Made by a program: the position numbers and the translations under genes | Notes under the pieces: model-generated | Told to the model about the DNA's origin: nothing | The model's database searches: none | The model's input: the letters and a program-made list of their open reading frames with translations, nothing else | Part shown: positions 1 to 37,777 of the stretch, piece by piece | How positions within the stretch are numbered: position 1 is the first letter of the stretch | Layout of the letters: each line of letters begins with the position of its first letter | IMG/VR virus record: IMGVR_UViG_3300042890_001471 | Span: 1 to 37,777 of that record | Reading direction: 5' to 3' (one strand) | Length of the DNA stretch: 37,777 nucleotides | DNA from: a virus

Positions 1-3000
1 CCTGGTTCCATGGTTATACCGGGCAATATTAAATTTGACAAAAATGTTAATTATGTAAAGTTAGTATCTACATTTAACACAACTGATATTGATGTTGCTA
101 ATTATCTTGGTAGAGAGATGATTGGTCAAACATCTGGTGTTAGAGCAAAAGTAATTAATGTAGAACCTGCCACAGTAATCGACCCTCCTACCATCTTTGT
201 TAAGTATTTAGATTCTGGTACCAGTAGAACTGCTACTGCTTTTACTGCAGCAGAAGATATTGTAACTAGTGATACAGGGACTGCATATAGTGCTACTGTA
301 TCATCTACTGGTAAATGCCTGGGTGCAAGTATCAGTGATGGGGTGTATTTTGTAAAAGATAATTTTGTAAAAGTCTTTGCCAATAATATTATTCTTGACA
401 AATACGTATCTAACTCTAATTATAAAATTGGACTAGAGGTATCCGAAACTATTCAAAATAGTGAAGATGATGAGACTCTACTTGATCCCGCTATTAGTAC
501 ATTTAACTATTTTGCACCAGGTGCAGATAGATATAAAATAGAACTTATTTTAAATAAACGGGCTCTTTCCAATACGACAACGTCAGATAATTTTATTGAA
601 TTACTTAGAGTTGTAAACGGAACTACTGTTGAAATTGTAGATAAACCAGGCTATAATGTTCTGCAAGATGAATTAGCACGTCGTACTTATGATGAGTCGG
701 GTGACTATACCGTCAAGCCATTTAATCTTAAATTTATTGAGCACGCAAAAACTGTAGATAATCCAGACGGGTTTCTTAATGGTAATGAAGGTGCTAACGT
801 AAATCTTGCATTCGCTGTTTTGTCACCTGGTAAGAGTTACGTCAAAGGTTATGAAGTCGAAACTATATCTAATAGGTATCTGGCTTTTGCCAAACCTAGG
901 GATACAGCTAATGTCACAAATGCAGTAGTTAGAACACCTATAGGTAATTATGTTGAAGTAATTAACCCTTATTCAATTCCTAACTTTACATCTAATCTTA
1001 TTGATGTAAATCTTTATAATCAATATACTGCAACCCCGGGTTCGGCTGCAGGTGTATTGGTAGGTAATGCTAAAATCAGAGGCTTTGAATCTACAGCAAG
1101 TAATGCAATGTTATCAACATCAACGTTCAATGCGTTTTTGTTTGATGTTAATATGGCATCCGGTTATACATTTGAGCGCGATGTAAAGCAACTCTTTCAT
1201 GTGAGCGTATCTGATACTGGCTATGTGTCGACTGCATTCACCGCTAACGTTGTACCTTCTACTAATACGGTTATTACAGGTTCTGTAACTCTTACAAACG
1301 CTAGTACTTCTGTTACAGGTGTAAACTCTGTATTCACTACTGATCTTAAAGTAGGCGACTATGTTAAGTTTAGTTCTGATACTTCTAATTCTTATCGTAT
1401 TGCTTCAGTTACTACAAATAATGCTTTAACTATAGATAGAAATTATCCTTTAGCTAATGTATCTGGGGTAAATGCTACCCGTGATCAAGCAGTCCTTATT
1501 GATAATAGTCTTTCAACATATATCTTCCCAATGCCTAATAAAGTGATTAGGGAACTAAGTGACATTACAATTCGTACCAGAAGAGTGTTCTACGGTACAC
1601 TGTCTAGTGGTATTATTGCATGCTCTACCGCAGTAGGCTCTACGTTTGCCTCAAGAACCGATACTGATTACTTTGCCGTTGTTGTTAGTGGTGGTAACGC
1701 CGGTAAGATATATCGAATTGCATCAGGTAACTTCTCGTTTACAGATTCACCTGTAAATAGAAACATTAGTGTTAATTTAAGTAGCTATGGTTTGAATAAC
1801 GAAGACGTTTTAATTTATACAACTATTATTAAAACTAACCCTACTGCTAAAACAAAAACAACTACCGCCAGTTCAGTAAGTTATACTACTAGTACTGACT
1901 GCCAAGCTACAGTTGTTTCACTAGGTGTTGCAGACGTATATCAAGTAGCCAACGTTAAGATGTCAGCCAATGTATTTGGTACAGCATACAATGAAAGTAA
2001 TGCGTTTGATGTTTCTGATTACTATACATTAGAAACTGGACAGACACCAACGTATTATGGTATATCAAAGATTAAATTAAAGCCCGGTAAGCCTACTCCA
2101 ACGGGACCTATTCAAATTAATTATAACTATTATACCCATGGCGCTGGAGATTACTTCAGCGTTGAATCGTATCCTAGTTATGAAAATATTCCTGTATTTA
2201 ATGATAATGGTACCACATATGACTTAAGAGACTCTTTGGACTTGAGACCAAGAATTTCTAATGATGGTATTAACTTTAAAAATACTGGCGCAGTTAGAAA
2301 TGAATTTTTAGATTATGCTAATGATTTTTCTACTGACTACTCTTACTACCTACCAAGAATAGATAAAATTTATTTAACTGGTGATGGTAAAATTACATAT
2401 AGAGAAGGTAGCAGCAGTCTTGACCCTGTTGAGCCACAGGCACCGTCTGATGCAATGTCATTATATGTAATTGAACACCCTGCATACGGTTTTGATATTA
2501 ATAAAGACTCAACTTTTTATCCTGTAGATCAGAAACGCTACACGATGAAGGATATTGGTAAGTTAGAAAACCGTATTAAGAACTTAGAATACTATACCAC
2601 ACTTTCGTTACTTGAATTAGATACAGCTGTATTTTCAGTAAAAGATAGTTTTGGTTTAGATAGATTTAAAAACGGTTTTGTGGTTGAATCTTTCCGTGGT
2701 CATGGTATTGGAGATGTTAGAAATTTAGATTATAATATATCTATGGATTTTGAAAAAGGTGAATTAAGACCGGCTTTTATTCAAAATAATATTAAACTAA
2801 GTGAAGTTGAATTTTCTGAGTCAGCAAGACTGGCCCAGGGCTATGTTGTTAAAGACAATCGTATAGCCATGTTAAACTACAGTGATGAAGAGTATATTGT
2901 TAATAGTGTTTCTAGTAGTACCGAAAGTATTAACCCCTACGATAATTTTACATTTGCAGGCTCTTTATCTCTTTCACCTCCTGGCGATACCTGGTATGAT

Positions 3001-4410
3001 CAAACAACAAAACCATTGATTTATAGAGATGATAACGGTACATACGATACTCTTATTCCTGACTCCGTGGGTGAAGCAACTTACGGTTCTATTTGGAATT
3101 CTTGGAAACAAGTTTGGTATTCACCGACTAATACTGATAAAGTAAAAGCAATTGATGGTGGTGCTGTTATAACAGAAGCAAGCGTATCTGGTAGTTCAAC
3201 CAGTGTTGTGTTTCCATATGTAAGAGATATATCAATTACATTTACAGGTAATAAATTAAAACCTAATACTAAAATGTATGCATTTTTTAATGAGTACAAT
3301 GTTACTGATCTCTGCTACAGCTCTAATACTACTGCTAACGTTGTATCCTCATTTGGTTCAGGAGAAATGAATCAGACAAATATTATTACAGATCAAAAAG
3401 GTTCTGTAACCGGGGTGTTTAATTTTAGAGTTGCTGCCTCTGGTTTAAAAATACCAGCTGGTAGAATTAATTTTAGGTTAACTGACTCTGCCACTAATGG
3501 TTCAAATAAAGAATCCTTTGCTGACGCAATTTTTAATGCTAATGGTACACTCTCAAAAACTGAACCACCAAGAGTTACCTATACCCCATCTACTACTGCT
3601 ACGTATACCCCTTCTGCAGCTACTATCAGTGTAGTTGGTGGTACTATTGTTGCTGGTGGAGGAGATAACACCACCGTAGGGGAAACAGTTATATCTACAG
3701 GTACAGGTACTGTAGTCGTAGGCGGTAATACCGTAACAACGGATACAGGTACTGTAGTTGTTGTTCAAAATATTAGCTCCACAGTTACCACAACAACAAC
3801 AGGTTTTGCTGATCATGCAGCAGCTTTCTTGCAGGGTGTGAGTATAACGACTTTAAGTACTGAAGATAGAACAACTTATGAGAACTATTATAAAACCTCG
3901 CTAGCTAATTCAGGGGTTACTGAAGCTACATTCCAAACCCAATTAGCAACTGCTCCTCTTGCAGGTACAGGTTATAGATCTGGGGCCAATGACATTTACG
4001 CATTTGAATCTTCTGATACCGCAGCATATAAAACAGCTACTAATATTCTTGATGTAAGAAATCCAAACACTAATGACTTGTTTATTGCGGATGTAAAAAC
4101 TACCGTAGGAGACCCGTATTGGAATGCTGTTGTTATACCAGTATATGAAGGTACGAAAGCAGCTGTAGCGGATGCAGTTCATGAAAGTATTCATGGTGGT
4201 GCAACTCTTAATAAAGATATGCAGGATTTTTGGAATGTAGGAGTAGCGAATGGTTCTTTCCCTGTAACAGACGAAGGTATACAAAAAGCTATTGAAGCAT
4301 ATTCTGCAGCTATTACACTTGCAGTAATTGAAGCACCTGCATCAGCTAATTTTATTGCTGATGGTGCAAGTCGCGGGCTTCTAGGTAGTACAACAACTAT
4401 AACAGTTTAA
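1..4410 (+). CDS. DUF4815-type baseplate/tail virion protein, 5'-truncated, with HExxH C-terminal extension
   Basis: The reading frame is open from base 1 (Pro-Gly-Ser precede the first Met at 10), and DUF4815 proteins normally have an N-terminal region before the 'GSMVIPGNI' stretch, so the real start lies upstream of the window. Residues below count from the Met at 10. The DUF4815 core is clear around residues 665-755 (YYTLETGQ, LKPGKPTPTGP, HGAGDYFSVESYPSY, LRDSLDLRPR). A short helical stretch (KLENRIKNLEYYTTLSLLE) follows near 850. A low-complexity Thr/Val/Gly linker occupies about 1180-1265, then a roughly 200-residue extension that I do not recognise. The extension carries HESIH at 1391-1395 and DEG with Glu1422, a pattern compatible with a zinc peptidase. 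In T4-like marine phages this family is a large virion protein of the baseplate/tail region; its exact position in the particle is unknown. The core assignment is firm; the peptidase idea is inference. Confidence 0.85.
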   Translation, partial: PGSMVIPGNIKFDKNVNYVKLVSTFNTTDIDVANYLGREMIGQTSGVRAKVINVEPATVIDPPTIFVKYLDSGTSRTATAFTAAEDIVTSDTGTAYSATVSSTGKCLGASISDGVYFVKDNFVKVFANNIILDKYVSNSNYKIGLEVSETIQNSEDDETLLDPAISTFNYFAPGADRYKIELILNKRALSNTTTSDNFIELLRVVNGTTVEIVDKPGYNVLQDELARRTYDESGDYTVKPFNLKFIEHAKTVDNPDGFLNGNEGANVNLAFAVLSPGKSYVKGYEVETISNRYLAFAKPRDTANVTNAVVRTPIGNYVEVINPYSIPNFTSNLIDVNLYNQYTATPGSAAGVLVGNAKIRGFESTASNAMLSTSTFNAFLFDVNMASGYTFERDVKQLFHVSVSDTGYVSTAFTANVVPSTNTVITGSVTLTNASTSVTGVNSVFTTDLKVGDYVKFSSDTSNSYRIASVTTNNALTIDRNYPLANVSGVNATRDQAVLIDNSLSTYIFPMPNKVIRELSDITIRTRRVFYGTLSSGIIACSTAVGSTFASRTDTDYFAVVVSGGNAGKIYRIASGNFSFTDSPVNRNISVNLSSYGLNNEDVLIYTTIIKTNPTAKTKTTTASSVSYTTSTDCQATVVSLGVADVYQVANVKMSANVFGTAYNESNAFDVSDYYTLETGQTPTYYGISKIKLKPGKPTPTGPIQINYNYYTHGAGDYFSVESYPSYENIPVFNDNGTTYDLRDSLDLRPRISNDGINFKNTGAVRNEFLDYANDFSTDYSYYLPRIDKIYLTGDGKITYREGSSSLDPVEPQAPSDAMSLYVIEHPAYGFDINKDSTFYPVDQKRYTMKDIGKLENRIKNLEYYTTLSLLELDTAVFSVKDSFGLDRFKNGFVVESFRGHGIGDVRNLDYNISMDFEKGELRPAFIQNNIKLSEVEFSESARLAQGYVVKDNRIAMLNYSDEEYIVNSVSSSTESINPYDNFTFAGSLSLSPPGDTWYDQTTKPLIYRDDNGTYDTLIPDSVGEATYGSIWNSWKQVWYSPTNTDKVKAIDGGAVITEASVSGSSTSVVFPYVRDISITFTGNKLKPNTKMYAFFNEYNVTDLCYSSNTTANVVSSFGSGEMNQTNIITDQKGSVTGVFNFRVAASGLKIPAGRINFRLTDSATNGSNKESFADAIFNANGTLSKTEPPRVTYTPSTTATYTPSAATISVVGGTIVAGGGDNTTVGETVISTGTGTVVVGGNTVTTDTGTVVVVQNISSTVTTTTTGFADHAAAFLQGVSITTLSTEDRTTYENYYKTSLANSGVTEATFQTQLATAPLAGTGYRSGANDIYAFESSDTAAYKTATNILDVRNPNTNDLFIADVKTTVGDPYWNAVVIPVYEGTKAAVADAVHESIHGGATLNKDMQDFWNVGVANGSFPVTDEGIQKAIEAYSAAITLAVIEAPASANFIADGASRGLLGSTTTITV

Positions 4411-4423
4411 GGCTGATTAATAA

Positions 4424-6262
4424 ATGGCAACAAGTTTAAATGGTGATAGCGGAATAGGCCTGAGCGGGTACACGGATACCCTGGCCCAGTCTTTCTTTGT
4501 TGATAGAAATCTTTTATTGACTAAAGTAGATTTATATTTTAGCGATAAAGACTCTCAACTTCCGGTTGAATTGTCGATAAGAAAAGTAGAAAATGATAGA
4601 CCAAGCGCAAATGTCATTACTAATTCTGTAGTAGTGGTTGATGCCAGTAGTATTGTAACTTCGGCGAATGCTAACATTGCAACTTCTTTTACATTTCCTG
4701 TACCGGTTAGATTAGATTCCGGTCAGTATTGTTTTGCGTTGTCATCTGACACAAAGAAACATCGAGTTTATGTTGGCCAAATAGGCGGTGAAGATACGGC
4801 TACTGGTTCTACTATCTCCAAAAACCCTTATAATGGGGTCATGTTTATGTCTACCAATGGAGTAAACTGGTCCATTGATCAGACCAGAGACATTAAATTT
4901 AAATTGTATAGAGCTAACGTAACAACATCTACTGCAACTGTAGATTTCGTTATGGCAAAGAATACATTATCGACACCTTTTATTACGGTGCTTGAAAATG
5001 ACCCTTTTCAGTCTTTCAACAGAGTATCTACGGTTAGAGTTAATCACAAGAAGCACGGGTTTCCCTCTGGCGCATATGTAAAGTTTAACGGCCTTACAGG
5101 TGAATTTAATTACACCACTAATGCTACATCTAATGTAGTTACCTTTAATAGTATCCCGGTTACATTGCTGGCAAATACATACTTACAAGTTAGTAATATT
5201 ACCTTAGACAGCTATACAGTTGACGTTAATGCAAATGCTATGGTACTGGCTAATGTCACCGGTGGTCGTTTTGGTAGATCAGGTATCACTACTACAACCT
5301 TATTGCCTTTTGCTGCTGTTTATCCATCTGTTGGTACTGAGACGCCTCCTAGAACTAATATTGGTTATAAATTAAAGACAACTGATAGTAGCTTTACCGT
5401 GAGTAATTTTGAAGATATCAGTACCGACACTAAAGAGTTTTCTGATACTAGAATTCTTGTTGACACAAAGAATAGAAACACATCGATGAGTGGGGCGGAA
5501 AGCTTTACTTACCGGGTTACCTTAGCATCAAGTGACCCTTACGTGTCCCCTATGGTTGATACCTCATTTGCAAGTGCAGTGTTTGTAACACCAGACATTA
5601 ATTCACCTTCTTCTGCAGACAACTTAAATGTAGATTTAGTTACTATAGCAAGTGCGAATACTAGTATCTCTTTCTCTGCAACCGGTAATGTATCCATTGG
5701 CGGTTCCTTAGAACAGGCTAATGTTAAGACAATGGCGCCGGGGGCTTTTGTTACTATTACAAATGCTGGTGATCCAACAAATAATGGTACATTCAGGTTA
5801 ACTGCGGTATCTAACGATGGTAAGTTTTTTAATATACCATCTGCAAACGTAGAACCTCAGGGTAATGCAATTACTATAGTATACAGACCCAGGTATATTT
5901 CTGATGAAGCTGCTTCCGGAAGTAGCACGCATGCTAACTACGTAACTAGAAAAATTGAACTAGCAACCCCTGCTACCGGTCTTTTGGTACGCTTTGCTGT
6001 CAGCAAACCTTCTGGTTCTGATATTGAAGTATATTATAAACTACAGAGCGGCAATGAGGCGGCAGGATTTGATTCTAAAGAATATACCCAAGTATCTTTA
6101 GGCACTATTACAAATACTGTAGACGGTCAGTTTGTAGATATTGAAAAGTTTGTTGATAGTCTTTCATCCTTTAATGCTTTCGTACTTAAATTCGTACTTA
6201 AATCTACCAGTATTGCCGCTTACCCTAAGATTAAAGACTTAAGAATTATTGCTTTAGAATGA
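4424..6262 (+). CDS. Baseplate/tail virion protein accompanying the DUF4815 protein
   Basis: This 612-residue protein lies 13 bp after the DUF4815 gene. Its N-terminal part (residues 15-165: 'LAQSFFVDRNLLLTKVDLYF', 'PVELSIRKVENDRPS', 'DIKFKLYRANV') resembles a segment that, as I recall, follows the DUF4815 core in related phages, so the two genes may be a split version of one longer architecture. The middle and C-terminal parts are beta-rich and Thr/Ser/Asn-rich with no catalytic motif visible; the C-terminus (about 490-612) looks like a jelly-roll or adhesin-type domain. There is no signal peptide or membrane segment. It ends in an ATGA overlap with the next small gene, which suggests translational coupling. 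Role: structural component of the baseplate or tail-fibre attachment, by family and context. Confidence 0.7.
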   Translation: MATSLNGDSGIGLSGYTDTLAQSFFVDRNLLLTKVDLYFSDKDSQLPVELSIRKVENDRPSANVITNSVVVVDASSIVTSANANIATSFTFPVPVRLDSGQYCFALSSDTKKHRVYVGQIGGEDTATGSTISKNPYNGVMFMSTNGVNWSIDQTRDIKFKLYRANVTTSTATVDFVMAKNTLSTPFITVLENDPFQSFNRVSTVRVNHKKHGFPSGAYVKFNGLTGEFNYTTNATSNVVTFNSIPVTLLANTYLQVSNITLDSYTVDVNANAMVLANVTGGRFGRSGITTTTLLPFAAVYPSVGTETPPRTNIGYKLKTTDSSFTVSNFEDISTDTKEFSDTRILVDTKNRNTSMSGAESFTYRVTLASSDPYVSPMVDTSFASAVFVTPDINSPSSADNLNVDLVTIASANTSISFSATGNVSIGGSLEQANVKTMAPGAFVTITNAGDPTNNGTFRLTAVSNDGKFFNIPSANVEPQGNAITIVYRPRYISDEAASGSSTHANYVTRKIELATPATGLLVRFAVSKPSGSDIEVYYKLQSGNEAAGFDSKEYTQVSLGTITNTVDGQFVDIEKFVDSLSSFNAFVLKFVLKSTSIAAYPKIKDLRIIALE

Positions 6263-6501
6263 TTAAACAAGTATTAAAAGTTAAGGATCACCCTACTCTG
6301 TACAGAGATCCTAATTCTAAAGCTATATTAGTGGTAGATCAAGTATCTAGACAGAATTATATTAACCAGAGAACATTGGCTCAAAAGACAGCTAATTCTA
6401 CTGAAAGTTTAGAAAAAGAAATGTCTAGTATGAAGCAAGAACTTGGTGAACTTAAAGATATGCTTCGTACTTTAATCAGTCAATCTAAGACAGATAAATA
6501 A
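6259..6501 (+). CDS. Small coiled-coil virion-associated protein
   Basis: An 80-residue protein whose ATG overlaps the stop of the preceding gene (ATGA). Residues 1-35 form a compact head (KDHPTLYRDPNSKAILVVD). Residues 40-75 are a charged heptad-like helix (SLEKEMSSMKQELGELKDML) that should form a coiled coil. Small proteins of this shape sit after the baseplate genes in other marine T4-like phages, but the function is unknown. A trimeric coiled-coil linker or a fibre attachment factor would fit. The first late promoter-like site of the window overlaps its last codons. Confidence 0.65.
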   Translation: MIKQVLKVKDHPTLYRDPNSKAILVVDQVSRQNYINQRTLAQKTANSTESLEKEMSSMKQELGELKDMLRTLISQSKTDK

Positions 6502-6512
6502 ACAATAAATAT
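6493..6512 (+). promoter_or_regulatory. Late promoter-like pair before the 362-aa fibre gene
   Basis: GATAAATA (6493-6500) and ATAAATAT (6505-6512) lie 26-46 bp before the ATG at 6539. Each is close to the T4 late -10 consensus TATAAATA, and neither is perfect. One or both may drive the fibre gene. Confidence 0.5.
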
Positions 6513-6538
6513 TCAAAAGAATACTGTAAGGTAATTAC

Positions 6539-7627
6539 ATGGCAACGATACTCTTAAGAACCGCTAATTCGATTTCTCATACCGGGGCTACCGTAAAAGG
6601 CACGCCTCTGACTAATTCGGAAGTGGATAATAACTTTTCTAACATTAATATTACGTTAGGAGTTCTGTCTAATTTAAGTACGACAGCCAATGCTAATCTG
6701 GTGTCTGCAATTAACTCAATTACATATGCAGTTGGTTCCAGCGGTAATGTATTGACCAGTAATGGTAATGTGTGGGCGAGTACATCGTTGCCTGCCAGCG
6801 GTCTTTCATATGTTGCTAAGTCTGCCAATTACACAATTAATAATAACGAAGGTGTTCTAGCTAATACTGCTACTGGTGCATTTACTATCACCCTTCCTAT
6901 CTCACCTGCAGTTGGTAACCAGGTTGTAGTTGCTGATGCTGGTGGTGATTTTGGTGCTAATGCTCTGACTATTGGCCGAAACGGTTCTACTATTGCCAAT
7001 GTAGCGGAAGATTTAATTTGCGACATTAATGATATCAGCGTACAGTTAGTGTATTCAGGTAACACGTGGGAAGTATATACCCAGCTTGGTGGTAACGGCG
7101 GTACTGCAGTTACGTTAACCGGTACTCAGACTTTAACTAATAAGACTTTAACAAGCCCTACTTTAACGACACCAGCTTTAGGTACCCCGTCTGCTATTGT
7201 TTTAACAAACGCTACGGGTACATTAAGTAATATTACTTTAGTAGCACCAGCACTTGGAATTCCGGCTTCTGGCAACCTTATTTCTTGTACAGCTGATGGT
7301 ACCAACCCTGTCGGATACAAAAATATACCGGCTTCTAGTACTATAACCTCTGTATACAATCCAGTCGCAAGTGACGCAGGTAAAATTCTTATTCTAGGTT
7401 CTGGAGGAAACATTTCCCTTACAGCAAGTGTTTTTGCTGCTGGAGACGCATTCTCAATATTTAATAATACTGCTAACACAATTACATGTAATGTCGAGGC
7501 AATTACAACCGTATATAAGAGTGGGTTTGATACCGATGTAAGCACATTCGACCTTTCTACCCGTGGGATTGCAACCATTGTGTTTATTACTTCTACAGTT
7601 GCATTAGTATCTGGTAGCATAACATAA
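6539..7627 (+). CDS. Tail-fibre-like protein, 362 aa
   Basis: The N-terminus has a 'PLTNSEVDNNFSNIN' segment typical of phage fibre attachment regions. Residues 90-185 form a beta-rich domain ('YTINNNEGVLANTATGAFTITLP', split by Gly/Asn turns). A shaft motif follows around 200-235 (TQTLTNKTLTSPTL, ALGTPSAIVLTNATGTLSN), which recurs in the 1204-aa fibre. The C-terminal 120 residues (GYKNIP, SDAGKILIL) resemble the body of the next gene product (GFRNVP, DAGKVIF), so the neighbours share a C-terminal module. There are no catalytic motifs. A structural/adhesin role is inferred from composition and neighbourhood. Confidence 0.75.
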   Translation: MATILLRTANSISHTGATVKGTPLTNSEVDNNFSNINITLGVLSNLSTTANANLVSAINSITYAVGSSGNVLTSNGNVWASTSLPASGLSYVAKSANYTINNNEGVLANTATGAFTITLPISPAVGNQVVVADAGGDFGANALTIGRNGSTIANVAEDLICDINDISVQLVYSGNTWEVYTQLGGNGGTAVTLTGTQTLTNKTLTSPTLTTPALGTPSAIVLTNATGTLSNITLVAPALGIPASGNLISCTADGTNPVGYKNIPASSTITSVYNPVASDAGKILILGSGGNISLTASVFAAGDAFSIFNNTANTITCNVEAITTVYKSGFDTDVSTFDLSTRGIATIVFITSTVALVSGSIT

Positions 7628-7630
7628 ATA
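7623..7630 (+). promoter_or_regulatory. Late promoter-like CATAAATA
   Basis: CATAAATA differs from the T4 late consensus TATAAATA by one base. It overlaps the stop codon of the upstream fibre gene and lies 36 bp before the ATG at 7667, which has its own purine-rich Shine-Dalgarno (AAAAAGGAACGAAG). Confidence 0.5.
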
Positions 7631-7666
7631 ATAATGCCGAGTTAACAAAAATAAAAAGGAACGAAG

Positions 7667-8098
7667 ATGGCAATTAAAGTAAGCGGAACAACCGTTATTG
7701 ATGATTCAAGGAACTTGACATCAGTAACAATGGGTACAAGTACCACAGTTGATGGTACAGATGCAGTTGGATTTAGAAACGTACCTCAAAACAGCCAATC
7801 GGCTGCCTACACCACAGTTTTAGCAGATGCCGGGAAAGTTATTTTTCACCCGGCATCTGACGCTAATGCAAGAACATTTACAATTGCGGCAAATGCATCG
7901 GTTGCATACCCAATTGGTACTGTGATTGCATTTGCAAATATGACATCCCAGGTAGTAACAATTGCTATTACCTCTGATACAATGTATCTTGGTGGCCAGG
8001 GTACCACAGGAAGTAGATCGCTTGCTCAATACGGTCTTGCAAACGCACTTAAAATAACATCCACCTCATGGATTATTACTGGTACAGGATTGACCTAA
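7667..8098 (+). CDS. Short tail-fibre module protein (TTVIDDxRN N-terminus)
   Basis: A 143-residue protein with the N-terminal motif IKVSGTTVIDDSRNLT, also found at the start of the 69-aa protein at 21035 (IKINNTTVIDDTRNIT). The motif is therefore probably a docking or trimer-initiation module. The rest (GFRNVPQ, DAGKVIFHP, GTVIAFANM, GGQGTTGSRSLAQYG, ending in GTGLT) is a compact beta domain resembling the C-terminus of the preceding fibre. A good Shine-Dalgarno and a late promoter-like site precede it. The next gene starts 2 bp after its stop. Confidence 0.7.
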   Translation: MAIKVSGTTVIDDSRNLTSVTMGTSTTVDGTDAVGFRNVPQNSQSAAYTTVLADAGKVIFHPASDANARTFTIAANASVAYPIGTVIAFANMTSQVVTIAITSDTMYLGGQGTTGSRSLAQYGLANALKITSTSWIITGTGLT

Positions 8099-8099
8099 T

Positions 8100-9770
8100 A
8101 TGTCAGGAATATTATCAATGATTGCAGGGGGCACGTACAGTTCGGCCCCAGTTAACACGGTAGCACCAGTTGTATCTGGTACTGCAACAAGGGGTCAGAC
8201 TTTGTCCTCTACTACTGGTACCTGGACAGGTAAGCCAGATCCCACATTTGCATATCAATGGCAGCGGGCAGGGTCTAATATTGGCGGTGCAACATCCAGT
8301 ACATACGTATTAGTATCTGCAGACGTTGGAAATGCAATTCGATGTGTGGTAACTGCCACCAACGTTGTAGCGGCTGTCTCTGCTAACTCAAATGCCACAG
8401 CTGCAGTAGCAGGCCTTGTTGCAGGAGCACCAACTATTGGTACAGCAACTGCTGTAACTGCAACATCAGCTACTGTAGATTTTACTGCACCTGCAGACAA
8501 TGGTGGTTTAACTATTACAAGCTACACTGCTACCTCTTCACCTAGTGGTATTACTGGTACATTAAGTCAATCAGGGTCAGGAACTATTACAGTATCTGGT
8601 TTGGCAACTGATACTGCTTATACATTTACTGTAACAGCTACCAATTCTGCAGGCACCAGCGCTGCCAGCGCTTCAAGTAACAGTGTAACACCTATTGTAT
8701 CAGGTGCTCTCTGGTCATGGGGAAGAAACGTTCATGGTCAACTTGGTAATAATACTTCAACCTACTTTGGCTTTACAACTGGCACCTCTAGCCCCATACA
8801 AGTTGGCTCTGACACGAATTGGAAATCTGCAAAAGCAGGTAGATACAGCAGCTTTGCTGTCAGAACCACTGGAACTTTGTGGTCATGGGGTCAAAATGAA
8901 TATGGAAAGTTGGGCTTAAATATTCCATCTGCGGACAGAAGAAGTAGCCCAACACAAGTTGGTGGTGATACAAACTGGTTAAGAGTAACAGGGTTTTACA
9001 GCGGTCTTGCTCATAAAACCAATGGAACTTTGTGGTCATTAGGAGGATTCAATGGTAGTGGTCAATTAGGTGATGGAACTTATACAAGTAGATCTTCTCC
9101 GGTGCAAATTGGTTCTGATACTGATTGGGCAACTTCAGATGGCGGTTTTTATAATATGGGTGCTATTAAGACCGGTGGAACATTATATACCTGGGGTCAA
9201 GGTAGTTTTGGCGGACAGGGAAGAGGGGGCAGCAATGATACATCAAACACCCCATTACAAGTTGGGGCATTAACCAATTGGAAAAATGTAGCGGCTGGTA
9301 CATATTGGATGGCTGCTGTTAAAACTGACGGTACTTTGTGGGCATGGGGTAGAAATAATAAATACCAAGTAGCAGGTATTGGGAATGCATCTTTACATAG
9401 ATCAAGCCCGGTACAAATTGGTTCAGATACCAATTGGCTTAAAGTCGCTGCTGGCTATAATAGTCATTTGGCAATTAAAACTAATGGAACATTGTGGATT
9501 ACCGGTGAGTACGATGCTGCACCAAAACAAATTGGTGCTTTAACTAACTGGACGCATGCTGAGCCTACGAAAAATGGCGCTGCAAGATGGAACATTGGAC
9601 GCACTTCCAGTGGTAACTTATATGGGTGGGGAAGTAATACACACGGTCAACTTGGTCTTAATAATGCAACCTATATAGGTCAGTCTGACCCAACAGTTGT
9701 TGGAAGTGATACCAATTGGACAAACCTAACAACCCCTGGCGCACAACATACAGTGGCTATTCGTACTTAA
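8100..9770 (+). CDS. Ig-like / fibronectin III / RCC1 seven-bladed propeller adhesin
   Basis: A 556-residue three-part protein. Residues about 10-104 are a bacterial Ig-like domain (TGTWTGKP, YQWQRAGSNIGGATSSTYVL, RCVVTATN). Residues about 105-200 are a fibronectin type III domain (APTIGTATAVTATSATVDF, TAYTFTVTATNSAGTS). Residues 201-556 contain exactly seven RCC1 repeats, each with a 'LWSWG' strand and an 'SSPVQIGSDTNW' strand. The last blade ends in HTVAIRT and the first begins at GALWSWG, so one blade is completed by both termini, the closure typical of beta-propellers. Ig-like and FN3 domains are common carbohydrate- or surface-binding decorations of phage particles. Role: probable receptor-binding or surface-decorating virion protein. 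A terminator follows. Confidence 0.8.
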   Translation: MSGILSMIAGGTYSSAPVNTVAPVVSGTATRGQTLSSTTGTWTGKPDPTFAYQWQRAGSNIGGATSSTYVLVSADVGNAIRCVVTATNVVAAVSANSNATAAVAGLVAGAPTIGTATAVTATSATVDFTAPADNGGLTITSYTATSSPSGITGTLSQSGSGTITVSGLATDTAYTFTVTATNSAGTSAASASSNSVTPIVSGALWSWGRNVHGQLGNNTSTYFGFTTGTSSPIQVGSDTNWKSAKAGRYSSFAVRTTGTLWSWGQNEYGKLGLNIPSADRRSSPTQVGGDTNWLRVTGFYSGLAHKTNGTLWSLGGFNGSGQLGDGTYTSRSSPVQIGSDTDWATSDGGFYNMGAIKTGGTLYTWGQGSFGGQGRGGSNDTSNTPLQVGALTNWKNVAAGTYWMAAVKTDGTLWAWGRNNKYQVAGIGNASLHRSSPVQIGSDTNWLKVAAGYNSHLAIKTNGTLWITGEYDAAPKQIGALTNWTHAEPTKNGAARWNIGRTSSGNLYGWGSNTHGQLGLNNATYIGQSDPTVVGSDTNWTNLTTPGAQHTVAIRT

Positions 9771-9807
9771 AATACATAAACTTAAGTAATATTATCTACA
9801 CGATACC

Positions 9808-9831
9808 AAAGGGCCTTAGGGCCCTTTTTTT
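9808..9831 (+). terminator. Rho-independent terminator (copy 1 of a terminator-promoter cassette)
   Basis: The arms AAAGGGCC (9808-9815) and GGCCCTTT (9820-9827) form an 8-bp stem with a TTAG loop, followed by more T residues. It ends the transcript of the Ig/FN3/RCC1 gene. The T tract runs directly into TATAAATA. A near copy with a compensated base pair occurs at 33096. Confidence 0.85.
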
Positions 9832-9849
9832 ATAAATATACGATAAATA
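9831..9849 (+). promoter_or_regulatory. T4-type late promoter TATAAATA with adjacent GATAAATA
   Basis: A perfect TATAAATA (9831-9838) is followed by GATAAATA (9842-9849). The ATG at 9862 is 23 bp beyond the first element, with TGAGGA as ribosome binding site. The first element is the better placed; initiation from the second would leave almost no leader. Confidence 0.8.
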
Positions 9850-9861
9850 TTGAGGAAAAAA

Positions 9862-10197
9862 ATGGCAAGTATCTCCAATCTTACTATAGATCAGGGAACA
9901 ACGTACTCGGTTTCTATTGCAGTTAACGATGATACGGGTTCGGCCAGGAATCTAACCGGCTATACAGGTCGTTCTCAGATGAGACGGTCTTACTATTCAT
10001 CTTCCAATACTGCCTTTACAGTAGTAATCACAAACCCTGCTAACGGGGAAATCACCCTCAACTTTACCGCTGCGCAATCAGCCAACATCAAGGCTGGGCG
10101 CTACGTTTATGATCTCGAATTGGTTAACTCCAACACATTGACAGTAGAGAGGGTAGTGGAAGGTATTGTAACAGTGTACCCAGAGGCGACTAAATAA
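9862..10197 (+). CDS. Small virion structural protein with BppU-like N-terminal fold
   Basis: I start the gene at the ATG at 9862 because TGAGGA lies just upstream; the TTG at 9850 would put the ribosome binding site inside the gene. The 111-residue product has the pattern 'IDQGTTYSVSIAVND', 'RNLTGYTGRSQMRR', 'GEITLNFTAAQSANIKAGRY', 'YDLELVN', 'VEGIVTVYPE'. This is the single beta-sandwich family found in many phages as a small baseplate or virion protein and as the N-terminal domain of BppU-like proteins. It is coupled to the next gene by a TAATG overlap and is probably made late. Confidence 0.7.
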   Translation: MASISNLTIDQGTTYSVSIAVNDDTGSARNLTGYTGRSQMRRSYYSSSNTAFTVVITNPANGEITLNFTAAQSANIKAGRYVYDLELVNSNTLTVERVVEGIVTVYPEATK

Positions 10198-10499
10198 TGG
10201 CAGTAACAATAAGACCATCTACCAGTCAATCGATCGTCATTCAACCGGCAGCCACAGTTAGTTCTGTATCAATTGGTTCACCTGTTAACTCTTCTTCCAT
10301 TGCGATGAACCAAGGTGGTACCTCTCCATCAAGTTTAATTGTAAGAAAATCAACCGGGGGCACATTGACGTCTCTTGGTGATGTTAATACCTCTTCTGTG
10401 CAAGACGGGTTTACTTTAGTTTATGATTCCGATACAAATAAATGGGTAGCCCAGGCGGTAACATCAGCAGTTGTTTCTGTAGATGGCGGGCGCTATTAA
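10197..10499 (+). CDS. Small tail-fibre-associated protein ending in DGGRY
   Basis: A 100-residue protein overlapping the previous stop (TAATG). The N-terminal half is Ser/Thr/Val-rich. The C-terminal half has 'LTSLGDVNTSSVQDGFTLVY', 'TNKWVA' and ends in VSVDGGRY, a tail-fibre connector pattern. A similar ending (IDGGTY) closes the 464-aa fibre at 13466. No enzymatic motif. Structural role by composition and operon position. Confidence 0.65.
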   Translation: MAVTIRPSTSQSIVIQPAATVSSVSIGSPVNSSSIAMNQGGTSPSSLIVRKSTGGTLTSLGDVNTSSVQDGFTLVYDSDTNKWVAQAVTSAVVSVDGGRY

Positions 10500-10519
10500 A
10501 ATAACAATAAGAGGATAGC

Positions 10520-13465
10520 ATGGCTACCGGAACAATTATTCAGATAAAGCGAACGGCTAATATTGCCGCTCCAACCGTAAGTGATCTTGCAGAAGCAGAA
10601 TTAGCTTATTCACAAGATGCATCTTCCGATGGCGCAGGAGCCATACTTTACATTGAATCTGTAAACGCTAATGCATCCCCTTCGATTCATAAGGTTGGTG
10701 GTAAGTACTATACAGATATCGTAGATGGTGCTACCGCCAATAATACAGCTGGTAACTTGGTCAAAAGAGATGGTTCAGGAAACTTCTCTGCAAGTATTAT
10801 AACTGCATCATTATACGGTCAAGCCAATTCGGCTACAATTGCTAATACTGCCAATACGTTAACTACTGCAAGAGACATCGGGCTTGCTGGGGACCTTACA
10901 GGTAATGTATCCTTCAATGGCTCAGGTAATGTAACGTTAACAGCAACAATTGCAGCTAACTCAGTAGCATTAGGTACAGATACAACTGGAAATTATGTTG
11001 GTAATGTAGCAGCAGGTACAGGGTTAATACTTCTTGGAGACACGTATACAGTAACTAATAATGGGGCAAGCAACTACGTAGTTAACGGCTCTAATAATCC
11101 AACCCTTACCCTGTATAGAGGGTTTACATATACTTTTAATGTTTCAGCTTCTGGTCATCCATTCTGGATTCAGACTGTATCAGGGGCATATAGTTCAGGT
11201 AACCTATACAACGCAGGTGTAACAAATAATGGAGTAGATGTTGGGACTATTACATTTGTTGTCCCCGCAGATGCTCCTGCTACATTATACTATGTCTGTC
11301 AGTACCATAGCGGTATGGGTGGTACGATTAATGTTTTAACAGCAAGTGAAAATGCTAATATAACCCTTGGTCTTGGAAACTCAGGTGTTACAGCCGGTAC
11401 ATATGGAAATGCAACAAGCATACCATCGGTCACCGTTGATCAGTTTGGTAGAGTTACATCGGTATCTAATACCGCTTTATCTTTTAATGCATCAAATTTA
11501 GGAACACCTAATTACGTTAATTTAACTAATGGTGTTGGCTTGCCTGTATCAACAGGTATCTCTGGTCTTGGTGCTTTCCAAACTGACCTACTTGCTGCAA
11601 ATGCTTATACCAGTGTTGTTGCTGGTACATACGGTAATACCACCTATACACCAATAATTACCGTCGACGTTTACGGTAGAGTATCTAATGTGTATACGGT
11701 TGCTACAGCTGGCGGCGGCGGGGGAGGTAATGCCGGTACCATTGGTTCGTTTACTCGCTCTGGTAACACATTTACAATTAATGAATCTGGAGTTGATTTC
11801 TCGGCCAGTATAGCAGGTTCTGATATACCTGTAGGTACTGCCACACAGGGTAATTTAATTAGTAATGCTGTAGCATTAACAACGGGATCAACATTGTCTA
11901 ATAGTATAGCGCAATTAAATCAGGTACTTGGTAAATTAGTTCCTGCATCTCCGCCTGCATTTCCTTCTGGTAGTAATACTCTAACAATGAGCTCTGCTAC
12001 TACTTCAAGTAGAATGGCTACAGGGTTTGCGCAATTCTATAATACATCTGCTAATACAACGGTTGCTGCTGGTACAACGATTGCAGCTAGAAGAGCGGCC
12101 GCTTATGTAACATCCACCATACCTGATTCAGGTCCTGGTGATAGCGGTACATTGACAATATTCTTAAACGATGCATCTGCAGGTTCAAGAGCATTAACAA
12201 CCGGTAGTGATAACGGTACCTATGGTGCTAACTTAGTTATTGGTGATAACGTAGACTATGGTACTAAGACTGGGGCTGCACAAGGGTTCTGGGAAAGCTT
12301 TGATGCAAATGGCTCAGGGGTTGCTAAGCCTGGTTGGAACAGTGTTTATATTACCCATTCGGCGGCAGGCACTACAAATACTTTAACCTGGTATTATGAT
12401 GATAGTAACCCAGCTGCCCCATCATTTGCTAATAAGACACTTACAGAATCTTCTAATACCAGAATATTCTCTAGTACAGTTCCTCACTATACAAGTGCTA
12501 CTTCTTTTACGTTAGCTGCTTATATTAATAGCTTAAGCGGAAACACGTACCCTACAACCGATACTTTTGTAACTGGTACGGCAGGGGGTGCATTTCAAGC
12601 ACCAGCAAGCATTACGTACTCTGCAGCCGGGGTCTCAACTCCTCTGACTCAAAACCTGTATGTTGCATCTGGTAACGTTGCAATATCTACAACCTCTTCT
12701 ATTACAACTGGGTTTGGTTCTAGTTCAAGTGGACCTTCTTTAACCAGTACCAATGGTTATAACAGTAGTGGAGCATCTGCATTTACTGTATCAGGTACAC
12801 CAACAATCCTTTACAAGACTGGTACTGCCAGTTTAATGGAGGAGACAACTCTTACATTTGGTTCTGCTGTAGGTACTGGTTCAGGCTTAGCTGCACGTAT
12901 CGTTAATCCTGGTACTACAGATAACCCTGCTTATTCTGCTAATGCAACCACATTTAACAGTCAGTCAGGTACGTTAACAGCTAACTGTGCAACAATTGTT
13001 GGTGCTGTATTAAAACACGATCAAGTAAACTACTCTTCAGGTTACTTACCTGTTGGACCTGACTTAAGTTCTGGTCGCACTGGGGCTCAATACTTTACAT
13101 TTAAATTTGCAAGAACCTCGGTATCAAAGTTTAACATTAAATTTACAGGTACTATTGCCGGGCTCTGGGTTGCATTACCAGGTAGTACAATCGATACATC
13201 CTCTACCTTGAATGGTTGGGTGGATATGAGTATTGCTTATGGTGGTGCAGGGGTACCAGGAGCAGGAGCTGGGGGCAATGGATCTAATGGTTGTGCGCTA
13301 GGTGGGGTTGTAACTTTGAATTCAGCAGTAACTGCACATAGTAAGACTTGTACTTTTGGTACGGTCTCTAGTTCGGATACGGCTACTAATGAGATATATG
13401 TGAGGATAAAATTAACAAGTGGGCAGACCGTTACTGCTCTCTCATTAGAAACAGCGAGCAATTAA
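10520..13465 (+). CDS. Large tail fibre with embedded cupredoxin-like domain
   Basis: A 981-residue protein with a good Shine-Dalgarno (AAGAGGATAGC). Residues 1-60 are a fibre attachment module (IIQIKRTANIAAP, AEAELAYSQDAS). Residues 90-150 contain the shaft element ARDIGLAGDLTGNVSF, also found in the next gene. Residues about 175-275 are a cupredoxin-like domain: LYRGFTYTFNVSASGHPFWI, then YYVCQYHSGMGG. His213, Cys260, His263 and Met266 reproduce a type-1 copper ligand set. Two TYGN-type collar repeats follow (about 290-390), then a Gly-rich linker (GGGGGG, about 397). The C-terminal third (about 840-981) is a separate beta domain with FNIKFTGTIAGLWVALPG and GSNGCALGG and could be the receptor-binding tip. 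The stop directly abuts the next ATG. Confidence 0.8.
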   Translation: MATGTIIQIKRTANIAAPTVSDLAEAELAYSQDASSDGAGAILYIESVNANASPSIHKVGGKYYTDIVDGATANNTAGNLVKRDGSGNFSASIITASLYGQANSATIANTANTLTTARDIGLAGDLTGNVSFNGSGNVTLTATIAANSVALGTDTTGNYVGNVAAGTGLILLGDTYTVTNNGASNYVVNGSNNPTLTLYRGFTYTFNVSASGHPFWIQTVSGAYSSGNLYNAGVTNNGVDVGTITFVVPADAPATLYYVCQYHSGMGGTINVLTASENANITLGLGNSGVTAGTYGNATSIPSVTVDQFGRVTSVSNTALSFNASNLGTPNYVNLTNGVGLPVSTGISGLGAFQTDLLAANAYTSVVAGTYGNTTYTPIITVDVYGRVSNVYTVATAGGGGGGNAGTIGSFTRSGNTFTINESGVDFSASIAGSDIPVGTATQGNLISNAVALTTGSTLSNSIAQLNQVLGKLVPASPPAFPSGSNTLTMSSATTSSRMATGFAQFYNTSANTTVAAGTTIAARRAAAYVTSTIPDSGPGDSGTLTIFLNDASAGSRALTTGSDNGTYGANLVIGDNVDYGTKTGAAQGFWESFDANGSGVAKPGWNSVYITHSAAGTTNTLTWYYDDSNPAAPSFANKTLTESSNTRIFSSTVPHYTSATSFTLAAYINSLSGNTYPTTDTFVTGTAGGAFQAPASITYSAAGVSTPLTQNLYVASGNVAISTTSSITTGFGSSSSGPSLTSTNGYNSSGASAFTVSGTPTILYKTGTASLMEETTLTFGSAVGTGSGLAARIVNPGTTDNPAYSANATTFNSQSGTLTANCATIVGAVLKHDQVNYSSGYLPVGPDLSSGRTGAQYFTFKFARTSVSKFNIKFTGTIAGLWVALPGSTIDTSSTLNGWVDMSIAYGGAGVPGAGAGGNGSNGCALGGVVTLNSAVTAHSKTCTFGTVSSSDTATNEIYVRIKLTSGQTVTALSLETASN

Positions 13466-14860
13466 ATGGCTATTTCAGATACACAAAAAGTTGACTTACT
13501 TTATAAAAAGTTATTTGGCGCAACTAAGACTGATCTTGCCACTAATAAAAGTGCTAGTAATGAGGCTATAGCAAGCCCGGCGCTTATCCGAGGCGATACA
13601 GTCTGGGTTCAATCGGCTAGTATACCTGCAACCGCTGCTGCTCTCGCAAACGTTGTAGAAGCATATCAGACTACAGCAAGAGTTCAATGTACTGCTGATG
13701 CTACCACAACCCCTATCTCTAGTGTATACCCTACCTGGAAAACAGGACTAACTGATTGGATACCTCCAGAATTTGGATCTACTTACTTTGTTAAAGTATA
13801 TGCTGATACTGCTGGTACTGCTGACCCTACTGGTAATACTGCATTATCTGATGCTGGTATATCTGGGGTCGGTGAATGGTATTTTGATTATGTATCCGGT
13901 GTACTAAACTTTATTGGTGGTACAATTCCTGCCACTTTAACTGCTTCTAAAGTTATCTTTATAACAGGTTATCGTTATATTGGTATTAAAGGTATCTCGG
14001 CTTCTGCATCCTCTAACGTTGCCAATACAGCTAATGCATTAACGAATGCAAGAGACATTGGGCTAGCCGGTGACCTTACTGGTAATGTATCTTTTGACGG
14101 TTCGGGTAATGTTACCCTAACTGCCACGATTGCTGCTAATTCTGTTGCGCTTGGTGCTGATACAACTGGTTATTTTGTTGGTAATATTACTGCAGGTTCA
14201 GGTATAACTTTATCTGGAGCTGCCGGGGAAAATGCTAATATTACTATTTCCAACTCCGGTGTTACCTCTATCACTGGAACTGCCGATCAAATTACAGCAT
14301 CAGCAAGTACTGGAGGTATTACATTAAGTTTACCTAACGACGTTACAGTCAACAATAACTTAACAGTACAGGGCAACTTGTTTATCAAAGGTACAGCAAC
14401 CACATTACAGACAGCCACTGTCAGTATTAATGACTCATTGGTTAAGTTTGGAAATGCAAATCCTGGTAATTCATTAGATCTTGGTTTCTTTGGTGAATAT
14501 GTAAGTGGGGGGAATGTTAATTACTCCGGTCTTTATAGAGATCATAACGACGGTAAGTTTAGAGTCTTTGAGGGCTCAACTGTTAATCCTACTGGCAACA
14601 CAATCAGTACTTCTGATTCTGGATACACTATTGCATCCTTAGTTGCTAATTTAACTGGTGGTACAGTATCAGGCCTGACTGCTAATATTGCAGTAGTAGA
14701 TGGTGGTACAGGTAGAGGTACATTTACAGCTAACGGTATATTGTTTGGTAACGCAACTGGTGCATTAAAGGTAACTGCTGCTGGTACTTCTGGGCAAGTA
14801 CTTAAAGCCGGTACAGATGGTACCCCGGAGTTTGGTGGTATTGATGGGGGAACGTATTAA
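13466..14860 (+). CDS. Tail-fibre protein, 464 aa
   Basis: It starts immediately after the preceding stop, so it is probably translationally coupled. Residues 1-175 form an N-terminal attachment domain (VDLLYKKLFGATKTDLA, LTDWIPPEFGSTYFVKVY, GEWYFDYVSGVLNFIG). Residues 185-240 repeat the shaft block ARDIGLAGDLTGNVSF from the 981-aa fibre. Residues 290-385 hold a 'NNNLTVQGNLFIKGTATTLQT' block similar to one in the 1204-aa fibre. The C-terminus has VVDGGTGRGTFTANGILFGN and ends in IDGGTY. Structural fibre component. A terminator-like hairpin containing a late promoter follows. Confidence 0.75.
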   Translation: MAISDTQKVDLLYKKLFGATKTDLATNKSASNEAIASPALIRGDTVWVQSASIPATAAALANVVEAYQTTARVQCTADATTTPISSVYPTWKTGLTDWIPPEFGSTYFVKVYADTAGTADPTGNTALSDAGISGVGEWYFDYVSGVLNFIGGTIPATLTASKVIFITGYRYIGIKGISASASSNVANTANALTNARDIGLAGDLTGNVSFDGSGNVTLTATIAANSVALGADTTGYFVGNITAGSGITLSGAAGENANITISNSGVTSITGTADQITASASTGGITLSLPNDVTVNNNLTVQGNLFIKGTATTLQTATVSINDSLVKFGNANPGNSLDLGFFGEYVSGGNVNYSGLYRDHNDGKFRVFEGSTVNPTGNTISTSDSGYTIASLVANLTGGTVSGLTANIAVVDGGTGRGTFTANGILFGNATGALKVTAAGTSGQVLKAGTDGTPEFGGIDGGTY

Positions 14861-14896
14861 AATAACGCCTATAAATATACTATAACGTTATTTTTT
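14861..14896 (+). terminator. Terminator-like hairpin with a late promoter in its loop
   Basis: The arms AATAACG (14861-14867) and CGTTATT (14886-14892) flank an 18-nt loop and are followed by a T run to 14896. The loop contains TATAAATA. The stem is AT-rich and the loop long, so termination strength is uncertain. Confidence 0.5.
14870..14877 (+). promoter_or_regulatory. T4-type late promoter TATAAATA
   Basis: A perfect consensus 30 bp before the ATG at 14908. It sits in the loop of the hairpin at 14861-14896, so transcripts starting here would lack the 5' arm of the hairpin. Confidence 0.8.
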
Positions 14897-14907
14897 ATGG
14901 GGTGAAT

Positions 14908-15288
14908 ATGGAAGACCAGAGTAAATTTTTTAATGTAATTATTGATAAGACAAATCAAAAATTAAATTCCTTTCAGGCTCAGATCATTGTACTTGAGTCT
15001 CAATTGCAGATGGCTAATGACGAGAGAGATAGATATAAAAAGCAAGTAGAAGAAATACCTGAGCAAGCTTTAAGTTCATCTGATTTAGAAATTATTAAAA
15101 ATAATTACCTAGATATGGAGAATAAACTTAACGCTACTTTACAAGAAAACGCAACTCTTAAAAATCAAGTTGGGAATGTTGAAGCCAGTATTAATAACAG
15201 CACTAAATTTATTAAAGATCAAAACGAAACTTTACTGCAAGAAATTAGAAGACTTAACGCTGAGTTATCAGCATGTCGTAGTAGATAA
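14908..15288 (+). CDS. Coiled-coil protein, possible fibritin- or whisker-like or fibre-assembly factor
   Basis: I choose the ATG at 14908, which has GGGGTG just upstream; the GTG at 14902 would overlap that site. The 126-residue product is almost entirely helical and charged (QAQIIVLESQLQMANDERD, MENKLNATLQENATLKNQVG, NETLLQEIRRLNAELSA). It is predicted to be a long parallel coiled coil with no globular domain. T4 places the coiled-coil fibritin (wac) between the tail-fibre genes and gp13, so a whisker or chaperone role is possible, but no sequence-level match is visible. It has its own late promoter. Confidence 0.6.
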   Translation: MEDQSKFFNVIIDKTNQKLNSFQAQIIVLESQLQMANDERDRYKKQVEEIPEQALSSSDLEIIKNNYLDMENKLNATLQENATLKNQVGNVEASINNSTKFIKDQNETLLQEIRRLNAELSACRSR

Positions 15289-15293
15289 AAACA

Positions 15294-15671
15294 ATGGCAT
15301 TAGCTCCGTCAACAGACATTCAACTTAAACGATCATTTACAGCTGGCTCGGTACCAGTTGCGGCTAACGTTTTAGTTGGTGAACCGGTAGTTAACCTTAC
15401 CGATAAAGTCATTTATTCTAAAGACGGTAATGGTAATGTTGTTGTAATTGGAGCAGGAACTACAAGTAATGTAATTGAAGGTTCTAATTTATATTTTAAT
15501 AATGAAAGAGCAAGAGCGGCATTTACTGCCGGTACCAATATAACAATTGCAGACGGAGTAATATCTTCTACTGCATCTGGTAATAATAACAATTTTGAAT
15601 TTGATTATGGCTTCATTTATGATGCTACTATATCAACTGCTATATCCCCAATCGATTACGGGTCTATTTAA
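15294..15671 (+). CDS. Short tail-fibre module protein
   Basis: A 125-residue protein. The N-terminus (DIQLKRSFTAGSVPVAANVLVGEPVVNL, 'VIYSKDGNGNVVVIG') is a divergent relative of the Mtd-type attachment domain in the next gene. It continues with the fibre element NVIEGSNLYFNNERARAAF, which recurs in the fibres at 15671, 16304 and 19977. The C-terminus repeats DYG (FDYGFIYDATIS, ending IDYGSI). Coupled to the next gene by TAATG. A structural short fibre or fibre segment. Confidence 0.65.
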   Translation: MALAPSTDIQLKRSFTAGSVPVAANVLVGEPVVNLTDKVIYSKDGNGNVVVIGAGTTSNVIEGSNLYFNNERARAAFTAGTNITIADGVISSTASGNNNNFEFDYGFIYDATISTAISPIDYGSI

Positions 15672-16246
15672 TGGCAATTCAAACACAATTTAGACGCGGT
15701 AATACGTATTCACACAGTTTGTTCACAGGAGCATCCGGTGAGATTACTGTCGATCTAGATAAAAAGGTAGCTGTTGTTCATGATGGAGCAACTTCTGGGG
15801 GATATCCTCTAGCTCTAGCATCCTTTGCTTCTTCGGCATACAACCAGGCTAATACTGCAACCACTATTGCCGGGCTTGCATTCAATGCTGCAAACGCAGC
15901 TGTTACCTCTGTCGGTGGTGCTACTGGTGTTATATCAAACACTCAATTAGCTGCTAGTATTACATCTTCTGGGCTATTAACAACAGCCAACATTAATGAA
16001 TTAACGAATCTATACTTTACCAATGCGAGATCACGAGCTACAATCTCTATTGCAAGCGGTAATGTAAACGGTAAAGGTTCCTACGATAGCGCAACCGGTA
16101 TTATATCGATAAACGCTGCCAATGTAACCGTATCTCTGACTGCTCCTACCGATCCTTATATTGGAGATAAGTGGATTGAGGCTGGTAATGCAGTAGCATA
16201 TCTGTATGTAAATGACGGTACAAGTCACCAATGGATAGAGATTTGA
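15671..16246 (+). CDS. Short tail fibre with Mtd-type N-terminal domain
   Basis: A 191-residue protein. Residues 1-50 (TQFRRGNTYSHSLFTGASGE, VVHDGATSGGYPLA) match the N-terminal domain of phage tropism determinants and related fibres, which anchors fibres to the tail. Residues 78-125 carry the block SVGGATGVISNTQLAASIT and NLYFTNARSRATIS, which the 1204-aa fibre contains twice. The C-terminus (APTDPYIGDKWIEAGNAVAY, NDGTSHQWIEI) resembles an internal part of that same fibre (SPNIGDVWIDEDDGKSY, NDGTSSQWVEQ). This looks like a mini-fibre made from the same modules as its long neighbour. Confidence 0.75.
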   Translation: MAIQTQFRRGNTYSHSLFTGASGEITVDLDKKVAVVHDGATSGGYPLALASFASSAYNQANTATTIAGLAFNAANAAVTSVGGATGVISNTQLAASITSSGLLTTANINELTNLYFTNARSRATISIASGNVNGKGSYDSATGIISINAANVTVSLTAPTDPYIGDKWIEAGNAVAYLYVNDGTSHQWIEI

Positions 16247-16259
16247 CGGTCTCTGTTAC

Positions 16260-16267
16260 TATAAATA
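16260..16267 (+). promoter_or_regulatory. T4-type late promoter TATAAATA
   Basis: A perfect consensus 36 bp before the ATG of the 1204-aa fibre, which has AATAAGGAATAAA as ribosome binding region. No terminator is visible between the preceding gene and this site. Confidence 0.8.
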
Positions 16268-16303
16268 AACGAATAACAATATTTTCCAACAATAAGGAAT
16301 AAA

Positions 16304-19300
16304 ATGGCAGGCCCAACTCTAAATTTCCCCTCAAGCCCCAATACTAATGATACCTATTCCTTTGGTGGAAAAACATGGGTGTTCAATGGTGCCGCCTGGG
16401 CACTTCAATCAACTACGCTAACTACTACTGTAGTAGTTGAAGGTACCAATCAGTACTTTACTAATGCGCGTGCACGGGGGGCAATCTCCGTAGCAGGTGC
16501 TGGTTCTTATGATAATTCTACCGGTGTTATTACAATTACCGGCGGTGTTACATCGGTAGGTGGTGCAACGGGTGCTGTATCTAATGCTCAATTGGCAGCA
16601 GGTATTACAAGCTCCGGCGTTCTGACAACAGGTAATGTTGCAGAAGGTGCAAATCTTTACTTTACCACATCAAGAGCAAGAGCATCGATTGATGCTGATG
16701 CCGGTGGTCCAATTACATACAATGCAACAACTGGTAATGTTGCATTAAGCGTATCTGGTGTTACAGCTAACACATACGGTGGTGCATCAAAGGTACCAGT
16801 ATTTACAGTTGACACATACGGTCGAATCACTTCTGCCGCTAACGTTAACGTAGCCGGTGTTTCCACATTCAGTGCTTCAGGTAATACATTTACAATTGGT
16901 ACAGCAGACGGTGGTTCATTCTCTGCAAGTATTCAACCAGACTCAGTTGTTCTAGGTAGAGATACTACTGGTGATTATGTTGCCTCAATGACAGCCGGTA
17001 ATGGTATCACTGTTGGTACTGCAACTGGCGAAGGTTCAACACCTGTTATTACTAACACCGGTGTTCTTTCTGTTAACGGTCAGACAGGTAATGCAACTGG
17101 TTTTGCGACTACTGCTAACTCATTAGCACAATTTGCCTCTACTACTTCTACCGAACTTAGAACTCTTGTTTCTGATGAAACTGGTTCAGGTTCATTGGTG
17201 TTTTCTGACAGTCCAGTTCTAATTACACCTAACATTGGCACAGCTTCTTACGCAGTATTGACTAACGCAACTGGTTTGCCAGTCTCAACTGGTATCAGCG
17301 GACTCGGTTCTGGCGTAGCAACATTCTTAGCTACCCCTTCTTCTGCTAACCTTGCCGCCGCGGTCACCGATGAAACAGGAACAGGTAATATTCTGTTCTC
17401 TAATTCACCAGTTATGGTTACACCTAACCTAGGAACCCCATCTGCTGTTACATTAACTAATGCAACAGGATTACCAGTCGCTACAGGTATTAGCGGTCTT
17501 GGAACTGGTGTTGCAACGTTCTTAGGTCAAGAACCTACAAGTGCTAACTTAGCAGCTTTAATTACCGATGAAACCGGTACTGGTGCATTAGTATTTGGTA
17601 CAAGTCCTGCAATTACTACGTCACTTACTACACCGAGTGGATCTTTTGATCTGGTCGAGGCTACTGCAACCACAGTTAATTTTGCCGGTGCAGGTACATC
17701 GGTTAATATTGGATCCTCGGCTGGTGCAGGTAATACTAATATTAGAAATAATTTGTTTGTTGCAGGTAACTTGTTTGTTCAAGGTACTACAACAACTGTA
17801 TCGTCTACAACATTAGATGTTGCCGATAAGAATCTTACATTAGCCAAGGGTGCAGGTTCAAGTGCTGGAGCCGATGGTGCAGGTATCACGATTGACGGTG
17901 CTAATGCAACCTTCAACTACGTGCACGCTACTACTGCTTTTACTTCTAGTCAAGACATTGATCTAGCTACTGGTAAAGTTTATGAGATTAATAATACCCA
18001 AGTTCTAAGCGCTACTGGCCTTGGTCCTAACGTTGTTGCATCTAACTTAACATCAGTTGGTACTATTACTACTGGTGTATGGAATGGTACTGAAATCGGT
18101 ACTGCTTATACAGCTGCTAAAGTTACAGCAGTTAATGGTAGAACTGGTGCTGTTACAGGGCTTGCTGAAACCGCTAACGGTCTTTCACAATTTGCCTCAA
18201 CCACATCTGCAGATCTGGCTACTCTAATCTCTGATGAAACCGGTACAGGTAATGTTGTATTCTCAACAAGCCCAGTACTTACAACACCTAACCTCGGTAC
18301 TCCTTCAACAGCGGTATTGACCAACGCAACTGGTTTGCCAATTAGTTCTGGTGTTAGCGGTCTTGGTGCTAACGTTGCAACGTTCTTGGCAGATCCAACA
18401 AGTGCTAAACTTGCATTTGCTATTACCGATGAAACAGGTTCTGGTAATGTAGTGTTTAGTAACAGCCCGACGTTGGTAACCCCAGCGCTTGGTACGCCTT
18501 CTTCAGCAACTCTTACCAATGCAACTGGTTTGCCAATCAGTACTGGTGTATCCGGTCTGGGTGGAAACGTAGCAACATTGTTAGGTTTAGAAGCTAAGAC
18601 AGGTGTTATTGCTACCACCTACGGTAGTGCTTTAAACATTCCTGTAATTACTGTTGATGAATACGGTAGAATTTCTTCTGCTGCCAACGTAGCCCTAGTA
18701 TCTGGTGTCTCATCTGTTGGAGGTGCAACAGGCGCAGTATCTAATGCACAACTGGCAGCGGCTATTACATCATCTGGTGTATTGACAACTGCTAACGTAG
18801 CTGAAGTTACTAATCTGTATTTTACTAATGCGAGATCTAGACAATCTATAACAGCCGGTACTGGTATTACATACGATACCGCCAATGGTGTTATTTCTGC
18901 ATCTGGAACTTATACCGATGCTAATGCAAGAGCCGCTTTATCTATATCTGGTACTAAAGGTTCTTATGATAGCGGTACAGGTGTATTCTCTTTTGCTAAT
19001 ATTGCTAATGTTACCGTATCTGCTGGTGCTCCTGGCTCACCTAATATTGGTGATGTCTGGATTGATGAAGATGATGGTAAGTCATATTTGTACTTTAACG
19101 ATGGTACAAGTTCACAGTGGGTTGAACAGGCCTCTGGTACCGTTATCAGTTCATTGGTAGAGTCAGTTGGCGGTTCAACCGGTGCAATCTCTAATGCAAT
19201 GATTGCAGCTACTTTGACTGGTCAAACAGTTGGTCTTACAGCAATAACAGCTACCGGTAATGTAAATGGTGCTAACCTGAGTATATCTGGTCCAGGTTAT

Positions 19301-19918
19301 GTTGGCGGTGTATTGACTGTTGGAGGTAACTTAATTGTATTAGGTACAACGACAACTGTATCTTCAACTACTCTTGAAGTTGCAGACTTAAACATTACGG
19401 TGGCTAAGGGTGCTGCAAATAGTGCTGCTGCTGATGGGGCAGGTATTACCGTTGATGGTGCAAGCGCTACTCTTACTTACAGACATACAGGTACATTGTG
19501 GGAAGCTAATAAGCCCTTTAGTATTACAGATGCAACTGCTTCTACAAGCACCTCAACTGGTGCGTTGATCGTTGCCGGTGGTGTTGGTGTAACAGGTAAC
19601 ATTGTTGCTTCTGGTCAGGTAACAGCTGCCGATATTAACTCTTCTTCTGATAAGAGATTAAAGAAGAACATTAAGACCGTTACATCTGCACTTGATACAG
19701 TTAATGCACTTCGTGGTGTTACCTTCGAATGGAAAGAAGGCAATGGTAAGGCAATCGGTTTGATCGCCCAGGAAGTTCAAGAAGTATTGCCTGAGATTGT
19801 TTCTACTGATGATAACGGTTACCTGGGCATCAGATACACCAACGTGGTAGGTGTTCTGGTTGAAGCCATTAAGGAATTGAAAGCTGACTTTGAGGCATAC
19901 AAAAAGACACATCCTTAA
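16304..19918 (+). CDS. Long tail fibre with C-terminal S74 self-cleaving chaperone
   Basis: A 1204-residue fibre. The N-terminal module is LNFPSSPNTNDTYSFGGKTW, shared with the gene at 19977. The shaft is built from repeats: SVGGATGAVSNAQLAA twice (about 85 and 805); four 'LTNATGLP' modules, each preceded by DETGxG; two TYG-collar repeats; and two GNLxVxGTTTTVSSTTL blocks. From Ser1114 the C-terminus reads SSDKRLKKNI, then FEWKEGNGKAIGLIAQEVQEVLPE and a helical tail. This is the Peptidase_S74 / endosialidase-type intramolecular chaperone, which trimerises the fibre and then cleaves itself at the conserved Ser before Asp-Lys-Arg-Leu-Lys. The mature fibre should therefore end near residue 1113. 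A terminator follows. Confidence 0.9.
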   Translation: MAGPTLNFPSSPNTNDTYSFGGKTWVFNGAAWALQSTTLTTTVVVEGTNQYFTNARARGAISVAGAGSYDNSTGVITITGGVTSVGGATGAVSNAQLAAGITSSGVLTTGNVAEGANLYFTTSRARASIDADAGGPITYNATTGNVALSVSGVTANTYGGASKVPVFTVDTYGRITSAANVNVAGVSTFSASGNTFTIGTADGGSFSASIQPDSVVLGRDTTGDYVASMTAGNGITVGTATGEGSTPVITNTGVLSVNGQTGNATGFATTANSLAQFASTTSTELRTLVSDETGSGSLVFSDSPVLITPNIGTASYAVLTNATGLPVSTGISGLGSGVATFLATPSSANLAAAVTDETGTGNILFSNSPVMVTPNLGTPSAVTLTNATGLPVATGISGLGTGVATFLGQEPTSANLAALITDETGTGALVFGTSPAITTSLTTPSGSFDLVEATATTVNFAGAGTSVNIGSSAGAGNTNIRNNLFVAGNLFVQGTTTTVSSTTLDVADKNLTLAKGAGSSAGADGAGITIDGANATFNYVHATTAFTSSQDIDLATGKVYEINNTQVLSATGLGPNVVASNLTSVGTITTGVWNGTEIGTAYTAAKVTAVNGRTGAVTGLAETANGLSQFASTTSADLATLISDETGTGNVVFSTSPVLTTPNLGTPSTAVLTNATGLPISSGVSGLGANVATFLADPTSAKLAFAITDETGSGNVVFSNSPTLVTPALGTPSSATLTNATGLPISTGVSGLGGNVATLLGLEAKTGVIATTYGSALNIPVITVDEYGRISSAANVALVSGVSSVGGATGAVSNAQLAAAITSSGVLTTANVAEVTNLYFTNARSRQSITAGTGITYDTANGVISASGTYTDANARAALSISGTKGSYDSGTGVFSFANIANVTVSAGAPGSPNIGDVWIDEDDGKSYLYFNDGTSSQWVEQASGTVISSLVESVGGSTGAISNAMIAATLTGQTVGLTAITATGNVNGANLSISGPGYVGGVLTVGGNLIVLGTTTTVSSTTLEVADLNITVAKGAANSAAADGAGITVDGASATLTYRHTGTLWEANKPFSITDATASTSTSTGALIVAGGVGVTGNIVASGQVTAADINSSSDKRLKKNIKTVTSALDTVNALRGVTFEWKEGNGKAIGLIAQEVQEVLPEIVSTDDNGYLGIRYTNVVGVLVEAIKELKADFEAYKKTHP
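17127..18600 (+). repeat. Duplicated fibre-shaft blocks inside the 1204-aa fibre gene
   Basis: The segment at about 17127-17610 and the segment at about 18182-18597 encode parallel blocks: QFASTTS, DETGxG, TPNxGT, LTNATGLP, GISGLG or GVSGLG, and VATFL. The copies are clearly homologous in protein but diverged in DNA. A module of the same type occurs once in the 981-aa fibre (LTNGVGLPVSTGISGLG, near 11520). Confidence 0.75.
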
Positions 19919-19923
19919 TACGT

Positions 19924-19931
19924 TATAAATA
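19924..19931 (+). promoter_or_regulatory. T4-type late promoter TATAAATA overlapping a terminator
   Basis: A perfect consensus immediately upstream of the hairpin at 19933. Initiation about 6 bp downstream would fall inside the 5' arm of that hairpin, so the new transcript could escape the terminator that stops the upstream one. The ATG of the next gene is at 19977. Confidence 0.75.
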
Positions 19932-19932
19932 T

Positions 19933-19968
19933 ATCAGGGAGTTAATAAAACCCTCCCTGATTTTTTTT
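19933..19968 (+). terminator. Rho-independent terminator after the long tail fibre
   Basis: The arms ATCAGGGAG (19933-19941) and CTCCCTGAT (19953-19961) form a 9-bp perfect stem with an 11-nt loop, followed by eight T residues. It ends 15 bp after the start of... the intergenic gap and 9 bp before the next ATG. Confidence 0.85.
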
Positions 19969-19976
19969 GAAAGAAT

Positions 19977-20450
19977 ATGGCTTTAAATTTCCCTTCAGCG
20001 CCGAGTGCTAATGCAACCTATACGTTCAGCGGTAAGACCTGGATTTATAATGGTAACGCATGGAATATATCATCTACTACTTTAAGTACCAGTATTGTAC
20101 CTGAGGGGAGTAATTTATATTTTTCAAATGCACGGGCAACTACTGCAGTCATAAATTCTTCATTAAGTAATGTTACAGTTACAGGTAATGTGGTTACCGG
20201 TAACGTTATAATTTCAACCAGCGGGGGGGTTCAATTCTCCGATGGTTCTACACAAACAACTGCTGCTGGTGCCAGCGCTATAGGTTTTACAAATAGTACG
20301 GTAACTGCTTTTCCAGGTAGTTCTGGAAATACCGATTATGGAGATTTAACCACCAGCTCTACTGATGCATTTAGTGTCCCCCTGTCTACAGCCTATGACT
20401 GTATGGAACCCCGGGGTAGTACTACTACAGTAGATTTGGCAGTGTTATAA
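19977..20450 (+). CDS. Short tail-fibre protein, LNFPS-type N-terminus
   Basis: A 157-residue protein whose first 60 residues (LNFPSAPSANATYTFSGKTW, then STTLSTSIVPEGSNLYFSNA) parallel the start of the 1204-aa fibre, so the two may occupy the same attachment site or represent alternative tips. The middle has a VTGNVVTGNVIISTSGGVQF strand repeat and 'FSDGSTQTTAAG', a common fibre connector. The C-terminus contains NTDYGDLTTSSTDAF, a DYG motif also seen at the end of the protein at 15294. Late promoter at 19924. Confidence 0.7.
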   Translation: MALNFPSAPSANATYTFSGKTWIYNGNAWNISSTTLSTSIVPEGSNLYFSNARATTAVINSSLSNVTVTGNVVTGNVIISTSGGVQFSDGSTQTTAAGASAIGFTNSTVTAFPGSSGNTDYGDLTTSSTDAFSVPLSTAYDCMEPRGSTTTVDLAVL

Positions 20451-20465
20451 TATACGGAGCAATTA

Positions 20466-20993
20466 ATGCCTACACAAGTACAATTTAGACGCGGAACAAC
20501 AGCTCAAAATAATAGCTTTACAGGAGCTGCCGGTGAGTTGTCGATCAATACCAGTAACAGTACTATCAGAGTACACGATGGTTCGACAGCAGGTGGTTCA
20601 GAATTAGCTACTGTTGCTTCAACCTCCAGCGCCACTAATTTAACTACCGGTACTTTAAATTCAGCCAGATTGCCTACCTCTGGGGTATCTGCAGCTACGT
20701 ATGGTAATGCAACACTTATACCGTCTTTCACTGTAGATACATTCGGTAGAATTACATCTTCCTCTAACGTTGCGATTTCAGCTACGGTTGCAAATACCAA
20801 TATTACAGGAACCATAACTGCTGCTCAACTTCAAAACACCGGGGTTGCTGCTGCCACCTACGGTAATGCAACAAATATTCCTTCTATTACAGTTGATGCA
20901 CAAGGACGAATCACCTCTGCCTCTAACGTCGCAGTTGTGGCTGGTTTGTCAGCAGGTAAGTCACTTGCATTTTCTATTGTTTTCGGCGGTTAA
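20466..20993 (+). CDS. Short tail fibre with Mtd-type N-terminus and GKSLAFSIVFGG tail
   Basis: A 175-residue protein with ACGGAG as ribosome binding site. Residues 1-45 (TQVQFRRGTTAQNNSFTGAA, VHDGSTAGGSELA) are the Mtd-type anchor also found at 15671. Two TYGNAT-IPS-TVD-GRITS collar repeats follow (about 75-105 and 130-160). It ends in GKSLAFSIVFGG, a hydrophobic Gly-ended tail shared with the next two gene products. Structural fibre protein; the C-terminal tail may be a trimer cap or a docking element (inference). Confidence 0.75.
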   Translation: MPTQVQFRRGTTAQNNSFTGAAGELSINTSNSTIRVHDGSTAGGSELATVASTSSATNLTTGTLNSARLPTSGVSAATYGNATLIPSFTVDTFGRITSSSNVAISATVANTNITGTITAAQLQNTGVAAATYGNATNIPSITVDAQGRITSASNVAVVAGLSAGKSLAFSIVFGG

Positions 20994-20998
20994 AGAAG

Positions 20999-21006
20999 TA
21001 TAAATA
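20999..21006 (+). promoter_or_regulatory. T4-type late promoter TATAAATA
   Basis: A perfect consensus 28 bp before the ATG at 21035, which is preceded by AAAAGGCGAAG. It begins 5 bp after the stop of the upstream fibre gene. Confidence 0.8.
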
Positions 21007-21034
21007 ATAACGAACGAGTCAACAAAAGGCGAAG

Positions 21035-21244
21035 ATGTCAATTAAAATAAACAACACCACAGTAATAGACGATACCCGTAATATTACCAACGTGGCAAAC
21101 ATTGCCGCATCTGGTACTATCACAGGTAATGTTACGGCATCTGGGGTAATTTCAGCTGCATCTTTTTCTGGCTCAGGAGCATCCTTAACGGGGGTTGCCA
21201 CGGTAGGTAAAGCTATTGCAATTTCACTGGTCTTAGGGGGCTAA
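21035..21244 (+). CDS. Mini tail-fibre protein, 69 aa, GKAIAISLVLGG tail
   Basis: The N-terminus IKINNTTVIDDTRNIT matches the start of the 143-aa protein at 7667. A short beta segment of GTITGNVTASGVISAASFSG type follows, and it ends in GKAIAISLVLGG. It is an N-terminal fibre module joined almost directly to a C-terminal cap, with hardly any shaft. It has its own late promoter and Shine-Dalgarno, so it is a real gene despite its size. Confidence 0.7.
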   Translation: MSIKINNTTVIDDTRNITNVANIAASGTITGNVTASGVISAASFSGSGASLTGVATVGKAIAISLVLGG

Positions 21245-21249
21245 ATTAA

Positions 21250-21558
21250 ATGACGGTACTGTCTAATATTATTACACCAACAAATATAGTTACTGCTACA
21301 AGCATTACTACATTAACAAATAAGACGATAGGTGTTACTCAGTTAAGTGGTAGTGTAGCGGTTGCAAACGGTGGTACAGGTTCTAGCTCCTTAACTACCA
21401 ACGGTGTTTTGTTAGGTAACAGCACATCTGCACTTAAAACAGTATCTCCGGGTACATCGGGTAATGTCTTAACCTCAGATGGTACATCATGGACATCGGC
21501 GGCTCCGAGTGTTACAATAGGTAAATCATTAGCAATTGCAATAGTTTTAGGTTCTTAA
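21250..21558 (+). CDS. Mini tail-fibre protein, 102 aa, GKSLAIAIVLGS tail
   Basis: It starts 5 bp after the previous stop. The product contains TSITTLTNKTIGVTQLSGSV, the connector VANGGTGSSSLTTNGVLLGN and SGNVLTSDGTSWTSAAPS, all common phage-fibre elements, and ends in GKSLAIAIVLGS. The VANGGTG part parallels VVDGGTGRGTF in the 464-aa fibre. Structural role by composition and neighbourhood. Confidence 0.65.
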   Translation: MTVLSNIITPTNIVTATSITTLTNKTIGVTQLSGSVAVANGGTGSSSLTTNGVLLGNSTSALKTVSPGTSGNVLTSDGTSWTSAAPSVTIGKSLAIAIVLGS

Positions 21559-21597
21559 GCCTAAATAATATCAATGAATCTAGTCTAGGAAAAATAA

Positions 21598-21969
21598 ATG
21601 GCAAATCCAAATTTAGTTAACGTTACCAATATTAATGGTAAGACTTTCGGTAATGTACTGACCACATCTAACGCAATTATTATTGCTAATGCATCTGGTA
21701 GCGGTAATGTTCTTAAGATTAACAACATTGTTGTTTCTAACATAGACGGTACCAGCGCTGCTGATGTGACTATTGAGTACAATACGGCTGCTGCCGGTAC
21801 GGGTACCCCCTACCGCCTTGCTAGTACAATTTCTGTACCAGCTGATGCCTCTCTTATCGTTACAGATAAATCTACATCCTTTTATTTGGAAGAGAATACT
21901 TCTATTAAAGGGTTTGCAAGTGCAAACAACGACCTTGAAGTAGTAGTTTCATACGAAGTTTTAAGTTGA
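21598..21969 (+). CDS. Small virion-associated beta protein
   Basis: A 123-residue protein preceded by CTAGGAAAAATAA and, at 21560-21567, a weak late promoter-like CCTAAATA. The N-terminus is NLVNVTNINGKTFGNVLTTS; the rest (SGNVLKINNIVVSNIDG, ADVTIEYNT, YRLASTISVPADASLIVTDK, EENTSIKGFAS, LEVVVSYEVLS) reads as one beta-sandwich, similar to small tail or capsid decoration proteins of marine myoviruses. No catalytic motif. The next gene starts 5 bp later. Confidence 0.65.
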   Translation: MANPNLVNVTNINGKTFGNVLTTSNAIIIANASGSGNVLKINNIVVSNIDGTSAADVTIEYNTAAAGTGTPYRLASTISVPADASLIVTDKSTSFYLEENTSIKGFASANNDLEVVVSYEVLS

Positions 21970-21974
21970 TTTAA

Positions 21975-24206
21975 ATGCCAAAACGATATGCTGGCGGCAT
22001 TATTACCGCCACCTTTAAGCCACTAGACCCCCATGGTGATCTAACCACCCTCTTTATCGTTGGTGCAGAGCTCGACGGTGCTATGGGATTAAACGAGGGT
22101 TTTACTGTTTATCGATCAAGCCCGGTCCAAATTGGTGCTAGTACAGATTGGTATAGAGGTTATGCCGGTCCACTATCAATCCGAGCAGGTGCTATTAAAC
22201 AAAATGGTACTATGTGGGTGTGGGGTAATAGTGAAAATGGGCAACTTGGCCTTAACAACGTTGTTCAAAAATCAAGCCCTACACAGGTTGGAGCTTTGAC
22301 TACTTGGTCTCATATGGTTGTAAGGAAAAATACCAGTCTAGCCATAAAAACCGATGGGTCACTATGGACTTGGGGCGCCAGTAACCATGGCCAACTCGGA
22401 TCTAATACTCTTACATACAGATCAAGCCCGGTTCAGGTTGGTAATACCCCTGCAGCAGCCACCTCATGGTCAGAAGTTGCTGAGGGTATGGGTTATCATA
22501 CAGCGATTATTGGAACTGATAGTAGTTTATGGACTTTTGGATACAATGACTACGGACAGTTAGGTCATACTAATACTGTAAGTCGCTCAAGCCCTGTACA
22601 AGTTGGTACAGATACCAATTGGTCTGCAGTATCTACTGGTGGAAGTTTTACTTTAGCTATTAAATCAGGAGCATTATGGGGTTGGGGGGATGGAACTATC
22701 CCTGATAATAGTTATTCGAGTAGGTCTAGCCCAATACAAATTGGTTCTTTAACTAACTGGTCTAAAATTGCTGCTGGTCCGGCTTTTGGTGCAGCCGTTA
22801 AGACGGATGGTTCGTTGTGGACCTGGGGTACTAATTACATGGGTACATTAGGACTAAACTTGGGGTACGCTGCAGATAAATCTAGTCCTACTCAAGTTGG
22901 GGGACTGTACACATGGGCATCAGTCGCGGCGGGCCGCAAGCAAACTTTCGCCGTTAAGACAGACGGAACCTTGTGGGCTTTTGGATACAACAACTACGGT
23001 CAATTAGGTAATAACTCAATTGCAAATACCTCTAGCCCAGTTCAGATTGGTTCAGATACTAATTGGTCTAAAGTCAATGCAGGTTATTTTACTACTTTTG
23101 CAATCAAGACAAATGGAACGATGTGGAGTTGGGGCCGAAATGACGACGGTCAGTTAGGTCAAAATAATCTAACAAATATATCTAGTCCAGTTCAAATTGG
23201 TTCTTTATCCACCTGGTCAAATATTGCCGGCAATTATTCGACTGTAGCTACCAAAAATGATGGTACGCTTTGGAGTTGGAGCAGCAATGATCAGGGTAAC
23301 TTAGGTCTCGGTGATACAGTGCCTAGATCTAGCCCAGTACAAATTGGTTCAGATACCGATTGGTCAAAACTTGGTAGTAATCTTAAAACAAACGCAGCTA
23401 TCAATACAGCTGGTGAGCTCTACATTTTTGGAGATAATGAATACGGGCAGTTAGGTATTAATTCTGTGGCTGATGCGTCTAGCCCTACCCAAGTTGGTGC
23501 TCAGATTTATGGATGGATTGATGCTGATGTTGGAGGGGATCATATAGGTGCTATTAGAGCCGATGGTACCTTATGGACATGGGGACGAGCTCAAGCCGGG
23601 CAGACTGGTCAAAATACTGGTGCACCTACTCCTATTCAAAGATCTAGCCCAGTACAAGTTGGTACAGATACCAATTGGTTAAAAATTAAAAATCAAAGAA
23701 ATGGTATGATGGCCATTAAAACTGATGGTACCCTCTGGGCTTGGGGATACCAGGATCAGGGTCAACTTGGTGACAATAGTACGATACCTAGATCATCACC
23801 TGTACAAATCGGGGCATTAACTGATTGGTCTCTTATTTCTTCTGGTGATTATATGCAGCATGCTATTAGAACCAATGGTACCCTATATGGTTGGGGAAGA
23901 AATAACTCCAACGCGACATCTATTGGCGATAATACCAGAGTAGACAGATCCAGTCCAGTTCAAATTGGTTCAGATACTTGGTCTACGGTTGCAACCGGGA
24001 TGCACATAGCTTCCGCAATTAAGACAAATGGTACTCTCTGGGCTTGGGGTGCAGCTGCCACATCAGGTGCTACAGGACAAAATGATAGAATAGATCGATC
24101 CAGCCCGGTCCAAATTGGTACTAATACTAACTGGATTTCAACGGCTGTTGGTGGTAGTACTGAGGGTACCCAATTTATATTAGCTACAGCTAACACACCA
24201 TTCTAA
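21975..24206 (+). CDS. RCC1-repeat protein with 14 repeats (double propeller)
   Basis: A 743-residue protein that is almost all RCC1 repeats of about 50 residues. I count 14 occurrences of the signature 'SSP(V/T/I)Q(I/V)G...W', alternating with 'KTDGTLWxWG' strands and GQLG turns. Fourteen repeats suggest two seven-bladed propellers in tandem. The first repeat is preceded by about 40 residues that lack the canonical LWSWG strand (LTTLFIVGAELDGAMGLNEG). There is no signal peptide. RCC1-fold proteins bind other proteins or ligands; in this tail-fibre setting a receptor-binding or particle-decorating role is inferred. DNA around the repeats is similar enough to permit recombination between blades and between the RCC1 genes. 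Confidence 0.8.
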   Translation: MPKRYAGGIITATFKPLDPHGDLTTLFIVGAELDGAMGLNEGFTVYRSSPVQIGASTDWYRGYAGPLSIRAGAIKQNGTMWVWGNSENGQLGLNNVVQKSSPTQVGALTTWSHMVVRKNTSLAIKTDGSLWTWGASNHGQLGSNTLTYRSSPVQVGNTPAAATSWSEVAEGMGYHTAIIGTDSSLWTFGYNDYGQLGHTNTVSRSSPVQVGTDTNWSAVSTGGSFTLAIKSGALWGWGDGTIPDNSYSSRSSPIQIGSLTNWSKIAAGPAFGAAVKTDGSLWTWGTNYMGTLGLNLGYAADKSSPTQVGGLYTWASVAAGRKQTFAVKTDGTLWAFGYNNYGQLGNNSIANTSSPVQIGSDTNWSKVNAGYFTTFAIKTNGTMWSWGRNDDGQLGQNNLTNISSPVQIGSLSTWSNIAGNYSTVATKNDGTLWSWSSNDQGNLGLGDTVPRSSPVQIGSDTDWSKLGSNLKTNAAINTAGELYIFGDNEYGQLGINSVADASSPTQVGAQIYGWIDADVGGDHIGAIRADGTLWTWGRAQAGQTGQNTGAPTPIQRSSPVQVGTDTNWLKIKNQRNGMMAIKTDGTLWAWGYQDQGQLGDNSTIPRSSPVQIGALTDWSLISSGDYMQHAIRTNGTLYGWGRNNSNATSIGDNTRVDRSSPVQIGSDTWSTVATGMHIASAIKTNGTLWAWGAAATSGATGQNDRIDRSSPVQIGTNTNWISTAVGGSTEGTQFILATANTPF

Positions 24207-24243
24207 TCTATGTATATTAAAAGAATAATAATCGGAGTCATTC

Positions 24244-25428
24244 ATGCCATTAGGTAAGCAATATGCGGGAATGTGGACCCTATCCCAACAACTACAGGCG
24301 GTAAGCGGTAGAACCTGGACTGGGATCCCTGCAGTACCAAGTATGTGGGCTTGGGGAAGAGGTCAAGATGGGCAACTTGGTATTAACGCAGTAGGATTTA
24401 GATCCAGCCCTGTACAAGTAGATTCTGGCATTTCTTGGCCTAGGATTGCTGCAGTTGAGTTTGCTGGCGGCATTAAAGGTGATGGTACCCTTTGGATGTG
24501 GGGTGATGGTGTTTCCGGTCATATGGGGAATAATAGTATAGCACCCAGGTCAAGCCCGACCCAGGTTGGAACCGATACAGATTGGGCAGCTATTAACGTT
24601 GGTGCCTCTTTTATAGGTGCTGTTAAAACCAACGGAACAGCGTGGGTATGGGGTCAAAATAACGCTGGATACTTAGGTCTTAATAATACTATTGGAGCCG
24701 GTCGATCTAGCCCGACACAGCTCGGAGCACTAACTAATTGGGTTAAAATACAGTTTTTCTCAAATAGCGCGGTCGCTTTAAAAACCGATGGTACTCTTTG
24801 GTCATGGGGTCACAATCCTAATGGTCAATTGGGGACTAATAATACTGTTTATAGATCCAGCCCTGTTCAAATAGGTTCAGATACTGACTGGTCAAATATT
24901 GCTGGTTCCTTTTCATCCCCTATAGCTCAAAAAACTAATGGTGCGATTTATTCATGGGGTTCCAATGGCGGGGGTAATTTAGGTCTTAATACATCTGATG
25001 GAGCTCATAAGTCAAGCCCGACTCAGATTGGATCCGCTACAGATTGGATTTTAGCTGAAAACGCTCTAAGTTCAGGTAAATCTAATTTACTTCGTAAAAC
25101 TAATGGTACACTTTGGGGGTTTGGATATAACAACTATGGTATGCTTGGTGCTATCAGTGTTGTTCAAATTTCAAGTCCTGTACAAATTGGAGCATTAACA
25201 ACATGGTCAAGCGTGGCTGTAACTAGTAATACCGGTCTTGCAGTTAAAACGGATGGTACTTTGTGGGCATCAGGAAACGGTGCAGACTATGGCCAATTGG
25301 GTAATAATCTGAGTGGAGCAACCAACTATCGATCAAGTCCGGTTCAAATTGGAACAGGTACTCAATGGACCGATGTTTATGCCGGTTTTCAAACCGTATA
25401 CGCTATTCAAGAAATACCTGGTACATAA
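24244..25428 (+). CDS. RCC1-repeat seven-bladed propeller protein, 394 aa
   Basis: Preceded by a TCGGAGTC ribosome binding region. After about 35 residues (LGKQYAGMWTLSQQLQAVSG) there are seven RCC1 repeats marked by seven SSPxQ...W signatures (SWPRI, TDWAAI, TNWVKI, TDWSNI, TDWILA, TTWSSV, TQWTDV) and ending in QTVYAIQE. One closed propeller is expected. The N-terminal lead resembles that of the 424-aa RCC1 protein at 27702 (GIWTISEAAAKKQQN), so both may attach by the same short segment. Last gene before the enzyme island. Confidence 0.8.
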   Translation: MPLGKQYAGMWTLSQQLQAVSGRTWTGIPAVPSMWAWGRGQDGQLGINAVGFRSSPVQVDSGISWPRIAAVEFAGGIKGDGTLWMWGDGVSGHMGNNSIAPRSSPTQVGTDTDWAAINVGASFIGAVKTNGTAWVWGQNNAGYLGLNNTIGAGRSSPTQLGALTNWVKIQFFSNSAVALKTDGTLWSWGHNPNGQLGTNNTVYRSSPVQIGSDTDWSNIAGSFSSPIAQKTNGAIYSWGSNGGGNLGLNTSDGAHKSSPTQIGSATDWILAENALSSGKSNLLRKTNGTLWGFGYNNYGMLGAISVVQISSPVQIGALTTWSSVAVTSNTGLAVKTDGTLWASGNGADYGQLGNNLSGATNYRSSPVQIGTGTQWTDVYAGFQTVYAIQEIPGT

Positions 25429-25431
25429 TAG

Positions 25432-25460
25432 TTGACTATCGGACAAATATAAGTTATAAT
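25432..25460 (+). promoter_or_regulatory. Sigma70-type promoter (TTGACT-N17-TATAAT)
   Basis: TTGACT (25432-25437), a 17-bp spacer and a perfect TATAAT (25455-25460) lie 24 bp before the ATG of the sulfotransferase-glycosyltransferase gene. This is a near-consensus host housekeeping promoter, unlike the TATAAATA sites used by the structural genes. It suggests that the enzyme island is expressed earlier in infection or independently of the late factors. Confidence 0.75.
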
Positions 25461-25484
25461 ATATCTTTCTTCGCTATTTAAATT

Positions 25485-27254
25485 ATGAAAAATATTTACT
25501 TCCTTGCCGGGCTTCCCCGTTCTGGTTCCACCCTTCTTGCAGCCATCCTTAATCAACACCCCTCCGTCCATGCCACAGCCACATCAGGTTTACTAGATGT
25601 GCTGGTTGGTACTTTGAAGGCGTGGAAAGAAAGTGCTACGGTTCAATCGGTCTTTGATGAAAAAGAAAATCAAGATGAGTTACAGCGTATCTTAAGAAAT
25701 ATTTGTCAAACAAAATACGAAAAAATTAATAAGCCTATTATTATTGATAAAGCCAGGGGTTGGTCTTCTGATATTAATATACCAACCATGACAAATGTGT
25801 TGGGGTACAGACCAAAGATAATTGCTACGGTTCGTAACATTCCAGATTGTGCGGCGTCATTTGTAAGAATTGCTAAACCAAAAGACAAGTATGAATTTTT
25901 AAGATCTGATCAATTTATTGCTCACATTAAAGAATCCTATCAAACGCTTCAAACAGGCTTTGTATATGCTCCAGATTCTATTTTATTTGTTGACTATGAC
26001 GACCTTATGCAGGATCCTGGTAAGCAACTAGACCGTATTCATGAATTTCTAGACTTACCCGATCATCAGTATGATTTTAATAATCTGGATGGTACTAATT
26101 TAAGAGAAAAAGATGAAGAGATTTGGGATGTTAAAGGTCTTCACGACGTTAAACCTAAATTAGGGTACCAGCACAAAGAAGACCCTAAAGACGTTTTAGG
26201 TTATATGTACAATAACTTTGTTCAGCCTAGATTTTGGCTGAATGAGAGAGTAGCACCTGGACCTATCCATAAACTAGATCTTCAGTTGGCAGCCGGATTG
26301 GTGGGTAATTTTGAAGAAGGTTTAAGATTAGCTAATGAACTTGAAGTAGAAGAACCGTGGAACAATCGTGCAGCCTTTAATCGGGGATGGTATAGGTTAC
26401 GCGAAGATAAGTTACTTGAAGGTGAACAGTTATTATACCGTGGTCGTATTGAATCAGTATTTGGTAATCCTAAACCCAGTACTCCTACCCCAGAATGGGA
26501 TGGGGTATCAAAAGGTACCGTGATGCTGTGTCTTGAAGGGGGATTAGGAGATCAAATCCACGGTGCAAGATATGCCGAATACATAATGGAAAAAGGATGT
26601 GATGTAATTATTGCATGCTCGGGCCCAATAGCTACTTTACTTAGAAAAATTAAAGGTGTGAAGGCCGTAATACAGCATGAAGCAGTTTTCGGGGTAGTAC
26701 ATGATTACTGGACTCCATCTATGTCAACTGTAGTACCTTTAAAACTAGAATACAAAGATATTAAAGGTGCAGCTTATATAAATAAACCAGATGTGGAACC
26801 TCATTATGGAATGAGAATTGGTATCAGGTGGCAAGGTAGTACTGTTTTTGAACATGAGCAGCATAGACTTTTTCCACCAGAGCTAATGTTCAATGCATTG
26901 AAGGGAACTAATGCAGAGTTTATTTCTTTACAAAGAGATGATGGCGCAGAATTTTGTCCTAGTTGGGTCAAAACAGTTCCACTAAATACATGGGAAGATA
27001 CAAGAAATGCAATTGCTTCTTGTGATTTAGTGATTAGTTCGTGTACATCGGTTGCGCATTTATCTGCTGCAATGGGGGTACAGACTTGGATTGCCGTGCC
27101 TATTTTGCCTTACTATTTGTGGGCTAAAGAGGGTGATACAAGTCCTTGGTATGATAGTGTGACTTTGTTTAGGCAGGAAGCATTTGGAGATTGGACTGGT
27201 CCTTTCGAAAAGATTAATTTAAAACTTGCAGAGATGCAAAGAAAACAAGCATAG
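25485..27254 (+). CDS. Sulfotransferase fused to a GT9-like glycosyltransferase domain
   Basis: A 589-residue fusion. Residues 1-253 are a PAPS-dependent sulfotransferase: FLAGLPRSGSTLLAAIL gives the 5'-phosphosulfate loop (PRSGST, 11-16), and IIATVRNIPDCAASF (113-126) corresponds to the 3'-phosphate-binding Arg...Ser region. Residues about 265-340 are a helical TPR-like linker ending in PTPEWDG. Residues 345-589 match the C-terminal domain of TPR-linked GT9/heptosyltransferase-like proteins (EGGLGDQIHGARYAEY, RIGIRWQGSTVFEHEQHR, LVISSCTSVAHLSAAMG, SPWYDSVTLFRQ, GDWTGP). It would be a cytoplasmic enzyme that transfers a sugar and sulfates the acceptor or a nearby glycan. The substrate is unknown. 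There is no clear Shine-Dalgarno; a sigma70-type promoter precedes it. A second, shorter paralogue of the first domain lies at 32309. Confidence 0.85.
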   Translation: MKNIYFLAGLPRSGSTLLAAILNQHPSVHATATSGLLDVLVGTLKAWKESATVQSVFDEKENQDELQRILRNICQTKYEKINKPIIIDKARGWSSDINIPTMTNVLGYRPKIIATVRNIPDCAASFVRIAKPKDKYEFLRSDQFIAHIKESYQTLQTGFVYAPDSILFVDYDDLMQDPGKQLDRIHEFLDLPDHQYDFNNLDGTNLREKDEEIWDVKGLHDVKPKLGYQHKEDPKDVLGYMYNNFVQPRFWLNERVAPGPIHKLDLQLAAGLVGNFEEGLRLANELEVEEPWNNRAAFNRGWYRLREDKLLEGEQLLYRGRIESVFGNPKPSTPTPEWDGVSKGTVMLCLEGGLGDQIHGARYAEYIMEKGCDVIIACSGPIATLLRKIKGVKAVIQHEAVFGVVHDYWTPSMSTVVPLKLEYKDIKGAAYINKPDVEPHYGMRIGIRWQGSTVFEHEQHRLFPPELMFNALKGTNAEFISLQRDDGAEFCPSWVKTVPLNTWEDTRNAIASCDLVISSCTSVAHLSAAMGVQTWIAVPILPYYLWAKEGDTSPWYDSVTLFRQEAFGDWTGPFEKINLKLAEMQRKQA

Positions 27255-27262
27255 GAGATAAA

Positions 27263-27694
27263 ATGAGTACTATTAAAACAGGTTATTGGGTTCGAGCACA
27301 AAACGGTGTTGTTACAGATTGCTGGGATTATAAGCCCAGTGATGATAAGATGGCATCAGAGCCAGGTTGGAGAGAAGCGGTAGAGGTTATTCCTGATACA
27401 GTTCCTAACAGAGAATATGTCAGCACCCATACATTTGATCTGAGCAAGACACCTGCAGAAATCGTCTGGGCTAAAGGAACGTATTCGGTTGAAGATCGCC
27501 GCGGAAGTTTGAAGAGTCAAGCTAAAGGTGTTTTTAATCAAGCCGTTCAAGAACAAGCTAGATTAGAAACGAACGATAATCCAGATCAAGCATTAGATTT
27601 AGAAGCGATTACTACAGCAAGAGCAACCCTTACAGCCAGATTAGCAGCTCTTGATGCAGCTGTTACTCATGAAGATATCGACGCGTTAATGTAA
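27263..27694 (+). CDS. Unknown protein, 143 aa, possible tail-fibre assembly type
   Basis: Preceded by TAGGAGATAAA, 8 bp after the fusion enzyme. The N-terminus (GYWVRAQNGVVTDCWDYKP) and the middle (EIVWAKGTYSVEDRRGSLKSQAKGVF) give way to a helical, Gln/Ala-rich C-terminus (ALDLEAITTARATLTARLAALDAA). The layout of a small beta N-terminal domain plus a C-terminal helix resembles phage tail-fibre assembly or virion-associated small proteins, but I cannot assign a family. Its place between the sulfotransferase fusion and an RCC1 gene suggests a link to fibres rather than to the sugar enzymes. Confidence 0.6.
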   Translation: MSTIKTGYWVRAQNGVVTDCWDYKPSDDKMASEPGWREAVEVIPDTVPNREYVSTHTFDLSKTPAEIVWAKGTYSVEDRRGSLKSQAKGVFNQAVQEQARLETNDNPDQALDLEAITTARATLTARLAALDAAVTHEDIDALM

Positions 27695-27701
27695 GAAGAA
27701 T

Positions 27702-28976
27702 ATGTCCGATTTTCCAGGTAAACTAATAACTAAAACCCCTATTACCACCGTAGGTCCTACGGATGGTGAAGGGGGCTCGGCGTCTGGGATATGGACTATA
27801 TCTGAGGCGGCTGCTAAAAAACAACAGAACCTTTGGCCAGCAAGAACCTTAAGTAGATTTCTTTATGCTTGGGGTGTGGCTGATGTGAGGGGGATAAGCG
27901 ATGAAGGTACACCTCGTTCAAGTCCAGTTCAAGTTGGTACAGAAGGAACATGGCAAAAGATTGCAATGGGGTGGAAAAGTGTAGCAGCTATAAAAAGTGA
28001 CGGTACTTTGTGGAGATGGGGTCTAAATACCTCTGGTGAATTAGGTATTGATTCAAGAGTTGATAAATCCAGTCCAGTTCAAGTAGGTGCACTGACTAAC
28101 TGGGCTAACATAGCTTCTTCTGGTTGCTCTGTAGGAAAAGATGCTTTTGCTGCTGTAAAGACGGATGGAACACTCTGGGCAATGGGTGCAGGTTCTATGG
28201 TGCCTGATAATACCGGGGTAAGTAGGTCTAGCCCAGTACAGATTGGTTCGGGTACTAACTGGTCAAATGCATTTGGAAGTCATGGTTATGGAAATCCCAT
28301 GGGGATGTGGGCAATCAAGACAGATGGTACACTATGGGGATGGGGTCGTCAAAATAACGGTAGTATAGGTAATGGTTATGTCAATGTCGGTTATAACGCA
28401 GCGCCTTTATCTAGTCCAGTTCAAATTGGGTCAGATACAAACTGGTTAAAGGTTTGTGGGGGCTATTACAAGGGTATTGCTTTAAAAACCAATGGCCAGA
28501 TCTGGGGTTGGGGTACTGGTGGTAACGGGCAAAATGAAACACAGTCAGGCATTAACGGTAATACCCCTGCACAGTTAGGGGCGCTATCTACATGGGTGGA
28601 TTTAGGTGTGGGTTCAACTCATGCTCATGCTATTAATACTGCAGGTGAATTGTATGGTTGGGGTAGAAATGCTGATAGATATGGTTCAGGAGCCGGTCAA
28701 TTAGGTGATAACACTACTACTAATCGAACTGCACCTGTAAAAATCGGTACTGATACAAACTGGTCAAGAGTATTTACAGGTGGTTATCATACTAGTTCAT
28801 TATTTAAAAGAACTGATAATACATTATGGTTTTCCGGTGTTGGCATTGGCGCTAGTAGTTCGCCGCAAGTAAAAGTTTCAAGCCCGGTTCAAGTAAATAG
28901 TACATCTGATTGGGATGTAGCTGGATGTAGTGGGCATGGAGATAATCCAGGTGTAGTAGCTACTCGAAAAGTTTAA
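27702..28976 (+). CDS. RCC1-repeat seven-bladed propeller protein, 424 aa
   Basis: It starts 7 bp after the preceding stop. The first 50 residues (KLITKTPITTVGPTDGEGGS, then GIWTISEAAAKKQQ) are followed by seven RCC1 repeats: TWQKI, TNWANI, TNWSNA, TNWLKV, STWVDL, TNWSRV and SDWDVA. Repeats 5 and 6 have degenerate SSP signatures (NTPAQ, RTAPV). It is inside the enzyme island, surrounded by glycosyltransferase and sulfotransferase genes, and it is the only structural-type protein there besides the small unknown gene. That makes it the nearest candidate substrate of those enzymes (inference). Confidence 0.8.
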   Translation: MSDFPGKLITKTPITTVGPTDGEGGSASGIWTISEAAAKKQQNLWPARTLSRFLYAWGVADVRGISDEGTPRSSPVQVGTEGTWQKIAMGWKSVAAIKSDGTLWRWGLNTSGELGIDSRVDKSSPVQVGALTNWANIASSGCSVGKDAFAAVKTDGTLWAMGAGSMVPDNTGVSRSSPVQIGSGTNWSNAFGSHGYGNPMGMWAIKTDGTLWGWGRQNNGSIGNGYVNVGYNAAPLSSPVQIGSDTNWLKVCGGYYKGIALKTNGQIWGWGTGGNGQNETQSGINGNTPAQLGALSTWVDLGVGSTHAHAINTAGELYGWGRNADRYGSGAGQLGDNTTTNRTAPVKIGTDTNWSRVFTGGYHTSSLFKRTDNTLWFSGVGIGASSSPQVKVSSPVQVNSTSDWDVAGCSGHGDNPGVVATRKV

Positions 28977-28992
28977 ATTTAAATACTATATT

Positions 28993-29706
28993 ATGAAATC
29001 ATTGTTTTTTTCGTACAACACAAGAGTTGATAAAGCTTATATTATCAGGGTCAAGGGTAACAAGAACTCAGAAGACCAGGCCTTGAGGTGTGCAGCTACT
29101 TGTAATCAGGTAAAGATGCCATTTCAATTCTGGGATGCCTATAATGGTATATCTGATGAAATTGTTACCCCTACTCATCATAATGCAGTTATGAATATGA
29201 TTAAGGTAACTGATCATTATTTAACCAGAGGTGAGGTAGCATGCGCCCTGTCTCATATTAGTCTCTGGGCTAAATGTGTTGAGCAAGATCAACCATTGGT
29301 TATTCTTGAACATGATGCCTTAATGCTTGCACCATATGTACAACATGCGGTGTTTAACTCTATAGCATATCTTGGTTCTAACGAACAAGTCAAACAAGGT
29401 TGGGGTGTTTATCCCACACCTCCTCATGCCTCTGAAGGCCCCAACTACCACTTCATCTGTCGAGCACATGCATACGGTATAGACCCTGCTGTAGCAAAGA
29501 ATATGCTTGCCCATGTTATTAAGTACGGCATATGTGCACCTTTAGATATTATTCTTAGAGCAGACATATTTCCTATTCATCAAATGGGCGTATTTGCGTA
29601 TGATATAAAAGAGCGCGTGCCTGATACTGGTGAACTTAATACAACTATTTTAGGACGGCCGATAGAAGGTCGGAAAACTGATAGAAATGACAGCTTGACG
29701 GTTTAA
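28993..29706 (+). CDS. GT25-family glycosyltransferase
   Basis: A 237-residue protein. DKAYIIRVKGNKNSEDQALR opens the domain, and LTRGEVACALSHISLWAKCV (78-96) is the GT25 hallmark (GE-AC-SH-W). VILEHDALM (103-111) occupies the place of the usual EDD metal-binding motif, here Glu106-His107-Asp108. The family transfers galactose or related sugars to lipooligosaccharide or protein acceptors in the cytoplasm. The length is typical. The His in the EDD position is unusual and may alter metal binding. It opens a run of sugar genes (GT25, GT2, Glf) with 8-bp or negative spacing. No late promoter is visible before it. Confidence 0.8.
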   Translation: MKSLFFSYNTRVDKAYIIRVKGNKNSEDQALRCAATCNQVKMPFQFWDAYNGISDEIVTPTHHNAVMNMIKVTDHYLTRGEVACALSHISLWAKCVEQDQPLVILEHDALMLAPYVQHAVFNSIAYLGSNEQVKQGWGVYPTPPHASEGPNYHFICRAHAYGIDPAVAKNMLAHVIKYGICAPLDIILRADIFPIHQMGVFAYDIKERVPDTGELNTTILGRPIEGRKTDRNDSLTV

Positions 29707-29714
29707 ATTTTTAT

Positions 29715-30548
29715 ATGCTGCATATCGTCTTACGAACTTGTGATAGACACTCACTGGTATCTACTAGAATTGTTAATAAAAAAGAATGTATATTAAGATG
29801 TTTAAATTCTATTTTAACAAATTTAGAATCTATTGATGATAAATCTCTACATATTATAGATGATAACTCATCTGACGATTTTAAGAGTAAACTTAACTCT
29901 ATCGTTGAACATCAACCGTTCGTAACTGTTAATTATCTGCCTGAACGAGATCAGACAGGGCTATCAGCTAAAAAGAAATCTAGATACTCTGTACAAGTTG
30001 CGTATGAATATATCTATAATTTACCAGATGATGATTTAGTTTATGTAGTAGAAGATGATTACCTACATTTTCCTAATGCTATACGGGAGATGGTAGATAC
30101 ATGGAACTACTTTACAAAATTTATACAAACTAACATTGGTATTTTTCCCCAAGACTTTAATCAGCTACACCTACACCCATCCTTTCCTCATAATGAAACA
30201 TATTTTCAGTCAAGTTTTGTAGTACCCTCTTATCAAAGATATTATAAAACAACGTGGTTTACACAAGAATCTTTTATGATTCAGTCTAAACTATTTAAGC
30301 AATATAAAACTGAGTTTGATAGTTTATTAAAAATTGGAGAGGATCCATCTTGCTGGGAAGGTAATACAATATCATCTGTCTGGAATAAACCTGATGTAAA
30401 GATGTTTATGCCTCTTGGCTCTCTGGTTGTACATATGTCAGATAAAGCAGATATACCTTTCTTTATTAGTAAGGAACAAGTAATTAATTTATGGAACGAA
30501 AATCAAACCTCTTGGTCGTCGGAACAGGATTCTCAGGTTCAGTTATAG
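29715..30548 (+). CDS. GT2-like (GT-A fold) glycosyltransferase
   Basis: A 277-residue protein. LHIVLRTCDRHSL opens the fold. HIIDDNSSDDF (46-56) is the nucleotide-binding DDxS-type motif, and VYVVEDDYLHFP (109-120) gives the metal-binding DxD-type site. WFTQESFMI and GEDPSCWEGNTISSVW later in the chain may bind the acceptor. It transfers a nucleotide-activated sugar, possibly the UDP-galactofuranose made by the enzyme encoded next. Its last 58 bp overlap the start of the mutase gene in another frame, which points to tight co-expression. The substrate is not known. Confidence 0.75.
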   Translation: MLHIVLRTCDRHSLVSTRIVNKKECILRCLNSILTNLESIDDKSLHIIDDNSSDDFKSKLNSIVEHQPFVTVNYLPERDQTGLSAKKKSRYSVQVAYEYIYNLPDDDLVYVVEDDYLHFPNAIREMVDTWNYFTKFIQTNIGIFPQDFNQLHLHPSFPHNETYFQSSFVVPSYQRYYKTTWFTQESFMIQSKLFKQYKTEFDSLLKIGEDPSCWEGNTISSVWNKPDVKMFMPLGSLVVHMSDKADIPFFISKEQVINLWNENQTSWSSEQDSQVQL

Positions 30549-31483
30549 CTCGTGAATTAGCTGACAACGGATTCAATGTCACTATTATTGATAAGAGATC
30601 GCATATAGGCGGTAATTGTTTTGATGAAATGGTAAATGGAGTGAGAGTTCATAAGTATGGACCCCATCTCTTCCACACCAACAATACCAAAGTAGTTGAT
30701 TGGTTATCTAGATTTACAGAGTGGGTTGAGTATAAGCACAAGGTTAAAGCTTATTATAACGGTAAATTTTTAACTCTGCCTCCCAATCAACATACCCAGA
30801 CCGTTCTTGGCGATAAGTTATTCGATGTCGTATATGCACCTTACACATTAAAAATGTGGGGTACTTTAGATATAGATAGCAAAGTCTTAGATAGATTAAA
30901 GATACGTAATGATGATAATGAGTTTTATTTTCCAAATGACTCATTTCAATACTTACCTAAAGATGGGTATACCAAAGTTTTCGAGAATATACTTAATCAT
31001 TCAAATATTAAAGTCTTATTAAATACTGACTATAATAAAGATTTAGAATCTCAATACGATAGAGTTTTTAATTCAATGGCTATAGATGAGTATTATGACT
31101 ATTGTTACGGTGAATTACCTTATCGGTCTATTAAGTTTCATCATAGGTCAAGTAACGACTTTACAATGCCTACCCCGGTAGTTAACTTTACCGATAACAA
31201 CATCTATACAAGAATAACCAAATGGGAGTTGTTTCCTAATCACGGTTCAGGTGAGCATTATACACTAGAAGAACCGTGTGATTACAAAGAAAACAATTAC
31301 GAAAGATACTACCCTGTTAAAGATGTTGATAGTATCAATAGAGTAGTGTATAATAAGTATAAGTCACTAGACAATAATAAAGTTACGTTTATTGGACGGT
31401 GTGGTTTGTATACATATCTTGATATGGACATGGCTATTGCAAGTTCTTTATCAATTGCAAATCAATTTTTTAACTCTAACTGA
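30491..31483 (+). CDS. glf: UDP-galactopyranose mutase
   Basis: A 330-residue flavoenzyme that converts UDP-galactopyranose to UDP-galactofuranose. The FAD-binding GTGFSGSVIARELAD (11-25) is followed by the acidic strand end and RSHIGGN (36-42). HKYGPHLFHT (54-63), the characteristic flavin-contact segment, is intact. Later motifs also match the family: PNDSFQYLPKDGYTKVFENI, YRSIKFHHR, VVNFTDNNIYTRITKWE, YYPVKDVDS and FIGRCGLYTYLDMDMAI. It is slightly shorter than the usual 365-390 residues. The AAGGAA box is about 14 bp from the start and lies inside the upstream GT2 gene. Galactofuranose is a cell-surface sugar in bacteria, so this gene ties the island to glycan synthesis. Confidence 0.95.
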   Translation: MERKSNLLVVGTGFSGSVIARELADNGFNVTIIDKRSHIGGNCFDEMVNGVRVHKYGPHLFHTNNTKVVDWLSRFTEWVEYKHKVKAYYNGKFLTLPPNQHTQTVLGDKLFDVVYAPYTLKMWGTLDIDSKVLDRLKIRNDDNEFYFPNDSFQYLPKDGYTKVFENILNHSNIKVLLNTDYNKDLESQYDRVFNSMAIDEYYDYCYGELPYRSIKFHHRSSNDFTMPTPVVNFTDNNIYTRITKWELFPNHGSGEHYTLEEPCDYKENNYERYYPVKDVDSINRVVYNKYKSLDNNKVTFIGRCGLYTYLDMDMAIASSLSIANQFFNSN

Positions 31484-31492
31484 GGGTATATT

Positions 31493-32281
31493 ATGAAGCG
31501 AATTTTAATCATGGGTCTTCCTGGTGCTGGTAAGACATATCTTGCTCAACACATTCTTGAACATCTCCAAAACGATCGTAAAACAGTCATGTGGCTTAAC
31601 GCCGATGATGTTCGTAAGAAGTACAATGACTGGGACTTTAGTAAAGAAGGTCGTATCAGGCAGAGTCTTCGAATGAGAGAGCTTGCCGACAGCTACGATA
31701 CTGATTTCGTTATTTGTGACTTTGTAGCTCCCCTCCCAGAGATGCGTCATAACTTTAAAGCCGATTGGACGGTCTGGGTCGATACTATTGAGAAGGGTCG
31801 ATTTGAAGATACTAATAAAGCCTTCACACCTCCTGAGTTTTATGACTTTAGAATCACCGAACAACAAGGGGAAAAGTGGGGTGAGTTTATTGCCGCCCAC
31901 ATTCTAGATGAAAGACGTAGACCAACGTTTAACTGGCAGAAAGAAACCGTTCAGATGCTTGGAAGATGGCAGCCATGGCATGAAGGTCATAGAGCGTTGT
32001 TTGAGCGTGCATTAGCTAAGACCGGTCAAGTGGTTATTCAGATTAGAGACTGTCAGGGATGGCAGGGTTCTAACCCCTTTGCTATTGAACAGGTTAAGAA
32101 CTATATTCGTAGAGATTTAGATCCTATGTTCCAAGGTCAATACGAAATTCAGGTAGTACCTAACATTGTTAATATTACCTACGGTAGAGATGTAGGGTAT
32201 AAGATCGAACAGGAAGTGTTCGATGATGCTATTCATTCTGTATCTGCTACTAAGATTAGAAAGAAAATGGGTCTTGAGTAA
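31493..32281 (+). CDS. APS-kinase-like kinase fused to an HxGH nucleotidyltransferase
   Basis: A 262-residue bifunctional protein with GAGGGT as ribosome binding site. Residues 1-145 are a P-loop kinase resembling adenylylsulfate kinase: GLPGAGKT (8-15), WLNADDVRKKY (34-44, place of LDGDNVR), DFSKEGRIRQSLRMRELAD, VICDFVAPLPEMR (73-85) and VWVDTIEKGRFEDT. Residues 150-262 are an adenylyl/cytidylyltransferase-fold domain: GRWQPWHEGH (157-166), NITYGRDVGY (227-236) and SVSATKIRKKM (249-259). If the kinase makes PAPS from APS, it would feed the two sulfotransferases flanking it. The transferase half is much shorter than ATP sulfurylase and looks closer to NadM/NMNAT or cytidylyltransferases, so making APS is only a possibility. 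Both halves have intact motifs. Confidence 0.8.
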   Translation: MKRILIMGLPGAGKTYLAQHILEHLQNDRKTVMWLNADDVRKKYNDWDFSKEGRIRQSLRMRELADSYDTDFVICDFVAPLPEMRHNFKADWTVWVDTIEKGRFEDTNKAFTPPEFYDFRITEQQGEKWGEFIAAHILDERRRPTFNWQKETVQMLGRWQPWHEGHRALFERALAKTGQVVIQIRDCQGWQGSNPFAIEQVKNYIRRDLDPMFQGQYEIQVVPNIVNITYGRDVGYKIEQEVFDDAIHSVSATKIRKKMGLE

Positions 32282-32308
32282 GTACCATATGATGTTGTAT
32301 AAAGCATT

Positions 32309-33067
32309 ATGAAAAAAACTTTGCATTTTTTAAGTGGAATTCCTCGATCAGGTTCAACCGTTCTAGCAGCTATTCTAAACCAGAACCCTACAATGCATGT
32401 TTCAACGACTTCCGGGCTCGTCTTTGCACTTGATGGATTAGCAACTACATGGCATTCAACGGGTCTTCTCGACAAGAATGATCCCTCGCGAAATAAACTA
32501 GCTCAAACTATGAGAGGTGCAATTGATGCATTCTATGAACATACAGATAGACCTATTATTATAGATAAGTCTAGAGGGTGGCCGATTGTAGCAATTATTG
32601 AAGCCATGGTTCAGGTATTAAATCGTCAGCCAAAGATTATCGCTACCGTTCGTTCGATACCAGATTGCGCTGCATCTTTTGTACGTTTAGCCAAGCCTAA
32701 GGATTTAGACGATTTTATGAGTACTAGTCCATATATTGAACATCTCGAAGCAGCCTATAATGCACTACAAGACGGATACAAATTTGCTCCAGAAAACTTT
32801 TTGTTCGTTGAATATGAAAATTTATTAGCTGAACCTAAAATTCAATTAGATAGAGTTCATAAATTCTTAAATCTCCCAGAATTTAAATATGATTTTAATA
32901 ATATTGATGGTTCAAGTGTAGCCGAAGATGATGAGACCCTCCATGGTAGCTCCGGTATGCATGATGTAAAACCTGTTTTAGCTCCTCAGCATAAGCAAGA
33001 TCCTAAAGAACTTTTAAAGCAGTATTATTCAGAATTTCTTCAACCAGAATTTTGGCTTAAATCTTAA
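32309..33067 (+). CDS. Stand-alone sulfotransferase
   Basis: A 252-residue PAPS-dependent sulfotransferase, paralogous to the first domain of the fusion at 25485 along its whole length: FLSGIPRSGSTVLAAILNQ (PRSGST, 12-17), RPIIIDKSRGW, IIATVRSIPDCAASFVRLAK, QLDRVHKFLNLPEFKYDFNN, and the end QPEFWLKS, which matches the point where the fusion's sulfotransferase domain stops. It lacks the glycosyltransferase part. A weak TTGAGT-N18-TATAAA lies immediately upstream but would leave no leader. It is the last gene before the terminator and the gp13 promoter, and the neighbour of the APS-kinase-like fusion. Confidence 0.85.
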   Translation: MKKTLHFLSGIPRSGSTVLAAILNQNPTMHVSTTSGLVFALDGLATTWHSTGLLDKNDPSRNKLAQTMRGAIDAFYEHTDRPIIIDKSRGWPIVAIIEAMVQVLNRQPKIIATVRSIPDCAASFVRLAKPKDLDDFMSTSPYIEHLEAAYNALQDGYKFAPENFLFVEYENLLAEPKIQLDRVHKFLNLPEFKYDFNNIDGSSVAEDDETLHGSSGMHDVKPVLAPQHKQDPKELLKQYYSEFLQPEFWLKS

Positions 33068-33095
33068 AGTAGCTTTTATTTTAGCAGATAATAAC

Positions 33096-33115
33096 AAAGG
33101 ACCTTAGGGTCCTTT
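33096..33115 (+). terminator. Terminator hairpin (copy 2 of a terminator-promoter cassette)
   Basis: The arms AAAGGACC (33096-33103) and GGTCCTTT (33108-33115) with a TTAG loop form an 8-bp stem. The following tract (CCTTA) is poorer in T than in the copy at 9808. The stem differs from that copy by a compensated G-C to A-T pair. It separates the enzyme island from the gp13-gp17 operon. Confidence 0.75.
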
Positions 33116-33118
33116 CCT

Positions 33119-33126
33119 TATAAATA
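33119..33126 (+). promoter_or_regulatory. T4-type late promoter TATAAATA before gp13
   Basis: A perfect consensus 25 bp before the gp13 ATG, exactly 23 bp from the start of the hairpin, as at 9831. A second near match TATAAATT (33132-33139) is too close to the TTAGGAAAG ribosome binding region to be useful. No other late promoter is visible until after gp17, so it probably drives gp13-gp17. Confidence 0.85.
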
Positions 33127-33151
33127 TACCATATAAATTAGGAAAGATACA

Positions 33152-34111
33152 ATGTCTTCACCTTCATCCAGACAAAACCTTATAGATTATTGCCTTCGAT
33201 CACTTGGCCACCCGGTTCTCGAAATTAACGTTGACGACGATCAATTAGAAGACCGTGTTGACGAGGCTATACAGTTTTACAGAGACTTTCATTATGATGC
33301 TGTTGAAGCTGTATATCTTAAAGAACAAATAACTGCATCCACCTTACAAATTGTTGGCGTTAATGCTGGCAGTTTTTCTATAGGCGAAAAGATCACCGGT
33401 GCATCTTCTGGTGCTACAACATTTGTTCATGCCGCTTTTGCAGCCAACAAAGTATATACTAAGAATACTGCAGAAACGTTTACTGTTGGGGAAACGATAA
33501 CTGGTGCTGTTTCTGGTACGACAGCAGTTGTGTCCTCTATGACACTTGGTAACTTTGATAACAAATACGTTACCTTAAATGACTCCGTACTAAGTGTTGT
33601 AAGAACATTGCCGTTATCGAGTAGATCTAACAGTATCAGCTTCTTTGATGCTAAGTATCAGTTAATGCTTAACAACATTCAGTCTTTAACAAATACCGAT
33701 ATTCAGTATTTTACAATGTTAAAGATGCATATTAATTTGATTAACGACCTGATGACAGGACAAAAGCCTGTTAGGTTTAATCGTCATATGAATAGATTAC
33801 ATATTGACTTAACCTGGGGTGATGGAGGTGATCTGGCTATCGGTGATTACATTATCATTGAAGCATATCGTATGCTTGACCCTGATACGTTTACCGATGT
33901 ATATAACGATGGTTATCTAAAGAGATACACAACTGCTTTAATTAAGCGTCAATGGGGTGTTAATCTTAAGAAGTTTGAAGGCGTTCAATTACCAGGCGGT
34001 GTAACGTTGAATGGTCAAAAGATCTTTGATGAAGCGATGGAAGAGATTAAAGAGTTAAAGGATGAAGTTAGATCTACCTACGAACTCCCTGTAGACTTCT
34101 TTACAGGTTGA
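33152..34111 (+). CDS. 13: Neck protein gp13 (head completion)
   Basis: A 319-residue homologue of T4 gp13 (about 309 residues). RQNLIDYCLRSLGHPVLEIN (7-26), DDQLEDRVDEAIQFYRDFHYDAVE and the C-terminal region (MLDPDTFTDVYNDGYLKRYT, ALIKRQWGVNLKKFEG, GVTLNGQKIFDEAMEEI) are characteristic. A short insertion with two IGEKITGASSG / VGETITGAVSG repeats lies at about 77-128 and is a beta decoration on the core. gp13 and gp14 form the neck that closes the filled head and joins the tail. First gene of the conserved neck-terminase operon. Confidence 0.92.
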   Translation: MSSPSSRQNLIDYCLRSLGHPVLEINVDDDQLEDRVDEAIQFYRDFHYDAVEAVYLKEQITASTLQIVGVNAGSFSIGEKITGASSGATTFVHAAFAANKVYTKNTAETFTVGETITGAVSGTTAVVSSMTLGNFDNKYVTLNDSVLSVVRTLPLSSRSNSISFFDAKYQLMLNNIQSLTNTDIQYFTMLKMHINLINDLMTGQKPVRFNRHMNRLHIDLTWGDGGDLAIGDYIIIEAYRMLDPDTFTDVYNDGYLKRYTTALIKRQWGVNLKKFEGVQLPGGVTLNGQKIFDEAMEEIKELKDEVRSTYELPVDFFTG

Positions 34112-34113
34112 GA

Positions 34114-34194
34114 ATGTATTTAGCTTATCTCATCAGCCCACCTATGGATTATACCATCAAGGCAACAACTAATCCACGTGGATATACCGAATAA
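34114..34194 (+). CDS. Probable 26-aa microprotein between gp13 and gp14
   Basis: A short open frame fills the gp13-gp14 gap exactly. Its ATG starts 2 bp after the gp13 stop, with AGGTTGAG just upstream as a possible ribosome binding site, and its stop overlaps the gp14 ATG (TAATG). The product begins MYLAYLISPPMDYTIKAT and ends in RGYTE. This coupling arrangement is the same as for other genes here, which supports translation. No function is recognised; it could be a leader that couples gp14 translation. Confidence 0.55.
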   Translation: MYLAYLISPPMDYTIKATTNPRGYTE

Positions 34195-34937
34195 TGGCGA
34201 CCAACTTTTATTTCCAATCTGGTATACCTGGAGGCAGATCTTCAGAGCAATTGCTCATGGAAGATATTATAATAGAGTGCTTAAAAATATACGGGTTTGA
34301 TACCTATTATATTCCTAGAGTTACAGTCAATGAAGATGACATTCTGGGAGAAGATGTACTTAATAAGTACTCGTCAGCTTATCCTCTAGAGATGTACATG
34401 CAGAACGTTACTGGGTTTGAAGGAGACGGAGATCTGTTGACTAAATTTGGGGTTGAGTTTAGAGATACTGCAACCTTTATTGTATCCAGAAGAAGATGGG
34501 ATGAAGTAATTGCAAGATCTGGAGATGCAGTTTTAACTACCAGACCAGCTGAAGGGGATATTGTTTACTTCCCATTAACAAAAGCATTTTTTGAAATTAA
34601 ACGAGTAGAATCTACAGACCCATTCTTTCAGGTAGGTAAGTTATACGTCTATAAACTCCAATGTGAGTTAATGCAGTACTCTTCTGAGGTCTTTGATACG
34701 GGGGTATCAGAGATTGATAGTATTGCTTCTGGTGATTCATTGGATGTTAATGCCTTTAATCTATTACTTCAGAGTGGAGATAGAGCGTTACTGGAAGAAT
34801 ATAATCCTGCAGGCATTATTCTTCAATCCTATAACTTAGGTACTATATTACCTAACGTAGATAATGAAGATTTTAGGGGTGATATTTCTGTGCTAGACTT
34901 CTCCGAAAGAAACCCATTTGGAGAAATAAATGTTTGA
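34194..34937 (+). CDS. 14: Neck protein gp14 (head completion)
   Basis: A 247-residue homologue of T4 gp14 (256 residues), recognised by NFYFQSGIPGGRSSEQLLME (3-22), IYGFDTYYIPR, EDDILGEDVLNKY, VEFRDTATFIVSRRRW, GDIVYFPLTKAFFEIKRVE and FQVGKLYVYKLQCELMQYSS. It works with gp13 in the neck. It overlaps gp15 by 8 bp. Confidence 0.93.
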   Translation: MATNFYFQSGIPGGRSSEQLLMEDIIIECLKIYGFDTYYIPRVTVNEDDILGEDVLNKYSSAYPLEMYMQNVTGFEGDGDLLTKFGVEFRDTATFIVSRRRWDEVIARSGDAVLTTRPAEGDIVYFPLTKAFFEIKRVESTDPFFQVGKLYVYKLQCELMQYSSEVFDTGVSEIDSIASGDSLDVNAFNLLLQSGDRALLEEYNPAGIILQSYNLGTILPNVDNEDFRGDISVLDFSERNPFGEINV

Positions 34938-35682
34938 TAAATTCTATCACGGAACAATACGAAAGTCAATAGTTGCTTTTGGTAATATATTTAATAATAT
35001 CCATATTGATAGATTAGATTCAGGTGGTAATATTACCCAGACCCTTCGGGTTCCTTTGGCATATTCTCCAAAGGCAAAGTTTTTAGCTAGAATTGCCGCC
35101 CAACCCAATTCATTCGAACAAAGCTTTCAGACCTTTTTACCAAGACTTGGTTTTGAGATGATAAGTTTGACTTATGATCCTAATAGAAGAGTCAGCCTGG
35201 TTCAGCAGAACAGAGCATTAAATGGTACATCTACAACTTCATTAAACGCCCAGTACGCACCTACCCCTTATAACATTGCTATGACTTTGTATGTGTATAC
35301 AAAGAACCAGGATGATGGGTTACAGATTATTGAACAGATATTACCTTACTTTAATCCGGACTATAACTTGACTCTTAATGCAATTCCTGCAATGGGCATT
35401 AAGAACGACTTACCTGTTATTCTGGACAACATTACATATGAAGATGAGTATGAAGGAGACTTTACTCAAAGAAGAGCAATCATCTGGACGCTCAACTTCA
35501 CAATGAAACTTAACTTTTACGGTCCAGTCAACAGACAGGGCATCATCAGAACTACAAACGTTAATACATTCTCAGACCCCGCACTATCTAATAAACAATC
35601 CTCATACACCGCAACAATTACTCCCGGTACCGCTGTTCCTGGTGATACTATTGGTATTACAGATACGTTTGAGGACTTCTAA
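34930..35682 (+). CDS. 15: Tail sheath stabiliser / tail completion protein gp15
   Basis: A 250-residue homologue of T4 gp15 (272 residues): FDKFYHGTIRKSIVAFGNIF (2-21), NNIHIDR, LRVPLAYSPKAKFLARI, LPRLGFEMISLTYDPNRR, YAPTPYNIAMTLYVYTKNQDD (shortened here in thought to its ends, YAPTPYN and YTKNQDD) and VILDNITYEDEYEGDF. It caps the tail tube and sheath and contacts the neck. Coupled to gp16 by TAATG. Confidence 0.93.
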   Translation: MFDKFYHGTIRKSIVAFGNIFNNIHIDRLDSGGNITQTLRVPLAYSPKAKFLARIAAQPNSFEQSFQTFLPRLGFEMISLTYDPNRRVSLVQQNRALNGTSTTSLNAQYAPTPYNIAMTLYVYTKNQDDGLQIIEQILPYFNPDYNLTLNAIPAMGIKNDLPVILDNITYEDEYEGDFTQRRAIIWTLNFTMKLNFYGPVNRQGIIRTTNVNTFSDPALSNKQSSYTATITPGTAVPGDTIGITDTFEDF

Positions 35683-36083
35683 TGAAATCACTTAATAGAA
35701 TTAACGATGTCTTCAATGTTGAGACAGACGTTGATTTGCCTATCCCAACGAGTATGCCTGTGGCATATAATCCTTCTGAGTTAGATCAGGAGGATGACTT
35801 TCAATTGGCTCGTAACACCCTTCGTAGTCTAATTAATAAGAACGAAGACGTAATGACTGAGTTGGTTCATATTGCAAAGAACTCTGAGAACCCAAGAGCA
35901 TTTGAAGTTGCCGGGCAATTGATATCCGCTCAAACTGCTATTACAAAAGAGTTAATTGGTCTTCATAAAACTAAAAAAGATATTGATAAGGCAAGCGGTA
36001 AGATGGAGAATATTAAGCAGCAAAATAATATAGTATTTGCTGGTTCAACCTCTGATCTTATGAAGATGATTAATGGAAAATAA
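35682..36083 (+). CDS. 16: Small terminase subunit gp16
   Basis: A 133-residue protein, shorter than T4 gp16 (164 residues). It has a short disordered N-terminus (YNPSELDQEDDFQLARNTL) and a largely helical body: SLINKNEDVMTELVHIAKNS, NPRAFEVAGQLISAQTAITK, ELIGLHKTKKDID. The pattern fits the central oligomerisation helices of T4-type small terminases. gp16 regulates genome packaging by gp17. The gene overlaps gp17 by 11 bp, as expected for the pair. Confidence 0.88.
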   Translation: MKSLNRINDVFNVETDVDLPIPTSMPVAYNPSELDQEDDFQLARNTLRSLINKNEDVMTELVHIAKNSENPRAFEVAGQLISAQTAITKELIGLHKTKKDIDKASGKMENIKQQNNIVFAGSTSDLMKMINGK

Positions 36084-37725
36084 TTCTTACAATGGTAATA
36101 GTAACTTAAAGCCTGCCGGCTTTGAGATGCAGTTTACCTCCGAACAGGTAAAGGAGTTAATGAAGTGCAAAGAAGATCCAATATATTTCATTGAGAACTA
36201 TTGTTATATTGTTTCTCTGGATAGAGGTTTAATTCTATTCAGTCTATATGATTGTCAGAGAGAGAAAGTAGATGTCATTATGAATAACAGAAAAGTTATT
36301 CTGATGGAAGGACGTCAACAGGGTAAGACCATTACATCGGCTGCCTGTATCCTTCACTACACTATTTTTAGTTCTAATAAAACGGTTGCTATTTTAGCTA
36401 ACAAGTCTACAGCAGCCAGAGAGGTATTGTCTCGTTACCAAATTATGTACGAGAACTTACCGCTTTGGATGCAGCAAGGTATAAAGACCTGGAACAAAGG
36501 TGACGTTGAATTAGAAAATGGTTCTAAGGTGTTTACTTCTGCTACATCTACTTCTGGTATTCGAGGCAAATCGGTTAACTGGTTATATATTGATGAGGCG
36601 GCGATTATACCTAATAACGTTGCAGAAGAGTTCTTTACTTCAACCTACCCAACTATTATGGCTGGAGAGACCACAAAGGTGTTGCTTACCTCTACACCTT
36701 TAGGTTATAATCATTTTTGGAAGTATTGGAATGATGCCCAAGAAGGGCGTAACGGCTTTGTTGCCTTACAAATACCTTATTGGAAGATCCCGGGTAGAGA
36801 TCAGAAATGGGCTGACGAGCAAAAGTCTGTATTAGGTGAACTTAAGTTTAACCAAGAGGTGTTATGTGCATTCCTTGGTTCATCTAATACTCTAATAGCT
36901 CCAGATACAATTGCGAGAATGTCTCCGATTCCTTTCATGCATGAAAAGGACGGGTTAGATATTTTAGAATACCCTGTACCAGGTCATGTGTACTTTACAA
37001 CCGTAGATACATCCAGAGGTATTGGTGGTGATTATTCTGCCTTTACGGTCATCGATACTACAGAATACCCTTATAAAATTGTAGCTAAATATAGAAACAA
37101 TAAGATTAGTCCTCTATTATACCCCACTGTAATTCACAAGGTATCCAAGGATTATAACAGTGCATATGTTTTGGTTGAGATTAATGATATTGGTCAACAG
37201 GTTGCCGATATTATTCACAACGACTTAGAGTATGAGAATATGATCTGGGTCGGCTCTGATGCCAGATATGGACAGGTTCTATCTAGTTCTGGAAGAAGTT
37301 CTATTCTAGGGGTAAGAACAACAAAACAAGTTAAGCGCATAGGATGTGCAACTTTAAAATCTTTGGTAGAAGAAAATAAACTACTGGTTTTTGATAGAGA
37401 CATTATATCAGAATTTTCAACATTTATTGAACACAATGGAGTGTTTCAAGCTGATGAAGGCTACAATGATGATTTGACAATGACATTAGTACTTTTTGCA
37501 TGGGCTACAAATGACCCAATGTTTAAGGATCTAATGAATGCAAACAATAGACAAGCTCTATATAGTTCGCAGATGAAGAACATAGAAGACGAGCTTACCC
37601 CATTTGGTTTTATTGACAACGGACAGTCAACAGAACCTGATGTTGAGGTAGTAGATGGAGATATTTGGTTAAGTGACAAATATCAAAAAGATTATTCGGA
37701 TTTTATTAAAGAACGTAGCTGGTAA
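36073..37725 (+). CDS. 17: Large terminase subunit gp17 (packaging ATPase-nuclease)
   Basis: A 550-residue homologue of T4 gp17 (610 residues). ATPase domain: MEGRQQGKTITSA gives Walker A (Lys85), LYIDEAAII gives Walker B with Asp174 and catalytic Glu175, and VLLTSTPLGYNHFW is the coupling region. Nuclease domain: VDTSRGIGGDYSAF with Asp312, VEINDIGQQVAD with Glu369, and YNDDLTM with Asp466/467 form the RNase H-like acidic triad. All key residues are present, and there is no intein or intron. The gene cuts and pumps concatemeric DNA into proheads. The next gene, probably tail sheath gp18 by T4 order, starts just beyond. Confidence 0.97.
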   Translation: MENNSYNGNSNLKPAGFEMQFTSEQVKELMKCKEDPIYFIENYCYIVSLDRGLILFSLYDCQREKVDVIMNNRKVILMEGRQQGKTITSAACILHYTIFSSNKTVAILANKSTAAREVLSRYQIMYENLPLWMQQGIKTWNKGDVELENGSKVFTSATSTSGIRGKSVNWLYIDEAAIIPNNVAEEFFTSTYPTIMAGETTKVLLTSTPLGYNHFWKYWNDAQEGRNGFVALQIPYWKIPGRDQKWADEQKSVLGELKFNQEVLCAFLGSSNTLIAPDTIARMSPIPFMHEKDGLDILEYPVPGHVYFTTVDTSRGIGGDYSAFTVIDTTEYPYKIVAKYRNNKISPLLYPTVIHKVSKDYNSAYVLVEINDIGQQVADIIHNDLEYENMIWVGSDARYGQVLSSSGRSSILGVRTTKQVKRIGCATLKSLVEENKLLVFDRDIISEFSTFIEHNGVFQADEGYNDDLTMTLVLFAWATNDPMFKDLMNANNRQALYSSQMKNIEDELTPFGFIDNGQSTEPDVEVVDGDIWLSDKYQKDYSDFIKERSW

Positions 37726-37743
37726 TAGTCAAAGTTCAGTATT

Positions 37744-37751
37744 TATAAATA
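37744..37751 (+). promoter_or_regulatory. T4-type late promoter TATAAATA after gp17
   Basis: A perfect consensus 19 bp before an ATG at 37771, whose frame runs off the window after seven bases. By T4 gene order this would be gp18 (tail sheath), but too little is present to confirm it, and no clear Shine-Dalgarno is visible. Confidence 0.75.
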
Positions 37752-37777
37752 TACTGGTATAAAATTTGTTATGACAG

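Follow-up and report, generated by a model that had tools for sequence, protein, structure and literature searches.

Why would a bacterial virus carry sulfotransferases beside an APS-kinase-like gene and a group of sugar enzymes, and from where would the activated sulfate that such sulfotransferases spend be drawn? The function of phage sulfotransferases has been stated to be still unclear (PMC10580990). The window, by which we mean the whole stretch of DNA that was analysed, is a 37.8-kb virus record, and the region under study (25485-33067) lies between RCC1-repeat genes on one side and a neck gene (phrog_211, 4e-40) on the other. A preliminary description had placed here two sulfotransferases, an APS-kinase-like domain joined to an HxGH nucleotidyltransferase, a UDP-galactopyranose mutase and glycosyltransferases of GT25, GT2 and GT9-like type, and had read them as one pathway for a sulfated galactofuranose-type glycan. 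All of its open reading frames were found at the positions given, and the Pfam matches together with the neck gene bear out the enzyme set in all but the GT9-like domain (Table 1). We consider it probable that the island holds a virus-borne sulfation module, in which the fused gene, here called KIN, would be a compact bifunctional PAPS synthetase feeding both sulfotransferases, ST1 and ST2.

Table 1. Features of the island and its right boundary, in window coordinates.
Feature	Position	Strand	Evidence or remark
ST1	25485..27254	+	sulfotransferase domain, short TPR-like linker, C-terminal domain of unproven family
orfX, conserved small gene	27263..27694	+	adjoins ST-fusion genes or KIN in relatives
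RCC1-repeat protein, third of three in region	27702..28976	+	RCC1 3.3e-19 (Pfam)
GT25-like glycosyltransferase	28993..29706	+	Glyco_transf_25 4.2e-17, profile 18-98 of 199 (N-terminal half only)
GT2-like glycosyltransferase, overlaps glf	29715..30548	+	Glycos_transf_2 6.5e-7
Phage-type UDP-galactopyranose mutase (GLF)	30491..31483	+	GLF 2e-43
KIN whole gene, 262 residues	31493-32281	+	APS_kinase 4.2e-10 plus CTP_transf_like 4.9e-4
KIN kinase half, residues 1-146	31493..31930	+	APS_kinase 4.2e-10
KIN NTase half, residues 147-262	31931..32281	+	miniature HxGH adenylyltransferase-fold domain
ST2, stand-alone PAPS-type sulfotransferase	32309..33067	+	Sulfotransfer_3 7.8e-15
ST2 cassette	32282..33094	+	in L001/L002, missing from L003/L004
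Neck protein (T4 gp13-like)	33152..34111	+	phrog_211 4.1e-40; right boundary, outside pathway

The island is no assembly artefact, because two contigs from other samples (L001 and L002) repeat 27156-37777 and 27702-35663 at 99.96-99.98% identity. Two further contigs (L003 and L004) are otherwise 90-95% identical, and the alignment breaks exactly past the KIN stop codon. The third RCC1-repeat protein is probably a fibre or receptor-binding component, a role suggested by its position. The small gene orfX, which recurs in 18 of 80 KIN loci, had no match in Pfam, PHROG or NCBIfam.

Both sulfotransferases proved to be what the preliminary description had taken them for. Their PF13469 scores (71.2 bits for ST1 and 56.2 for ST2) stand well above the cut-off of 27 bits, and the Sulfotransfer_3 match of ST1 (1.9e-19) falls in a domain covering residues ~1-255, whose profile matches in the PDB are CurM-type and tyrosylprotein sulfotransferases. 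The PAPS-binding positions are conserved: the PRSGST loop (5'-PSB) and the pair R117...S125 (3'-PB) are invariant in the alignment of ST1 with 14 relatives, as are PRSGST and R115/S123 in that of ST2, which is 78% identical to the sulfotransferase domains of other RCC1-type phages and 48% identical to ST1. The C-terminal half of ST1, earlier called GT9-like, matched no glycosyltransferase family in Pfam (ST1 and 13 relatives) and no glycosyltransferase in the PDB by profile, so that the GT9 assignment found no support in these profiles.

The kinase half of KIN exceeds the curated cut-off of PF01583 (APS_kinase; 40.3 vs 21.1 bits) but falls far under the stricter NCBIfam apsK equivalog cut-off (29.2 vs 138.7). 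Its modelled structure clearly has the APS-kinase fold, with Z of 17-18.4 to APS kinases (VIA) over ~142 residues at an rmsd of about 2.2, the next fold family being gluconate kinase (Z 14.7). Across 25 homologues D38, R41, F49, R54, P80 and R85 are invariant; the first four align with human PAPSS1, while the Asn position is Gln57 in KIN. The P-loop is present, and we take the Asp, Arg, Phe and Arg positions to be those that bind APS. Matches to the APS_kinase profile stop near residue 90, and the lid segment usual in APS kinases past the ISP motif is absent from KIN, which has DTIxxGRxEDTN there instead.

The other half of KIN, whose function the preliminary description had left unassigned, resembles the ATP-using adenylyltransferases. 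Its CTP_transf_like match lies just below the Pfam cut-off, its profile match to NMN adenylyltransferase (NMNAT) reaches 3.6e-9 and its fold gives Z of 10-11 to phosphopantetheine adenylyltransferase (PPAT) and NMNAT; it carries the motifs GRWQPWHxGH, YGRxVGY and SATxIR (SAR86-type members have GRG, not GRD), and it is ~40 residues shorter than NMNAT and PPAT on the acceptor side. The NCBIfam cut-offs for NMN adenylyltransferase are missed widely (NF002243, 27.5 vs 127 bits; TIGR01527, 24.3 vs 181.2). KIN had no Pfam match to the Sat-type ATP sulfurylase (PF01747), the Foldseek and VIA matches listed were NMNAT, PPAT and relatives with no ATP sulfurylase among them, and the known sulfate-binding residues of ATP sulfurylases gave no confident alignment to this domain. 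A sequence tie to ATP sulfurylase was sought and not found, the likeness of GRxVGY and SATxIR to sulfurylase motifs being suggestive only. Motifs and gene context nevertheless suggest that this nucleotidyltransferase (NTase) may supply APS.

The context is that of sulfation. A sulfotransferase is present in 50 of 80 related viral KIN loci and in none of 80 background loci chosen by the neck gene (Fisher 2e-20, with contigs that are not independent of one another), and the two genes are no more than 200 nt apart in 34/90 of the viral loci and in 18/82 of the genome loci. Sulfotransferases of four Pfam families (Sulfotransfer_1 to _4) adjoin KIN homologues in phages and bacteria: Sulfotransfer_3 in SAR86 and phages, Sulfotransfer_1 in SAR116 (L233), Sulfotransfer_2 in L231 and L282, and Sulfotransfer_4, two genes upstream of KIN, in the phage isolates Suzuki (Stenotrophomonas) and Clavibacter phage 33. 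Since isolated phages had at first no sulfotransferase annotated, KIN was considered to be independent of sulfotransferases there, a view given up when the last two isolates yielded Sulfotransfer_4. In Rhizobium BK376 a single protein of 555 aa joins Sulfotransfer_2, APS_kinase and the NTase. In SAR86, by contrast, kinase and NTase are two separate genes (L240:7998-8405 and 8401-8790). Among neighbouring gene families, A7 is probably a sulfotransferase, and profile comparison did not show A5 and A6 to be such; no sulfotransferase was in reach of KIN in DLP6. A regular-expression scan for sulfotransferase loops mainly picked up the P-loop of KIN again and was discarded.

Bacterial genomes with the NTase mostly lack the enzyme that it may replace. 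In 45 such genomes, tested for CysD, CysN and Sat as the canonical ATP sulfurylases, all three are missing from 41, although many of the genomes may be incomplete; CysD occurs in two, CysN in the same two and Sat in two others. A sulfotransferase of some family scores above cut-off in 42/45 (Sulfotransfer_3 in 39/45). Five genomes from three lineages (G005, G008, G011, G017 and G037) have the NTase without the short kinase, and in all five a canonical APS kinase (E<=1e-65) occurs together with a sulfotransferase, with no CysD, CysN or Sat. Within a 97-genome order panel CysD or Sat was found in 0/8 NTase genomes vs 75/89 others (p=2e-6). NTase genomes are small and streamlined, and loss of ATP sulfurylase also tracks genome size, because only one of the six panel genomes of up to 1.8 Mb that lack the NTase has Sat. 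The NTase occurs mostly where PAPS would be needed and another ATP sulfurylase is missing, a pattern confounded by small genomes.

We propose that the C-terminal HxGH domain of KIN would transfer AMP from ATP onto sulfate to give APS (the ATP-sulfurylase step), that the N-terminal domain would phosphorylate the 3'-OH of APS to give PAPS, and that ST1 and ST2 would spend this PAPS on an acceptor, probably a component of the phage surface or fibre, or else a sugar that the transferases encoded alongside put together. On balance, and with somewhat more reserve, we also favour the view that the NTase, ~120 residues long and derived from the NMNAT/PPAT branch, represents a third class of ATP sulfurylase so far unrecognised, which with a shortened APS kinase would form the smallest PAPS synthetase, serving sulfation rather than assimilation in many phages and in streamlined marine bacteria such as SAR86.

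The place of the sugar genes bears on whether, as first suggested, one dedicated pathway is responsible for building, activating and sulfating a galactofuranose glycan on fibres or host surface. GLF is well above its Pfam cut-off (148.9 vs 26.3 bits), has the FAD motif and matches the PDB structure 3hdq at 2.5e-66 with two Arg positions aligned, which we take to be the active-site Arg of the mutase; it misses the TIGR00031 equivalog cut-off (259.7 vs 303.75) and is ~36 residues shorter mid-protein than the bacterial enzyme (gap at query 103-106 vs 129-167). The GT2-glf pair is conserved and recurs in many glf loci. The order GT25-GT2-glf-KIN recurs in contigs from other samples (L001-L004, L008 and L082), and L083-L086 also have the sulfotransferase fusion (63-65% identity) and orfX. 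But glf is present in only five among the closest 80 KIN loci, and KIN in 13 of 68 glf loci, the other 55 having none within reach; and in L005 and L006 KIN still adjoins the neck gene, but neither glf nor GT25 nor a sulfotransferase is in reach. With the GT9 assignment also unsupported, a single dedicated pathway seems rather unlikely. The co-occurrence of sulfotransferase and KIN in related genomes, the Rhizobium fusion and the APS-kinase fold uphold the sulfation part of the earlier reading, while its galactofuranose half is weakly supported: the sulfation module has glf and the glycosyltransferases next to it as an accessory sugar cassette.

KIN itself could be read in other ways. Its kinase half may be an APS kinase served by a host ATP sulfurylase, or by AprBA acting on sulfite, while adenylyl transfer by the NTase serves an unrelated purpose, with perhaps the phosphate of a sugar or cofactor as acceptor. 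The fold and ATP-side motifs, closest to NMNAT and PPAT, agree with this, as do the four NTase genomes with a canonical ATP sulfurylase and the report that AprBA can form APS in some SAR11 strains (PMC5069961); yet where a genome has the NTase and not the short kinase, a canonical APS kinase and a sulfotransferase accompany it in the absence of CysD, CysN and Sat, Rhizobium fuses it to both domains, and NMNAT and PPAT have a much longer acceptor side, so that we judge this division of labour unlikely. In the O-methyl phosphoramidate pathway of Campylobacter a relative of APS kinase acts on CDP-phosphoramidate, a precedent for a sulfur-free, PAPS-like donor: the NTase would form NDP-X from a small anion other than sulfate, the 3'-phosphate would come from the kinase, and X would be transferred by the sulfotransferase-fold enzymes. 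Such a donor is improbable given the linkage of KIN to four sulfotransferase families, the PAPS-type R...S pair retained by ST1 relatives that match PAPS sulfotransferases in the PDB, and an NTase whose SxTxxR-type motif and nearest folds are those of ATP-dependent adenylyltransferases. That the island merely gathers unrelated metabolic genes with no common pathway would suit a variable fibre-to-neck region in which ST2 is a present/absent cassette, but sits poorly with a sulfotransferase-KIN adjacency that recurs in distant phages and bacteria, even as a fusion, and we regard it as very improbable.

KIN, in our preferred reading as a PAPS synthetase, probably makes activated sulfate by a route not yet described, with a miniature NTase replacing the usual first enzyme; the open-access literature covered (subscription papers and preprints lay outside its scope) held no paper on a KIN-type enzyme or such a phage pathway. 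If this is true, abundant ocean bacteria seemingly unable to activate sulfate would gain the enzyme that they lacked for the first step towards PAPS, viral 'cysC' genes so far placed in sulfate assimilation may serve another use, and the function of phage sulfotransferases becomes directly testable through one small recombinant protein.

Among known systems human PAPSS1/2 is the closest in plan, with an N-terminal APS-kinase domain, a C-terminal domain of the HxxH nucleotidyltransferase superfamily and the overall reaction (ATP and sulfate to PAPS) proposed for KIN, whose model aligns with 1x6v/1xjq. KIN differs in length (262 vs about 620 residues), in a C-terminal domain that by sequence is nearest NMNAT/PPAT rather than Sat-type, in the missing lid sequence and in the domain arrangement of the model (rmsd about 20 across both domains). 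Sat has an HxxH adenylyltransferase core, and Sat (PF01747) or CysDN catalyses the reaction proposed for the NTase, which showed no sequence relation to them and occurs mostly where they are absent. Archaeal NMNAT and PPAT share with the NTase HxGH, SxTxxR, the fold and the ATP-side sequence, whereas its shorter acceptor side is also unlike theirs, its scores lie far below the NMNAT cut-offs and its genes are linked to sulfotransferases. The Sulfotransfer_3 proteins of marine phage genomes (S-SKS1, S-SRM01, OM43 phage) are like those of the island, which differ in coming with a linked, putative donor-making enzyme. Finally, APS-kinase-like viral genes have been reported as auxiliary metabolic 'cysC' (adenylylsulfate kinase) and placed in sulfate assimilation (PMC9611531); KIN is likewise such a viral gene, but the context of its family points to sulfation instead.

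All genes named in the preliminary description of this IMG/VR virus record of 37,777 bases were found on the + strand at the positions assigned to them, and Pfam confirmed two sulfotransferases (ST1 and ST2), GT25 and GT2, UDP-galactopyranose mutase (glf) and the APS-kinase-like protein, here termed KIN, which carries a C-terminal HxGH nucleotidyltransferase (NTase) half. The GT9-like assignment of the C-terminal part of ST1 found no support: Pfam matched no glycosyltransferase family in the window protein or 13 relatives, and profile comparison of this part with the PDB matched no glycosyltransferase. The arrangement recurs, at 99.96-99.98% identity, on two contigs from other samples and so is no accident of assembly. 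Compared with bacterial enzymes, the phage mutase is missing about 36 residues from its helical second domain; its closest relatives in phages, at about 326-340 aa, are comparably short. The three RCC1-repeat genes of the fibre region, a type also common in related loci, are likely a family of modular receptor-binding proteins.

Features of the island and the adjoining fibre region in the window
Feature	Position	Strand	Basis
RCC1-repeat gene	21975-24206		
RCC1-repeat gene	24244-25428		
ST1, sulfotransferase	25485-27254	+	Pfam
RCC1-repeat gene	27702-28976		
GT25 and GT2 genes		+	Pfam
UDP-galactopyranose mutase (glf)	30491-31483	+	Pfam
KIN, APS-kinase-like, weak cytidylyltransferase-like C-terminus	31493-32281	+	Pfam
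ST2, sulfotransferase	32309-33067	+	Pfam
T4-type neck gene, right neighbour of the island			phrog_211

The synthesis, activation and sulfation of a galactofuranose-type glycan had been proposed to form one viral pathway; when the 80 closest viral-contig KIN loci were compared with glf loci and with 80 neck-gene loci as background, the sulfotransferase stayed with KIN and glf largely did not. Sulfotransferases occur in 50 of the 80 KIN loci and in none of the 80 neck-gene loci, the latter being shorter on average (10 vs 14 kb) and the contigs only partly independent. A sulfotransferase is found no more than 200 nt from KIN in 34/90 viral and 18/82 bacterial loci, its stop overlapping the KIN start in many phages, and all 11 aligned sulfotransferases, taken from the window and from the surroundings of viral KIN genes, pass Sulfotransfer_3. 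By comparison, glf is present in 5/80 KIN loci and KIN in 13/68 glf loci. The order GT25-GT2-glf-KIN is kept in contigs from other samples, in L083-L086 together with orfX (a conserved small gene) and a fusion of an ST1-type sulfotransferase with an extra C-terminal part (63-65% identical). Loci L005 and L006 have KIN next to the neck gene but neither glf nor GT25; L003/L004, elsewhere 90-95% identical to the window, are missing ST2. The core is therefore a sulfotransferase with KIN, and the sugar genes and ST2 are accessory. As ST2 is 78% identical to sulfotransferase domains of other RCC1-type phages and only 48% to ST1, the sequences suggest that the two were acquired separately. Among phages otherwise 90-95% identical, window positions 32282-33094, between KIN and the neck gene, form a clean present/absent ST2 cassette.

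Other neighbours of KIN were noted by eye: TctC-like (periplasmic tricarboxylate-transporter binding protein) ORFs upstream in L071, L076 and L080, and, in L064, L065 and L072, genes resembling FolE, QueD and a TagD-like cytidylyltransferase, which may mark another setting for KIN, linked to 7-deazaguanine metabolism. Directly downstream of KIN in L065, L073, L074, L075 and L078 lies a conserved family whose LPR(T/S)GSQL loop resembles that of sulfotransferases; profile comparison did not confirm it as one.

Linkage extends to isolated phages and to bacteria. Suzuki and Clavibacter phage 33 encode a KIN homologue (about 40% identity) with a Sulfotransfer_4 protein, above cut-off, two genes upstream. 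Bacterial homologues occur in SAR86, SAR116, Woeseiaceae, Bacteroidota and Rhizobium; in most of the SAR86 genomes found, two overlapping genes (about 136 and 130 codons) encode the halves separately, and in one group they immediately follow a Sulfotransfer_3 gene. Sulfotransfer_1 adjoins KIN in SAR116 (L233), and Rhizobium sp. BK376 joins Sulfotransfer_2, APS kinase and NTase in a single 555-residue protein (L236:7137-8801); its genome also has CysD and CysN. Since four sulfotransferase families are linked to the same enzyme, these associations point to a shared donor, PAPS, rather than a shared acceptor.

In an AlphaFold2 model of KIN (34-sequence alignment, pLDDT 86), the kinase half fits APS kinases best (Z about 17-18, rmsd about 2.2), ahead of gluconate kinase, the runner-up family, at Z 14.7. 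D38, R41, F49 and R54, invariant in 25 homologues, align with the APS-binding stretch of PAPSS1; the usual APS-kinase lid sequence is absent from this half. The NTase, modelled alone (pLDDT 87.6), is nearest in fold to phosphopantetheine and NMN adenylyltransferases (Z 10-11), and its sequence profiles match NMNAT over the ATP-binding half only. Those enzymes are ATP-dependent and act on bulky phosphates; the KIN NTase has about 40 residues fewer, a shortening that would suit a small acceptor, for example sulfate.

Whole-genome searches of 45 NTase-bearing bacterial genomes for CysD, CysN, Sat and sulfotransferases found CysD and CysN in the same two and Sat in two others, so that canonical ATP sulfurylase was undetected in 41/45; many of the genomes may be incomplete. 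Sulfotransfer_3 was present in 39, and another above-cut-off sulfotransferase in three of the remaining six. Six genomes (G005, G008, G011, G017, G023, G037) showed no trace of the short kinase, the N-terminal half of KIN; all of these except G023, belonging to Woeseiaceae, Bacteroidota and SAR116, have a canonical full-length APS kinase and a sulfotransferase without CysD, CysN or Sat. The KIN halves thus act as separable units: a canonical APS kinase can take the place of the short kinase, and the NTase occurs where ATP sulfurylase is missing. Within a single-order panel of 97 genomes, CysD or Sat occurred in 0/8 NTase genomes and 75/89 others (Fisher p = 2e-6); as all eight are small, and only 1/6 similarly small genomes without NTase has Sat, genome streamlining alone could explain this loss. 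One small panel genome (G140) has a canonical APS kinase, with CysD, Sat and NTase not found, and is either incomplete or has another APS source.

From families, folds, linkage and complementarity we infer that the NTase most likely converts ATP and sulfate to APS and PPi, that the kinase would then form PAPS from APS and ATP, and that ST1 and ST2 would transfer sulfate from PAPS to an acceptor. Candidate targets are fibre protein, fibre glycan and host surface, since the PDB matches of ST1 relatives include small-molecule as well as tyrosylprotein sulfotransferases. Some abundant aquatic hosts, SAR11 (PMC5069961) being one documented lineage, have no assimilatory sulfate activation, and for this reason the window phage may need to supply its own PAPS.

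Phage sulfotransferases, whose function one paper describes as still unclear (PMC10580990), and viral cysC are already in the literature. Searches of an open-access library found no account presenting a KIN-type enzyme as PAPS synthetase or proposing a third type of ATP sulfurylase; the NTase may well be such a new type. Compared with known systems of PAPS synthetase and sulfotransferase, KIN and the sulfotransferases of the window are of like kind, as a variant.

Follow-up and report, generated by a model that had tools for sequence, protein, structure and literature searches.

The fusion gene and its neighbours

The window, by which we mean the whole stretch of DNA analysed, is a virus record of 37,777 bases. 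Positions 25485-27254 on its plus strand form one uninterrupted frame of 589 amino acids, in which a sulfotransferase (ST) precedes a glycosyltransferase (GT). RCC1 genes lie on both sides of this ST-GT fusion and an APS kinase gene is the sixth downstream. The features are listed below.

21975..24206, + strand: RCC1-repeat protein, 743 aa, with 11 stretches matching Pfam RCC1
24244..25428, + strand: RCC1-repeat protein (Pfam), 394 aa, immediately before the fusion
25485..27254, + strand: ST-GT fusion of 589 aa, made up of a sulfotransferase, two helical hairpins and a GT9-like glycosyltransferase (Pfam, alignment, AlphaFold2)
25485..26240, + strand: sulfotransferase half, residues 1-252 (Pfam PF13469, residues invariant in 44 relatives, TPST-like fold)
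26271..26441, + strand: pair of TPR-like helical hairpins, residues 263-319, belonging to the glycosyltransferase unit (secondary structure of the model, unfused glycosyltransferases)
26514..27251, + strand: residues 344-589, a small GT-B glycosyltransferase predicted to be complete (invariant residues, predicted fold)
27263..27694, + strand: small conserved protein, 143 aa, encoded by the next gene downstream of the fusion in 33 of 55 clusters
27702..28976, + strand: RCC1-repeat protein (Pfam), 424 aa
28993..29706, + strand: family-25-like glycosyltransferase, 237 aa (Pfam PF01755, E 4.2e-17)
29715..30548, + strand: family-2-like glycosyltransferase, 277 aa (Pfam PF00535, E 6.5e-7)
30491..31483, + strand: UDP-galactopyranose mutase-like protein, 330 aa, putative UDP-galactofuranose supply (Pfam GLF, E 2e-43)
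31493..32281, + strand: APS kinase (residues 1-141) with a nucleotidyltransferase-like domain, 262 aa, candidate for PAPS supply (Pfam, fold)
32309..33067, + strand: stand-alone sulfotransferase, 252 aa, probably the broken-off half of another fusion (identity comparison)

The mutase-like protein scored 259.7 bits with TIGR00031, under the cut-off of 303.75. Its gene was found in 7 of the 26 clusters with long flanks and would fit the presence of galactofuranose in some phages. We do not claim the 143-aa protein as a tail-fibre chaperone, a role that only its position would suggest, since its 31 members gave no usable Pfam or PHROG match. Elsewhere in the window, a further RCC1 gene with a fibronectin type III domain lies at 8100-9770, and three short adjoining proteins at 20466-21558 share a near-identical, glycine-framed hydrophobic C-terminal peptide. 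Similar endings were seen in two other loci (L003 and L005), just upstream of RCC1 genes.

Predicted architecture and origin of the fused enzyme

The initial annotation described the chain as a sulfotransferase joined to a TPR-linked, GT9-like glycosyltransferase. The Pfam matches, the predicted fold and the uninterrupted frame confirmed this layout, and all three GT9-like strings quoted then, RIGIRWQGS among them, were found in the translation. The AlphaFold2 model, built with a 44-sequence alignment as input, has a mean pLDDT of 89.9 and a pTM of 0.74, so the relative placement of the domains is only loosely fixed.

Residues 6-193 matched Pfam Sulfotransfer_3 with E 1.9e-19 and a score of 71.2 bits (curated cut-off 27); all 44 relatives matched the family as well. 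The loop P11-R12-S13-G14-S15-T16, together with R117 and S125, is invariant in the 44 sequences. We take the loop to be the 5′-phosphosulfate loop and the latter two residues to be the Arg/Ser pair binding the 3′-phosphate. T33-S34 and D88-K89 are likewise invariant. In the predicted fold, residues 1-259 form a complete sulfotransferase, which in the PDB comparison superposes best on the human and tick tyrosylprotein sulfotransferases (Z 17.3-17.8 over 236-241 residues; top match Z 17.8, rmsd 3.7, 238 residues aligned). These are followed by the sulfotransferase domain of CurM (16.7) and, lower, by heparan sulfate sulfotransferases (Z about 13.5-14).

TPST1/2 are therefore the nearest solved fold, and their PAPS-binding loop and 3′-phosphate residues are kept in the phage half, but the identity is only 13-16 %. 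Moreover, TPSTs are Golgi enzymes, while the phage protein has no membrane anchor and is fused to a glycosyltransferase. Their catalytic glutamate after the PAPS loop is presumably human E99; in the register of the phmmer alignment its position is occupied by T33, a threonine in all 44 sequences. Because of this replacement the fold does not imply sulfation of protein tyrosine, and we do not claim TPST identity.

For the C-terminal domain a half of a GT-B fold had been expected; the superpositions on WaaC, 1psw and TibC suggest otherwise. Of residues 344-589, the stretch 344-585 covers the whole length of E. coli WaaC (chain residues 1-320) with Z 16.3, rmsd 3.3 and 230 aligned residues, so the domain is predicted to be a complete small GT-B enzyme. 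Other folds recovered were ADP-heptose transferase II (15.7), TibC (15.4) and 1psw. The domain is about 80 residues shorter than WaaC and has the sulfotransferase placed in front. E351, G353, G355, D356 and Q357 as well as R563-Q564 and W570 are invariant in the 44 relatives. The G-x-G-D motif formed by G353, G355 and D356 is present also in all 9 sequences of alignment A4; its Asp, in the N-terminal half of the domain, presumably corresponds to WaaC D13. The likeness to the GT9 enzymes WaaC/WaaF and TibC thus lies in the whole GT-B fold (Z 15.2-16.3) and in G-x-G-D with the invariant D356, whereas the identity is 10-14 % and the phage domain stays below the Pfam GT9 thresholds. No convincing Pfam or NCBIfam family match was obtained for the C-terminal part; Glyco_transf_9 did not match the fusion and matched 5 of the 44 relatives weakly (best E 0.024).

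Between the two halves the model places four helices at residues 263-319, forming two hairpins. Pfam TPR families gave no match in the fusion, and TPR_16 was recovered weakly in 12 of the 44 relatives (best E 0.0061). TPR-like helices preceding a GT-B domain are also found in OGT and SPINDLY (GT41), and Foldseek lists 8dti at rank 11 and 5djs at rank 33. The phage enzyme differs in having two hairpins only and a GT-B domain that is GT9-like rather than GT41; the Foldseek superpositions are loose overall (rmsd 14-19).

The linker had been proposed to be the end of a TPR array, and the fusion to have arisen when a sulfotransferase replaced TPRs. Neither idea held, as three unfused phage glycosyltransferases of 335-356 aa (L318, L327 and L328) start with the same two-hairpin unit. 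The linker is the N-terminus of a stand-alone phage glycosyltransferase, and the replacement of TPRs was rejected as the origin. Because the unfused enzymes begin with this unit, the fusion looks like an end-to-end joining of two whole enzymes.

The alignment with the stand-alone sulfotransferase at 32309, reported originally for residues 1-253, was recovered for residues 1-252, with 48 % identity over 251 residues. The same protein shares 78 % identity with the corresponding halves of fusion proteins from other phages. Given this difference, we consider it likelier to have broken off another fusion than to be the parent of the one in its own genome, and rejected the latter as the likelier order.

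Distribution of the fusion and its gene context

When viral contigs were searched with an alignment of four sequences, 464 candidate IMG/VR stretches matched the pattern, and 431 of them encode relatives. Among the best 80 of these 431, all matches span both halves, and the shortest stops at query residue 533, at the end of its contig. The same fusion is thus present in other genomes, as the initial annotation had proposed to check, and it is no assembly accident. Nothing that had been named as counting against that annotation was found, as a GT-B fold is predicted and the join occurs in other phages.

From a second search with the sulfotransferase half, the best 80 of 489 matches were kept. 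The collected loci contain at least 132 ORFs over 570 aa with both halves, falling into 79, 55 and 28 clusters at identity thresholds of 99, 95 and 80 %, respectively. Some loci overlap on one contig, which the clustering removed, and loci from the viral-contig scan with alignment A4, mostly the same close relatives, were left out of the counts. The fusion is old and common among phages. In 30 disjoint close pairs of relatives (88-97.5 % identical), the median dN/dS of the sulfotransferase half was 0.045 (maximum 0.12) in the 28 pairs that could be used, and that of the glycosyltransferase half was 0.085 (maximum 0.19) in all 30; purifying selection thus acts strongly on both.

In the genome collection, 8 of 33 loci extend into the glycosyltransferase half. 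Seven of them (L151-L157) are mostly short MAG contigs; one of these, L154, has a phage-like gene set, as judged by eye from the translated ORFs. The eighth, L158, has the halves as separate genes. In Methylocucumis oryzae (L157:3401-5160) the fusion is split across three ORFs behind an RCC1 gene and has apparently decayed. Among 50,697 named phage records, relatives of the sulfotransferase or glycosyltransferase are rare (12 records), as are RCC1 relatives (11 records). Both occur together in AG-345-E08, BUCT-ZZ01 and two S-SRM01 records.

Besides ST-GT, the glycosyltransferase was found alone (L318, L323-L328), fused to a C-terminal methyltransferase-like domain (e.g. in cyanophage BUCT-ZZ01) and, in reversed order, as a GT-ST protein of 667 aa (L316 and L317) with Pfam Sulfotransfer_1 at residues 413-625 (E 5.7e-12). 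The methyltransferase-like domain was named from reading the sequence, as Pfam gives it no match. On a quick tree of 86 glycosyltransferase domains, with several long branches of uncertain position, 4 changes account for the four architectures, one above the minimum of 3. ST-GT accordingly looks like having essentially one origin on this tree, and the reversed GT-ST groups with GT-methyltransferase.

Separate genes for the two enzymes were seen as well. In the marine virus AG-345-E08 (L148), one cluster encodes RCC1, a 436-aa TPR-glycosyltransferase, RCC1, a 277-aa sulfotransferase and a family-25 glycosyltransferase, and S-SRM01 (L147) has RCC1 genes with a separate TPR-glycosyltransferase and sulfotransferase. 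On the bacterial MAG contig L158, genes for presumed sulfate adenylyltransferase subunits, named from their translations rather than by a family search, stand ahead of genes for an APS kinase and an unfused sulfotransferase; a TPR-glycosyltransferase gene and a methyltransferase-like gene come after these within 8 kb. Longer chains also occur. The contig L153 (4664-9083), binned as Woesearchaeota, encodes a 795-aa sulfotransferase-glycosyltransferase-methyltransferase chain. A Patescibacteria MAG contig (L155:1649-5698) encodes, directly behind an RCC1 gene, a chain of 1349 aa in which TPRs and a GT41 domain (Pfam E 2.5e-62) accompany sulfotransferase, GT9-like glycosyltransferase and methyltransferase domains.

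The most constant neighbour of the fusion is an RCC1 gene; the initial annotation had passed over the RCC1 genes and the APS kinase. Taking one locus per 95 % cluster, an RCC1 gene is directly upstream in 53 of the 55 clusters; the upstream gene is on the same strand in 54, and the median gap is 12 nt. Downstream, the neighbour is a protein of the 143-aa type in 33 clusters, an RCC1 gene in 9 and another gene in 13. The other architectures, i.e. GT alone, GT-methyltransferase and the reversed GT-ST, likewise sit behind RCC1 genes. Over all architectures an RCC1 gene is directly upstream in 71 of 86 representatives (ST-GT 39/42, GT-methyltransferase 27/30, GT alone 4/13, GT-ST 1/1). Random placing within the same loci predicts 13.8, with a maximum of 27 in 20,000 simulations, the rows being taken as independent.

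The second neighbour of interest is the APS kinase gene at 31493. Its product exceeds the Pfam APS_kinase cut-off (40.3 against 21.1 bits), a match present in 18 of 18 relatives, but it scores far below the curated NCBIfam equivalog TIGR00455 (29.2 against 138.7 bits). In the fold comparison, which covers residues 1-141 only, the first 30 rows are APS kinases or enzymes containing one (Z 15.7-18.8) and gluconate kinase comes next at Z 14.8. Residues 1-141 thus match the APS kinase domains of PAPS synthetase and CysC with Z up to 18.8, while the phage kinase is shorter and under the apsK cut-off. The partner in PAPS synthetase is ATP sulfurylase; the partner domain in the phage resembles NMN adenylyltransferase (best E 3.8e-10). 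We considered this domain as a miniature ATP sulfurylase, which the HxGH-type and ISAT..R motifs and the joining to APS kinase in both orders would suit. Against it, the profile search ranks NMN adenylyltransferases first and contains no ATP sulfurylase up to E 5. The model of this part is poor, with block-mean pLDDT of 34-53 near residues 221-250. The reverse order is that of a nucleotidyltransferase-APS kinase protein encoded beside the distant fusion L153; the kinase of this protein, at 218.2 bits, exceeds the curated apsK threshold of 138.7.

We counted APS kinase genes within 5 kb in 58 clusters with flanks of 5 kb or more on either side; before clustering, 104 of the 215 loci had flanks of this length. 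Of the 29 clusters with a sulfotransferase, 16 have the kinase and 13 lack it at this distance; of the 29 without one, none has it. Fisher tests, whose rows are not phylogenetically independent, gave p of 1.7e-6 at 95 % clustering, 4.0e-4 at 80 % and 0.0067 at 70 % (5/12 against 0/17). On the glycosyltransferase tree, sulfotransferase and kinase change in step in roughly one independent pair and in opposite directions in none, so a sign test is uninformative. The contrast is mostly one clade against another, and we rejected independent co-evolution of sulfotransferase and kinase because the Fisher tests do not correct for this shared ancestry. The most clear-cut individual example is given by two loci, L319 and L257, which are collinear over 10.4 kb among the blastn matches listed. 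L319 carries the ST-GT gene, the shared small gene and the APS kinase gene, and by the same matches L257 has neither ST-GT nor kinase there.

The kinase-nucleotidyltransferase protein also occurs in phages of Stenotrophomonas, Xanthomonas and Clavibacter (5 of the 50,697 records; e.g. L149 and L150). In the two regions inspected, L149 and L150, no sulfotransferase is annotated near its gene, so the protein may have another role in phages of this type.

Possible function and alternative readings

We lean, by a narrow preference, towards the fusion being a two-step modification enzyme of a tail cassette, with the RCC1 protein or proteins encoded directly upstream as its likeliest acceptor. The GT-B half would transfer a sugar onto the acceptor, and the sulfotransferase half would then sulfate what results, most likely on the sugar just attached, with PAPS that the APS kinase encoded in the cassette would help to supply. 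Within the chain, the acceptor would be handed from one active site to the other. The idea that one polypeptide couples sugar transfer to sulfation dates from the initial annotation and is kept as the likely sense of the fusion, with both activities putative. Sulfated glycans on the tail could alter receptor binding, charge or recognition.

Three lines of evidence point to the RCC1 propeller proteins, which are probably tail-borne and part of the virion, as the acceptor. These are the gene order and spacing, a cassette showing no membrane or lipid-linked glycan machinery, and nearest folds that include protein modifiers (TPST, TibC, SPY and OGT). We take TPST1/2 to sulfate proteins, TibC to be a protein heptosyltransferase, and SPY and OGT to be TPR protein glycosyltransferases. 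A wider reading, to which we give somewhat less than even weight, is that of a widespread modular system by which phages would sulfate glycans on their own tail proteins. RCC1 proteins would be glycosylated and then capped by one chain, with sulfate by ST-GT or the reversed GT-ST and with methyl by GT-methyltransferase, and the compact kinase-nucleotidyltransferase protein would make PAPS on the spot.

The main rival, which we regard as unlikely, is that the cassette alters the host surface polysaccharide with sugar and sulfate after infection, e.g. for blocking superinfection or freeing progeny from debris, and that RCC1 fibres bind the same polysaccharide. The family-25 and family-2 glycosyltransferases, the UDP-galactopyranose mutase and the heptosyltransferase-like folds in the cassette are characteristic of pathways for surface glycans. 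A place next to receptor-binding genes would also fit enzymes acting on the host surface, and modifiers and binders of a receptor may travel together. However, no strong hydrophobic, membrane-spanning segment was detected among the cassette proteins on a 19-residue scale (maximum 1.44), and their Pfam matches include no flippase, polymerase or lipid-carrier transferase. The RCC1 linkage, moreover, holds across the glycosyltransferase architectures, and the distant L155 chain includes, beside its sulfotransferase, GT9-like and methyltransferase domains, a GT41 domain, presumably of the family of protein O-GlcNAc transferases.

It is improbable that one half only is active and the other a docking or substrate-binding relic. 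Dead domains can persist in fusions and the TPST catalytic Glu is absent, but both halves keep invariant binding-loop residues and have low dN/dS (0.045 and 0.085). Modification of phage DNA bases or nucleotides seems very improbable. Phage systems of this kind with glycosyltransferases and sulfotransferases have been reported computationally (Iyer et al. 2013, as cited in PMC10829341), yet the fusion genes lie among RCC1 and apparently structural genes, not replication genes, and the best fold matches are enzymes that act on proteins or lipopolysaccharide. That the fusion is an auxiliary metabolic gene of a general kind, aiding host sulfur metabolism, is hardly credible, although PMC13079714 discusses viral sulfotransferases as part of the sulfur cycle and PMC8290583 discusses them as auxiliary metabolic genes, since the APS kinase would use up APS to make the sulfate donor. 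We know of no core step of sulfur assimilation that consists of a sulfotransferase-glycosyltransferase fusion behind a propeller gene.

Glycans on capsid and tail-tube proteins have been reported from mycobacteriophages (Freeman et al. 2023, as described in PMC12619734); in the portion of that description consulted, sulfation, RCC1 proteins and an ST-GT fusion do not appear. Our searches of the open-access literature yielded no description of a phage ST-GT fusion, of the reversed GT-ST or of the RCC1-APS kinase setting. The parts of the fusion belong to or lie near known families, and sulfation is possibly a new chemistry for phage glycosylation. If the preferred reading is true, it describes a sulfation system for virion proteins by which phages tune the charge and binding of their host-recognition surface, and it gives a job to many viral sulfotransferases filed under sulfur cycling. 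The conserved fusion and RCC1 neighbourhood lead to the testable claim that tail proteins carry sulfated glycans, and an enzyme coupling glycosylation to sulfation would in that case be a useful biocatalyst.

A different idea about RCC1 proteins concerns phage phAPEC6, which encodes eleven RCC1-like proteins; its authors discuss whether these help to arrange the DNA within the capsid (PMC7247149), unlike the role of tail-protein acceptor proposed here. Finally, in the RCC1 cluster of AG-345-E08 (L148:7468-18333) several proteins read from their translations as 2OG-Fe(II) oxygenase-like lie between the glycosyltransferases, and one 2OG-Fe(II) oxygenase is annotated in S-SRM01. Hydroxylation ahead of glycosylation is possible in these two clusters.

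Follow-up and report, generated by a model that had tools for sequence, protein, structure and literature searches.

A kinase-nucleotidyltransferase fusion in marine-type phages as a candidate compact PAPS synthetase, with a mini HxGH domain also found in SAR11 apr operons

The window, by which we mean the whole 37,777-nucleotide stretch of viral DNA that was analysed (positions 1 to 37,777 of IMG/VR record IMGVR_UViG_3300042890_001471), is a fragment of a contractile-tailed, marine-type bacteriophage. Beyond the locus described here, it encodes head-closure and tail-sheath-stabiliser proteins and a terminase large subunit. The gene under study is an uninterrupted open reading frame of 262 amino acids that begins with ATG and has exactly the boundaries given in the initial annotation. 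A sulfotransferase gene lies downstream, whereas the upstream genes encode a UDP-galactopyranose mutase, two glycosyltransferases and a protein with another sulfotransferase domain, in the following arrangement.

25485-27254, plus strand: second protein with an N-terminal sulfotransferase domain, 589 aa (PF13469, 1.9e-19)
28993-29706, plus strand: glycosyltransferase family 25 (PF01755, 4.2e-17)
29715-30548, plus strand: glycosyltransferase family 2 (PF00535, 6.5e-07)
30491-31483, plus strand: UDP-galactopyranose mutase (PF03275, 2e-43)
31493-32281, plus strand: bifunctional kinase-nucleotidyltransferase, proposed compact PAPS synthetase, 262 aa (AlphaFold2 mean pLDDT 91)
32309-33067, plus strand: sulfotransferase, 252 aa, likely PAPS user (PF13469, 7.8e-15; PF00685, 1.2e-10)

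The last of these, with its PF13469 match, is the adjacent sulfotransferase to which the initial annotation had drawn attention. We infer that the UDP-galactopyranose mutase is a possible source of the glycan for sulfation.

Residues 4 to 90 of the 262-aa protein match APS_kinase (PF01583) with an E value of 4e-10, above the curated cut-off, and residues 157 to 185 match CTP_transf_like (PF01467) with an E value of 5e-4, just below it. The whole protein also matches phrog_10255 ("kinase") at 2e-51, and a single scan confirmed at least 594 relatives in viral contigs, so the open reading frame is a genuine member of a large family of phage proteins rather than a chance one. Its closest viral relatives (L001 to L004), at ~100% identity, supply no independent evidence.

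The kinase half carries the following features.

31493-31918, plus strand: APS-kinase-like domain, residues 1-142 (by VIA-align, Foldseek and PF01583)
31514-31537, plus strand: P-loop GLPGAGKT, residues 8-15 (G8, G13 and K14 invariant in 55 relatives)
31598-31615, plus strand: NADDVR, residues 36-41, the equivalent of the APS-kinase DGD-x-x-R (D38 and R41 invariant)

As modelled by AlphaFold2, the first half of the phage protein has an APS-kinase fold. Its best VIA-align match has a Z score of 18.8 (2.2 Å over 142 residues), and the top 30 rows comprise only APS kinases, PAPS synthetases and the fungal ATP sulfurylase domain that is related to APS kinase, with gluconate kinase next at a Z of 14.9. 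All of the top 48 Foldseek chains likewise come from APS kinases, PAPS synthetases or domains related to APS kinase. The initial annotation had called the kinase substrate uncertain, given NADD where APS kinases have DGDN. This doubt stems mostly from comparing motifs that were not aligned. Set against the haloarchaeal DGDYLR, NADDVR retains D38, the Asp in third position, and R41, and the sole change is of the first Asp to N36, a position at which the relatives DLP_6 and AhaSv have Asp. The same alignment with haloarchaeal APS kinase shows that F49, R54, R60, F77, P80 and R85 are kept and that Asn is replaced by Gln57, such that the canonical D-x-D, R, F, R, R, F and P equivalents are all retained in the phage enzyme bar that first Asp. 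D38, R41, F49, R54, Q57, R60, F77 and P80 show no variation across 55 diverse relatives, and we take D38, R41, F49, R54 and Gln57 to correspond to the APS-binding Asp, Arg, Phe, Arg and Asn of canonical kinases (1M7G-type structures).

Whereas the fold, the P-loop, D-x-x-R and the F/R/R/F/P equivalents are common to CysC (PF01583, TIGR00455) and the phage kinase, the phage and SAR11 kinases differ from CysC in having a shortened lid (FTGID-PFE in APS kinase), Gln in place of the canonical Asn, and scores below the apsK cut-off. The window protein reaches 29.2 bits against the 138.7 demanded by TIGR00455, and the phage and SAR11 forms lie at 29 to 40.

The second half is described by four features.

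31946-32278, plus strand: mini HxGH nucleotidyltransferase domain, residues 152-262, proposed minimal ATP sulfurylase (PF01467; NadM/NMNAT by profile; fold search of the stand-alone SAR11 version)
31961-31990, plus strand: GRWQPWHEGH, ATP-binding HxGH motif, residues 157-166 (R, Q, P, H, G and H invariant)
32180-32200, plus strand: YGRDVGY, family-specific motif, residues 230-236 (G, R, V and G invariant in 50 sequences; kept in haloarchaea)
32243-32260, plus strand: SATKIR, second ATP-binding motif of HxGH transferases, residues 251-256 (S, T and R invariant)

With a length of ~110 residues and the motifs GRWQPWHEGH and SATKIR, this domain is as the initial annotation portrayed it. It has what defines the HxGH superfamily, namely invariant HxGH and S-x-T-x-I-R motifs and a Rossmann-like fold. 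A resemblance to NMN adenylyltransferases, also suggested there, is supported by a profile search in which the NMN adenylyltransferase MJ0541 (NadM) is closest (E 1.7e-9), and by hhalign of the two, with a probability of 97.5%; for the latter, the MJ0541 sequence was entered by hand and matches the stretches displayed in the profile search. The phage transferase has GRxQPxHxGH, NPF and S-x-T-x-I-R in common with NadM (MJ0541, 1f9a; NadM-Nudix 2qjt), but is ~35 to 40 residues shorter. In the profile alignment, nothing clearly corresponds to the NadM segment that separates the NPF region from the S-x-T motif and includes the MJ0541 stretches IWVSYV and VYSGNP. This middle segment forms the nicotinamide-ribose side of NadM. 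In addition, the phage domain has its own R185 and GRxVGY, unlike NadM, and the window protein misses the NadM cut-off of TIGR01527 (24.3 versus 181.2 bits). The transferase half derives from the NadM neighbourhood of the HxGH superfamily but is no NadM member.

Structural comparison of the two halves had been proposed as a check. The kinase half matches APS kinases and PAPS synthetases, as described above. The transferase was modelled in its stand-alone SAR11 form (129 aa, pLDDT 90), and the model aligns in VIA-align with phosphopantetheine (CoaD) and NMN adenylyltransferases at Z scores of 11.2 to 9.7, and not with ATP sulfurylase, which does not appear among the Foldseek and VIA-align rows listed for this model; that is no proof of absence. 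PF01747, the canonical ATP sulfurylase family, is not among the best 25 of the 36 families matched by the window protein (E <= 1), nor among the matches listed for the stand-alone SAR11 transferase. Judged by its own sequence, with NadM nearest, the transferase half would lean towards an NAD-related role.

Residues common to the mini domain from phage and haloarchaea are R158, Q160, H163, H166, R185, NP194-195, GRxVGY (231-236), S251, T253 and R256. Among these, R185 and G231-R232-x-V-G-Y are both family-specific and invariant, and we infer from this conservation that they are a candidate sulfate site. A shortened NMNAT that accepts sulfate would, we infer, be chemically simple, because NMNAT and phosphopantetheine enzymes attack ATP with a phosphate, and sulfate has the same shape.

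The mini domain is not confined to phages. On haloarchaeal plasmids, the same mini transferase is fused to the C terminus of an APS kinase that scores above the apsK cut-off (147.8 versus 138.7 bits), and a sulfotransferase lies one or two genes from the fusion. A sulfotransferase is found directly 5' of the kinase in a phage-like region of a Rhodoferax plasmid, and a sulfotransferase match lies ~1 kb upstream of the fusion in Microvirga; the transferase half looks eroded in both. Stand-alone homologues of the kinase are present on Rhizobium, Cupriavidus and Methylosinus plasmids. One further non-SAR11 fusion (L247:1462-2463, minus strand) has an APS-kinase-like LGFSVADRIEQARR, between the canonical and phage forms, and overlaps the start of a gene resembling an adenylate-forming enzyme.

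A genome scan with the transferase alone recovers almost exclusively Pelagibacteraceae among the 80 loci listed. By profile search, only 2 of 398 Pseudomonadota genomes carry the domain, so that within the phylum it is concentrated in SAR11, a group that ranks among the most numerous marine bacteria. Here, the transferase is fused to the kinase, split from it into adjoining genes, or alone. The stand-alone gene (~125 to 129 residues; e.g., L172:3142-3528) heads an operon ~1.4 kb upstream of aprA and is followed by genes for a QmoC-like membrane protein, aprB (TIGR02060, 2.7e-56), aprA (TIGR02061, 9e-299) and a TauE sulfite exporter. Transferase and aprA are no more than 8 kb apart in 32 SAR11 genomes, mostly at 1.39 to 1.42 kb. 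A second SAR11 group (e.g., L229 and L242) has split kinase and transferase genes near a gene that by eye is DmdA-like (DMSP demethylase). A SAR11-type fusion beside a sulfotransferase is also seen on a contig binned as Euryarchaeota (L208, NAT11), likely a binning error.

Across 148 SAR11 genomes, aprA is present in 87 (one partial), the transferase in 99, and canonical Sat in only 9. The transferase occurs in 79 of the 87 genomes with aprA versus 20 of the 61 without (odds ratio 20, Fisher p 9e-14), and the kinase is present in 17 of the latter 20. When genomes with either aprA or the kinase are taken together, the transferase is found in 96/105 versus 3/43 with neither (odds ratio 142, p 8e-24). 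Kinase and sulfotransferase also co-occur in SAR11 (45/70 versus 14/78). As the genomes are related and partly incomplete, and the co-occurrence tests are uncorrected for relatedness, these p-values overstate independence. A closer look at 24 transferase carriers shows that none has CysD, that Sat is absent from 23, and that NadD is above its cut-off in 17.

These observations bear on the possibility that the phage protein is an NAD-type enzyme, that is, a true NMN adenylyltransferase joined to a kinase acting on nicotinamide riboside or NAD, as in NadR with its halves swapped. The nearest solved relatives of the transferase by sequence are indeed NadM/NMNAT, and in Stenotrophomonas phage Bhz60 an NADAR-annotated gene adjoins the fusion upstream. 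Phages carry the NAD salvage enzymes NadM and NadR, and NadR likewise fuses an HxGH adenylyltransferase to a P-loop kinase, a ribosylnicotinamide kinase (PMC9503650). The domain order of NadR is the reverse, however, and the kinase of the phage fusion matches APS kinases, in a context of sulfotransferase or aprBA rather than NadV. We consider an NAD-type enzyme unlikely, given the NMNAT middle segment missing from the alignment, a kinase whose fold and continuity with the haloarchaeal apsK mark it as an APS kinase, the location of the stand-alone transferase in apr operons, and the NadD of 17 of the 24 SAR11 carriers, with which the NMN/NAD step is already covered. The reading of the transferase as an APS rather than an NAD enzyme is thus based on context: APS-kinase structure, the haloarchaeal fusion, the apr operons, co-occurrence with aprA or the kinase, and the lack of ATP sulfurylase in most of the genomes concerned. 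The initial annotation had left two options, a minimal sulfate adenylyltransferase and a nucleotide-sugar or NAD-related activity, and it is the former that gene context favours, with no activity shown.

Linkage to genes for PAPS- or APS-using proteins is thus seen, in sulfotransferase neighbours and the aprBA operon, but not in every phage lineage. In 131 dereplicated viral loci, the density of sulfotransferase matches is 0.157 per kb up to 1 kb from the fusion and 0.00 to 0.02 per kb beyond. A tree of 89 fusions or adjacent pairs shows nine changes of the sulfotransferase neighbour state, with a sulfotransferase adjoining the fusion in the clade of the window, L137/L146, the SAR11-like L208, Microvirga and haloarchaea. 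Among 35 long phage records with the fusion, PF13469 is above cut-off in 7, and the other 28 have no sulfotransferase above the Pfam cut-off; among these 28 are five Stenotrophomonas, Xanthomonas and Clavibacter phage records of 55 to 168 kb. The sulfotransferase linkage is therefore not universal among phage fusions. When representatives of the neighbours in viral loci that lack a sulfotransferase match (105 in all) are scanned against Pfam, no dominant partner family emerges; the varied neighbours include QueD, SAM synthetase and an Fe-S scaffold. Searches of the phage collection with the kinase or the transferase alone add only one weak NadM match.

Several individual neighbours can be described. 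Three proteins (L048:6628-7254, L078:8774-9541 and L123:11423-12079) have no Pfam match but, by eye, sulfotransferase-like P-loop openings, and are possibly divergent sulfotransferases. The NADAR-annotated gene of Bhz60 (L083:7559-8002), directly upstream of the fusion, has equivalents in L081, L085 and L086. Genes annotated as cysteine dioxygenase and MazG-like lie a few kb from the fusion in Bhz60, Clavibacter phage 33 and AhaSv. Queuosine/deazaguanine genes stand beside several fusions (L065:9548-10045, L065:6559-7299, L144:1969-2877 and L094:4750-5259); Pfam identifies a PTPS/QueD-like protein and QueC, and the GTP cyclohydrolase and QueE assignments rest on visual inspection or tallies. 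An extra small P-loop kinase is encoded immediately upstream of the fusion at L106:9561-9998, and in a freshwater-type phage group a second, full-length cytidylyltransferase-like HxGH protein has the same position (L074:263-724).

The many phage loci without a detectable sulfotransferase, and the variety of their neighbours, leave some room for an APS-kinase-like enzyme that phosphorylates the 3'-OH of another nucleotidyl compound made by the transferase, such as an AMP- or CMP-phosphonate, a phosphoramidate or a glycan precursor. The Campylobacter phosphoramidate pathway offers a parallel, in which an APS-kinase homologue acts on a CDP compound. Such a role seems decidedly improbable, as the transferase groups with ATP-using adenylyltransferases, its stand-alone form is partnered with AprAB, which acts on APS, and the kinase tracks the sulfotransferase in SAR11.

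Having observed the domain identity, folds, conservation and gene linkage described above, as well as the absence of canonical ATP sulfurylase, we think it quite likely that the 262-aa phage protein is a compact PAPS synthetase. There is no enzymatic evidence, and the substrates, the direction and the acceptor that is sulfated are inferred. The C-terminal mini HxGH domain would adenylate sulfate (ATP + SO4 -> APS + PPi), with sulfate occupying the place of the acceptor phosphate of NMN and phosphopantetheine adenylyltransferases. The N-terminal domain would then phosphorylate the 3'-OH of APS (APS + ATP -> PAPS + ADP), and the PAPS, the active form of sulfate in cells, would pass to the neighbouring phage sulfotransferases, probably for glycan decoration on the virion or host surface.

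The protein shares with PAPSS1/2 and the bifunctional Sat-APS kinases (Aquifex 2gks) the fusion of an APS-kinase domain to a nucleotidyltransferase. The kinase-then-transferase order is that of PAPSS, as the initial annotation recognised for the animal enzymes, and the kinase fold matches these enzymes at Z 17 to 18. In those enzymes, the ATP sulfurylase half is a much larger PF01747 domain (matched chains of 522 to 590 residues), whereas that of the phage is the NadM-like domain of ~110 residues. Because the canonical ATP sulfurylase domain is missing, the phage protein is a variant rather than a standard member of the PAPS synthetases.

For the mini HxGH domain in general, we think it fairly likely that it represents a third class of ATP sulfurylase, recruited independently of Sat and CysDN and the smallest known, used in SAR11 both to complete sulfite oxidation behind AprAB and for PAPS, and built into a one-piece PAPS synthetase in phages and haloarchaeal plasmids. 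Behind AprAB, the stand-alone SAR11 transferase would run in reverse (APS + PPi -> ATP + sulfate). Most SAR11 are reported to lack ATP sulfurylase although AprAB is present for sulfite oxidation (PMC10356861), and APS must be converted onward for ATP to be gained (PMC5864207). APS turnover in SAR11 is thus an open gap, with AprAB reported and ATP sulfurylase mostly lacking (PMC10356861), and the apr-operon transferase gene, whose product also makes up half of the phage protein, offers a direct candidate for the missing enzyme, and one that can be tested.

The same operon would also suit a transferase that transforms APS without being an ATP sulfurylase (APS + Pi -> ADP + sulfate), the kinase half using APS from elsewhere, and some sulfur oxidisers do have ADP-forming APS phosphorylases. 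This we regard as very unlikely: the ATP-binding HxGH and S-x-T-x-I-R motifs are invariant, and such an enzyme would make no APS in phages and haloarchaea, in which an APS kinase is joined to the domain and a sulfotransferase lies alongside. Least credible is a transferase half that survives only as a relic, degenerate or regulatory, in a protein working as an APS kinase on host APS, as might be suggested by the stand-alone plasmid kinases and the eroded-looking Rhodoferax and Microvirga halves, since the catalytic and family-specific residues of the transferase are invariant across 50 diverse sequences and SAR11 keeps it as a separate gene.

A literature search, with subscription papers outside its scope, found no account of the fusion or of the mini domain as an ATP sulfurylase. 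If the domain is indeed a third ATP sulfurylase class, it would explain how PAPS could be made for sulfotransferases without cysDNC in SAR11 and their phages, and provide a simple marker of sulfate activation in genes whose nearest families are at present nicotinamide-nucleotide and cytidylyltransferases.

Elsewhere in the window, RCC1-type beta-propeller repeats occur in four proteins of one structural region (8100-9770, 21975-24206, 24244-25428 and 27702-28976).
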